Made by a program: the position numbers and the translations under genes. A stretch of 48,911 nucleotides of DNA, from positions 1-48,911 of the forward strand of contig CALXXE010000015.1 of NCBI GenBank assembly GCA_944392605.1, read 5' to 3'. The stretch's first letter is position 1. Every line of letters starts with the position of its first letter. The DNA comes from an uncultured Clostridia bacterium. Lineage in GTDB: Bacteria > Bacillota > Clostridia > TANB77 > CAG-508. The notes beneath the pieces are model-generated. The model was given only the letters and a program-made list of their open reading frames with translations, made no database searches and was not told where the DNA came from. Shown piece after piece: positions 1 to 48,911 of the stretch.

Positions 1-1
1 A

Positions 2-3000
2 GTAAATAGTATTCAAAATAGAATAGGTGGAAAAATTAACTTAGAAACACCAGAAAAAGAAGAAATAGCAGAAGAAGAAACATCAACAATACCAACAGAC
101 TATACAGTAGATATACCCGTAGAGAAGGTATGGTCAGATACAGAAGAACAACAATATAAGAGACCAGCAAGTGTAAATGTGGTTCTAAGAAACGGAGAAA
201 CAACTGTAGAAACAAAAATATTAAGTGAAGCTAATGGATGGAAAGAAACATTTACAGAGTTACCAAAATACGATAGTTTAGGAAATAGCATAAACTATAC
301 AGTAGAAGAACAAGAAACAAATTCTGGAGACTTAAAATTCTATACAAATAGCGTATCTGGAAATATTGAAAATGGATATATGATAACAAATACATTTGCA
401 AGACCAACAGATACAATAACTATAATTGCAAATAAGGTATGGAATGATAACACTGAACAAGCTTCAAGAAGACCAGAAAGTATAACATTAGTAGTAAAAA
501 ATGGTGACGAAGAAGTACAAAGTAAGGTTGTAAGTAATTCTGACTTGGTAGATGGAACAACAAACCAATGGAGTGTAGAATTTACAGGGCTAGATAAATA
601 TGATTCAGAAGGAAATGAAATCCAATATACATTAGAAGAAAGAGAAACAAATAGTGGAGACCTAAAATTCTATGAAGTAGAAGAAAATAATGTAGCAGTA
701 GAAGATAATCAAGCAACAATAAGAAATAACTTTGTAAAACCAAATGATACAACAGAAGTAACAGTAAGGAAAGAATGGAATGATAACAATAATGTAAATG
801 GAAGAAGACCAAGTTCTATAAAACTACAAGTAAAGAACGGAGAAAGTGTTGTTTCCGAACAAGTAGTAACAGAAGGTGATAATTGGTCATATACATTCAC
901 AGATTTACCAAAATATGATAGTAATGGTAAAGAAATAGTTTACACAGCATCAGAATCTGAAGTAAATAGTGGAGACTTAAAATTCTATACAAATTCAGGT
1001 GTAAGTGGAGATATGACAAGTGGATACACAATTACTAATACATTTATAGTCCCAGATGAAAAGATATCATTAACAGTAAATAAAGTATGGGAAGATAATG
1101 ATATTCAAAATGACAGAAGGCCAGATGTTGTTACAATAAATGTAAAAGGAGAAGACGGAAGTATTGTTGCAACATATGATTTAGATGTTGCAGGAGGAGA
1201 AACAAGTCATACATTTACAGATTTACCAAAATACAATAGTGAAAATGGGAAAGAAATAAATTATACAGTAGAAGAACAAGAAAAGACAGAAGGAGACTTA
1301 CATTTCTACACAGGAGTAGTAGGAAATGTGGAAAACACATCTGAAAATAGTAAAGAAGTAACAATAACAAACACATTTAAGAAACCAGATGATACAACAG
1401 ATGTGCTTGTTACAAAAGTATGGGAAGATAATAATGATGAAGCACAAAAGAGACCATCAAGTATTAAATTATTGTTAAAGAATGGTTCTGAAACTGTAGG
1501 AGAACAAGAAGTAAGTGGAGATACAGATACATGGCAATATACATTTGAAGATGTAGCAATGTATAATGAAAATGGACAAGAAATTGTATATTCAGTAGAT
1601 GAAGCAGAAGTAAATTCAGGAGATTTACAATTCTATAATAAGAGTGTAAGTGGCTTAACATTAACAAACGAATTTACACAAGATACATCAACAGTAGATA
1701 TACCAGTAACTAAAGTATGGGAAGACAATGAGACACAAGAGTCTAGAAGACCAGCAAGTGTAAGAATTATATTAAAAGCAAATGAAATAAAGGTAAGAGA
1801 ATATGATTTAACAGGAACAGGAGACACATGGAATTATACATTTGAAGACTTACCAAAATATGATAGCTATAATAATATAATAAATTACACAGTAGAAGAG
1901 GCTGAAGTAAATAATGGAGACTTAAAATTCTATAGTAGTTCTGTAGATGGAACAACAATAACAAACACATTTACAAGACCAAGTGATGTAGTAAGTATAG
2001 AAGTAACAAAGAACTGGGAAGACCAAGAAAATGTATATGGAAAAAGACCAATATCAGTAAGAATAAATGTAAATAATGGAGAGACGATAGTACAAACAGC
2101 GGTAGTAACAAAAGATGATAACTGGACACATACATTTACAAACTTAGCTAAGTATGATGAAAATGGGCAAGAAATATTATATACAGTATCTGAAGAAGAA
2201 GTAATGGAAAATGACTTATACTATTACACGGGAACACCTAGTTTAGTTGAAAATAAAGCAGGAGAGACAAATGTAAAAGAAGCTGTGATTACAAATGAGA
2301 TGACAAAAATACCATCAAAAGTAATAGTAAAATATGTAGATAAAGCAACAGGCGAAGAAATCTCTGAGCCAAAAGAGAAAGAAGGAATAATAGGAGACCC
2401 ATTTGATGTAACAGAAGATGGAAAAGAAATACCAGGATATACATTAGTAGAAGAACCAGAAGAGAAGACAGGAACATATACATCAGAAGTACAAGAAAAG
2501 GTATACTACTATGCTAAAGACACAAGAGTAATAGTAAAATATCTAGAAAAAGATGAAACACCAGAAGATGATTCAGATAATAAAGTATTATCAGATGAAA
2601 TAATTTTAGGTGGATATGAAGGAAAAAGTTATACAACAAATAGTAAAGTAATTGAAGGATATACATTAGTAGAAACAAAAGGAAACTTAAATGGAACAAT
2701 GACAAGAGAAGAACAAGTGGTAGTATACTATTATGCAAAAGATACAAAAGTAATAGTAAAATACTTAGAAAAAGATGATACACCGGAAGTTTCAAGTGAT
2801 AATAAAGTATTGTTACCTGAAAAGACAATAGAAGGATATGTAGGAAAAGAATATACAACAACAGGAGAAACAGTTCCAAATTATACACTAGTAGAAAAGA
2901 CAACAAACTACGAAGGAACAATGACAGAAGAAACAATAATAGTAGTGTACTATTATGCAAAGAATACAAATGTAACTGTTAGATACTTAGAAAAAGATAG

Positions 3001-5044
3001 TACAGAAAGTGATTCTGATAATAGAGAGTTAGTACCAGATATAGTTATAGAAGGATATGTAGGAAAAGATTATGAAACCGAGCAAAAGCAAATATCAGGA
3101 TATACATTTGTAGAAGTAAAAGGTGAAGTTTCAGGAAAGATGACAGAAGAACCAATAGAAATAATTTACTATTATGCACAAAATACAAAAGCAAAAGTAG
3201 AGCATATAGATAGAGAAACAGGAGAAATACTAAAAGAAGAAACAACAAATGGAAAAGTAGGAGATTTATTTGAAACACATGCAGAAGACTTTGAAGGATA
3301 TGTTCTTGTGGAAGAACCTTCTGAGCCAAATATTATAATGGATAAAACAGGAGAGCAAGTAGTAAAATACTATTATGCACATGTATCAGCAGGAGTAATA
3401 GAAAAACATATAGATGTAATAACAGGAGAATTATTAGAAAGTTCTGAGCATTCTGGAAACGAAGGAGACCCATATGATATACAATCTAAAGAATTTTCAG
3501 GATATGATTTAGTAGAAGAAGATAAAGATGGAAATAGTATGCTTCCAGAAAATGCTTCTGGAACAATGAAACGTGACGAAGTAATAGAAGTTAAGTATTA
3601 CTATATTAAGAAAACAACAGTAGTAGTTAAATATGTAGATGAAACAACAGGAGAAGAAATAGCAGAAGAAGAAAGAATAGAAGGACATGAAAACGATGAA
3701 TATACAACAGAGCCAGAAGATATAGAAGACTACAACTTAACAAAAGAACCAGACAATAAAAAGGGAACAATGACAATTACAAAGAATGAAGATGGAACAT
3801 ATGATACAGAAATAGAAGTAATCTACTACTACAAGAAGATATCAGGAGGAGTAATAGAAAATCATATAGATGTAGATACAGATAAGAAATTAGCAACAGA
3901 AGAGCATGAAGGAAATGTAGGAGATGAGTATGATATACCATCAAGAACATTTGAAGATTATGACTTAGTAATAGATATGTTACCTAATAATAGTAAAGGT
4001 GTTATGACAGAACAGGAAATAGTAGTAAACTATTATTATAAGAAGAGAGCAAAAGTTATAGTAGAATACATAGACAAGCAAACAGGAGAAAAACTAGATG
4101 AAGAAGAAATAAATGGACATCTAGGAGATGAATATAAGGCAGAGGAAAAAACCTTTGATGGATATGACTTAATAGAAAAACCATCAAATGGAGAAGGAGA
4201 AATGACAGAAGATGAAGCCGTTGTAAAATACTATTATGCAAGAAAAGCAGAAGTAGAAGTTAAGTACTTAGAAAAAGGAACAGATTATGAAGTAGCAGAA
4301 GGAGAGATAATTTCTGGATATGTAGGAGATAAGTATGAGACAGAACAAAAAGATGTACCATATTATAAGTTTGTAGAAAAAACAGATAATTGGGAAGGAG
4401 AAATGACAAAAGATAAAATAACAGTAATATACTACTATGAGAAAGAAATATTCAATCTTGGTGTAGATAAATGGGTAGGAAGTGTAAATGTAAATGGAAT
4501 AAGTACGCCAGCACAAGGTATAAATTCTAGTGATGAAATCTATAAAGTAGATATACATAGAAGTAAAGCAGATACAGCAGATATAAAAGTAACATATAAG
4601 ATAAGAATAACAAATAAAGGAGAGCTAGAAGGAACAGTAGGAAAGATAACAGACATAATTCCATCAGGAATGAGTTTCTATCAAGAAGACAACGATATAT
4701 ACTGGGATAATAATAATGGAGTATTAACAACAGATGACTTAAAAGATGAAGTAATTGGAGCAGGAGACTATAAAGAAATAGAAGTAACATTAAGAGTAAA
4801 TGTTGGATCAGAAAACTTCGGACAAAAAGATAATATGGTAATACTAACAGAATTAGGTAACCCAGCGGGATACGAAGATATAGATAAAGAAGATAACAAT
4901 GATACATCAAGTATGATATTAACAATAGCAACAGGATTGGATAGAAATGATAGAATAGTAATAATAGGAATAGTACAAATAGTACTAGCAATAACAATAG
5001 GATTATTACTAAGTTATAAGAAAAAAGAAAAACATGAAGAATAA
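2..5044 (+). CDS. Giant Cna-B/MucBP surface protein, 3' part (5'-truncated by window edge)
   Basis: The reading frame is open from base 2, so the true start lies upstream; the in-frame GTG at 179 is not a credible start because homology continues before it. Seven Cna-B domains begin near 116, 424, 760, 1070, 1402, 1698 and 1995. Each keeps the isopeptide pattern: Lys in KVW or KEW, Glu in YTVEE-like strands, Asn in TNTF-like ends. Ten MucBP-like domains follow (about 2310-4440), each opening with VKYxxK or xxHID and closing with VxYYYxK. A membrane-proximal domain starting FNLGVDKW (about 4447-4900) resembles DUF11-type surface domains. The C-terminus is one hydrophobic helix (about 4951-5013) and a Lys/Glu-rich tail, with no LPXTG sortase motif. 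I infer a membrane-anchored, stalk-like adhesin. It is collinear with the C-terminal third of the gene at 33181 but has one Cna-B domain fewer. Confidence 0.93.
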   Translation, partial: VNSIQNRIGGKINLETPEKEEIAEEETSTIPTDYTVDIPVEKVWSDTEEQQYKRPASVNVVLRNGETTVETKILSEANGWKETFTELPKYDSLGNSINYTVEEQETNSGDLKFYTNSVSGNIENGYMITNTFARPTDTITIIANKVWNDNTEQASRRPESITLVVKNGDEEVQSKVVSNSDLVDGTTNQWSVEFTGLDKYDSEGNEIQYTLEERETNSGDLKFYEVEENNVAVEDNQATIRNNFVKPNDTTEVTVRKEWNDNNNVNGRRPSSIKLQVKNGESVVSEQVVTEGDNWSYTFTDLPKYDSNGKEIVYTASESEVNSGDLKFYTNSGVSGDMTSGYTITNTFIVPDEKISLTVNKVWEDNDIQNDRRPDVVTINVKGEDGSIVATYDLDVAGGETSHTFTDLPKYNSENGKEINYTVEEQEKTEGDLHFYTGVVGNVENTSENSKEVTITNTFKKPDDTTDVLVTKVWEDNNDEAQKRPSSIKLLLKNGSETVGEQEVSGDTDTWQYTFEDVAMYNENGQEIVYSVDEAEVNSGDLQFYNKSVSGLTLTNEFTQDTSTVDIPVTKVWEDNETQESRRPASVRIILKANEIKVREYDLTGTGDTWNYTFEDLPKYDSYNNIINYTVEEAEVNNGDLKFYSSSVDGTTITNTFTRPSDVVSIEVTKNWEDQENVYGKRPISVRINVNNGETIVQTAVVTKDDNWTHTFTNLAKYDENGQEILYTVSEEEVMENDLYYYTGTPSLVENKAGETNVKEAVITNEMTKIPSKVIVKYVDKATGEEISEPKEKEGIIGDPFDVTEDGKEIPGYTLVEEPEEKTGTYTSEVQEKVYYYAKDTRVIVKYLEKDETPEDDSDNKVLSDEIILGGYEGKSYTTNSKVIEGYTLVETKGNLNGTMTREEQVVVYYYAKDTKVIVKYLEKDDTPEVSSDNKVLLPEKTIEGYVGKEYTTTGETVPNYTLVEKTTNYEGTMTEETIIVVYYYAKNTNVTVRYLEKDSTESDSDNRELVPDIVIEGYVGKDYETEQKQISGYTFVEVKGEVSGKMTEEPIEIIYYYAQNTKAKVEHIDRETGEILKEETTNGKVGDLFETHAEDFEGYVLVEEPSEPNIIMDKTGEQVVKYYYAHVSAGVIEKHIDVITGELLESSEHSGNEGDPYDIQSKEFSGYDLVEEDKDGNSMLPENASGTMKRDEVIEVKYYYIKKTTVVVKYVDETTGEEIAEEERIEGHENDEYTTEPEDIEDYNLTKEPDNKKGTMTITKNEDGTYDTEIEVIYYYKKISGGVIENHIDVDTDKKLATEEHEGNVGDEYDIPSRTFEDYDLVIDMLPNNSKGVMTEQEIVVNYYYKKRAKVIVEYIDKQTGEKLDEEEINGHLGDEYKAEEKTFDGYDLIEKPSNGEGEMTEDEAVVKYYYARKAEVEVKYLEKGTDYEVAEGEIISGYVGDKYETEQKDVPYYKFVEKTDNWEGEMTKDKITVIYYYEKEIFNLGVDKWVGSVNVNGISTPAQGINSSDEIYKVDIHRSKADTADIKVTYKIRITNKGELEGTVGKITDIIPSGMSFYQEDNDIYWDNNNGVLTTDDLKDEVIGAGDYKEIEVTLRVNVGSENFGQKDNMVILTELGNPAGYEDIDKEDNNDTSSMILTIATGLDRNDRIVIIGIVQIVLAITIGLLLSYKKKEKHEE
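431..5044 (+). repeat. Left copy of ~4.6 kb direct repeat (adhesin C-terminal modules)
   Basis: This segment aligns without rearrangement to 44170-48780; the two spans differ by only 3 bases in total length. It covers six Cna-B domains, all ten MucBP-like domains, the membrane-proximal domain and the anchor. By eye the last ~600 bases are close to identical at DNA level, while the Cna-B part is more diverged. Confidence 0.9.
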
Positions 5045-5098
5045 AGCATAAAAATGCCCAGAAGATAAAATATGATAATAAAGAACATAACACAGTCT

Positions 5099-5137
5099 AA
5101 GAGAAGAGTTAGAATAATTTCTGATTCTTCTCTTTTT
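5099..5137 (+). terminator. Intrinsic terminator after the left giant gene
   Basis: AAGAGAAGA (5099-5107) pairs with TCTTCTCTT (5126-5134), followed by a T run. It lies 55 bases after the stop codon. Confidence 0.7.
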
Positions 5138-5276
5138 AAATAAAAATTCTAAAACAATATAAAGAATAAAAGTTTTTGAAATATTTTTCAAAAAATAAGT
5201 TTAGAGGAGTGGCTATTAGATAAAAAATATTTGTAATAAATTTGTAAAAAAACTTTAAAAAACCTACGGAAATAGC

Positions 5277-5305
5277 TTGACTTGAGCTTTGGTTTGTGAT
5301 AAACT
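5277..5305 (+). promoter_or_regulatory. Probable rpoB promoter
   Basis: TTGACT (5277-5282), 17-base spacer, TAAACT (5300-5305), preceded by TGTG as an extended -10. An alternative, TTGAGC (5282) with TATTGT (5305), overlaps it. Either would start transcription near 5312-5317 and give a leader of about 350 nt. The sequence CTACGGAAAT lies just upstream at 5264-5273. Confidence 0.5.
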
Positions 5306-5311
5306 ATTGTA

Positions 5312-5670
5312 TAGAATTTGCTAAAAATGGATTTTTATACCCAAAATATTTAGATAGGGTGATTAAAATAGAAAGAGAAAATATTAGTTGAAACATAATA
5401 AAATAGCATAAAAGGAGTTGAAAAAATAAGATTTTTTCGATTACTTTTTTGTTGTCTTTTTTAATGAAAATATAATTAGAAAAATCCATTCTAAATTTTT
5501 ATTCTAAAGTTTAAAATTAAAAGGAGAGGAATCAAGTTCAAGGAGCCCTAGGAATTAAGGTTGCAAGAGCAGACAATCTTAAAACTTAGACAAGCGATTT
5601 GAATTCTGAGAAGGACTTCTTTTAAAAAATATATTTTTTCTGCTTAAATATATTTTATGGGGTGATTTTT
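5312..5670 (+). promoter_or_regulatory. Long structured rpoB leader
   Basis: The 626 bases between the left giant gene and rpoB hold no credible gene. The leader contains a long-range inverted repeat, AATGGATTTTT (5326-5336) with AAAAATCCATT (5480-5490). It also has a terminator-like hairpin, GAAAAAAT (5420-5427) with ATTTTTTC (5431-5438), followed after six bases by six T. A further stem, AAAAGGAG (5519-5526) with CTTCTTTT (5616-5623, one wobble), encloses TTGCAAGAGC (5561-5570). The same 10-mer occurs in the rpoC leader. The layout suggests attenuation or a protein-binding RNA, but I do not recognise an established family. Confidence 0.55.
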
Positions 5671-8600
5671 TTGAAAATAAGAGAAATTAATCACGAGAAA
5701 TCTTCTCGTAAGGATTTCGCAAAAGTTGGCGATTTTATCGAAATGCCTAATCTTATTAAAGTCCAAAAAGATTCATATGATTATTTCATAAAAGAAGGAC
5801 TAGGAGAAGTATTAAGAGATATTTCACCAATTGAAGATTATTCTGGAAATTTAGTTCTTGAATTTTTCGATTATTACATGGAAGACAAAACAAAATATTC
5901 AGTAGAAGAGGCAAAAGAAAGAGATGCAACATATTCTGCAAGGTTACACGTAAAAGTAAGATTAATTAACCGTGAAACAGGTGAAATTAAAGAACAAGAA
6001 ATCTACTTAGGTGATTTCCCACTTATGACAGATAGTGGAACATTTATTATAAATGGTGCAGAAAGAGTTGTAGTAAGCCAGTTGGTACGTTCACCAGGAT
6101 GTTATTATGGGGAAGAATTTGATACAAAAACAGGAAAGAAAACATATACATCTACAGTTATGCCTTTAAGAGGAGCATGGCTTGAATATGAGACAGATGG
6201 AAATGATATTTTCTGGGTACGTGTTGATAGAACAAGAAAAGTACCAATTACAACTTTATTAAGATCAATAGGACTAGCAACAGATAGTCAAATGCTTGAC
6301 TTCTTCGGAGATGAAGAAATGTTAAAAACGACACTTAATAAAGACACAATAAAAGACCAAGATGAAGCATTAATAGAAATCTATAAGAAATTAAGACCAG
6401 GGGAACTTCCTACAGTCGATGCTGCAAGAAACTTATTTAATGGATTATTCTTTGATAATAAGAGATATGATTTAGCAAAAGTTGGTAGATATAAATTTAA
6501 CCAAAAATTATCATTAGCATCAAGAATAAAAGGAAAAGTAGCAGCAACAGACATAGTGGACAATGAAACAGGAGAAGTTTTCGTACAGGCAGGAGAAGTT
6601 ATAGAAGACGAAGTTGCAGAAAACATCCAAAATGCTGGTATTAATACAGTTGATATTATGTACTTAGATAAACAAATAAGAATAATAGGAAATGGTACAG
6701 TAGATATTCACAAAGTATTACCAAATGTAGATTTAAGTAAATTACATATTAAAGAAACTGTTAATTATAATGTTTTACAAAATATTATAGAAAATACAGA
6801 TGAGAAAGATTTAGTTAAAACAATAGAAGAAAGAATAGATGAATTAGTACCAAAACATATTACAACAGAAGATATGTTATCATCTGTAAACTTCTTATTC
6901 AATCTTTCTCACGGATTAGGAACAGCAGATGACATAGACCATTTAGCAAACCGTAGAATTCGTTGTGTTGGAGAATTATTACAAAATCAATTTAGAATTG
7001 GTTTAACAAGATTAGAAAGAGTAGTTCGTGAAAGAATGACAATACAAGATTTAGATGTAGTAACACCACAAACATTAATTAATACAAAACCTATTACATC
7101 AGCAATAAGAGAATTCTTTGGAAGTTCACAATTGTCACAATTCATGGACCAAACAAATCCATTATCAGAATTAACACATAAAAGAAGAATTTCAGCATTA
7201 GGACCTGGAGGACTAACAAGAGAAAGAGCAGGATTCGAAGTACGTGACGTTCACTATACACACTATGGTAGATTATGTCCAATTGAATCTCCAGAAGGAC
7301 CAAACATTGGACTTATATCAGCGCTTTCATCATTTGCACAAATTAATGAATATGGATTTATCGAAACACCATATAGAAAAGTAGATCCAGAAACTCATGC
7401 ATTAACAGATGAAGTAGAATATATGAGCGCTGATGTGGAAGATAATTACATTATAGCTCAGGCATCTGAGCCTGTTGATGAAGAGGGACATTTCGTACAT
7501 AATAGAGTAAGAGTAAGACGTAAGAACGAAATAATAGAAGTTGATAGTGATAAAGTACAATATGTAGATGTATCACCAAAACAATTAGTATCAGTTGCAG
7601 CCGCTATGATTCCATTCTTAGAGCATGATGATGCAAAAAGAGCTCTTATGGGTGCTAACATGCAACGTCAAGCAGTTCCACTTATGACAACAGAAAGCCC
7701 AATAGTTGGAACAGGTATTGAATATAGAGCAGCAAAAGACTCAGGAATCTTAGTTTTAGCAGAAGATGATGGTGTTATTGAAAAAGTAACAGGAAGTAGC
7801 ATAACTGTAAAATATAAAAATGGAAAAACTGTAGTTCATAAATTACGTAAGTTCAAAAGAACTAATGGTGGAACTTGTATTAACCAAAAACCAATTGTTA
7901 AAAAAGGTGAAAAGGTTAAAAAAGGTGATGCAATAGCAGATGGACCTGCAACAAGTAATGGGGAAATGGCACTTGGTAAAAACGTGTTAGTAGCATTTTC
8001 TACTTGGGAAGGTTATAACTATGAGGATGCTATTCTTATAAATGAAAGATTAGTAAAAGATGACGTATTTACATCAATTCATATTGAAGAATATGATTGT
8101 GAATGTCGTGATACAAAACTAGGTGCAGAAGAAATTACACGTGATATTCCAAATATCGGTGATGATTCATTAAAAGACTTAGATGAAAACGGAATTATAA
8201 GAATTGGTGCTGAAGTAAGACCAGGAGATATATTAGTTGGAAAAGTCACTCCAAAAGGAGAAACAGAATTAACAGCAGAAGAAAGATTACTTCGTGCTAT
8301 CTTTGGTGAAAAAGCAAGAGAAGTAAGAGATACTTCTTTAAGAGTACCACATGGAGAACAAGGAACAGTTGTAGATGTAAAAATATTTACAAGAGACAAT
8401 TCTGATGAATTAGGGCCTGGAGTAAATCAAATAATTAGATGTTACATAGCTACAAAGAGAAAAATATCAGTTGGAGATAAAATGGCAGGACGTCATGGTA
8501 ATAAAGGTGTTATCTCAAGAGTATTACCAGAAGAAGATATGCCATTTATGCCAGATGGTACACCAATAGATATTTTATTAAACCCATTAGGTGTTCCTTC

Positions 8601-9435
8601 TCGTATGAACTTAGGTCAAGTTCTTGAAGTACACTTAGGAGGAGCTGCAAAAGCTTTAGGATGGAAAATCTCAACACCAGTATTTGATGGTGCAAACGAA
8701 GATGATGTAAGAGAATTACTGAAAAAAGCCGGAATGAGTGAAGATGGAAAAACAATTCTTTATGATGGAAGAACAGGAGATCCATTTGATAAACCAATCA
8801 CAGTTGGTGTTATGTATATGTTAAAACTTCACCACTTAGTAGATGATAAAATACATGCTCGTTCAACTGGACCATATTCATTAGTAACACAACAACCTCT
8901 TGGAGGAAAAGCACAATTTGGTGGACAACGTTTTGGAGAAATGGAAGTTTGGGCATTAGAGGCATATGGAGCAGCATATACACTACAAGAAATGTTAACA
9001 GTAAAATCAGACGATGTTGTAGGACGTGTTAATACATATGAAGCTATTGTTAAAGGTGAAAATATTCCAGAGCCAGGAGTTCCAGAAAGCTTCAAAGTTT
9101 TAGTAAAAGAACTTCAATCATTAGGATTAGATGTACGTCTATATTCTGAGGATAACGAGGAATTAGAGTTAAAAGAAGATGTAGATGAAGGTATAGAATA
9201 TGATCCTAGTAAAGATGGTAAAATCTTATCAGAAGACCAAGTAGTTGATGAAGGAGATTTAGAAGGATATTCTGAAGAAACTGATGATGATGTTTTACTA
9301 GACGGAGAAGATGATGCAATAGATGATGGTAAGGATGACTTATTTGAAGAACTAGATGATGAAGGCGAAGAAATGCTATTTGGAAATGATTTAGCTAACG
9401 ACAATTTAGATAATGATGATGATATTATAGAGTAA
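5671..9435 (+). CDS. rpoB: RNA polymerase beta subunit
   Basis: RpoB forms the catalytic core of RNA polymerase with RpoC. The protein is 1254 residues from TTG 5671, which is chosen because GGGGTGAT (5659-5666) sits 4 bases upstream; GTG 5662 lies inside that ribosome binding site. The N-terminus ([20 protein letters not shown]) and the rifampicin-pocket core ([14 protein letters not shown], then [14 protein letters not shown]) are canonical, with no obvious resistance change. The active-site and switch region ([15 protein letters not shown]) and the C-terminal [20 protein letters not shown] block are intact. The C-terminus extends into an approximately 80-residue Asp/Glu-rich tail beyond the conserved core. 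rplKAJL, the usual upstream neighbours in Firmicutes, are absent; rpoB appears to have its own promoter and leader. Confidence 0.98.
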
Positions 9436-9659
9436 TATAAATATTTTAATGTATACAAATTTAAGATAAAATTAAATTTGTATACTGAAGCTGTAATAAC
9501 TAAAGTTTAACAGCTTCAGCAACTGAATAAATTCTAAAAAGGAAAGAAGCGACATTAGATTTTGCAAGAGCGAGGGATAGTCTTCTTTACCTATTTTAGA
9601 ATTACCCGTATAAAAAATAAAAAGTCTTTTAAAGACGAAGAAGGGGGAAAATAGAAAGA
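9436..9659 (+). promoter_or_regulatory. Structured rpoB-rpoC intercistronic region / rpoC leader
   Basis: This 224-base gap is almost entirely foldable. Hairpin 1 is a perfect 14-bp stem, GTATACAAATTTAA (9451-9464) with 9472-9485. Hairpin 2 is CTGAAGCTGT (9485-9494) with ACAGCTTCAG (9510-9519). Hairpin 3 is long: AATTCTAAAA (9530-9539) with TTTTAGAATT (9594-9603), continued by GGAAAGAAG (9541-9549) with CTTCTTTACC (9582-9591, one bulge). Its 32-base loop contains TTGCAAGAGC (9562-9571). A small hairpin, GTCTTT/AAAGAC (9624-9636), precedes the ribosome binding site. No U run follows hairpins 1 or 2, so they do not look like simple terminators. Confidence 0.65.
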
Positions 9660-12600
9660 GTGGACGAATTAAATATTTTTAATAAGTTAAAAATTGGAAT
9701 AGCATCAGATGAAAAAATAAGAGAATGGTCAAAAGGTGAAGTAAAAAAACCAGAGACTATTAACTACAGAACATTAAAACCAGAAAAAGATGGACTATTT
9801 TGTGAGAGAATATTTGGTCCAACAAAAGACTGGGAATGTCATTGTGGTAAATATAAAAGAGTAAGATATAAAGGAATTGTTTGTGACAGATGTGGTGTGG
9901 AAGTTACAAAATCAAAAGTTAGACGTGAAAGAATGGGACATATTGAGTTAGCCGCACCTGTTGCACATATTTGGTATTTTAAAGGAATTCCAAGCAGAAT
10001 TGCCTTAATGCTTGATATCTCACCAAGAAATTTGGAAAGAGTTATATATTTTGCATCATATGTAGTAATAGATAAAGGTTCAACAAACTTAGAAAAATGC
10101 CAAGTTTTAAATGAAAAAGAATACCATGAAGCAGAAGAAAAATATGGTAGAGGTTCTTTTAAAGCTAAAATGGGAGCAGAGGCAATAAGAGAATTACTAG
10201 AACAAGTTGATGTAGAAAAATTATCAGAAGAAATCAAAAAAGAACTAGAAACAGCTAGTGAACAAAGAAAAGGAAAGCTAGTTAAAAGATTAGATACAGT
10301 AGAATCATTTAGAATTTCAGGAAATAAACCTGAATGGATGGTAATGAATGTTATACCAGTTATTCCACCAGAATTAAGACCAATGGTTCAATTAGATGGT
10401 GGTAGATTCGCAACTTCAGATTTAAATGATTTATATAGAAGAGTTATAAACAGAAATAACCGTTTAAAGAGACTGTTAGAATTAGGAGCACCTGAAATAA
10501 TTGTACGTAATGAAAAAAGAATGCTTCAAGAATCAGTAGATGCTTTAATTGATAACGGTAGACGTGGAAGACCAGTAACAGGAGCTGGAAATAGACCTTT
10601 AAAATCTTTATCAGATTTATTAAAAGGAAAACAAGGACGTTTCCGTCAAAACTTACTTGGAAAACGTGTTGACTATTCTGGACGTTCTGTTATCGTTGTA
10701 GGACCAGAACTTAAGATTTATCAATGTGGACTTCCAAAAGAAATGGCAGTTGAATTATTCAAACCATTTGTAATGAAAGAATTAGTAGGTCGTGGAATTG
10801 CTCAAAATATTAAAAATGCTAAGAGAATGGTTGAAAGATTAAGACCAGAAGTATGGGGAATATTAGAGGAAGTTATTAAAGACCATCCTGTAATGTTAAA
10901 CCGTGCTCCTACACTACATAGACTTGGTATTCAAAGCTTTGAACCAGTATTAGTAGAAGGTAGAGCAATTAAACTTCACCCATTAGTTTGTGAAGCTTTC
11001 AACGCTGACTTCGATGGTGACCAAATGGCAGTTCACTTACCATTATCACCAGAAGCACAAGCAGAATCAAGATATTTAATGTTGTCAACAAATAACTTAC
11101 TTAAACCACAAGATGGTAAACCAGTTGCAGTACCTAGACTAGATATGATTTTAGGATCTTATTATCTAACAATGGTATTAGATGGTGAAAAAGGTGAAGG
11201 AAAATATTTTAGAGATCCTGAAGAAGCTATCATGGCTTATGAAAACCATGAAGTTGGTATCCATGCTAAAATAAATGTTAGAATAACAAAGAAAATAGAT
11301 GGAGAAACAAAATCTAAGAGAGTAGAAACAAGTGTTGGAAGAATTATCTTCAATCAAGGAATTCCTCAAGATTTAGGATTTATTGATAGAAAAGAAGACC
11401 CATTCCAATATGAAATTAGTTTTCCAGTTATGAAAAAATCAATGGGAACAATTATTGAAAGAGTAATTAGAATACATGGATTAACAGAATCAGCAGAAGT
11501 AATAGACTATATTAAAGCATTAGGATTTAAATATTCAACTTTAGCAGGTATTACATTCTCTATGGATGACGTTAAGGTACCTGAAGCTAAAGAGGCTTTA
11601 TTAAAAGAATCAGACGAAAAAGTAGAACAAGTAAGAAAACAATATGTTCGTGGTTTAATAACAGACGATGAAAGATATAATGCTGTTATTAATATTTGGG
11701 AAGAAACAACAAATAAAGTAAGTAATGCGATGGAAGAGAACTTTGATGAATTAAACCCAATATACATGATGGTTAAATCTGGAGCCCGTGGTAACATGAA
11801 CCAATTACGTCAAATTGCAGGTATGCGTGGACTTATGGCAAGTACTACAGGTAAAGCAGTTGAAATTCCAATTAAGTCATCATTTGCAGAAGGATTAGAT
11901 GCATTAGAGTACTTCATTTCTGCCCATGGTGCTCGTAAAGGTCTTTCAGATACAGCCTTAAGAACAGCCGATTCTGGATACTTAACAAGAAGATTAGTTG
12001 ATGTTTCACAAGATATCATAGTAAGAGAACATGATTGTGGTACTGATGAGGGAATTACAGTTTATGATATTAAAGATGGAAATCAAATAATCGAAAAGAT
12101 GGAAGAAAGATTAGTTGGTAGATATCCACTAGAAAATGTTTATAATCCAGAAACTAAGGAATTAATAGTAGACACAGATACTATGATTACTGAAAAAATA
12201 GCAGAAGAAATAATTGCAGCTGGAATTGAAGAATTAAAAGTACGTTCAGTTCTAGGATGCCATTCAAAACGTGGTGTATGTCAAAAATGTTATGGAATGG
12301 GATTAGCTAGAAGGGACTTAGTATCAATTGGTGAATCTGTTGGTATTATAGCAGCTCAATCAATTGGTGAGCCTGGTACACAGCTTACAATGAGAACTAT
12401 CCACTCTGGTGGTGTTGCTGGTGTTGCCGATATTACTCAAGGTCTTCCTAGAGTTGAAGAGTTATTTGAAGCTAGAAAACCAAAAGGAGTTGCAATAATT
12501 TCTGAAATAGATGGTAAAGTTAAAATTAAAGAGACTAAGAAGAAGAAAGAAGTTATTGTTACTTCAAAAGATAATTCAAAAACTTATACAATACCATTTG

Positions 12601-13181
12601 GTTCTAAGATGAAAGTTAAAGATGGAGATATGGTAAAAGCAGGAGACGCATTTATTGAAGGTTCAATAAATCCAGCAGACATATTAGAAATCAAAGGACC
12701 AGAGGGAGTATACGAATACTTAATTTCAGAAGTACAAAAAGTTTATAGAAACCAAGGTGTTGATATAAATGATAAACATATCGAAGTTATTGGAAGACAA
12801 ATGCTTAAGAAAGTTAGAGTTGAAGATAACGCAGATACAGATATGTTCCCAGGTGAATTAATCGACATGTATGAATTTGAAGATAAGAACAAAGAAACAA
12901 TAGCTCAAGGAAAACGTCCTGCAACAGGTAAGAGAGTATTACTTGGTATTACTAAAGCGTCTCTTGCAACAGATAGTTTCTTATCAGCAGCTTCATTCCA
13001 AGAGACAACAAGAGTATTAACAGAAGCAGCTGTAAAAGGTAAAGTGGATGATTTAGTAGGATTAAAAGAAAATGTTATCATTGGTAAATTAATTCCAGCA
13101 GGAACAGGTATGAAGAAATATCAAGACATTCATATTAGTACAGAAAAAGAATTAGAAGAAACTTCTGATGTACAAGTATAA
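9660..13181 (+). CDS. rpoC: RNA polymerase beta' subunit
   Basis: RpoC carries the Mg-binding active site of RNA polymerase. The protein is 1173 residues from GTG 9660, preceded by AAGGGGG (9641-9647) at a rather long 12-base spacing. The first zinc site (CHCGKYK, then CDRCGVEV, near residues 60-80), the catalytic [12 protein letters not shown] motif (about residues 448-459) and the second zinc cluster ([19 protein letters not shown]) are all present. The [14 protein letters not shown] trigger-loop region is intact. The length is normal for Firmicutes lacking large lineage inserts. It follows rpoB after an unusually long structured spacer, so transcript level or translation may be set separately from rpoB. 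Confidence 0.98.
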
Positions 13182-13183
13182 TA

Positions 13184-13210
13184 TGTTTTTTGGGACGGGC
13201 TCAAAAAACA
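13184..13210 (+). other. Perfect hairpin directly after rpoC
   Basis: TGTTTTTTG (13184-13192) and CAAAAAACA (13202-13210) form a perfect 9-bp stem around a G-rich loop containing GGGACGGGC. There is no U run. It could stabilise the rpoC 3' end or belong to a dispersed GGGAC-type palindromic repeat. Confidence 0.5.
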
Positions 13211-13221
13211 GCATTAAAGTA

Positions 13222-13261
13222 AAATAGATAGAAAATGTAATGTTTTCTATCTATTTTTTTA
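13222..13261 (+). terminator. rpoC terminator
   Basis: AAATAGATAGAAAA (13222-13235) pairs with TTTTCTATCTATTT (13243-13256) and is followed by T residues: a strong Rho-independent terminator. Confidence 0.85.
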
Positions 13262-13502
13262 TATATTAGGAAAGTCATACCAAGTTATAGAAAACAATGT
13301 TTACATAAGCAAAAAAATAAGCGGCGTAATAAAATAACCAGAGATCCATTTAGAATAGATAAAAAAGCATCTTTAAGAGCTCTAAAAAGAATATTAATTC
13401 TATCTTCAAAATGAATTTAATAAAAAATAAAATTTTACCCAAAAGTACTTGCGAAAATCTGTTTTATGTGATATAAATAATAAAACGAATGGAGGTGAAA
13501 AA
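13262..13502 (+). other. Non-coding stretch between rpoC terminator and tnpB (probable IS left flank)
   Basis: I see no gene here. The palindrome AGAGCTCT lies near 13376 within a self-complementary stretch that could be the left-end hairpin of an IS200/IS605 element. No tnpA is present. The tnpB ribosome binding site GGAGGTGA begins at 13491. The exact left end cannot be fixed by eye. Confidence 0.35.
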
Positions 13503-14771
13503 GTGAGACTAACATTTGTATGTGATTTTAAACTAAATGAAATACAAGAAAAAATAATAAGAGAGATAAAATGGCATTGTAGTAAAGTATATAATACATT
13601 TAATTATGAGGTAAGAGAAGGAAAAGTAGATGTAAGTAAAATAAAAAAAGTAAATGAAGATAGTAGTAAAATATATAAGAGTTATAGAAAAGAAAATTGG
13701 CATTCAAAATACTTACATTCACACACATTACAACAAATAATATTAAATTGTATAAGAGACCATAAATCATATTTAGCATTAAAAGAAATGTATGAAGAAG
13801 GAAACGAATATATAAAAGAAAAACCACAAAAGCCAAGTTATAAAAACAAAGGAAAAATACAAATAACATTTACAAATTATGCAATAAGGAAAGAAGGAAG
13901 AGCAATAAAGTTATCAATATCAAAAGAAATGCAGAAAAAATTTAAAGTAAAGAGTTTAAATTTTCTAATACCAAAGAAATTAGAAAAGCTAATAAATTTG
14001 GAAAGCATAAAAATGATAAAGATAGGAAAAATAACAGATGGAAAATGTAAAATGTATATAATATATGAAAAAGAAGAAAAAGAAATAGAAGTAAGTTCAA
14101 ATATAATGGCAATAGATTTAGGAATGGATAATCTAGCAGCATGTACAAATATGAATAATAGTAATAGTTTAATAATAGCAGGAGAAAGAATAAAATCAAA
14201 AATAGGCTATATAAATAAAGAAATATCAAGACTACAAGGAATACAAATGAAAATGACAGGAAGTGAAGATTTTAAAAATACTAGAAAGATAAATAAATTA
14301 TATGAGCAAATGAGAAATTATAGTAACACATATATGCATAAAACAAGTAGAATGATAATAGATTATGCAAAAGTAAATGGATGTAGTACAATAGTTGTTG
14401 GAGATATAAAAAATATAAAACAAAATATGAAAAACAATAAAAGATTTGTAGAAATGCCGTTGCAAAATCTAGTAAAGAAAATAGAGTATAAAGCAAAACT
14501 AGAAGGAATAGAAGTAGAAAAGATAGGAGAAGAATATACATCAGGAGTAAGTAGTATAGATAAAGAAGAAATAAATAGAAAATATTACAATAAGGCAAGA
14601 AGAATAAAAAGAAGACTATTTAAGACAAATAGAGGAAAAATAATAAATGCAGATATAAATGGAAGTTTAAATATTTTAAGAAAGTATATAAAAGAAATCT
14701 TTAGTCCAAACCTAGAAATAGCGATGGATATTGGTCGAGAACAACGACCATTAAAGAAAAGGGTTGCCTAA
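13503..14771 (+). CDS. tnpB: IS200/IS605-family TnpB (RNA-guided nuclease), stand-alone
   Basis: The protein is 422 residues from GTG 13503, with GGAGGTGA 5 bases upstream; a frame extension to TTG 13449 lacks a ribosome binding site. RuvC-like landmarks are visible: AIDLGMDN (RuvC-I Asp, about residue 206), VVGDIKNIKQN followed by EKIGEEYTSG (region of the second acidic residue), and NADINGSLNILRK (RuvC-III Asp, about residue 385). The usual CxxC...CxxC zinc finger is missing; the interval reads YNKARRIKRRLF instead, as in a cysteine-less TnpB/OrfB subgroup I recall. TnpB proteins use omega-RNA encoded at the element's 3' end to cut DNA. No tnpA lies beside it, so it is a non-autonomous or domesticated copy just behind rpoC. 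Confidence 0.88.
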   Translation: MRLTFVCDFKLNEIQEKIIREIKWHCSKVYNTFNYEVREGKVDVSKIKKVNEDSSKIYKSYRKENWHSKYLHSHTLQQIILNCIRDHKSYLALKEMYEEGNEYIKEKPQKPSYKNKGKIQITFTNYAIRKEGRAIKLSISKEMQKKFKVKSLNFLIPKKLEKLINLESIKMIKIGKITDGKCKMYIIYEKEEKEIEVSSNIMAIDLGMDNLAACTNMNNSNSLIIAGERIKSKIGYINKEISRLQGIQMKMTGSEDFKNTRKINKLYEQMRNYSNTYMHKTSRMIIDYAKVNGCSTIVVGDIKNIKQNMKNNKRFVEMPLQNLVKKIEYKAKLEGIEVEKIGEEYTSGVSSIDKEEINRKYYNKARRIKRRLFKTNRGKIINADINGSLNILRKYIKEIFSPNLEIAMDIGREQRPLKKRVA

Positions 14772-14815
14772 AAAAAATAGGTGGAAACTTAAAAACAACA
14801 TCTTTATAAAAAACT
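14700..14815 (+). ncRNA. Candidate omega-RNA / right end of tnpB element
   Basis: TnpB guide RNAs normally overlap the 3' end of tnpB and stop at the right end. Here TGGTCG (14732-14737) pairs with CGACCA (14745-14750), and CCTA...TAGG pairs across the stop codon (about 14767-14784). The exact 3' boundary, where the guide begins, is not determinable by eye; about 14800-14830 is likely. Confidence 0.45.
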
Positions 14816-14841
14816 AGTCACTAATTTTAATTAATGCCTAG

Positions 14842-14868
14842 AACGGAAATCTTTGATTTTCGTTTTGT
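14842..14868 (+). terminator. Hairpin downstream of tnpB (terminator or IS right-end stem)
   Basis: AACGGAAATC (14842-14851) pairs with GATTTTCGTT (14855-14864, one wobble) around a TTT loop, with TTG after it. The T run is weak, so it may be an IS end structure instead. Confidence 0.45.
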
Positions 14869-14914
14869 TCTATAAAAATTTTAGAAAATGGACGTAAATA
14901 ATACTTGAATATAC

Positions 14915-14943
14915 TTGTAATTAAAAATACAATGTGCTATATT
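14915..14943 (+). promoter_or_regulatory. Promoter of the 14999 gene
   Basis: TTGTAA (14915-14920), 17-base spacer, TATATT (14938-14943). This is a good vegetative-type match 56 bases before the start codon. Confidence 0.55.
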
Positions 14944-14998
14944 GAATATATATTAAAGTTTACTTTATGGAATTATTCAAAAGAGAAGGGGGATTTTA

Positions 14999-15679
14999 AT
15001 GGAAGAAAATAAGGAAGAAAGAAAAAAGAAAGAGAAAAAAAGAATTGGACTTAAGATACTTGCAGTTATAGCAATAATTATAGCAATTATAGCTATTTTA
15101 GTATTAATTAATTTTGCTAGAAATCTTGTAATTATTAATGATATGATTGCAAAGCAAGAAGAATTTAAAAATTCTACTAATTATTCATATACAGCTACTT
15201 ATTATGATAGTAATAATGAAGAAAATAAAGTAAATGTACAAATTAGTTACAAAGATGGTAAGAGTATAATGGCTGTAGATAATGGAAAAGATGAAATAAC
15301 AGTATGGTATGATGAAAAAACAAAAGAAAGTATTTTCTTAAATGAAGGAACTAAAGAAGCAACAGTTACTACTTCAGAGTTTATGCTAGGAGATGAATTA
15401 CTTTATTTTTATGAAGAAGATAACAAAATGTATTATGCATTAACATCTTTAATAGTAAATAGTAATATAAATGGTAATGATTGTTATAAAATGATCCATT
15501 CAAATTATAATACGTATATTAACAAAGAAGATGGAACAGTACAAAAAGATGTTTATAAAGGTGCTATAGTTAATAATGAAAAATGTGATACAATTACAGA
15601 GTATTCTAATTGGAAGTTTAATGAGTTAACAGATGAATATATGGCAAAGCCTGATTTAACAGGGTATACTGTAAAATAA
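14999..15679 (+). CDS. Membrane-anchored extracytoplasmic protein of unknown function
   Basis: The protein is 226 residues; ATG 14999 is preceded by a GGGGG-containing ribosome binding site. A highly charged cytoplasmic N-terminus (about 20 residues, Lys/Glu/Arg) is followed by one hydrophobic helix (about residues 19-42, rich in Ile, Ala and Leu) and a soluble domain of about 180 residues. The soluble part has beta-strand-like stretches and ends with a YINKEDGTVQKDVYKG segment. That reminds me of LolA/RseB-like lipoprotein folds, but I cannot assign it. There is no lipobox. It has its own promoter and terminator, so it is probably monocistronic. It lies between the tnpB element and gdpP, and nothing in the context reveals its role. 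Confidence 0.8.
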   Translation: MEENKEERKKKEKKRIGLKILAVIAIIIAIIAILVLINFARNLVIINDMIAKQEEFKNSTNYSYTATYYDSNNEENKVNVQISYKDGKSIMAVDNGKDEITVWYDEKTKESIFLNEGTKEATVTTSEFMLGDELLYFYEEDNKMYYALTSLIVNSNINGNDCYKMIHSNYNTYINKEDGTVQKDVYKGAIVNNEKCDTITEYSNWKFNELTDEYMAKPDLTGYTVK

Positions 15680-15691
15680 TTAAATAGTTAA

Positions 15692-15726
15692 AAAATGAGA
15701 TACAATTATTTTGTATCTTATTTTTG
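15692..15726 (+). terminator. Terminator of the 14999 gene
   Basis: AAAATGAGATACAA (15692-15705) pairs with TTGTATCTTATTTT (15711-15724, one mismatch), and the stem's T-rich end provides the U tract. Confidence 0.75.
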
Positions 15727-15741
15727 CTTTATACTTCTTTC

Positions 15742-15770
15742 TTGACAAAATCACTATTTGCTAGTAAAAT
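15742..15770 (+). promoter_or_regulatory. gdpP promoter
   Basis: A consensus TTGACA (15742-15747), 17-base spacer and TAAAAT (15765-15770) lie 28 bases before the gdpP start. Confidence 0.75.
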
Positions 15771-15798
15771 AAAATAGAATCAATATAAGGAGAATTTT

Positions 15799-17820
15799 AT
15801 GCAAAACAATAATAGAAAAGTGTTTGATTCGCTTGTATCTAGGACAAAGATATATTTAGCGATAATATTAATTTTATTGATAATAATATGTATAGAAAAT
15901 ATTAACATGATATTTCCTGCTATTATATTATATGGAATTATAGTAGGGTATACTTATTATGCAAATAAAAAGAGAAAAAGTGAAATATCAGAAACTTTAC
16001 AAGATTTAACATTAACAGTAGATACAGCAGCTAAAACAAGTTTAATAAATTCACCTTTCCCTTTAATTATTTTAGAAACAGATGGAAATGTAATATGGAG
16101 AAGTACGAAGTTTACAACAGAATTTGCTAATATTGATATTAATACATATTTAAATGATTTAATAGCTGATATTAAAGATGAGATAGAAAGTGGTTCAACA
16201 GGGAATAGCGATATATTAACTGAAATAAAAATCGGAGATAATATGTATAAAGTAATGGGAAGATATGTTAATTTTAGGAATAGAGACAAGGACAGAAAAA
16301 ATAAAAAAGAATACATGGTAATCCTATACTTTATAGATGATACAGAAAATATAAAATTACAAAAAGAATATAGAGATTCTAAATCTTGTGTTGGAATCAT
16401 AATGGTAGATAATTATGAAGAAACAATACAAAGAATAGATGCCGAAGAAAAACCACAAGTAACAGCAGAAATTGATAAAGAAATATATGATTGGGCTAAT
16501 AAAACAAATGGTGTTTTGATTAAATCAGATAGAGATAGATATGTGTATTTATTTGAACAAAGATATCTAGATGATGTAAGAGAAGATAAATTTAGTATAT
16601 TAGATAAAATTAAAGATATAGATACTAATGAAAAAGTACAATTTACATTAAGTATAGCAATATCTAATGAAGGAAATACTGATAAAGAAAAATACAAATC
16701 AGCTCAAAGTGCAATGGATGTTGTTTTAGGACGTGGTGGAGACCAGGCTGTTATTAGAGAAAATGAGATATATAAATTCTATGGTGGAAGAGTAGAGGAA
16801 GTAGAAAAGAGAACAAAAGTTAAAGCAAGAGTTGTAGCACATGCTTTAGTTAATCTAATAAAAGATGCAAATAAAGTAATGGTTATGGGACATACAAACC
16901 CTGATATGGATAGTATAGGTTCTTGTATGGGAATCTATCGTTTAGCTAAAAGTTTAGATACAAATGCATATATAGTTTGTAGTGAAAATACGCCTGCTTT
17001 AGAAAACTTTATGGAATCAGTAAAGAAAGAACCGGAATATGAAGATGTTATAATTAATAAAGAAGTAGCTTTGGAAAATGTTGATGAAGATACATTATTA
17101 GTTGTAGTAGATACTCATAAAATAAACTATGTAGATAGCCCAGAATTATTAGATAAAGCTAAAAAAATAGTTATAGTAGATCACCATAGAAGAAGTACAG
17201 ATTTTATAGAAGATGCAACATTAATGTTTCAAGAAGTATATGCTTCTTCGGCAGCAGAGCTTGTGACAGAATTACTTCAATATACTGGAACTAAGATTCA
17301 GTTAAAAACTATAGAAGCTGAAAGTTTATATGCAGGAATAATGATGGATACTAAGAACTTTACATTTAAAACGGGTGTAAGAACATTTGAAGCAGCAGCA
17401 TATTTACGTAAATGTGGTATTGATATAATCAGAGTTAAAAAGTGGTTCCAAAGTGACTTAAAGAGTTTTAATCTTATTGCTGATATAGTAAAGAAAGCAG
17501 AAGTATTAGAAGATGAAATAGCGATATCAACATATGATAAGGTATCACCTGAAGCAAATCTTATTTGTGCTAAAGCAGCAGATGAGTTATTAACAATTAG
17601 CGATATCACAGCATCATTTGTACTTGGAAATACTGGAGATAAGATATGTATAAGTGGACGTTCTATTGGAGATATTAATGTACAAATTATATTAGAAAAG
17701 CTAGGTGGTGGAGGACATATCACTTTAGCTGGAGCTCAAGTAGAAAATATGACTATGGAAGAAGCAAGACAAGAGTTAATAAATAGAATACATGAATATT
17801 TTTCAGAAATAGAAAGTTAA
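15799..17820 (+). CDS. gdpP: Cyclic-di-AMP phosphodiesterase, GdpP type
   Basis: GdpP hydrolyses the second messenger c-di-AMP to pApA. The protein is 673 residues, with AAGGAG upstream. Domains in order: two N-terminal membrane helices (about residues 16-55), a PAS-like domain (about 80-170), a degenerate GGDEF domain (about 180-310), then the catalytic DHH domain. DHH motifs are GHTNPDMDS (about 364), VVDTHK (about 436) and IVDHHRRS (about 460). DHHA1 ends with GGGGHITLAGAQ (about 636). All metal-binding Asp/His residues appear intact, so it should be active. The gdpP-rplI-dnaB neighbourhood is well known in Firmicutes; here a pilin-like gene is inserted between gdpP and rplI. Confidence 0.95.
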   Translation: MQNNNRKVFDSLVSRTKIYLAIILILLIIICIENINMIFPAIILYGIIVGYTYYANKKRKSEISETLQDLTLTVDTAAKTSLINSPFPLIILETDGNVIWRSTKFTTEFANIDINTYLNDLIADIKDEIESGSTGNSDILTEIKIGDNMYKVMGRYVNFRNRDKDRKNKKEYMVILYFIDDTENIKLQKEYRDSKSCVGIIMVDNYEETIQRIDAEEKPQVTAEIDKEIYDWANKTNGVLIKSDRDRYVYLFEQRYLDDVREDKFSILDKIKDIDTNEKVQFTLSIAISNEGNTDKEKYKSAQSAMDVVLGRGGDQAVIRENEIYKFYGGRVEEVEKRTKVKARVVAHALVNLIKDANKVMVMGHTNPDMDSIGSCMGIYRLAKSLDTNAYIVCSENTPALENFMESVKKEPEYEDVIINKEVALENVDEDTLLVVVDTHKINYVDSPELLDKAKKIVIVDHHRRSTDFIEDATLMFQEVYASSAAELVTELLQYTGTKIQLKTIEAESLYAGIMMDTKNFTFKTGVRTFEAAAYLRKCGIDIIRVKKWFQSDLKSFNLIADIVKKAEVLEDEIAISTYDKVSPEANLICAKAADELLTISDITASFVLGNTGDKICISGRSIGDINVQIILEKLGGGGHITLAGAQVENMTMEEARQELINRIHEYFSEIES

Positions 17821-17835
17821 CAAAGGAGAAAAATT

Positions 17836-18753
17836 ATGATTTTAAAAGATTTAAAAAATAATGAAAGAGGTTCTATTACAGTACTAGTACTTGCAACAAT
17901 GTTATTGGTTACAGGAATTATATTTATTTCTTATTTTTCTATGATGAATAAAAGTAGTTCTCAAGCATCACAAATAGAAAAAATACAAGAGGAATATAAT
18001 CAATCAAATACTATGATGAGCCAAGCTTATGATGATGCTAAAGCTAATCAATACCAAACAATTAGTATACTAAAAGAAGGCGACTGGGTATATTATGAAG
18101 ATGCAACAGGAACAATTAGAAAATGTGTGGTTTTATGGGATGAAAGCTCAGGATATGGGACACAAATAATAACGATGGAAACAGTAGAAGATGTAGAAAT
18201 AGGTAACGGAACTGGAACATCTATAACATTTCAATCACCAAATGACCAGTATTTTATTAAAGCATTAGATTCATATAATAATGCAATAAGTATGTTGAAT
18301 GGAAAGGCAATGGATTATAAGAATGAGGATTATGCAATAGATGCTAGATGTGTAGGTAGCGTACCGAATGACAAAAACTCAGAAGGAAGTGGGTATTATA
18401 CGCATACTAATAGTTGGTTTTCATTATATGATAATAGATTTAAAAATGGAGATGAAAATTATAAAATAGATTTTGAACAAATGGAGAAGATAGGAGGCAT
18501 AATTGTAATAAATAAAAGCTATTGGTTTGCCTCTAGAATCGTGGACGCAATGTCAGCAGCAGTATATCCTGATATATATATGAGTTCTTCAACAATTTTA
18601 AATGGTATTGCAAACATATTTCAATTAAATTCATCTACAAAAAAATCTCTTAGTGTGACATCTGGATTACGTCCAGTATTTACATTAAAAGATGAAGTTA
18701 AAGTAACAGGAGGAAGCGGAACAGAAGATGACCCATACACATTAGGAGTATAA
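17836..18753 (+). CDS. Pilin-like / prepilin-type N-terminal membrane protein, function unknown
   Basis: The protein is 305 residues from ATG 17836, with AAAGGAG upstream and only 15 bases after gdpP, so the two are probably co-transcribed. The N-terminus reads NNERGSITVLVLATMLL: a short basic leader, a Gly, then a long hydrophobic helix (about residues 14-36) and an amphipathic helix. This is the layout of type IV pilins and TadE-like pseudopilins, but the Glu at +5 of true prepilins is missing. The C-terminal part has a YWFASRIVD segment and a GLRPVFTLKDEVKVTGGSG ending, a pattern I associate with large families of surface proteins in gut Clostridia. No pilus assembly genes are visible in the window. 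I infer a secreted, membrane-tethered protein. Confidence 0.75.
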   Translation: MILKDLKNNERGSITVLVLATMLLVTGIIFISYFSMMNKSSSQASQIEKIQEEYNQSNTMMSQAYDDAKANQYQTISILKEGDWVYYEDATGTIRKCVVLWDESSGYGTQIITMETVEDVEIGNGTGTSITFQSPNDQYFIKALDSYNNAISMLNGKAMDYKNEDYAIDARCVGSVPNDKNSEGSGYYTHTNSWFSLYDNRFKNGDENYKIDFEQMEKIGGIIVINKSYWFASRIVDAMSAAVYPDIYMSSSTILNGIANIFQLNSSTKKSLSVTSGLRPVFTLKDEVKVTGGSGTEDDPYTLGV

Positions 18754-18767
18754 AAATTAATAGATGG

Positions 18768-18806
18768 AAAAATAATTCAGCTAAGATTAGTTGAATTATT
18801 TTTTTA
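18768..18806 (+). terminator. Terminator of the gdpP / pilin-like operon
   Basis: A stem of about 12 bp, AAAAATAATTCA (18768-18779) with TGAATTATTTTT (18792-18803), runs into further T residues. Confidence 0.75.
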
Positions 18807-18832
18807 ATATTTTCAATTTAATAAAATTTACC

Positions 18833-18861
18833 TTGAAAAAAACATAAAAATAGAGTAAAAT
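18833..18861 (+). promoter_or_regulatory. rplI promoter
   Basis: TTGAAA (18833-18838), 17-base spacer, TAAAAT (18856-18861), 25 bases before the rplI start. Confidence 0.65.
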
Positions 18862-18886
18862 ATTGTCTTAAGAAAGGCGTGATAAT

Positions 18887-19333
18887 ATGAAGGTTATATT
18901 AAAAGATAATATAAAAGGTGTAGGAAAAAAAGATGAAGTAATAAATGCATCAGATGGATATGCAAGAAACTTCTTATTACCAAAAGGATTAGCAGTAGAA
19001 GCAAACAGTGAAAATATGAGTAAGTTAAAAGCAAAAAATGATTCAAAAGCATATAGAAAAGAACAAGAAAAAGAAGAAGCAAAAAAAGTTGCTGAGAAGC
19101 TTACTGGTATTCAATTAAAAGTACCAGTAAAAGCTGGAGAAAATGGAAAAATATTTGGTGGAGTATCAGCAAAAGAAATAGCAGATTTATTAAAATCAAA
19201 CTATAATATAGAAGTAGATAAAAAGAAAATAGATTTAAAAGAAACAATAAAAACATTAGGTTTGAGAACAGTAACTATAAAATTATATGATGGAGTTATT
19301 GGAAACTTAAAGGTAGATGTAATAAGTAAATAA
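18887..19333 (+). CDS. rplI: 50S ribosomal protein L9
   Basis: L9 binds 23S rRNA near the L1 stalk and helps maintain reading frame. The protein is 148 residues, the normal length. The N-terminal RNA-binding domain (MKVILKDNIKGVGKKDEV, then GYARNFLLPKGLA) is canonical. It is followed by the long charged connecting helix (about residues 45-75) and the C-terminal domain with GKIFGGVSAKEIAD. The ribosome binding site AAGGCGTGAT is modest. It shares its promoter with dnaB downstream, as is common in Firmicutes. Confidence 0.97.
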   Translation: MKVILKDNIKGVGKKDEVINASDGYARNFLLPKGLAVEANSENMSKLKAKNDSKAYRKEQEKEEAKKVAEKLTGIQLKVPVKAGENGKIFGGVSAKEIADLLKSNYNIEVDKKKIDLKETIKTLGLRTVTIKLYDGVIGNLKVDVISK

Positions 19334-19397
19334 GATGTGTCCCAATTGCGACTTTTTATTCGCAAAGGAAACGTCCCCAACGCGAAAAGGAGATGAA
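19334..19397 (+). repeat. Compact palindromic, GC-enriched element between rplI and dnaB
   Basis: TTGCGA (19346-19351) and TCGCAA (19360-19365) form a hairpin with a T-rich loop. It is flanked by two similar tracts, GTGTCCCAA (19338-19346) and ACGTCCCCAA (19371-19380). The G+C content is visibly higher than in the surroundings. This looks like a REP/RAYT-type or other dispersed intergenic repeat, but no second full copy exists in the window. The frame from 19335 into dnaB is open, but the dnaB ribosome binding site is downstream of the element. Confidence 0.4.
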
Positions 19398-20735
19398 ATG
19401 ATGGAACTAGGTAAAGTGCCACCACATGATATAGAAGCAGAACAAGCAATTATTGGTAGTATGTTAACAGATAGAGATGCTGTGATTTCTGCGATAGAAG
19501 TACTAAAGCCAGACGATTTCTATAGAGAAGATAATAAAACAATATATGAGGCTATTTTAAATCTATATACTCGTTCAGAGCCGATTGATATTATAACAGT
19601 AAGATCAGAGCTAGAATCAATGGGAAGACTAGATAATGTAGGAGGACTAGAATATTTAGCTGAATTGCCTGAGAAAGTACCAACAACTGCAAATGCTATG
19701 AAATACATTAAAATAGTAGAAGAAAAATCTTCACTAAGGAAGTTAATAAAAACAGCTAATGAGATAATCGAACTTGGTTATAATCCTACTGAAGATGTTG
19801 ATGACATAATGGAAGGTGCAGAAAAGAAAATTTTTAATATTATGCAAGATAAAGACCAAAAAAGTTACAGTCCACTAAAAGATGTATTAGTAGAAAGCTT
19901 TACGAAACTAGAAGAATTATATAATAGGAAACAGCATATAACAGGTGTACCATCAGGTTTTACAGACTTAGATTTTAGAACAGCTGGTTTTCATGGATCA
20001 GAACTAATACTAATTGCTGCAAGACCAGCTATGGGTAAAACAGCGTTTGCACTAAACATAGCAACAAATGCAGCATTAAGAGCTAATGTACCAGTAGCAG
20101 TATTTAGCTTAGAGATGTCAAAAGAACAGTTAGTAAATAGAATTTTATGTAGTGAATCTATGGTAGATAGTAATAAAGTTAGAACTGGAAAGCTAGAAGA
20201 AGATGATTGGACAAAACTTGCAAGTACAATAGGTCCTCTATCAGAAGCAGAAATGTATATAGATGATACACCAGGTATAAATATAATGGAAATAAGAGCT
20301 AAATGTAGAAAGCTAAAGATAGAAAAAAATATAGGATTAGTAGTAATAGATTATTTACAATTAATACAAGGCACAGGGAAAAGAAACGGAAGTCGTGAAC
20401 AGGAAATATCAGAGATAAGCCGTTCATTAAAGATTTTAGCAAAAGAATTAGATGTTCCAGTAATAGCTTTATCACAGCTATCAAGAGCTGCTGAGCAAAG
20501 ACCAGACCACAGACCAATGCTATCAGACTTAAGAGAGTCAGGAGCTATAGAGCAAGATGCTGATATTGTAATGTTTTTATATAGAGACGATTACTATAAT
20601 CCTGATACAGAAAAGAAAGGTGTAGCGGAAGTTATAATTGCAAAACATAGAGGTGGATCAACAGGGACAGTAGAACTTCTATGGCTTGGAAGTTACACAA
20701 AATTTGTTAATATTGCGAAAGGTTTTGATAATTAA
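19398..20735 (+). CDS. dnaB: Replicative DNA helicase
   Basis: DnaB is the hexameric helicase that unwinds DNA at the replication fork. The start is placed at ATG 19398 (or the next codon, ATG 19401) because AAGGAG (19387-19392) fits; an in-frame ATG at 19335 would add 21 unrelated residues. The product is 445 residues, the usual length. The N-terminal domain begins KVPPHDIEAEQAIIGSML. The RecA-like domain has Walker A ARPAMGKTAFA (about residues 210-220), Walker B VVIDYLQLIQG (about 316) and IALSQLSRAAEQRPDHRP. RDDYYNPDTEKKGVAEVI is the standard C-terminal block. No intein or frameshift is seen. Confidence 0.97.
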   Translation: MMELGKVPPHDIEAEQAIIGSMLTDRDAVISAIEVLKPDDFYREDNKTIYEAILNLYTRSEPIDIITVRSELESMGRLDNVGGLEYLAELPEKVPTTANAMKYIKIVEEKSSLRKLIKTANEIIELGYNPTEDVDDIMEGAEKKIFNIMQDKDQKSYSPLKDVLVESFTKLEELYNRKQHITGVPSGFTDLDFRTAGFHGSELILIAARPAMGKTAFALNIATNAALRANVPVAVFSLEMSKEQLVNRILCSESMVDSNKVRTGKLEEDDWTKLASTIGPLSEAEMYIDDTPGINIMEIRAKCRKLKIEKNIGLVVIDYLQLIQGTGKRNGSREQEISEISRSLKILAKELDVPVIALSQLSRAAEQRPDHRPMLSDLRESGAIEQDADIVMFLYRDDYYNPDTEKKGVAEVIIAKHRGGSTGTVELLWLGSYTKFVNIAKGFDN

Positions 20736-20770
20736 TTCAGAGGAGATTAAATCTTCCCTGAATTTTTTTT
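20734..20770 (+). terminator. rplI-dnaB terminator
   Basis: AATTCAG (20734-20740) pairs with CTGAATT (20758-20764), with additional GGA/TCC pairing inside and eight T at the 3' side. It overlaps the dnaB stop codon. Confidence 0.8.
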
Positions 20771-20823
20771 GTGATTTTTGTCGAAATTTGCGATGAAAAG
20801 TTTAAGTTTCTGCTAGTAAAAAG

Positions 20824-20852
20824 TTGCAAAATTAGATAGAATATGTTATAGT
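20824..20852 (+). promoter_or_regulatory. Candidate promoter of the Rpn nuclease gene
   Basis: TTGCAA (20824-20829), 17-base spacer with TGn before the -10, TATAGT (20847-20852). This would give a leader of about 220 nt. A second candidate (TTGATT 21034, TATAAT 21057) lies so close to the start codon that its RNA would lack a usable leader. Otherwise the interval 20771-21076 shows no gene. Confidence 0.45.
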
Positions 20853-21076
20853 TTTGTTTAGATTTAGTTAACGAGTTATTTTTAATATGTATTTCTTTTC
20901 AGTTTATACATAGATTTATTCAAAGTTTTTTATCGAAAAAATTCACAAAAAAGAAAATTAGAGAAAAAATTAGAAAAATGAAGAAAAAATGAGTATTAAT
21001 ACTTTTATCTTTTGATTTACTATAAAATTAAATTTGATTTATAAATTACAAGATACTATAATAAGGAGGAAGATAA

Positions 21077-22039
21077 TTGACGGAACAAAATGTGGAAAAA
21101 TTTAACAGAATTGAAAACGAGCATGATAAAGTGTTCAAAGACTTATTCTGTGATGTAAATGAAGCAGTTTATATAATAAATAGAGTTCTAAAATTAAATA
21201 TGAAATCAAATGAAATACAAAGATACACAAATAGTTTTGTAACAAGTGGGTATAAATACAAAGAAGCAGATTGTGTATATAAGAAAAAGAACGAGAGAGT
21301 ATTTTTTGTAATAGAACACCAAAGTGTGGTTGATTTTCGAATGCCATATAGGATGTCAAATTATCAAATAGAAGTAATGAGGAGTTGTGAAAGTTATAAG
21401 AATACAAAAGATAATAAAGAATCTTTAGTTATTGGAATAGTATTATATACAGGAAGAAAAGAATGGAATGCTGAATTGTATATTAGAAATATACAATATA
21501 AACTAGAAGATGGGGCAAGACTTGTACTTGGTGATAACAAGACTTTAGGTAACTATTCTGTACTAGATGTAAATAAATGCACAGAAGAAGAATTGTTAAA
21601 AGACGAAGGACTAATTAGTAAAGTAATGTTAATAGAAAAGGTAAGGAAAACAGAAAAATTAGGAGAAATACTAATAAGAATGATAAAATATTTAGATGAA
21701 AATGGCTTAAAATATATAAAAAACCTAATAAAGAATATTATGGTGAATGACTTAAGCAAAGCAACAAGAGAAAAAATTTTAAAATTATATAGAAAAACAA
21801 TAGAAGGGAAAGGAAGTGAAGAAGAAATGGAATTAGCAATAACAAGAACAATAAGAAATGAAATAGAAGGTGTAAGAAGGAAAGGAAGAAGAGAAGGAAG
21901 AAAAGAAGGTAGAAAAGAAGGTAAGATAAGTGTAGCTAAAAATTTATTAACAATGGGATATAGTATAGACCAGGTAGGAAAAATGGCAGAGCTTAATGAA
22001 AGCGAACTAAAAGAGTTAAAAGAAAAAGTAGGGAAGTGA
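21077..22039 (+). CDS. Rpn-family recombination-promoting nuclease / putative transposase (PD-(D/E)XK)
   Basis: The protein is 320 residues from TTG 21077, with AAGGAGGA (21063-21070) upstream. The N-terminal domain is typical of Rpn/Transposase_31 proteins: HDKVFKDLF, then YKEADCVYKK and VFFVIEHQS, giving the Asp and Glu-x-Gln of a PD-(D/E)XK active site, and MPYRMSNYQIEVMRS. Rpn proteins cut DNA and promote recombination in RecA-independent assays. After about residue 250 there is a low-complexity Arg/Lys-Glu-Gly repeat (EGRKEGRKEG), then a short helical segment (MGYSIDQVGKMAELNESELKELKE). The reading frame ends where a 220-base tandem duplication shifts the frame, so the original C-terminus may have differed slightly. 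It is flanked by its own promoter and terminator, consistent with a mobile gene. Confidence 0.9.
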   Translation: MTEQNVEKFNRIENEHDKVFKDLFCDVNEAVYIINRVLKLNMKSNEIQRYTNSFVTSGYKYKEADCVYKKKNERVFFVIEHQSVVDFRMPYRMSNYQIEVMRSCESYKNTKDNKESLVIGIVLYTGRKEWNAELYIRNIQYKLEDGARLVLGDNKTLGNYSVLDVNKCTEEELLKDEGLISKVMLIEKVRKTEKLGEILIRMIKYLDENGLKYIKNLIKNIMVNDLSKATREKILKLYRKTIEGKGSEEEMELAITRTIRNEIEGVRRKGRREGRKEGRKEGKISVAKNLLTMGYSIDQVGKMAELNESELKELKEKVGK

Positions 22040-22222
22040 GGAAGAAATGGAATTAGCAATAACAAGAACAATAAGAAATGAAATAGAAGGTGTAAGAAGG
22101 AAAGGAAGAAAAGAAGGTAAGATAAGTGTGGCTAAAAATTTACTAACAATGGGATATAGCATAGACCAAGTAGGAAAAATGGCAGAGCTTAATGAAAGTG
22201 AATTAAAAGAGTTAAAAGAAAA
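21812..22222 (+). repeat. Imperfect tandem duplication of the Rpn gene 3' end
   Basis: Copy 1 is 21812-22031 (220 bases) and copy 2 is 22032-22222. Copy 2 lacks 24 bases of the Arg/Lys-Glu-Gly repeat tract, and only a few point changes separate the copies. Because 220 is not a multiple of 3, the duplication put a TGA at the junction (22037-22039). Confidence 0.88.
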
Positions 22223-22244
22223 TACTAGAAATAAGAATACTTGA
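22047..22244 (+). pseudogene. Duplicated C-terminal fragment of the Rpn nuclease
   Basis: The 65-codon frame from ATG 22047 repeats residues from about 252 of the upstream Rpn protein (ELAITRTIRNEIEGV onward) and ends in a new tail, NTRNKNT. It has no nuclease domain. A GAGGAAG sequence lies just upstream and could allow translation. It most likely holds the original 3' end of the gene, displaced by the tandem duplication. Some Rpn genes make a separate C-terminal product by internal initiation, so a small functional product cannot be excluded. Confidence 0.75.
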
Positions 22245-22263
22245 AAAATAGATGGAAATATAG

Positions 22264-22305
22264 TAAAATAAGTAATATTTAAGGTATTACTTATTTTATT
22301 TTTTT
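22264..22305 (+). terminator. Terminator after the Rpn locus
   Basis: AAAATAAGTAATA (22265-22277) pairs perfectly with TATTACTTATTTT (22285-22297), followed by a run of T. tilS starts 19 bases later. Confidence 0.85.
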
Positions 22306-22323
22306 AAAAAAGAGGAAGAAGAA

Positions 22324-23310
22324 ATGAAGGAAAAAGTTTTAGAAACAATAAAAAAATATAATTTAATAGAAAATAGAGATAAGCTAGTGTTAGCAGTATC
22401 TGGTGGACCAGATTCAATAGCAATGCTAAATATATTAAATGAAATAAAAAAAGATGGTATTATAGATTTTAGTTTTTGTGTTGCACATATAAATCATATG
22501 ATTAGAGAAGAAGCGAAAGACGATGAAAAATATGTAGAAAAATATTGTATAGAAAATAAGATAGATTTTTATTCAAAAAGTATAGATGTTCAAAAACTTG
22601 CTAATAATAATAAAGTAGGAACTGAAGAAGCTGGAAGATATGCAAGATATAGATTTTTTGATGAGATTTTAGAAAAAACTGGTTCTAATAAAATATCTAT
22701 TGCACATAATAAAAATGATAAAGCAGAAACAATTATTATGAATATCTTTAGGGGAAGCGGAATAACAGGATTAAAAGGCATAGAAGCAAAAAGAGGAAAA
22801 TATATAAGACCATTAATAGAATGTGAAAGATTTGAGATTGAAAATTATTGTGAAGAAGAAAAATTAAATCCAAGAATAGATAAAACTAATTTTGAAAATA
22901 CATATACAAGAAATAAAATTAGGAATATCGTTATTCCGTATGTAAAGAAGGAATTTAATCCTAATATTGTAGAAACATTAAATAGATTATCAGAGCTTGT
23001 AATAGATGAAGAAAAATTCATAGAAAAACAGATAGAAAAAATATATAAAGAGTTGTTGATTAGTGAGGGTGAAAAAGAAATAGTTATTGACTTAAAAAGC
23101 TTTAATAATCAGGAAAGAGTAATAAAATCAAGGATTATTTTATATACTATAACAAGACTATTTGGAACAAGTAAGGAAATAGCGAAGGTACATATAGATG
23201 ATATAATAAAACTATGTAGTAATAATATAGGTAATAAATACTTAACACCAAATAAAAATATAAAAATTTTACTAAAAAATCACAAAATTTATTTTATAAA
23301 GGAAAATTAA
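22324..23310 (+). CDS. tilS: tRNA(Ile)-lysidine synthase
   Basis: TilS converts the wobble cytidine of tRNA-Ile(CAU) to lysidine using ATP, so that AUA is read as Ile. The gene is expected to matter here because ATA is very abundant in this genome. The protein is 328 residues. The PP-loop SGGPDS is at residues 26-31, followed by HINHMIREEA, the conserved EAGRYARYRFF block and HNKNDKAETIIMNIFRGSG (all near residues 60-150). The protein stops after a short helical region and NKYLTPNKNIKILLKNHKI, which is shorter than the E. coli (~430) and B. subtilis (~470) enzymes. ftsH follows after its own promoter; hpt, often between them, is absent. Confidence 0.94.
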   Translation: MKEKVLETIKKYNLIENRDKLVLAVSGGPDSIAMLNILNEIKKDGIIDFSFCVAHINHMIREEAKDDEKYVEKYCIENKIDFYSKSIDVQKLANNNKVGTEEAGRYARYRFFDEILEKTGSNKISIAHNKNDKAETIIMNIFRGSGITGLKGIEAKRGKYIRPLIECERFEIENYCEEEKLNPRIDKTNFENTYTRNKIRNIVIPYVKKEFNPNIVETLNRLSELVIDEEKFIEKQIEKIYKELLISEGEKEIVIDLKSFNNQERVIKSRIILYTITRLFGTSKEIAKVHIDDIIKLCSNNIGNKYLTPNKNIKILLKNHKIYFIKEN

Positions 23311-23371
23311 GTAGCCGTAGTAAATCTTGTGTAACATGCTTGTTTGTAATAAAAACGTCATAAAAAAATTG

Positions 23372-23400
23372 TTTACAAAGAAAAAAATATATGTTATAAA
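23372..23400 (+). promoter_or_regulatory. ftsH promoter
   Basis: TTTACA (23372-23377), 17-base spacer, TATAAA (23395-23400), preceded by TGT as an extended -10. Confidence 0.65.
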
Positions 23401-23442
23401 ACAAGATGAAAATGCAAAAGTAAAACAAGAGGAGGAATTATT

Positions 23443-25254
23443 TTGAAAAACGGAATTAAAACATTAGCAATGTGGTTAATAATAGGGGTTATTTTTATTG
23501 TAGTATTATCATCAATAGTGGAAAATAGTGATGCTAAATTAAAGTATTCAGAATTAATAACTAATATTAATAATAATAATGTTGAGGATATCGAGATAGC
23601 ATCAGATGGAGTAACAGCAACAGTAACATTAAAAGATGATAGATCTAGAAAAGAAGTAAATATTCCTGATATGGGAAACTTTATGAATTATGTTGAGGAA
23701 TATTTAAAAGAGGGAGCATTTACTTTAGAAGAGAGATCTCAGTCAATATTCATTACAATACTTAGTTTACTTACACCATTTGGATTGCTTATAATATTCT
23801 TTATATTCTGGTTCTTAATGATGGGTGGTACATCAAATGGAAATGCCGGTGGAAAAACAATGTCTTTTGGAAAGAGTAAAGCTAGAATGATGACACCAGC
23901 AGATAAAAACAGAATAACATTTGAAGATGTAGCAGGTGTAGATGAAGAAAAAGAAGAATTAGAAGAAATAGTAGAATTTTTGAAAAACCCTAAAAAATAT
24001 ACAGATATGGGAGCAAGAATACCAAAAGGAGTATTACTTGTTGGTCAACCAGGTACTGGTAAAACACTACTTGCTAAAGCTGTAGCAGGAGAAGCAGGAG
24101 TGCCATTCTTTATAATAAGTGGTTCAGACTTTGTTGAAATGTTTGTTGGTGTTGGTGCTTCAAGAGTAAGAGATTTATTTGACCAAGCTAAGAAAAATGC
24201 ACCATGTATTATATTTATAGATGAGATTGATGCAGTGGGACGTCAAAGAGGTGCAGGACTTGGTGGAGGACATGATGAAAGAGAACAAACATTAAATCAA
24301 TTATTAGTAGAGATGGATGGATTTGCAGAAAATGAAGGCGTAATAGTATTAGCTGCAACAAACAGACCTGACGTATTAGATAAAGCGTTACTTAGAGCAG
24401 GAAGATTTGATAGACAAATAGTAGTGGGTATGCCAGATGTAAAAGCAAGAGAACAAATACTAGAAGTTCATAGCAGAAAGAAGAGGTTAGCAGATGATGT
24501 TGACTTAAAAGTAATTGCTAAAAATACATCAGGATTTGCAGGAGCTGATTTAGAGAATGTTTTAAATGAAGCGGCACTTTTAGCAGCAAGACGTAATTTA
24601 AATGAAATAGGAATGCAAGAAATTGAAGATGCAATGGTAAAAGTAACGATGGGACCAGAGAAGAAGACAAAAGTAAGAAGTGAAAAAGAAAACAGATTAG
24701 TTGCATATCATGAAGCAGGCCATGCAGTTGTAAGTCATTTCTTACCATCACAAGATCCGGTACACCAGATATCAATAGTACCAAGAGGAATGGCTGGTGG
24801 ATATACAATGTATAGACCAACAGAAGATAAATCATTTATGTCAAAAACAGAGATGGAAGAAAACATTGTATCACTACTTGGTGGTAGAGTAGCAGAAGCT
24901 CTTATATTAAATGATATATCAACAGGTGCAAGTAATGATATTGAAAGAGCAACTAAAATTGCAAGAAGTATGGTTACAAAATATGGTATGAGTGAAAGAA
25001 TAGGAACATTAACATTAGGACAAGGACAAGAGGAAGTATTCTTAGGCAGAGATTTTGGTCATACTAAAGAATACTCAGAAGAAACAGCAGCTATAATTGA
25101 TGAAGAAACAAAGAAAATAGTAGATCAAGGATATAATAGAGCAAAACAAATTTTATCTGAAAATGTAGATAAATTACACAAAGTTGCAGGAGTATTATTA
25201 GAAAAAGAGAAAATAGAAGCAGATGAATTTGAAGCAATATTTAATGAACAATAA
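23443..25254 (+). CDS. ftsH: ATP-dependent zinc metalloprotease FtsH
   Basis: FtsH is a membrane-bound AAA+ protease that degrades misfolded and regulatory proteins. The protein is 603 residues from TTG 23443, with GAGGAGG upstream. A membrane helix (about residues 6-25), an extracytoplasmic domain and a second helix (about 103-127) are followed by the AAA+ module. This has Walker A GQPGTGKT (about 201-208), Walker [13 protein letters not shown] and the arginine-rich [20 protein letters not shown] block. The zinc site HEAGH is at residues 423-427. All catalytic residues are present and the length is typical. It has its own promoter and a strong terminator. Confidence 0.97.
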
Positions 25255-25300
25255 AAATATAGATAAAGCCACATAGAATATTCTGTGTGGCTCTATTTAT
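25255..25300 (+). terminator. ftsH terminator
   Basis: AGCCACA (25267-25273) pairs with TGTGGCT (25286-25292), extended by flanking A/T pairs; a T-rich tract follows. Confidence 0.75.
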
Positions 25301-25386
25301 ATTAAATAATAATAGGTTTTCTATTGATATTTTATATTTTTTATTATAAAATATTTTTATAAAATAAAAAAGAAAGTGGAAAAAAT

Positions 25387-25932
25387 ATGAAGAATTATTA
25401 TAATTTATTAGAAGTTAATCCTAAAGCGTCAAAGGAGATAATAGAAAAAGCATATAGAGTTTTAGTAAAAAAATATCATCCGGATTTATACCAAGGTGAA
25501 GAAAGAATATATGCAGAAACAAAAGTGAGAGATTTAAACGAAGCTTATCATGTACTTTCTGATGATTTTTTAAGAGAACAATATGATTTAGAGTTACAGA
25601 AAGAGACACAATTTAATAATGCAACTATTACAAATAACCAAAACATAAGACAAGACAACAATATAAATAATCAGAAGAGAGAAAAAAAACAAGAGAGAAA
25701 TAATCAAGAAAATACCGAAAAAAATAGATATAAAGTTGGAACCGTTATGTCTATGGTAGATTTGGTGAAAAATATTTTTAAGAAAAGAAATAGAAATGAA
25801 GGACCAAGAGAGATAAAGAAAGAAGATAAAATGGCAGCTGTAATAACGCTTATAATAGTTGTTGTAGTCGGAGTAGCTTTATGGTTCATACCAGCGACAA
25901 ATGGATTTATGAGGAGTTTAATACCATTTTAA
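25387..25932 (+). CDS. J-domain protein with C-terminal membrane anchor
   Basis: The protein is 181 residues. The N-terminal J domain (residues 1-70) has the HPD motif in KKYHPDLY that stimulates DnaK ATPase, and a LNEAYHVLSDDFLREQYD helix. It lacks the Gly/Phe region, zinc fingers and substrate-binding domains of classical DnaJ. A polar Asn/Gln/Lys-rich linker (about 75-125) leads to a single hydrophobic helix near the C-terminus (about residues 146-168). It is therefore a tail-anchored cochaperone likely to recruit DnaK to the membrane. nrdG follows 19 bases downstream and may be co-transcribed. A weak promoter (TTGATA 25324 and TATAAA 25345, only 15 apart) precedes it. Confidence 0.85.
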   Translation: MKNYYNLLEVNPKASKEIIEKAYRVLVKKYHPDLYQGEERIYAETKVRDLNEAYHVLSDDFLREQYDLELQKETQFNNATITNNQNIRQDNNINNQKREKKQERNNQENTEKNRYKVGTVMSMVDLVKNIFKKRNRNEGPREIKKEDKMAAVITLIIVVVVGVALWFIPATNGFMRSLIPF

Positions 25933-25951
25933 AAGAAAAGAGGAAAAGTAG

Positions 25952-26473
25952 ATGTACTATGCAGATATAAAAAAAGCTGATGTAGCAAATGGGACAGGAG
26001 TTAGAATATCTTTATTTGTAAGTGGATGTACTCATCATTGTAAAGGATGTTTTAATGAAGAGGCATGGGACTTTCATTATGGAAGCGAATTTACAGATAA
26101 TGAAATAGATAAAATAATAGATTTAATGGATCATTCATATATAGCGGGATTAACATTACTTGGCGGAGAACCATTAGAACATGTAAATCAACAAGGTCTA
26201 CTACCATTATTAAGAAAAGTAAAAGAAAAATTTCCTGATAAAAATATTTGGTGTTATTCAGGTTATACATTTGAAACAGATATATTAGGGAGAATGTGTA
26301 AAGAATGGAAAGAAACTTCTGAATTGTTATCATATATAGACGTTTTAGTAGATGGAAAGTTTGAAGAAGATAAAAAAGATATCAAATTAAGATTTAGAGG
26401 TTCAAGTAATCAAAGGATTATAGATGTAAAAAAATCACTAAAAGAAAATAAGACTGTTCTTTTTGACTTATAA
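25952..26473 (+). CDS. nrdG: Anaerobic ribonucleoside-triphosphate reductase activating protein
   Basis: NrdG is a radical-SAM enzyme that installs the glycyl radical on NrdD, allowing deoxynucleotide synthesis without oxygen. The protein is 173 residues, a normal length. The 4Fe-4S ligands form CTHHCKGC (Cys26, Cys30, Cys33). GLTLLGGEPLEH and WCYSGYTFE are characteristic of the NrdG family, as is the NGTGVRISLFVSGC start. AGAGGAAA precedes the ATG. nrdD is not in the window, so the pair is split here or nrdD lies elsewhere. Confidence 0.93.
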   Translation: MYYADIKKADVANGTGVRISLFVSGCTHHCKGCFNEEAWDFHYGSEFTDNEIDKIIDLMDHSYIAGLTLLGGEPLEHVNQQGLLPLLRKVKEKFPDKNIWCYSGYTFETDILGRMCKEWKETSELLSYIDVLVDGKFEEDKKDIKLRFRGSSNQRIIDVKKSLKENKTVLFDL

Positions 26474-26476
26474 CTA

Positions 26477-26506
26477 TTGACAAAATATGCTATTTTAAGG
26501 TATAAT
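26477..26506 (+). promoter_or_regulatory. rpsU promoter
   Basis: A consensus TTGACA (26477-26482) and TATAAT (26501-26506) are separated by 18 bases. The pair lies immediately after the nrdG stop codon. Confidence 0.75.
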
Positions 26507-26512
26507 AAATAA

Positions 26513-26570
26513 CGTTATAAGGGTTATCCCACATACTTTTTTGTATGGACCGGAAGGAGGGGAAATATAA
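26513..26570 (+). promoter_or_regulatory. Short structured rpsU leader
   Basis: The leader has GGG-TTAT-CCC (26521-26530), then CATAC (26532-26536) pairing with GTATG (26543-26547) around six T. GGACCGGAAGGAGGGG then includes the ribosome binding site. The G+C-rich, hairpin-rich stretch is distinctive in this genome and could be a binding site for S21 or a translational control element. I cannot name a family. Confidence 0.45.
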
Positions 26571-26744
26571 ATGTCAGAGATAAAAGTTAATAATGGTAAT
26601 ATAGAAGATGCTTTAAAAAGATTTAAAAGACAATGTGCTAGAAATGGAGTACTTCAAGAAGTACGTAAAAGAGAGCATTATGAAAAACCTAGCGTAAGAA
26701 GAAAGAAAAAATCAGAAGCAGCTAGAAAAAGAAAATTTAATTAA
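26571..26744 (+). CDS. rpsU: 30S ribosomal protein S21
   Basis: The protein is 57 residues. It begins [20 protein letters not shown], continues through [20 protein letters not shown] and ends in a very basic [13 protein letters not shown] tail, all characteristic of bS21. S21 acts in translation initiation near the 3' end of 16S rRNA. GGAAGGAGGGG (26551-26561) is the ribosome binding site. It is monocistronic, with its own promoter and terminator. Confidence 0.96.
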
Positions 26745-26753
26745 TGTATATAT

Positions 26754-26797
26754 AAATTGGGAGTAGAGGGAGAACTTATGCTTCCAATTTTTATTTT
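26754..26797 (+). terminator. rpsU terminator
   Basis: AAATTGGGAG (26754-26763) pairs with CTTCCAATTT (26781-26790, one wobble), followed by a T-rich tract. Confidence 0.7.
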
Positions 26798-26856
26798 TGA
26801 AAATCAATAAAAAATGATTATTTGGTATATAATAAATATGAAAAGGAGGAGAATTT

Positions 26857-28125
26857 ATGAAATATGAAGTAAAAGAAATAAAAAAAGGTATAAAATTCCA
26901 TACTATAAATACTCATAAATTTAAAACAAATCTATTTGCAATATTTTTGAGTGTAGGATTAAATAGAGAAAATGTTACTAAAAATGCTTTGGTATCAATG
27001 CTTTTAAGAAGAGGAAGCAAAACGATGAAATCTCAAGAAGAGATAAGTAAGAAAATGGAAGAATTATATGGAGCAAGCTTTGATTGCGGACTTGATAAAA
27101 CAGGTAATAACCAAGTATTAAAGTTTTATATAGAATCTATAAATGATAATTATTTACCCGAACATAATGAAAATACTTTGAAGACAGTTATAGATAGTTT
27201 ATTAGAAATAGTATTTGATCCATATATAGAAAATGAAGGTTTTAAAAAAGAATATTTAGAACAAGAAAAAAACAATGTAAGACAGAGAATTGAAGGAAAA
27301 ATAGATAATAAAGCAAGGTACTCATTAGAAAGATGTATTGAGGAAATGTACAAGGATGAACCTTATGGATTATATAAGTTTGGATATATAGAAGATTTAG
27401 ATAGTATAAATGAAAAAAAATTATATGAATATTATATAGATTTAATAAATACTTGTAAGATAGATATTTTTTTATCAGGAAATTTAAGTGAAGATCTAGA
27501 TAAAATAATAGAAGGAAATGAGAATATTAAGAAACTAAAAGAAAGAGAACCTAAATTTGAAATACCTAAAATCCCAGAAAAGAGAGAAATAAAAGAAAAC
27601 ATAATAACAGAATCAATGGAAGTAACTCAAGGAAAATTAGTAATAGGTTTAAATGTAAATATAGATAATGATGAAGAAAAATATACAACATTAATGTATA
27701 ATAGCATATTAGGAGGTTCAGCAAATTCTAAATTATTTCAAAATGTAAGAGAAAAAGCACATTTAGCATATGTCGCATCATCTACTTATTATAGATTTAA
27801 AAGTATTATATTTATTAATAGTGGGATAGAAATATCAAATTATGATAAAGCATTAGAGTTAATTAGAAAACAAATAGAAGAAATGAAGAATGGGAACTTT
27901 ACAGAAGAAGAGATAGAAAATAGTAAAAAAGGAATAATTGCAGCGATAAACACAATAGATGATGAGCAAGATACAGGAATAACATATTATTTCGGTCAAG
28001 AATTATCGAACTCAAATGTATCAGAAGAGGAGTATATTAAGAAAATAGAGAATATAAACAAAAAAGACATTGTAGATATTGCTAATAAAGTACAGATAAA
28101 TACTATATACTTTTTAAAAGATTAA
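26857..28125 (+). CDS. ymfF: M16-like peptidase-fold protein, YmfF type (catalytically degenerate)
   Basis: The protein is 422 residues, with AAAGGAGGA upstream. It has the two-lobed pitrilysin (M16) fold: an N-terminal segment with FLSVGLNRENVTKNALVSMLLRRGS and a C-terminal lobe with LVIGLNVNIDNDEEKYTTLMYNSILGG and KAHLAYVASS. The HxxEH zinc motif is not present; the equivalent stretch reads ALVSMLLRRGS. Pairing of an inactive subunit with an active M16 partner is well known, and the active gene follows immediately. In B. subtilis, ymfF and ymfH act in modification of elongation factor P. The symbol is by family resemblance. Confidence 0.85.
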   Translation: MKYEVKEIKKGIKFHTINTHKFKTNLFAIFLSVGLNRENVTKNALVSMLLRRGSKTMKSQEEISKKMEELYGASFDCGLDKTGNNQVLKFYIESINDNYLPEHNENTLKTVIDSLLEIVFDPYIENEGFKKEYLEQEKNNVRQRIEGKIDNKARYSLERCIEEMYKDEPYGLYKFGYIEDLDSINEKKLYEYYIDLINTCKIDIFLSGNLSEDLDKIIEGNENIKKLKEREPKFEIPKIPEKREIKENIITESMEVTQGKLVIGLNVNIDNDEEKYTTLMYNSILGGSANSKLFQNVREKAHLAYVASSTYYRFKSIIFINSGIEISNYDKALELIRKQIEEMKNGNFTEEEIENSKKGIIAAINTIDDEQDTGITYYFGQELSNSNVSEEEYIKKIENINKKDIVDIANKVQINTIYFLKD

Positions 28126-28150
28126 TTTGAGAAAGGAGAATATAGAAGTA

Positions 28151-29437
28151 ATGCAAATAATAGAAAACTTAAAGGTTAAAGAAAAACTATATATAGAAAA
28201 ACTACAAAATGGTTTAACAGTAATGATAATACCAAAGCCAGGTATGAAAAAGAAATATATGATTTGGGGAACTAATTATGGATCAAATGATAATAAATTT
28301 ATAGTTCCAGGTGAAGAAGAGGTTACAGAAGTTCCAAATGGAGTAGCACACTTTTTAGAACATAAATTATTTGAACAAGAGGATGGGACAAATAGTTTGG
28401 ATACTCTAACTGCATTAGGAGTTAATGCAAATGCATATACAACAAATGACCATACAGCATATTTATTTGAGTGCACAGATAACTTCTATGAAGCTATGGA
28501 TGAATTAATGAATTATGTACAGCACCCATATTTTACGGATGAGAACGTAGAAAAAGAAAAAGGAATTATAGGTCAAGAAATAAGAATGTATGATGATTAT
28601 CCAGATTGGAGAGTGTATTTAAATACATTAGAAGCAATGTATAATGAAAATACTATAAAGATAGATATAACAGGAACAATAGAAACAATAAGTAAGATAG
28701 ATAAGGATATTTTATATAAATGCTATAATACTTTTTATCATCCATCAAATATGGCTATGGTTATAGCCGGAGACTTTAATCCAGAGGAACTTTTAGAAGA
28801 AGTTAAAAAGAGGCTAGTAAAAAAAGAGGCAAGTGGAGAAATAAAAAGAATTTATCCAGAAGAGAAAGAGGAAATAGTAAAACCAGAAATAGTTCAAAAA
28901 TTAGAAGTAAGTAGTCCTATTTATACAATTGGAATAAAAGATGCAAGAAAAGAAAACAGTAATGATAAAAGAGAAATAGTTAAAAAACATATAAGCATGG
29001 AAATATTATTAAATATTATATTTGGTAGAAGTTCTAAATTATATCAAGATTTGTATAAAGATGGAATTATATATGGAGAACCAAGTTTAGATTATGAATT
29101 TGGAAAAAACTATGCACATGTTTTAATTACAGGAATGTCTAGTAATCCAAGAGAAATGTATAGATTATTTAAACAAAGGGTAGAAGAACTAAAAAATAAC
29201 GGTATAGATAAAAATGATTTTGAAAGATTAAAGAAAATGATATATGGAAATTATGTAAGAGAGTATAATGATGTACAAGATATTGCAAGAATGTTTTTAT
29301 CAGATTATTTTAAAGGAATTTGTAGTTTTGACTATTTAGAAGAAATAGAAGGTATAAATGTAGAATATTTAAATCAAGTGTTAAAAGATGTATTTAAAGA
29401 AGAAAAAATGGTGCTTTCTATTGTGGAAAATGAATAA
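28151..29437 (+). CDS. ymfH: M16 zinc peptidase, YmfH type (active subunit)
   Basis: The product is 428 residues from ATG 28151; AAAGGAG lies at 28131-28137, a rather long spacing. TTG 28127 extends the frame but has no ribosome binding site. The zinc-binding HFLEH motif is at residues 67-71, and the downstream Glu falls in EKEKGIIGQEIRMY, as expected for active M16 peptidases. NANAYTTNDHTAYLF and the C-terminal lobe with FGRSSKLYQDLYKDGIIYG also fit. The gene follows ymfF by 25 bases, so the two are co-transcribed and their products likely form a heterodimer. Confidence 0.9.
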   Translation: MQIIENLKVKEKLYIEKLQNGLTVMIIPKPGMKKKYMIWGTNYGSNDNKFIVPGEEEVTEVPNGVAHFLEHKLFEQEDGTNSLDTLTALGVNANAYTTNDHTAYLFECTDNFYEAMDELMNYVQHPYFTDENVEKEKGIIGQEIRMYDDYPDWRVYLNTLEAMYNENTIKIDITGTIETISKIDKDILYKCYNTFYHPSNMAMVIAGDFNPEELLEEVKKRLVKKEASGEIKRIYPEEKEEIVKPEIVQKLEVSSPIYTIGIKDARKENSNDKREIVKKHISMEILLNIIFGRSSKLYQDLYKDGIIYGEPSLDYEFGKNYAHVLITGMSSNPREMYRLFKQRVEELKNNGIDKNDFERLKKMIYGNYVREYNDVQDIARMFLSDYFKGICSFDYLEEIEGINVEYLNQVLKDVFKEEKMVLSIVENE

Positions 29438-29461
29438 AAAAGTCATATAGAAAAATGTTTT

Positions 29462-29505
29462 AAAAACGGTATTTGTAAAATAAAAAAAACAATACCGTTT
29501 TTTAC
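29462..29505 (+). terminator. ymfF-ymfH terminator
   Basis: AAAAACGGTATT (29462-29473) pairs perfectly with AATACCGTTTTT (29491-29502), followed by T residues. Confidence 0.85.
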
Positions 29506-29576
29506 TGTTTTTATTTGTCGAAAAATGACTTTTTTTGACATACGAAAGTTGACAAAAACCATTGAAAATACTTGAC

Positions 29577-29605
29577 TTGAGGAATATTATGTGTTAATTT
29601 ATAAT
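29577..29605 (+). promoter_or_regulatory. Promoter of the Spo0E-like gene
   Basis: TTGAGG (29577-29582), 17-base spacer, TATAAT (29600-29605). An overlapping option is TTGACT (29572) with TTAATT (29595). Several further TTGAC motifs lie upstream (29535-29575). Confidence 0.5.
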
Positions 29606-29643
29606 TGTTACTGAAGATAATAAAAGAAAAAGGAGAGATAGAT

Positions 29644-29808
29644 ATGTTAAATGATGAAATTTGTAAATTAAGAGATAAATTAAATAAAAGTATAGAACAA
29701 GGAAATGATTATAAAGAAACATATAAGCTAAGTGTTGAGTTAGACGAGCTTATTGCTAAATATTATAGAGATTTAAATTCAGGTAAAAAAAAACTGGTTT
29801 GGATATAG
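29644..29808 (+). CDS. Spo0E-like aspartyl-phosphate phosphatase family protein
   Basis: The product is 54 residues from ATG 29644, with AAAGGAGAGA upstream. It matches the Spo0E family layout: a first helix with IxxLRxxLN, a loop, then LSVELDELIAKYYRDL carrying the signature S-x-x-L-D-x-L-I-x-x-Y. Spo0E proteins dephosphorylate Spo0A-P and so delay sporulation; other members act on other response regulators. The gene is monocistronic, between its own promoter and terminator. Its presence suggests a spore-forming or Spo0A-using ancestry, but no other sporulation gene is visible here. Confidence 0.8.
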   Translation: MLNDEICKLRDKLNKSIEQGNDYKETYKLSVELDELIAKYYRDLNSGKKKLVWI

Positions 29809-29817
29809 AAGAAATAT

Positions 29818-29850
29818 AAAGGTCCTTAAATATGTTTAGGGGCTTTTGTT
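29818..29850 (+). terminator. Terminator of the Spo0E-like gene
   Basis: A 13-bp stem with three G-U wobbles, AAAGGTCCTTAAA (29818-29830) with TTTAGGGGCTTTT (29835-29847), has a TATG loop. The U tract is short. Confidence 0.6.
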
Positions 29851-29885
29851 GTGTGAGAAAACAGCTAAATGAAGAAATATAAATT

Positions 29886-29913
29886 ATAACTGTACTCAGA
29901 AGAGTACAGTTAT
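29886..29913 (+). promoter_or_regulatory. Perfect 12-bp inverted repeat upstream of lysC
   Basis: ATAACTGTACTC (29886-29897) and GAGTACAGTTAT (29902-29913) are perfect complements around AGAA. No U run follows, and the lysC promoter lies 44 bases downstream. It could be an operator or a second barrier behind the Spo0E-like gene. Confidence 0.55.
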
Positions 29914-29957
29914 CTGTTGGAAAGATATGTATTTGTGAACTTTAATTTAACTATTAC

Positions 29958-29986
29958 TTGAAAAATTAGTAAATATATAATATAAT
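29958..29986 (+). promoter_or_regulatory. lysC-dapA-dapB promoter
   Basis: TTGAAA (29958-29963), 17-base spacer, TATAAT (29981-29986). The resulting leader is only about 60 nt, too short for a lysine riboswitch. Confidence 0.7.
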
Positions 29987-30053
29987 AACAAAATCAAGAA
30001 AGCATTATCTAGACTTAGATTGAGCTTATAAACTAAAAAAGGTTGTGACTAAA

Positions 30054-31235
30054 ATGAACACAATAGTATTAAAATTTGGAGGTAGTTCAGTAGCAGACAA
30101 CATTAAGTTAAATGTTGTTGCGCAAAAAATCATTAGCTTAAAAAAAGAAGCTAAGAACATTGTAGTAGTTGTATCAGCACAGGGAAAGACAACAGACAGA
30201 TTGATCAAAGAGGCACAAGAGTTATCAGCTGTGCCAAATGAAAGAGAAATGGATATGCTTTTATCTACAGGAGAACAAGTAACTATTTCAAAACTTAGTA
30301 TTTTACTAAATAGAATGGGGCATCCGGCAATATCACTTACAGGATGGCAAGCTGGAATAGAGACAAATTTAGTATACGGAAGTGCTAAGATTAAACAGAT
30401 TTACACAAGTAGAATAGAGCAAGAACTAGCAAAAGGAAAGATTGTAATAGTAGCAGGATTTCAAGGGTTAAATTCTAGGGAGGATATCACAACACTTGGA
30501 AGAGGTGGTTCAGATACAACAGCTGTTGCTTTACAAGCAGCTCTAAAAGCGGATAAATGTTATATTTTTTCAGATGTTGATGGAATATATTCAGCAGACC
30601 CTAATATGGTGACTTTTGCAAAAAGGTTAGATGAAATATCTTTTGATGAGATGCAAGAGATTGCAGATGCAGGGGCAAAGGTGTTGCATAATAGATGTAT
30701 ACAAATAGGAAAGAAATTTGGAAATGATATAATTGCAAAATCAACTTTTACAGACGAGGGTGGAACCAGAGTTTGTAAAGGAATAGAAACTAGAGAAGTA
30801 AAAAGTATTGTCAAAAATGATGGACTAATAACAGTTATAATGAATCAAAAAAAAGGTGTAACAGGAGCAGAAGGTTATCAAGTTTATAGTGCTTTATTAG
30901 ACCAAAATATAATAGTAGAATGGTTTGAAAAAGATAGTGATTCATTTAAATTCAGAATAAAGAAAGCAGAGTTAAATAAAGTACAAAAATTATTAGATAG
31001 TAAATTTTCAGAATATGAAATTGAATTAGAGGATTTTATAAAATTAAGTATTGTTGGATATGGCATTATACAAGATAATGTAATATTAAATAAAACAATG
31101 GACATATTGAAAGAATATAATGTAGAAGTAATAAAAGTTAGTCTAACACAATCAAAGATAGAGATCGTTGTAGATGATATTACAGGAGAAACAATGGATG
31201 TATTACATAAAAAATTAATAAGAAAGGAGAGATAG
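30054..31235 (+). CDS. lysC: Aspartate kinase
   Basis: This enzyme phosphorylates aspartate, the first step to lysine, diaminopimelate, threonine and methionine. The product is 393 residues from ATG 30054; GTG 30045 would add three residues. The N-terminal kinase domain has VLKFGGSSVAD, the substrate loop LGRGGSDTTAVALQAAL and FSDVDGIYSADP. The C-terminal region (about residues 255-393) contains two ACT-type regulatory segments, expected to bind the feedback inhibitor. The dapA and dapB neighbours favour a lysine/cell-wall branch role. There is no riboswitch in the short leader, so control is probably by allostery or the inverted repeat upstream. Confidence 0.93.
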   Translation: MNTIVLKFGGSSVADNIKLNVVAQKIISLKKEAKNIVVVVSAQGKTTDRLIKEAQELSAVPNEREMDMLLSTGEQVTISKLSILLNRMGHPAISLTGWQAGIETNLVYGSAKIKQIYTSRIEQELAKGKIVIVAGFQGLNSREDITTLGRGGSDTTAVALQAALKADKCYIFSDVDGIYSADPNMVTFAKRLDEISFDEMQEIADAGAKVLHNRCIQIGKKFGNDIIAKSTFTDEGGTRVCKGIETREVKSIVKNDGLITVIMNQKKGVTGAEGYQVYSALLDQNIIVEWFEKDSDSFKFRIKKAELNKVQKLLDSKFSEYEIELEDFIKLSIVGYGIIQDNVILNKTMDILKEYNVEVIKVSLTQSKIEIVVDDITGETMDVLHKKLIRKER

Positions 31236-31239
31236 GATT

Positions 31240-32124
31240 ATGAAAAATACTATTTTCAAAGGATGTGGAACGGCTATTGCTACACCATTTACAGAAGATG
31301 GAGTAAATTTTGAGGAGTTTGGTAAACTTCTAGAAGATCAAATTGAAGCAGGAGTAGATGCTATTATTGTTTGCGGTACTACTGGAGAATCAGCTACAAT
31401 GTCTGAAAAAGAAAAAAAGGAGACAATTAAGTTCGCAATTGATAAAATTGCAAAAAGAACTAAAGTAGTTATAGGAACAGGAAGTAATAATACAAAGTCA
31501 GCGATTGAAATGTCTAAATATGCAGAGGAATCAGGTGCAGATGCTTTGCTTGTTGTAACTCCTTATTATAATAAAACAACACAAAAAGGTTTGGTTGCAC
31601 ATTTTAAAGCAATTGCAGAATCTGTAAGTTTACCTATTATAATGTATAGTGTGGCAAGTAGAACAGGAGTAAATATCACTCCAGAAACTTGTTTAGAATT
31701 ATCTAAGGTAGATAATATAGTAGCAATAAAAGAAGCAAGTGGAAATATATCACAAGTTGCAAAAATTGCTGCTTTATGTGGAGATAATTTAGATATATAT
31801 TCAGGTAATGATGACCAAATTATACCGGTTCTTTCATTAGGAGGAAAAGGTGTTATATCAGTTTTATCAAATGTTATGCCAAAATATACACATGATATGA
31901 CATATAAATATTTTAATGGAGAAGTAGAAGAAGCAACTAAAATGCAATTGGATGTAATTGATTTAATAGATGCATTATTCTCAGAGGTGAATCCAATACC
32001 CGTAAAATATGCATTAAACTTAATGGGATATAATTTTGGAAAACCTCGTATGCCTTTAATAGAATTATCTGATAGTAATAAAGAAAAAATGAAAGAAATT
32101 ATGAAAAAGCATAATTTAATATAA
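31240..32124 (+). CDS. dapA: 4-hydroxy-tetrahydrodipicolinate synthase
   Basis: DapA condenses pyruvate with aspartate semialdehyde, the committed step to diaminopimelate for peptidoglycan and lysine. The protein is 294 residues, a standard length. Family landmarks are CGTAIATPF, VCGTTGESATM and the Schiff-base lysine Lys164 in VAIKEASGN. VTPYYNKTTQKGLVAHF contains the catalytic Tyr. AAAGGAG lies inside the end of lysC and the start follows lysC by 4 bases, so translation is likely coupled. Confidence 0.96.
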   Translation: MKNTIFKGCGTAIATPFTEDGVNFEEFGKLLEDQIEAGVDAIIVCGTTGESATMSEKEKKETIKFAIDKIAKRTKVVIGTGSNNTKSAIEMSKYAEESGADALLVVTPYYNKTTQKGLVAHFKAIAESVSLPIIMYSVASRTGVNITPETCLELSKVDNIVAIKEASGNISQVAKIAALCGDNLDIYSGNDDQIIPVLSLGGKGVISVLSNVMPKYTHDMTYKYFNGEVEEATKMQLDVIDLIDALFSEVNPIPVKYALNLMGYNFGKPRMPLIELSDSNKEKMKEIMKKHNLI

Positions 32125-32154
32125 TGAAAAATAAACAAAGATAAGGAGAAAACA

Positions 32155-32901
32155 ATGAACGTATTAATAAATGGTGCAGATGGAAAAATGGGAAATGAAC
32201 TTCTAAGTGTTATAAATAACCAAGAAGGTTTTAATGTCGTTTGCGGTTTTGATAGAGAAGCAAACGATAAAAATGGAGTTCCTATTTATTCTAACATAGA
32301 TGATATTAAAGAAAAGGTAGATGTGATAATAGACTTTTCAGTACCAGTTGCTACTTTTAAAATATTAAAATATGCGGTGAATAATAAAGTGCCAATTGTA
32401 ATTGCAACAACTGGTTTTACTAAAGAAGAAATTGAACAAATAGAAGAATTCTCCAAAGAGATTCCTATATTTAGAAGTTCTAATATGTCTTTAGATATAA
32501 ACTTAATGGCTAAAATAGTTCAAGAAGTTGCAAAAGTTTTAACTAATACAGATATAGAGATAGTAGAAACACATCATAATAGAAAAATAGATGCACCAAG
32601 TGGAACAGCAATTTTGCTTGCTAATGCTATTAATGATGTACTAAAAGACAAGAAAACATATACATTTGATAGAATGCAAAAAAGAGAAGCAAGAAAGAAA
32701 AATGAAATTGGATTTTCGTCTATAAGGGGAGGAAATATCGTTGGAGAACATAGTGTTAAGTTCTTTGGTGAAAATGAAGAACTTGAAATTACGCATAAAG
32801 CTTATTCAAGACAAGTATTTGCTGAAGGTGCACTAAAAGCAGCAGAATTTATTGTAAAACAAAATGCAGGTTTGTATGATATGAACGATATTGTTAAATA
32901 A
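32155..32901 (+). CDS. dapB: 4-hydroxy-tetrahydrodipicolinate reductase
   Basis: DapB reduces the DapA product with NAD(P)H. The protein is 248 residues. It has the Rossmann glycine motif GADGKMG near the N-terminus, VIDFSVP, and VIATTGFTKEE. The signature ETHHNRKIDAPSGTA holds the catalytic His pair and the Lys. ATAAGGAG precedes the start. It is the last gene of lysC-dapA-dapB. Aspartate-semialdehyde dehydrogenase (asd), needed between lysC and dapA, is not in the window. Confidence 0.96.
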   Translation: MNVLINGADGKMGNELLSVINNQEGFNVVCGFDREANDKNGVPIYSNIDDIKEKVDVIIDFSVPVATFKILKYAVNNKVPIVIATTGFTKEEIEQIEEFSKEIPIFRSSNMSLDINLMAKIVQEVAKVLTNTDIEIVETHHNRKIDAPSGTAILLANAINDVLKDKKTYTFDRMQKREARKKNEIGFSSIRGGNIVGEHSVKFFGENEELEITHKAYSRQVFAEGALKAAEFIVKQNAGLYDMNDIVK

Positions 32902-32919
32902 ATATGAGGAAGAGAGAGG

Positions 32920-32954
32920 AGACTAGGAAATGTAAAATTTCTTGGTCTTTTTTT
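32920..32954 (+). terminator. lysC-dapA-dapB terminator
   Basis: AGACTAGGAAAT (32920-32931) pairs with ATTTCTTGGTCT (32937-32948, two wobbles), followed by seven T. Confidence 0.8.
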
Positions 32955-33180
32955 CTTTTGGTTAAGATATTTACAAAATACTTATCCGTAAGAAAAGCTT
33001 AAATTTATGCAGTTTTTATTACAAAATGAAAACAAAAAGTAATTAAAGCTTAAAAAAGTACAAAGCTTGAATTTCCGTAGATAAAGCAGTTTTTGTCAAA
33101 TATTGTTGTATTTACTATTACTATATTAGCTATATATAATTAATATATATATTATTTATACAAAAAGGAGACTGTTAGTT
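32955..33180 (+). promoter_or_regulatory. Upstream region of the giant adhesin gene: promoter and repeated AAAGCTT boxes
   Basis: No gene is seen in this stretch. The best promoter is TTGTCA (33093-33098), 17-base spacer, TATTAC (33116-33121), giving a leader of about 55 nt with an ATAT-rich self-complementary stretch before AAAAAGGAG. Three AAAGCTT boxes occur at 32994-33000, 33045-33051 and 33062-33068. TTTCCGTAG (33072-33080) follows, and its complement CTACGGAAA also lies just upstream of the rpoB promoter. A partial direct repeat, TCCGTA...AGCAGTTTTT-like, appears twice (about 32985-33017 and 33074-33095). Confidence 0.45.
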
Positions 33181-36100
33181 ATGGGAAAATTTAAGGGAAA
33201 GTTAAAGAGTTTTAAGGAGATTGTTTTAAATCGCAAAAAACAAATTGGTGTTATAGCAATAATTTTAATAATAATTGCAATAGCTACGACATTAATTTAC
33301 AAAAACATTGAGCAAGCAAGAATGCTTGCAAATAATCCAGAACTTGCAAAAGCAATGACATATGACCAAGTTCAAGAGGGAGAAGAAATAGTAGAAGGAA
33401 CAGATGGTAAGGTTAAGTTTGATGCCTTCTTTCTTCGTGACTTAAATGGAGATGGTTATGCAGAGAGTATAAGAGGAACATCAAAAGAAATAGGAAAAGA
33501 AGATACCTTGTATATGGAGATAAGTGTAAATACATCAGGGTACCTTAAAGATGCAAAAATCACAATAAATGATGGAAATTATTATTTCCAAACAGCACTA
33601 CCAAAAGATGATGAACTAAAGGATAATTATATCGGAAGTAACATAAAAACAATTGAATTTAACCAATTAAACAATGGAACACAGAAAATGTTAACAGGAG
33701 CAGTAAAAGCTTCTATTAATAATAACATAAATGATTATAGTGAAGTAAATAGCATAACTTTAACAGGAACATATGTAACAGAAAATAATAAAGAGATTCC
33801 AATAACAAAAACAGTCAAATTTAATATAGATTGGTATGGAACAACAAAAGCTACTATAACTAATACAAGTAGTAGTTATAATAATTATACTGATTTAGAT
33901 GATAGATTAGATGAAGAAAATGGACAAGTAACATTAGATTTTTCTATAAAAACACAAGAAACAGCAAATGAATTAATAATAAAAAGTAATCATGTAGAAG
34001 CAGAGATACCACAATTAAACGGATATAATCCAATTAGTGTAACATATACAGGAAGTAATGCTATATTTAATTATGATGAGCAAAGTAAAAAAGTAACAAT
34101 AGTTAGAGAGTCAAAAGTAAGTACAGATGGAACGGTAACAAGTACTTTATCTAGAAGTAATTCATATTCAATAAGAATTATTTATCCAATAGAAGCATAT
34201 CAGAGTATAGGAGAAGAAACAATAACAATAAGAATACCTGTTAGAACATATTATGAAGGATACAACAACTCTAGCAAAGAATTTGAGAATCCATATGTAT
34301 CAAATACAGCATTAGAAACTATAGTAGTAAATTACAGAAGACCAACAGGTGAGGTAGCGAGGTTTGATGTAACAGTAGGTAAATCTTCGATTGTTTCAAA
34401 GGAAAAACCATTGAGAATATATAATGGCTTAAGTGATGTAGAAAAAGATGATACATATCAAGTGAAGTGGGAAGTATATACTGGAGTAGAAGTTGCAAAA
34501 AGTAATATTGTTATGAAAGAAACTGAAAATGGAAAAACACAAATTGCAGATAGTTTTATAAAAACAAACTCAAACAAGGAAAGCATGGAAAATATAACTA
34601 CTAATATAGGAATAGGAATTTCAGGAGCTGATGGATTACTTAAAGAAGATGGATGGATTAAAGTATATGATGATAATACTGGAGATTTATTAGTTACGTT
34701 TACTAAAGAAAATTGGAATGATTATACAAGCAATAATCCATATATATATGAATTACCAGTAAAACATATAAGAATTGAAACAAGTGATGCAAATGCTGAT
34801 TCTTATTTTTATATATATAATATTAAAGAGTTAGATGATAATTATATAACGACGAATTATACAAGAGATGAATTTAATGATTTACAATATATTGAATCTA
34901 ATTTAGTAGGATATATAGGTGGAACATATATAAATACAGATACAAATCAAGCGAGTTACCAAGCACCATATTCAATAGCAGGAATAGGATTAAGCAATAA
35001 TACAATTTCTACACAAACAACGGAAGAAAACGAGAAGATAATAATAACAGCACATTATAACAGTTCAAGTAATCAAGTAGGCTGGACAGATGGAAGTTTT
35101 TTAGTGAAATTTCCAAAAGAGATTCTAATGGCAGAAATTAATAATGTAGAGATAAACAATAGTAATGTAGATATTACAAGTTATGAATTAATAGAGCAAG
35201 ATGGAATAAAATTTGTTAAGGTAAACACAGAAAATAGGAATGATACTCCACAGACTTATAGTATAACAATAGATTTAGATATAACGTCAGATCCAAGAAT
35301 ACCAACAAAGACAGGAGAAGTTGAATTATATGCATCAAATGAAGAATTTTGTGATTATCGATATAGTGAAAATGATATTTATGATGTTAATGATAATCTA
35401 AATACATATGAAAAAATAAATTATGATTCTACAGAATTAAATATGATTTCACCAAATAGTTTACTTACTAACCAAGTAGGAAGTAATTATGATAACAAAG
35501 GAAGTATTGTTGTATCACCACAAATAGCAGATGTAAGACCAGCATATGGCATAGTAGACCAAGAAAATGAAAAAGAAGCGACAATAGGAGTACAAATAAG
35601 AAATAATTATTCAAGTACTATAAGTGAAATAGTAATATTAGGAAAAATTCCTTTTGAAGGAAATTCATATGTATTAAGTGGAGAAGATTTAGGGTCTACA
35701 TTTACTACAAAAATGACAAATGCAGGAATACAAATACCAGAAGGGCTACAACAATACGCAACTGTATATTATTCAGAAAATGAGAATCCAGATAGAGATT
35801 TAACTAAAGCGGAAAATGGATGGAAAACAGCAAATCAAATAACAAATTGGGATAATATTAAAACATTTTTAATTGACCTTGGTAATTATGTTATGCCAAC
35901 AGGAGCAGAATATGTATTTAATTACGTTATAAAGATACCAAATGGTTTAGAGTTTAACCAAGCATCATTTAGTCACCATGGAGTATACTTTAGTTTAGAT
36001 ACAGACCAAGGAAAATATAGAACACAAGTAGAACCTAATAAATTAGGATTTAGGATAGCAGAGAAGTTTAATTTAGAACTAACAAAATACCAAACAGGAA

Positions 36101-39100
36101 GAGATAAATTAGTAGCAGGTGCTACATACAGTTTTACAGATGAAGGAACAGGAGAGACAAAAACAGCTGTAACGAATAGTGAAGGAAAATTAACAATAAA
36201 TAATTTATATGCAGAGAAAGCATATATAATAGAAGAGATAAAAACACCAGATGACTATGAATTAAACAGTAATAGAATCAGGTTTATTGGACACGTAGAT
36301 GAAAATGGTAACATTACAATAGAAAAGACAGAAGGAACAACAAAAGAAGATATAGGGGTAGTAAAAGAAGAAGGAGAAGATTATAAAGTAACAGTAAAAG
36401 TAGAAGATGAAGTAAAAGCAAGTATAAAAATACATAAGACAGAACAAGAAACAGATACACAAGTACAATATGTAAAATATAAACTAACGGGATATAACCT
36501 ATCTGAAAACGGAAGAATATTAACTACAAATATTAATGGAGAAGCTACAATAAATGGATTATCAGTAAACCAAGAATATACTCTAACTGAAACAAAAGCA
36601 GAAGGGTATTATTTGGCAGACCCTATAATTTTCAAAATAATCAACGAGAATGGAACTTATAAATTGGAGACAACAGCAGGGGCATTTAAAGAAAGTACAA
36701 TAACGGAAGAAAATGGTATACCAACAATAACATTAGACTTAGAAGATGAAAAGATACCGACATATAGTTTACAAATAATAAAACAAGAAAAAACAATTAA
36801 TACAGAACTTACGGAAGACCAAGAACAAGCAGAAAGTACAAACAATGCAGAACAAGTAACATATCTAGCAAATGCTAAATTTAAATTATATAAAAACGAA
36901 GAAGAAATAGGAGAATATATAACAGACGAAACAGGAACAGTAACAATAGATAATTTATACCAATATATAGAAGGAAAAAATGAAGAAGCAACATATACAT
37001 TAAAAGAAGTATTAGCACCAGAAGGATATGCAAAAGTAAAAGATATTACATTTAAAGTACAAAATACAGACGGTACTTTAAGTTTATTAAATACGGACGG
37101 AACAGAAGAAAAATACGAAGTAGAAGGAACAACAATAAAATTAACAATAGAAGATAGTCCATCATTTAGACTTGTTAAAAAAGACAAAGAAACACAAGAA
37201 CCAATAGCAAATGTTAAGTTTGCAATATATAATGTAGAAAATGGAGAGATACCTGCAACAAATAGTAAAGGAGAGACATTAGGAACATTAGAAACAATAA
37301 ATGGAAGAGAGTATTATACGCTTACAACAGATGTACAAGGAGTATTAACAGCAGACTTAAAAGAAGGACTTTATAAAGCAGTGGAGATAGAAGCACCAGA
37401 ACAATATGACATAGAAAACCAAACTTACTATTTTGGTATAGGGGCATCAAGAGAAGGAAAAGAAGAAATGACAGAAATATGGGCAGATTCAATAGGAGGT
37501 ACTGGAGGAGATTATGTTAATTCTATAGCAAAAACGAGTGATGGAGGTTGTATAATAGGAGGCTATTTTTATAGTTCAACAATTAAAGTTGGAGATGAAA
37601 TAATTATTAATAATGGTTATAGAGAAAACTATGAACCTACCAATGATGGTATAATAGTAAAATATAGTGAAGAAGGGAAAGTAGAATGGAAAAAGACTAT
37701 TGGAGGAAATAATGAAGATCATATATATGCTGTAGCAGAAACAAGTGATGGAGGTTATATAGCAGGAGGAGAGTTTAGGGACACAATTCAAGTAGGAGAC
37801 AAAACAGTATCAGTAATGGAAGATAGTTATCAAGGAAATTCTGATGGTATAATAATAAAATATAATAGTGAAGGAGAAGAACAATGGATAAGAACAATTG
37901 GAGGAAAAAGTGAAGACGCTATACAAGCACTGACTCCAACAAGTGATGGAGGATTTATAGCGACAGGAATAATAGGAAGTCAAGAAGCTTATATAGGAAA
38001 CGAAATACTAACGGCCAATGGTTATAAAGATATAGTGATAATAAAATATAATAGTAAAGGGGAAGTAGAGTGGACAAATCAAATAGGAGGAAGTAGTTCT
38101 GAAATTATAAATTCAGTGGTAGAAACAAGTGATGGAGGTTATATAGCAGGAGGATATTTTTCTAGTGATGAAATTAAAATAGAAAATGAAACTGTAACAA
38201 ACAATGGTTCTTCTGATGGATTAATAGTAAAAGGCAATAGTAAAGGAGAGGTAGAGTGGATAAGATCAATAGGAGGAAATGAAAGTGAACAAATTAAATC
38301 CATAGCAGAAACAAGTGACGGGGATTATATAGCAGTAGGAAATTCTTCTAGTGATGAAATCAAAGTAGAAAATGAAGTTGTAACAAATAATGGAGATTAT
38401 GATGGTATAATAATAAAATATAGTAATAAAGGAGATATAAAATGGGCTAAAAATATAGGGGGAAGTGATTATGATTATATTAGTTCAGTAGTGGAAACAA
38501 ATGACGGTGGATGCATACTAGGAGGATATTTTAGAAGTGACAATGTTATAATAGGAAAAGATACTATAACAAGCATAGGATCTTCAATAATAAAATGTGA
38601 TAAAGAAGGGGAATTAAAAACAATAAATCAAATAGAAGGAGAAATAGAATCAATAGCATTAACGAGTTCTGAAGGAATTTTAATAGGAGGAAACTTTGGA
38701 AGAATACTTAAAGTAGGAGATGAAAAATTAACGAGTAATGGATTGGATGATGGAATGGTTATAAAACTTGAAAATCAAGAAATGCCTATTCCGCTTGTTT
38801 CTGATGCAAAAGTAATAGGAAAAAATAGTAGTGACACAATTAATTCAGTAAGAGAAACAAATGATGGAGGTTATATAGTAGGAGGATACTTTTCAGAAAC
38901 AATTCAAGTAGAAAATGAAGAATTAAAAAGTAATGGAGGTATTGATGGCTTAATAATAAAATATAATAATTTAGGTGAAGTAGAATGGTCTAAAAATATA
39001 GGAGGAAATTATGATGATTATATCAAATTAGTAACTCAAATGAGTGATGGAAGCTATATTGCAATAGGATATTTTAGAAGTGACAGTATAAAAATAGGAA

Positions 39101-42100
39101 GCGAAAAACTAATAAATAATAGTTATAATGCTCCTTATTATGATGGCAATTATTATGATGGATTAATAATAAAATATAACAATTTAGGTGAAATAGAATG
39201 GGCAGATTCATTTGGAGGAAGTTATGATGATCAAATTCAATCAGTAACAGAAACGAGTGATGGAGAAATTCTAGTGGGAGGAAACTTCGATAGTGGAAGT
39301 ATTGAAATAGGAAATGTAAAATTAACAAATAATAGTGAAAGTATATATGATGGGGATGGATTAATAATAAAATATAACAATTTAGGTGAAGTAGAATGGG
39401 CTAAAAATATAGGAGGAAGTTATGATGAAGGAATTAATTCAGTAACGTCAATAAAAGATGGTGGAATAGTAGTAGGAGGATTTTTCGAAAGTGATGAAAT
39501 TCAAGTAGGAAACGACAGACTAATAAATAAAGGTAATTATGACGGAATGATAATAAAATATAGTAATAGTGGAGTTGTGGAATGGGTAGATTCATTTGGA
39601 GGAAATTCTTCTGAATCAGTAAATTCAGTAACAAAAGTAAGTGATGGAGGAATTATAATAGGAGGTTATTTCCATAGTGAAGAAATACAAATAGAAAATG
39701 AAACTCTAATCCATAATAGTAGTAGTAGTTATTATCCTGATGGATTAATAATAAAATATAACAATTTAGGTGAAGTAGAATGGACAGAATCATTTGGAGG
39801 AACTGGTTATAGCAATATATACGAAATAACGGAAACAAGTGAAGGAGAGATTTTAGTAGGAGGATATTTTTCAGGTGGAATTAAAATTGGAAAAGAATCT
39901 ACACAAAGTAAGGGAGAATATGATGGTCTAATAATAAGATATAATTCGAATGGAAAAATACAATGGGTTAAGTCAATTGGAGGTAATGAAAATGATCATA
40001 TTTATTCAGTAGCTGAAAATAAAGATGGAAAAGTTATAGCAGTAGGAGATTTCTATAGTGATATAATAGGAGATAATGAACACATATTAGAAAACCAAGG
40101 AGGTTACGATGGAATGATACTTGAAATAGAAAATAAAGTAGGAGTTCCAGAAGTACAAGAGTTGGTTGTTGAAAATGATAGGAAAAAGTTTAATATAACA
40201 ACGGATGTAAATGAAATAGATGGTGTAAAAGGTGGAAGTATATCTGGAGAAGATATTTCTCCATATGAGAAAGTTAAATATGGAGATAATAGTTCTAAGT
40301 CAATAATAATGACACCAGAAGAAGAATATGAAATAATAGGAATAACAGTAAATGGAGAAGAATGGAGGTTTGAAGGAAATTCAGATGGAACATATACAAT
40401 GCCAACATTTGAGAATATGACAGAAGATAAACATATAGTAGTAACATATGCATTAAAAGATAACAAGATAATAATTAATAAAGTAGATAGTGAAGATGAT
40501 ACACCACTAGCAGGAGCAACATTTAAATTAGATCAATTAGATGAAAGGGCAAATCCAGATAATGAGAGAATAATAGGAGATATTGTAGCAAATGGAAAGG
40601 AATATCCAGATGCGAATATAGAAAAAGGAGAAGTTAATGGAGTATTAGGACAGTTAACAAATAATGGAACATATTATTTTGTAGAAAATGAAGATGGAGC
40701 ATTAGTTCCAACAAATAGTAAAACATATCAAACAGCAAATGGAGGAAGTAATGGAGTAGGAGATACAACAGCAAATTCATATATACCAATAGACTTAAGT
40801 GGAAAAGATGGAGAATATGTAGTAGTAGTAAATGCAAGCGTGTCAAGTGAGAGTTATGATTATGGATATGCAACAGTAAATCAAAATACAATAGCACCAA
40901 CATACAGTACTAGTAACGGAAGATTTATGTATATATCAGGAACAGTAGATTCAAAAGATTATACATCAACAACAGTATTACAAGGAGGGCAAACATACTA
41001 TTTACATTTAGGATATAGAAAGAGTAGTAGTACAGATACAAATGAAGACCAAGTAGTAATAAATAGTGTAAAAATATATGAGAATAAAGAGATATCATAT
41101 GGCTTCGTGGATAATGGTAAAGGTGGATATGAATCAAATAATCAAGGAGAAGACAGTACAGTAGCAAATTCATACATTCCAATAGATTTAACAAATTATT
41201 CGGGAAAATACAATTTAACAGTAAATGCAAATGTATCAAGTCAGAGCAATTATGACTATGGTTATGCAACAATAAAAAATAATACCACAGCACCATCTTA
41301 TATTAGTAATACAGGAAGGTTTATTTATATATCAGGAACGAATAAAGAGGATATAACACCAACAGACTATACGACTGTATTACAGGGTGGACAAATGTAT
41401 TATTTACATCTTGGATATTATAAGAATTATACTACTTCGTTAGGAGATGATAAGTTCACAGTAAATAGTATAAAAGTAACTTTAAATGATTCTGAACTTT
41501 ATCATTCAGAAGAAATAACGACTAATAGTTTAGGTCAAGCAATAACACAAGTTCCTTTTGGAAAATATCAAATAACAGAAATAGTTGCACCAAAAGGGTA
41601 TGAGTTAAATAGTAAACCAATAGAAGTAGAATTTAGAGAAAATGGAAATCATGAATTTACGATAGAAAATAATAAAACAGCTAAAGTATTAGTACATCAT
41701 TATTTAAAAGATGAAAATGGAAGATATACGACAACAAAAGTTGCGGAAGATGAATTACTAGAAGGAAAAATAGGAGATAAATATACAACAAGTCCAAAAC
41801 TAGATTTAAGTAAGTATGAACTAGAAAAAAATGAAGAAGGAAACTATGTAACACCAGAAAATGCAGCAGGAGTGTATGAATCAGGAGTAATAGAAATAAT
41901 ATACTATTATGAGGAAAAAGAAATACCATTAACAGTACATCACTATATAGAAGGAACAACAGAAAAAGTACCATTAAAAGATGGAGAAGCAGGAGAAGAT
42001 GTACTAGATAGTGGAAAAGAAGGAGAAGAATATCATACAAGTGCAATTGATGATAGTTTATTAAGTGATGACTATGAATTAGTAGAAATACCAGAAAATA

Positions 42101-45100
42101 GTACAGGGACATATAGTGGAGAAGAAGTAACAGTAACATATTATTATAAGAGAGTAGAAAGACAAGTAATATTAAATAAATATGATGAAGATGGAATTTC
42201 TCCACTAGAAGGTGTAGGATTTGAAATACAATTAGAAGAAGATAAAGCAAAAGAAGAGAGTTTAAAACAAATAGTAGGAGAATTAATATCAAGTGGAAAT
42301 TACTACTTTGAAAATCAAGGTGGAAAATTAATATCTAATAATCAACAACAAAATAGTACAACAGCAAATAGTTATATAAAAATAGACTTAACAGAAAAAG
42401 AAGATATGGTATTAAAGATAAATGCAGAAGTATCAAGTCAAAGTGGTTATGATTACGGATATGCAATAGTAAATCAAAGTACATCAAATCCGTCATATTA
42501 TACAACGACAGGAAGAGTATTTAGAATATCAGGACAGGTAGAAGCAAAAGATTATGAATATACATTAACAGGAGGAAAAGTATATTACTTACATTTTGGA
42601 TATTATAAAAATTCTAGTACATCAAGTTATGATGATACATTTACAATAAATAGTATTTTAATTAATGATATAAATATTCTAGATTCAGGAAAAATAAAAG
42701 TTACAACAGATAGTAATGGACAAATAAAAGCTAATTTAGAATCAGGAGAATATATAGCAACAGAAGTAGAAGTACCAGAAGGATATGATTTACCAGACGA
42801 TAATGAAACTGAATTTACAGTAAATAAATCAGATGATGTTGTAACATTGAATGTAACAAACACAAAGACAAAAGGAACAGTAATAACACATTATTATATA
42901 GAAGGAACAGAAGAAAAAGTACCAAATAAAGATGGTACAGTGGTAGAAGATATAGTAAATACAGGAAATATAGGAGACATATATGCAACAAAAGAAGCAG
43001 AAAATGTAGCACCAAATTATGAGTTTGTAAGAACAGAAGGAGAAACAAGTGGAGAGATAACAGAAGGAACAACAGAAGTAATTTACTATTATAAATTAAA
43101 AGAACCTGTTATAGAAACACCAGTTATAACAAAAGAAAGTAGTGTTGAAAAAGTAACAGAAGTAGGACAAACAATAGATTATACAATAAACTATAAGGCA
43201 AGTATAGATGATTATATAGGAAATGGAACAGTAACAATAGTAGATTATTTACCATATGAGATAGATGAAAGTAAAGAATATGAGTTAGCAGGAGGAGAGT
43301 ACGATAAAGAAAATAAAACAATAACATGGACAGAAGAAATAGGTGAAATAGATGCCTTTACTAATGGAGAATATGATGTTGATATAACAAAAGAGATAAG
43401 TTTAGTGTATAAAGATGTAGATCCAACAAGTGAAGTTGTTTCAAATAGAGTAACAGGAACTGTAACATTAAAGACACCAAAAAAAGAAGATACAACAGAA
43501 ACTACTAAAGAAATACCAGCAGAATACTTAGTAAGTATTCCAGTAACAAAAGTATGGTCTGATAATGAAAATGCTGCTAAGAAGAGACCAAGTTCAGTAA
43601 GAGTAGTAGTTAAAAATGGAACAGAAGAAGTAGCACAAGAAGAATTAAGTGATAGCAATAGTTGGACATATACATTTAATAATTTACCAAAATATGACGA
43701 AACAGGAAAAGAAATAAGTTATGTAATAGAAGAACAAGAAGTAACTTCAGGAGAATTATATTTCTATAATGCAAATATAAGTGGAAGTATAACAAATGGA
43801 TATACAATAACAAACACATTTGAAGTGCCAGATGAAAAAGTAAGTGTAAATGTAAGTAAGACATGGGTAGATACAACTGACCAACAAAATAGGAGACCAG
43901 GTTTTGTAACAGTTCAGCTAAAAGCAAATGAAGTAAATGTAGAAGGAAAGACATTAGAATTAAATGAAGGAAACGAATGGAAAGGAACATTTACAGACCT
44001 AGATAAATACGATAGTTCAGGAAATGAAATAAACTATACAGTAGAAGAAAAAGATACAGAAAACATATTCTATACTGTAGAAAATAGTAGTGTATCAGGA
44101 AACATGGAAAATGGATATGTAATAACAAATACATTTACAAGACCAGAAGATAAAATAACATTAATGGCAAATAAAGTATGGAATGATAATACAGAACAAG
44201 CTTTACAAAGACCAGGAAGCATAACATTAGTTGTTAAAAATGGAGATACAGAAGTAGTAAGTAAAGTAGTAACTAGCGATAATTTAGTAGAAGGAACAAC
44301 AAATAAATGGTCAGTAGAGTTTACAGGATTAGACAAATATGATGAAAATGGAGATGAAATCCAATATACATTAGAAGAAAGAGAAACAGAAGAAGGAACA
44401 TTACATTTCTATGAAGCAGAAGAAAGTAAAGTAAACTTTGAAGATAATCAAGCAACAATAAGAAACAACTTTGTAAAACCAGATGATACAACAAATGTAA
44501 AAGTAACAAAGGTATGGAATGATAGTGATAATGTAAATGGAAGAAGACCAGGAAGTATTGTATTAAAAATAACAGGAAATGGACAAGAATATGAATATAC
44601 AGTAGAAGAAGCAGATAATTGGACACATACATTTACAGACTTACCAAAATATGATGACAATGGTAAAGAAATAGAATATACAGCAAGTGAAGAAGAAGTA
44701 GATGAAGGAAACTTAAAATTCTATACAAATGATGGTGTAAGTGGAAGTATGACAGCAGGATACACAATAACAAATACATTTACAGTACCAGATGATAAGA
44801 TAGAATTAACAGTAAATAAAGTTTGGGTAGATAATGAAACACAAGCTCAAAGAAGACCAGATACTGTAGTAATAAATGTACTTGGAGAAAATGGAACAAT
44901 TGTTGCTAGTCATGATTTAAATGTTTCTGAAGAAGAAAGCTATACATTTACTAACCTTCCAAAATATAATAGTGAGACAGGTAAAGAGATAAATTATACT
45001 GTTGAAGAAAAAGAAAAAACTGATGGTGGCTTATATTTCTACACAGGAGTAGTAGGAAATGTGGAAAACGTAAGTGAAAATAGCAAAGAAGTAACAATAA

Positions 45101-48100
45101 CAAATACATTTAAGAAGCCAGAAGATACAACAGATGTAACAGCAACAAAAGTATGGGAAGACAACAATGATGAAGCAAGTAAGAGACCAGGAAGCATAAA
45201 ATTATTGTTAAAAAACGGAACAGAAACTGTAGGAGAGCAAGAAGTAACAGGAGACACTAATACTTGGACATATACATTTAAAGGAGTAGATAAGTATAAT
45301 GAAAATGGACAAGAAATAGTATATACAGCAGATGAAGCAGAAGTAAAATCAGGAGATTTACAATTCTACAACAAAACTATAAGTGGATTAACAGTAACAA
45401 ATGAATTTACCAAAGATACAACAAAAGTAAGCGTACCAGTAACAAAGATATGGGTAGATACAGAAGAACAAGAATCAAGAAGACCAGGAAGTGTAAGAAT
45501 TATATTAAAAGCAAATGAAATAAAGGTAAAAGAATATGATTTAACAGGAACAGGAGATACATGGAATTATACATTTGAAGACTTACCAAAATATGATAGC
45601 TATAATAATATAATAAATTACACAGTAGAAGAGGAAGAAGTAAGTAGTGGAGGATTAAAATTCTATAGTAGTTCTGTAGATGGAACAACAATAACAAATA
45701 CATTTACAAGACCAACAGATGTAATAAGTATAGAAGTAACAAAGAAATGGAATGACCAGGATAATGTATATGGAAAAAGACCAGTATCAGTAAGAATAAA
45801 TGTAAATAATGGAACAGACGTAGTACAAACAGCAATTGTTACAAAAGATAATTTATGGACATATACATTTAAGAACTTACCAAAATATGATGATAATGGT
45901 AATGAAATTCTATATACAATATCAGAAGAAGAAGTAATAGAAAATAGCTTATATTATTACACAGGAGAATCAAGTTTAGTTACAAACAAAGCAGGAGAAA
46001 CAGATGTAAAAGAAGCAACAATAACAAACAACATGACAAAAATACCAGGAACAGTAGTAATAAAATATAAAGATAAATATACAGGAGGAGAAATTTCAGA
46101 GAAGAAGACAAAAGAAGGAATAGTAGGAGAAAGCTTTGATGTAACAGAAGATGTAAAAGAAATAGAAGGATATACATTAGTAGAAGAACCAGAAGAAAAG
46201 ACAGGAACATATACATCAGAGACACAAGAGAAGACATACTACTATGCAAAAGACACAAGAGTAATAGTAAAATACCTAGAAAAAGATGATACGCCAGAAG
46301 ACGATAGCAATAATAAAGTATTGGCAGATGAAATAATCTTAGGAGGATACGAAGGAAAGAGTTATACAACAAATAGTAAAGCTATTGATGGATATACATT
46401 AGTAGAAACAAAAGGAAACCTAAATGGAACAATGAAAAAAGAAGAACAAGTAGTAGTTTACTATTATGCAAAAGACACAAAAGTAATAGTTAAGTACTTA
46501 GAAAAAGATGATACACCATTAAATACAAGTGATAATAAAGTATTATTACCTGAAAAGACAATAGAAGGATATGTAGGAAAAGAGTATACAACAACAGGAG
46601 AAGAAATACCTAACTATACATTAGTAGAAAAGACAATAAACTATGAAGGAACAATGACAGAAGATGTGATAGAAGTAGTATATTATTATTTAAAAGATAC
46701 AAGTGTAACTGTTAGATATTTAGAGAAAGATAGTACAGAAAGTGACTCTGATAATAAAGAGTTAGTACCAGATATAACCATAGATGGATATGTAGGAAAA
46801 GATTATGAAACAGAGCAAAAACAAATATCAGGATATACGTTTGTAGAAGTAAAGGGTGAAGTTTCAGGAAAGATGACAGAAGAGCCAATAGAAGTAATCT
46901 ACTACTATGCACAAAATACAAAAGCAAAAGTAGAGCATATAGATAGAGAAACAGGGGATATCTTAAAAGAAGAAACTACTAATGGAAAAGTAGGAGACTT
47001 ATTTGAAACACATCCAGAAGATTTTGAAGGATATGTATTAGTAGAAGAACCAGAAAATCCTGATATCATAATGGATAAGACAGGAAATCAAGTAGTGAAA
47101 TACTATTATGCACACGTATCAGCAGGAGTAATAGAAAAACATATAGATATTATTTCAGGAGAATTGTTAGATAGTGCTGAACATGAAGGAAACGAAGGAG
47201 ATCCATATGATATATCTTCTAAGACATTCGATGGATATGACTTAGTAGAAGAAGACGAAGAAGGAAACAGTATGCTTCCTGATAATAGTACAGGAACAAT
47301 GAAACGTGATAAAGTAATAGAAGTTAAATACTACTACATAAAGAAAGCAACAGTTGTAGTTAAATATGTAGATGAAAATACAGGAGAAGAAATAGAAAAA
47401 GAAGAAATAATAGAAGGACATGAAAATGATAAGTATGAGACAGAAGAAAAAGAAATAGAAGACTACAATTTAACAAAAACACCTGACAATAGTTCTGGAA
47501 CAATGATAATTACTAAAAATCCTGATGGAACATATGACACAGAAATAGAAGTAATATACTATTATAAGAAGATATCAGGAGGAGTAATAGAAAATCATAT
47601 AGATGTAGATACAAATAAGAAACTAGCAACAGAAGAACATAAAGGAAATGTAGGAGACGAGTATGATATACCATCAAGAGAATTTTCCGGATATGATTTA
47701 GTAACAGATATGTTACCAGACAATAGTAAAGGAACAATGAAAGAGCAAGAAATAGAAGTAAATTACTATTACAAGAAGAAAGCAAAAGTAGTTGTTGAGT
47801 ACATAGATAAGGGAACAGGAGAAAAACTAGATGAAGAAGAAATAAATGGACATTTAGGAGATGAATATAAGACAGAAGAAAAGACATTTGATGGATATGA
47901 TTTAATAGAAAAACCATCAAATGGAGAGGGAGAAATGACAGAAGATGAAATAGTAGTAAAATACTATTATGCAAGAAAAACAGAAGTAGAAGTTAAGTAC
48001 TTAGAAAAAGGAACAGAATATGAAGTAGCAACAGGAGAGACAATTCAAGGATATGTAGGAGATAAGTATGAGACAGAGCAAAAAGATGTACCATATTATA

Positions 48101-48780
48101 AGTTTGTAGAGAAAACAGATAATTGGGAAGGAAAAATGACAGAAGGAAAAATAACAGTAATATACTACTATGAGAAAGAAATATTTAATCTTGGTGTAGA
48201 TAAATGGGTAGAAAGTGTAAATGTAAATGGAATAAGTAGTCCAGCACAAAGTATAAGTTCTAGTGATGAAATCTATAAAGTAGATATACATAGAAGCAAA
48301 GCAGATACAGCAGATGTAAAAATAACATATAAGATAAGAATAACAAATAAAGGAGAGCTAGAAGGAACAGTAGGAAAGATAACAGATATAATACCAGCAG
48401 GAACGACTTTCAACCAAGAAGATAATGATATATACTGGGATAATAATAATGGAGTATTAACAACAGAAGATTTAAAAGATGAAATAATTGAAGCAGGAGA
48501 ATATAAAGAAATAGAAGTAACATTAAGAGTAAATGAAGGTTCAGACAACTTTGGACAAAAAGATAACATGGTAATACTAACAGAATTAAATAACCCAGCA
48601 GGATATGAAGATATAGACAAAGAAGATAATAATGATACATCAAGTATGATATTAACAATAGCAACAGGATTAGACAGAAACGATAGAATAGTAATAATAG
48701 GAATAGTACAAATAGTATTAGCAATTACAATAGGATTATTACTAAGCTATGAGAAAAAAGAAAAGAGGACTAAAGAATAA
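33181..48780 (+). CDS. Giant multidomain adhesin: SpaA/Cna-B, twin propeller, jelly-roll and MucBP modules
   Basis: The protein is 5199 residues with AAAAAGGAG upstream. Approximate residue order: basic N-terminus; membrane helix (19-41); Ca-binding-like DLNGDGYAE and beta-rich adhesin domains (75-955); four SpaA-type domains (960-1425); fourteen propeller-like repeats (1434-2322); an InlB-B-repeat-like domain (2327-2425); a SpaA domain split by two jelly-roll-like inserts (2428-2830); two MucBP-like domains; a second split SpaA domain with one insert (2992-3227); one MucBP-like; a DUF11-like domain (3311-3434); eight Cna-B (3447-4286); ten MucBP-like (4289-4998); a membrane-proximal domain; a membrane helix (about 5170-5188) and a Lys/Glu tail. 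Cna-B domains keep Lys, Glu and Asn for isopeptide bonds. There is no LPXTG and no sortase nearby. I infer a very long surface stalk binding glycans or other cells. No frameshift is seen across 15.6 kb. Confidence 0.93.
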   Translation: MGKFKGKLKSFKEIVLNRKKQIGVIAIILIIIAIATTLIYKNIEQARMLANNPELAKAMTYDQVQEGEEIVEGTDGKVKFDAFFLRDLNGDGYAESIRGTSKEIGKEDTLYMEISVNTSGYLKDAKITINDGNYYFQTALPKDDELKDNYIGSNIKTIEFNQLNNGTQKMLTGAVKASINNNINDYSEVNSITLTGTYVTENNKEIPITKTVKFNIDWYGTTKATITNTSSSYNNYTDLDDRLDEENGQVTLDFSIKTQETANELIIKSNHVEAEIPQLNGYNPISVTYTGSNAIFNYDEQSKKVTIVRESKVSTDGTVTSTLSRSNSYSIRIIYPIEAYQSIGEETITIRIPVRTYYEGYNNSSKEFENPYVSNTALETIVVNYRRPTGEVARFDVTVGKSSIVSKEKPLRIYNGLSDVEKDDTYQVKWEVYTGVEVAKSNIVMKETENGKTQIADSFIKTNSNKESMENITTNIGIGISGADGLLKEDGWIKVYDDNTGDLLVTFTKENWNDYTSNNPYIYELPVKHIRIETSDANADSYFYIYNIKELDDNYITTNYTRDEFNDLQYIESNLVGYIGGTYINTDTNQASYQAPYSIAGIGLSNNTISTQTTEENEKIIITAHYNSSSNQVGWTDGSFLVKFPKEILMAEINNVEINNSNVDITSYELIEQDGIKFVKVNTENRNDTPQTYSITIDLDITSDPRIPTKTGEVELYASNEEFCDYRYSENDIYDVNDNLNTYEKINYDSTELNMISPNSLLTNQVGSNYDNKGSIVVSPQIADVRPAYGIVDQENEKEATIGVQIRNNYSSTISEIVILGKIPFEGNSYVLSGEDLGSTFTTKMTNAGIQIPEGLQQYATVYYSENENPDRDLTKAENGWKTANQITNWDNIKTFLIDLGNYVMPTGAEYVFNYVIKIPNGLEFNQASFSHHGVYFSLDTDQGKYRTQVEPNKLGFRIAEKFNLELTKYQTGRDKLVAGATYSFTDEGTGETKTAVTNSEGKLTINNLYAEKAYIIEEIKTPDDYELNSNRIRFIGHVDENGNITIEKTEGTTKEDIGVVKEEGEDYKVTVKVEDEVKASIKIHKTEQETDTQVQYVKYKLTGYNLSENGRILTTNINGEATINGLSVNQEYTLTETKAEGYYLADPIIFKIINENGTYKLETTAGAFKESTITEENGIPTITLDLEDEKIPTYSLQIIKQEKTINTELTEDQEQAESTNNAEQVTYLANAKFKLYKNEEEIGEYITDETGTVTIDNLYQYIEGKNEEATYTLKEVLAPEGYAKVKDITFKVQNTDGTLSLLNTDGTEEKYEVEGTTIKLTIEDSPSFRLVKKDKETQEPIANVKFAIYNVENGEIPATNSKGETLGTLETINGREYYTLTTDVQGVLTADLKEGLYKAVEIEAPEQYDIENQTYYFGIGASREGKEEMTEIWADSIGGTGGDYVNSIAKTSDGGCIIGGYFYSSTIKVGDEIIINNGYRENYEPTNDGIIVKYSEEGKVEWKKTIGGNNEDHIYAVAETSDGGYIAGGEFRDTIQVGDKTVSVMEDSYQGNSDGIIIKYNSEGEEQWIRTIGGKSEDAIQALTPTSDGGFIATGIIGSQEAYIGNEILTANGYKDIVIIKYNSKGEVEWTNQIGGSSSEIINSVVETSDGGYIAGGYFSSDEIKIENETVTNNGSSDGLIVKGNSKGEVEWIRSIGGNESEQIKSIAETSDGDYIAVGNSSSDEIKVENEVVTNNGDYDGIIIKYSNKGDIKWAKNIGGSDYDYISSVVETNDGGCILGGYFRSDNVIIGKDTITSIGSSIIKCDKEGELKTINQIEGEIESIALTSSEGILIGGNFGRILKVGDEKLTSNGLDDGMVIKLENQEMPIPLVSDAKVIGKNSSDTINSVRETNDGGYIVGGYFSETIQVENEELKSNGGIDGLIIKYNNLGEVEWSKNIGGNYDDYIKLVTQMSDGSYIAIGYFRSDSIKIGSEKLINNSYNAPYYDGNYYDGLIIKYNNLGEIEWADSFGGSYDDQIQSVTETSDGEILVGGNFDSGSIEIGNVKLTNNSESIYDGDGLIIKYNNLGEVEWAKNIGGSYDEGINSVTSIKDGGIVVGGFFESDEIQVGNDRLINKGNYDGMIIKYSNSGVVEWVDSFGGNSSESVNSVTKVSDGGIIIGGYFHSEEIQIENETLIHNSSSSYYPDGLIIKYNNLGEVEWTESFGGTGYSNIYEITETSEGEILVGGYFSGGIKIGKESTQSKGEYDGLIIRYNSNGKIQWVKSIGGNENDHIYSVAENKDGKVIAVGDFYSDIIGDNEHILENQGGYDGMILEIENKVGVPEVQELVVENDRKKFNITTDVNEIDGVKGGSISGEDISPYEKVKYGDNSSKSIIMTPEEEYEIIGITVNGEEWRFEGNSDGTYTMPTFENMTEDKHIVVTYALKDNKIIINKVDSEDDTPLAGATFKLDQLDERANPDNERIIGDIVANGKEYPDANIEKGEVNGVLGQLTNNGTYYFVENEDGALVPTNSKTYQTANGGSNGVGDTTANSYIPIDLSGKDGEYVVVVNASVSSESYDYGYATVNQNTIAPTYSTSNGRFMYISGTVDSKDYTSTTVLQGGQTYYLHLGYRKSSSTDTNEDQVVINSVKIYENKEISYGFVDNGKGGYESNNQGEDSTVANSYIPIDLTNYSGKYNLTVNANVSSQSNYDYGYATIKNNTTAPSYISNTGRFIYISGTNKEDITPTDYTTVLQGGQMYYLHLGYYKNYTTSLGDDKFTVNSIKVTLNDSELYHSEEITTNSLGQAITQVPFGKYQITEIVAPKGYELNSKPIEVEFRENGNHEFTIENNKTAKVLVHHYLKDENGRYTTTKVAEDELLEGKIGDKYTTSPKLDLSKYELEKNEEGNYVTPENAAGVYESGVIEIIYYYEEKEIPLTVHHYIEGTTEKVPLKDGEAGEDVLDSGKEGEEYHTSAIDDSLLSDDYELVEIPENSTGTYSGEEVTVTYYYKRVERQVILNKYDEDGISPLEGVGFEIQLEEDKAKEESLKQIVGELISSGNYYFENQGGKLISNNQQQNSTTANSYIKIDLTEKEDMVLKINAEVSSQSGYDYGYAIVNQSTSNPSYYTTTGRVFRISGQVEAKDYEYTLTGGKVYYLHFGYYKNSSTSSYDDTFTINSILINDINILDSGKIKVTTDSNGQIKANLESGEYIATEVEVPEGYDLPDDNETEFTVNKSDDVVTLNVTNTKTKGTVITHYYIEGTEEKVPNKDGTVVEDIVNTGNIGDIYATKEAENVAPNYEFVRTEGETSGEITEGTTEVIYYYKLKEPVIETPVITKESSVEKVTEVGQTIDYTINYKASIDDYIGNGTVTIVDYLPYEIDESKEYELAGGEYDKENKTITWTEEIGEIDAFTNGEYDVDITKEISLVYKDVDPTSEVVSNRVTGTVTLKTPKKEDTTETTKEIPAEYLVSIPVTKVWSDNENAAKKRPSSVRVVVKNGTEEVAQEELSDSNSWTYTFNNLPKYDETGKEISYVIEEQEVTSGELYFYNANISGSITNGYTITNTFEVPDEKVSVNVSKTWVDTTDQQNRRPGFVTVQLKANEVNVEGKTLELNEGNEWKGTFTDLDKYDSSGNEINYTVEEKDTENIFYTVENSSVSGNMENGYVITNTFTRPEDKITLMANKVWNDNTEQALQRPGSITLVVKNGDTEVVSKVVTSDNLVEGTTNKWSVEFTGLDKYDENGDEIQYTLEERETEEGTLHFYEAEESKVNFEDNQATIRNNFVKPDDTTNVKVTKVWNDSDNVNGRRPGSIVLKITGNGQEYEYTVEEADNWTHTFTDLPKYDDNGKEIEYTASEEEVDEGNLKFYTNDGVSGSMTAGYTITNTFTVPDDKIELTVNKVWVDNETQAQRRPDTVVINVLGENGTIVASHDLNVSEEESYTFTNLPKYNSETGKEINYTVEEKEKTDGGLYFYTGVVGNVENVSENSKEVTITNTFKKPEDTTDVTATKVWEDNNDEASKRPGSIKLLLKNGTETVGEQEVTGDTNTWTYTFKGVDKYNENGQEIVYTADEAEVKSGDLQFYNKTISGLTVTNEFTKDTTKVSVPVTKIWVDTEEQESRRPGSVRIILKANEIKVKEYDLTGTGDTWNYTFEDLPKYDSYNNIINYTVEEEEVSSGGLKFYSSSVDGTTITNTFTRPTDVISIEVTKKWNDQDNVYGKRPVSVRINVNNGTDVVQTAIVTKDNLWTYTFKNLPKYDDNGNEILYTISEEEVIENSLYYYTGESSLVTNKAGETDVKEATITNNMTKIPGTVVIKYKDKYTGGEISEKKTKEGIVGESFDVTEDVKEIEGYTLVEEPEEKTGTYTSETQEKTYYYAKDTRVIVKYLEKDDTPEDDSNNKVLADEIILGGYEGKSYTTNSKAIDGYTLVETKGNLNGTMKKEEQVVVYYYAKDTKVIVKYLEKDDTPLNTSDNKVLLPEKTIEGYVGKEYTTTGEEIPNYTLVEKTINYEGTMTEDVIEVVYYYLKDTSVTVRYLEKDSTESDSDNKELVPDITIDGYVGKDYETEQKQISGYTFVEVKGEVSGKMTEEPIEVIYYYAQNTKAKVEHIDRETGDILKEETTNGKVGDLFETHPEDFEGYVLVEEPENPDIIMDKTGNQVVKYYYAHVSAGVIEKHIDIISGELLDSAEHEGNEGDPYDISSKTFDGYDLVEEDEEGNSMLPDNSTGTMKRDKVIEVKYYYIKKATVVVKYVDENTGEEIEKEEIIEGHENDKYETEEKEIEDYNLTKTPDNSSGTMIITKNPDGTYDTEIEVIYYYKKISGGVIENHIDVDTNKKLATEEHKGNVGDEYDIPSREFSGYDLVTDMLPDNSKGTMKEQEIEVNYYYKKKAKVVVEYIDKGTGEKLDEEEINGHLGDEYKTEEKTFDGYDLIEKPSNGEGEMTEDEIVVKYYYARKTEVEVKYLEKGTEYEVATGETIQGYVGDKYETEQKDVPYYKFVEKTDNWEGKMTEGKITVIYYYEKEIFNLGVDKWVESVNVNGISSPAQSISSSDEIYKVDIHRSKADTADVKITYKIRITNKGELEGTVGKITDIIPAGTTFNQEDNDIYWDNNNGVLTTEDLKDEIIEAGEYKEIEVTLRVNEGSDNFGQKDNMVILTELNNPAGYEDIDKEDNNDTSSMILTIATGLDRNDRIVIIGIVQIVLAITIGLLLSYEKKEKRTKE
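37478..40145 (+). repeat. Fourteen ~60-70-residue repeats forming two likely seven-bladed propellers
   Basis: Each unit follows the pattern IGG...(I/V)xSVxETSDGGYIxGGYF...NNG..DGLIIKYNxxGEVEW. The first seven end near 38800 with a degenerate unit (VIKLENQEMPIP); the next seven start at 38806 and end with a second degenerate unit (ILEIENKVGVPE). DNA identity is strikingly high among units 8-12 (the AATTTAGGTGAAGTAGAATGG stretch recurs in shortened forms), suggesting recent expansion. Confidence 0.85.
44170..48780 (+). repeat. Right copy of ~4.6 kb direct repeat (adhesin C-terminal modules)
   Basis: This is collinear with 431-5044. The membrane-proximal domain and anchor are nearly identical. 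Upstream of 44170 the right copy has two Cna-B modules (from 43540 and 43850) where the left copy has one. Confidence 0.9.
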
Positions 48781-48800
48781 AATACACAAAAGATAGTAAA

Positions 48801-48835
48801 AAGAAAGCAAAATTCTATTTTGCTTTCTTTCTTTT
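48801..48835 (+). terminator. Terminator of the giant adhesin gene
   Basis: AAGAAAGCAAAAT (48801-48813) pairs perfectly with ATTTTGCTTTCTT (48817-48829) around TCT, followed by a T-rich tract. Confidence 0.85.
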
Positions 48836-48845
48836 TGCTGGATAA

Positions 48846-48872
48846 TGAAAACCCCCTGTTTTACAGGGGGTT
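48846..48872 (-). terminator. Convergent terminator read on the minus strand
   Basis: AACCCCCTGT (48850-48859) and ACAGGGGGTT (48863-48872) form a 10-bp G+C-rich stem. On the minus strand it is followed by TTTTCATT, while the + strand has no T run, so it most likely ends a gene entering from the right. Confidence 0.65.
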
Positions 48873-48911
48873 CTAAAAGCTTCTAGCTATGAGTAGAAAA
48901 ATTCCTCCTTT
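48873..48911 (-). CDS. Possible C-terminal end of a minus-strand gene (12 codons, cut by window edge)
   Basis: Reading leftward from 48911 the frame is open (KGGIFLLIARSF) and stops at TAG (48875-48873), directly against the minus-strand terminator. That position is typical for a gene end, but 12 codons cannot prove coding and AAAGGAGG at the very edge might instead be a ribosome binding site-like chance match. Confidence 0.25.
   Translation of the reverse strand, partial: KGGIFLLIARSF

Follow-up and report, generated by a model that had tools for sequence, protein, structure and literature searches.

The window, a stretch of 48,911 nucleotides, is one whole contig (C15) of a MAG of 2.0 Mb in 38 contigs, 88.7% complete and 7.25% contaminated. 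It begins inside one adhesin gene and stops just after another, and the two genes share repeated DNA. The second gene, here called the giant, occupies a forward-strand frame (33181-48780) that opens with ATG and runs for 5199 codons with no internal stop in the ORF list and translation, a length far beyond chance expectation at ~24-33% GC. The sister frame at the contig start (ORF 2-5044) is followed by a gene that, by eye, is presumably rpoB. A TnpB-type gene (OrfB_IS605 / Cas12f1-like TNB in Pfam) lies at 13449-14771, downstream of genes that we take, also by eye, to be rpoB and rpoC. The window further contains a Transposase_31 / YhgA-like gene at 21077-22039 and, at 17836-18753, a gene for a 305-aa protein with an N-terminus that looks prepilin-like by eye, GSITVLVLATMLLVTGIIFI, and no Pfam match at E 0.001.

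Table 1. Positions in the window of the two adhesin genes and of the parts of the giant, with the basis of each assignment
Feature	Position	Strand	Basis
Giant adhesin gene, 5199 aa	33181..48780	+	ORF list/translation
N-terminal hydrophobic segment aa 22-38 (signal-anchor or signal peptide)	33244..33294	+	hydropathy
N-terminal rod (NTD) aa 75-956, beta-sandwich array, no Pfam family	33403..36048	+	Pfam scan, AF2, fold matches
SpaA1 aa 963-1079	36067..36417	+	Pfam PF17802, own HMM
SpaA2 aa 1081-1191	36421..36753	+	Pfam, own HMM
SpaA3 aa 1195-1327	36763..37161	+	Pfam, own HMM
SpaA4 first part aa 1328-1426, last strand unmatched	37162..37458	+	own HMM
Head propeller 1, 7 blades, aa 1434-1865	37480..38775	+	blade starts, HMM; SBBP-type similarity below cut-off
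Head propeller 2, 7 blades, aa 1877-2319	38809..40137	+	
Proposed post-head last strand of SpaA4, aa 2325-2335, Asn2332	40153..40185	+	motif conservation, model
InlB-like B-repeat aa 2333-2426 (own label)	40177..40458	+	own HMM, conserved in A3
SpaA5 first part aa 2428-2456	40462..40548	+	alignment with uninterrupted SpaA of L032, L067
Two jelly-roll-like units aa 2508-2636, 2642-2770, within SpaA5	40702..41490	+	HMM, alignment, model
SpaA5 second part aa 2771-2831	41491..41673	+	Pfam, own HMM, alignment
MucBP x2 aa 2833-2990	41677..42150	+	Pfam, own HMM
SpaA6 with one inserted jelly-roll unit, aa 2994-3230	42160..42870	+	Pfam, own HMM
MucBP aa 3231-3305	42871..43095	+	Pfam, own HMM
Short unit, own label TEP, no Pfam match, aa 3308-3433	43102..43479	+	own HMM
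Cna_B x8 aa 3451-4287	43531..46041	+	Pfam PF05738, own HMM; Lys/Glu/Asn columns conserved
MucBP x10 aa 4289-4998	46045..48174	+	Pfam, own HMM
DUF11 aa 5000-5148	48178..48624	+	Pfam PF01345, TIGR01451, own HMM
C-terminal LTIATG motif, hydrophobic segment, basic tail	48652..48777	+	hydropathy/motif inspection
Sister giant adhesin, C-terminal 1680 aa, open at contig start	2..5044	+	ORF, HMM, identity comparison

Pfam and HMMs of our own, built from the giant and its own-genome paralogue, find SpaA, eight Cna_B, thirteen MucBP and DUF11 modules in the giant; further units are 14 blades, three jelly-roll-like units, one InlB-like B-repeat and one TEP unit. According to our HMMs the order is N-terminal region (NTD), SpaA x4, the 14 blades, the InlB-like repeat, a SpaA with two jelly-roll units, MucBP x2, a SpaA with one jelly-roll unit, MucBP, TEP, Cna_B x8, MucBP x10 and DUF11. 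ORF calling, Pfam and our HMMs thus bear out the single multi-module frame of 5199 residues claimed in a first-pass annotation of this DNA. Its reading of SpaA, Cna-B and MucBP as surface-stalk domains holds up as well. SpaA and Cna_B, known stalk domains of fibrillar adhesins, are matched in tandem by Pfam and our HMMs. DUF568 exceeds its Pfam cut-off (26.5 against 25) in the Cna_B region, yet has no stretch of its own and was ignored, and Beta-prop_EMC1_N, DUF5122, Reg_prop and WD40 all stay below their cut-offs in the Pfam scan of the giant. The Internalin J model NF033187 reaches 234 bits against a curated cut-off of 1700, with its best stretch in the MucBP region.

Relatives of the NTD are found at E <= 0.001 in 23 of 58 genus-sample genomes, 16 of them over at least 900 of 1020 positions. 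At E <= 1e-20 they occur in 136 of 195 family-sample genomes (32 of 39 genera), where many of the listed matches cover the second half only and lie in frames of ~1,700 aa. The order sample yields 29 of 191 genomes at E <= 1e-100, two of them from a second family, and the class sample 2 of 341, both of the giant's own genus. The longest open frame has 7428 aa (G150). Among named genome contigs six loci were detected, each of them in a MAG of uncultured Clostridia or of Clostridium. For comparison we used 17 stretches from the genus, two from the giant's own genome and 20 from other genera of the family; to be counted, a protein needed at least four SpaA hits and an NTD match that extends beyond model position 800. 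All others were excluded, as was L101, a copy of L032. The resulting 39 proteins, from at least 11 genera of one family, carry the NTD, SpaA x4, a head and, where the sequence extends that far, the InlB-like repeat, in this order. What follows is usually a SpaA with or without a jelly-roll unit, then MucBP; MucBP comes directly after the InlB-like repeat in L071, L073-L076 and L110, and the distal stalk varies. The same domain order, when sought in related Clostridia, was therefore found in other genomes, and the plan is not a one-off.

The first ~1000 residues of the giant, including an N-terminal region of ~950 residues, have no Pfam match at E 0.01. When 21 NTDs were searched against Pfam, three families each matched one member at E 0.004-0.009, and none of these was the window's. 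A sequence search of the NTD against the PDB gave one match at E 0.31, which we took as chance. The AF2 model (pLDDT 82.7) predicts an array of beta-sandwiches, preceded by a helix at residues 2-51 with low pLDDT. At the size of domains, this model matches sandwich folds of adhesins, pilins and cohesin; integrin chains are among the high-ranking matches too, with rmsd of 6-26, and entries missing from the fold-match lists were not counted as evidence.

At the other end, a TG dipeptide followed by a hydrophobic stretch and basic residues occurs in 26 of 27 complete C-termini, with those cut by contig ends or frame breaks excluded (the L106 row ends at a contig end). The exception is L114, which has VPNTEK, no TG and a hydropathy of 1.69 against a cut of 1.7. 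The window's giant has LTIATG in place of a canonical LPXTG, and its relatives L035 and L116 have LPTTG and SPQTG. A hydrophobic stretch and a basic tail follow the motif as in sortase substrates, and LTIATG is probably a degenerate sorting signal. The C-terminal hydrophobic helix need therefore not stay in the membrane. Of the membrane helices earlier proposed for both ends, the hydrophobic segments stand (aa 22-38 and near the C-terminus), but the C-terminal one may leave the membrane. The giant's own genome has nine sortase matches; co-occurrence with sortases is uninformative, because all 58 genus-sample genomes have one.

If both termini were anchored, the protein would be a loop whose apex lies near the head, which recalls antigen I/II. 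This arrangement is compatible with the reading that we prefer below, and we regard it as possible though doubtful. A strict AxA signal-peptidase site is absent behind the N-terminal segment in 41 of 41 giants, which together with the modelled helix 2-51 and the hydrophobic C-terminus would fit a loop, and central adhesive domains are known in P1, as described in PMC8286594. However, the AxA test does not discriminate, since seven control ORFs lack the site too; the helix is of low confidence, and the two arms would be very unequal in length.

How the head is joined to the stalk can be judged from the SpaA domains. SpaA1-3 end in a strand of the form ..[VIL]x[VIL]E(D/N) just ahead of the next domain (..ED in the window). 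The SpaA HMM match reaches column 105 or beyond, of 110, in 35, 28 and 34 of the 39 proteins for SpaA1, 2 and 3, respectively, compared to only two of 39 for SpaA4. These two, L077 and L118, both precede heads made of GLUG repeats, so the truncation of SpaA4 is less clear for such heads. A similar motif, ELVVEN in the window, follows the head, and GLUG heads are followed by it as well. Across 33 proteins the residue equivalent to Asn2332 is N in 31, D in one and V in one. In a structure model started after SpaA4, pLDDT falls below 50 nowhere but at residues 2321-2332, which is what one would expect of a strand modelled without its partner. A profile of the last strands of SpaA1-3 places the post-head site among the top 10 of the head region in 28 of 33 proteins (21 with N/D in register), compared to 24% for random stretches. 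In the window this site scores poorly, at -2.3 bits and rank 9 of 1004, and the blades include chance look-alikes with better scores. The isopeptide triad Lys-Glu-Asn/Asp falls on Cna_B columns 7, 69 and 96, and columns 7 and 57 are conserved in SpaA; in the aligned rows SpaA4 keeps the Lys in 36 of 36 and the Glu in 38 of 38.

These data suggest that the head is likely inserted in SpaA4, in a loop that precedes the last strand of this domain, and that a Lys-Asn staple closing the base of the head is plausible. The first-pass annotation had placed the head in series between two rigid arms; most likely it sits inside the SpaA4 fold instead. A version of the in-series arrangement, in which SpaA4 is merely shortened, the head follows it, the conserved Asn marks the start of the B-repeat and no staple exists, appears unlikely. 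It would account for the weak last-strand profile in the window itself, for the SpaA4 matches that do reach the model end in L077 and L118, and for the conserved stretch running straight into the B-repeat, where residues 2339-2341 and 2351-2357 are equally conserved. Against it, the SpaA4 match stops early in 37 of 39 proteins, SpaA4 retains its Lys and Glu, and residues 455-466 of a model that holds the whole B-repeat are unstructured; insertions into isopeptide folds also have a precedent (PMC12617251). A socket in SpaA4 would not be a fixed position, since L110, L116 and L078 have one more SpaA match before the head and the socket is thus not always the fourth SpaA; the fourth SpaA of L116 finishes in a complete last strand. 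GLUG heads (e.g. L070, L077, L112, L117, L118) have a common EINYIEDL-like start, similar to the last strand of a SpaA. This may be why, in L077 and L118, the SpaA4 match extends as far as the model end.

The jelly-roll units are insertions into SpaA domains, too, as had been claimed. In alignment, the same SpaA is uninterrupted in L032 and L067 and split by two units of ~130 residues in the window, and the SpaA match begins at model column 20 (median, n=27) when a jelly-roll unit precedes it, compared to column 3 when none is there (n=8). The units have no match to the PDB by sequence, the structural PDB matches listed go to propellers, and Foldseek rows with GH101 enzymes are a lead only. 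The label "jelly-roll" was taken over from the first-pass annotation and is putative, reflecting only strand content. L077 has nine jelly-roll units in a row (aa 2317-3485), between the InlB-like repeat and a SpaA part.

The window's head consists of two seven-bladed propellers of ~890 residues in total with a short linker at residues 1866-1876, which confirms the central propeller block that had been proposed. Twelve of the 14 blades have a W..IGG-type start, and the 7th and 8th, whose start is changed, were found by HMM. The propellers are CylK-type, with seven blades of the same blade type, and CylK is the best structural match, over residues 249-654 only. The LipL53 SBBP lipoprotein model NF047494 scores 131.7 bits against a curated cut-off of 400. 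Searched against plasmids, the propeller gave 32 records, all under 60% identity, the best being from Aneurinibacillus at 28%. Ten proteins, the window's among them, have fourteen blades, L099 has 21, and L115 and L116 have seven each. GLUG-repeat heads occur in L070, L077, L112, L113, L117 and L118 by Pfam and in L078 by our own HMM. In labelling the heads, L118 was assigned to GLUG by Pfam, L080, L110 and L072 to propeller on two, four and two blades, and L069 and L114 were left unlabelled. In L113 another 17 GLUG repeats form a separate block past the head (aa 3094-3655), between SpaA and jelly-roll units. The minus-strand ORF of L083 (G000:C22:8500-12500) encodes a 663-aa protein with an N-terminus that by eye looks type IV pilin-like, KGITLIALVITVTVLIILA, and three blades of the giant's propeller type, so that a pilin-like carrier has this blade as well.

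In all 11 compared pairs, which are not independent, the NTD, SpaA1-4 and the InlB-like repeat are better conserved than the head, whose identity is about 29-68%. In blocks of 100 residues, L073 and L074 are 67-96% identical, but only 27-57% from 1501 to 2300, and L073 and L072 are 77-93% identical up to residue 1000, 19-47% from 1001 to 2400, and 62-97% beyond residue 2500. On an NTD tree of the 39 proteins (37 labelled), the propeller/GLUG label needs three changes, compared to 5.6 on average for shuffled labels, none of 500 shuffles being as low. The label is thus clustered, which implies that head swaps are repeated, not frequent. Taken together, these comparisons mark the head as an exchangeable cassette, with propellers in most relatives and GLUG repeats in seven. 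Phase variation by slippage was rejected, as the giant's gene lacks A/T runs of 8 and G/C runs of 6. The giant frames of L079 (7749-7756) and L031 (9463-9494) are broken in the propeller region with no simple repeat at the breaks, and sequencing error and real decay cannot be told apart there. That the head is an enzyme, as its best structural match is the alkylating enzyme CylK, seems very improbable: this similarity is the sole support for the enzymatic head proposed earlier, the match covers only residues 249-654, and a head that diverges to about 29-68% identity and gives way to unrelated GLUG repeats fits a binding role better than one in a conserved reaction. The head could also be a mere spacer.

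The NTD of the giant is 61% identical to that of its own-genome paralogue on contig C2 and 72-73% to those of L102, L099 and L031. Its last 900 residues are instead 87.4% identical to the sister ORF 2-5044, 67% to L073 and L075, whose NTDs are at 43%, and 37% to L102. The head half and the stalk half of the giant have discordant histories, which would be explained by homogenisation of stalks within the genome or by exchange of halves between genes. At the DNA level the sister ORF is 82-93% identical to the giant from about position 1301, and not before in the fixed register compared. The frame at the end of contig C2, that of the paralogue (G000:C2:171589-182662), has at least 3691 aa; it shares the giant's plan, and its head differs (31% head identity). 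Positions 1-77 of C15 are identical to C2:181332-181408, and C2 stops just upstream of a further such place, so the end of C2 and the start of C15 may be one gene broken at a repeat. In genome G018 (L079) a giant lies directly upstream of the same gene that follows ORF 2-5044 in the window. A contig that opens inside a repeat-rich sister gene, with a start similar in sequence to the end of C2, could hint at an assembly chimera, but we consider this almost certainly not the case, because the same module order is present in other genomes, in long open frames of, for example, 4,319, 4,517, 5,614 and 5,643 aa. With an N-terminal plan that recurs in 39 proteins, the giant is not unique, nor, in all likelihood, a chimera.

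Several known systems invite comparison. RrgA and Spy0125 are pilus subunits of ordinary size, and the stalk of antigen I/II is helix-based, built from a helical A-repeat and a PPII P-repeat. To our knowledge, antigen I/II has no SpaA socket and no propeller, Bap1 and RbmC of Vibrio cholerae have no isopeptide stalk, and the LipL53 SBBP-repeat family and CylK, which have the same blade type as the giant's propellers, have no adhesin stalk. Fibrillar adhesins (PMC8286594, PMC9210967) resemble the giant in carrying an adhesive head on stalk domains, and SpaA and Cna_B are the stalk pair described there as most often found together. Adhesive domains of Firmicutes are mostly N-terminal, as described in PMC8286594, whereas the giant's head is internal, a propeller or GLUG block after an N-terminal arm of ~1400 residues. 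The words "propeller" and "MucBP" are absent from the main text of both papers, as is "Glug" from PMC9210967. As a candidate adhesive domain the giant has MucBP, and its propeller head is not known to us as a listed adhesive family. In RrgA and Spy0125 a large domain is inserted between the isopeptide-contributing residues of Cna folds; the inserts described in PMC12617251 are vWFA, thioester and CnaB-like domains, compared to a twin propeller in the giant. Antigen I/II (P1) of streptococci has a central head between N- and C-terminal parts that pack to lift it (PMC8286594). Its C-terminal domains are among the fold matches of the giant's NTD, and the Pfam scan of the giant found no antigen I/II-type family. 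Bap1 and RbmC use a beta-propeller as a polysaccharide-binding module together with a beta-prism, RbmC also having mucin-binding domains, and theirs is described as one eight-bladed propeller (PMC10102183), compared to the giant's two seven-bladed ones. Giant1-5 of Apilactobacillus kunkeei, which are shaped by recombination (PMC12863079), and a 7651-aa adhesin of Mobiluncus (PMC10619420) are likewise very large, repetitive surface proteins of Gram-positive bacteria; they differ in having an N-terminal beta-solenoid (Giant1-4) and 51 Ig-like repeats (Mobiluncus), and the words "propeller" and "isopeptide" are absent from the main text of PMC12863079. The matches listed from a full-text literature search, with bioRxiv and most subscription papers outside its coverage, include no paper that describes this architecture. 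The earlier view of the order as undescribed thus holds only within these listed matches, and the plan recurs through a Clostridia family.

We favour, with moderate confidence, a surface-anchored fibrillar adhesin with a swappable head socketed in SpaA4 on a covalent stalk. This reading combines what is observed, namely the module order and its conservation, the early stop of the SpaA4 match and the divergence and replacement of the head, with isopeptide bonds, a staple, anchoring and ligand binding of the giant, which we infer. The chain would be exported with its N-terminus at the membrane, and a rod of adhesin-type beta-sandwich domains followed by SpaA domains would lead to the head, inserted in a loop of SpaA4 ahead of its last strand. 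An intramolecular Lys-Asn bond would staple the base of the head, so that tension would run along the covalent SpaA/Cna_B rod and bypass the propellers. Two further SpaA domains would carry jelly-roll units in the same way, and a stalk of eight Cna_B and thirteen MucBP modules would lead to the C-terminal TG motif, hydrophobic segment and basic tail. The head would bind its target, most likely a glycan or another surface polymer, and would be the cassette that is replaced among relatives by other propellers or GLUG repeats.

More tentatively, and at chances just short of even, the giant may belong to a family of adhesins of ~2,500-7,400 residues in one Clostridia family, with members in a second family of the order. 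In this family a SpaA domain would serve as acceptor socket, non-homologous heads (single, twin or triple propellers, or GLUG repeats) would be exchanged at one common loop, a conserved Asn strand behind each head would close it off as a covalent staple, and stalks would be homogenised within a genome. The part families and the fibrillar-adhesin class are known; a socketed, swappable head on a covalent stalk would be new. If true, this would amount to a natural platform for modular display, with a covalent socket that lets load bypass the head, and could serve as a template for displaying large folded domains stably. Since head and stalk differ in their histories, recombination at defined borders can be measured, and the system, if our reading is right, offers a testable case of a giant adhesin whose specificity changes while its stalk is kept. 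In that case, uncultured Clostridia may also hold large surface proteins that automated annotation would name by their stalk modules only.
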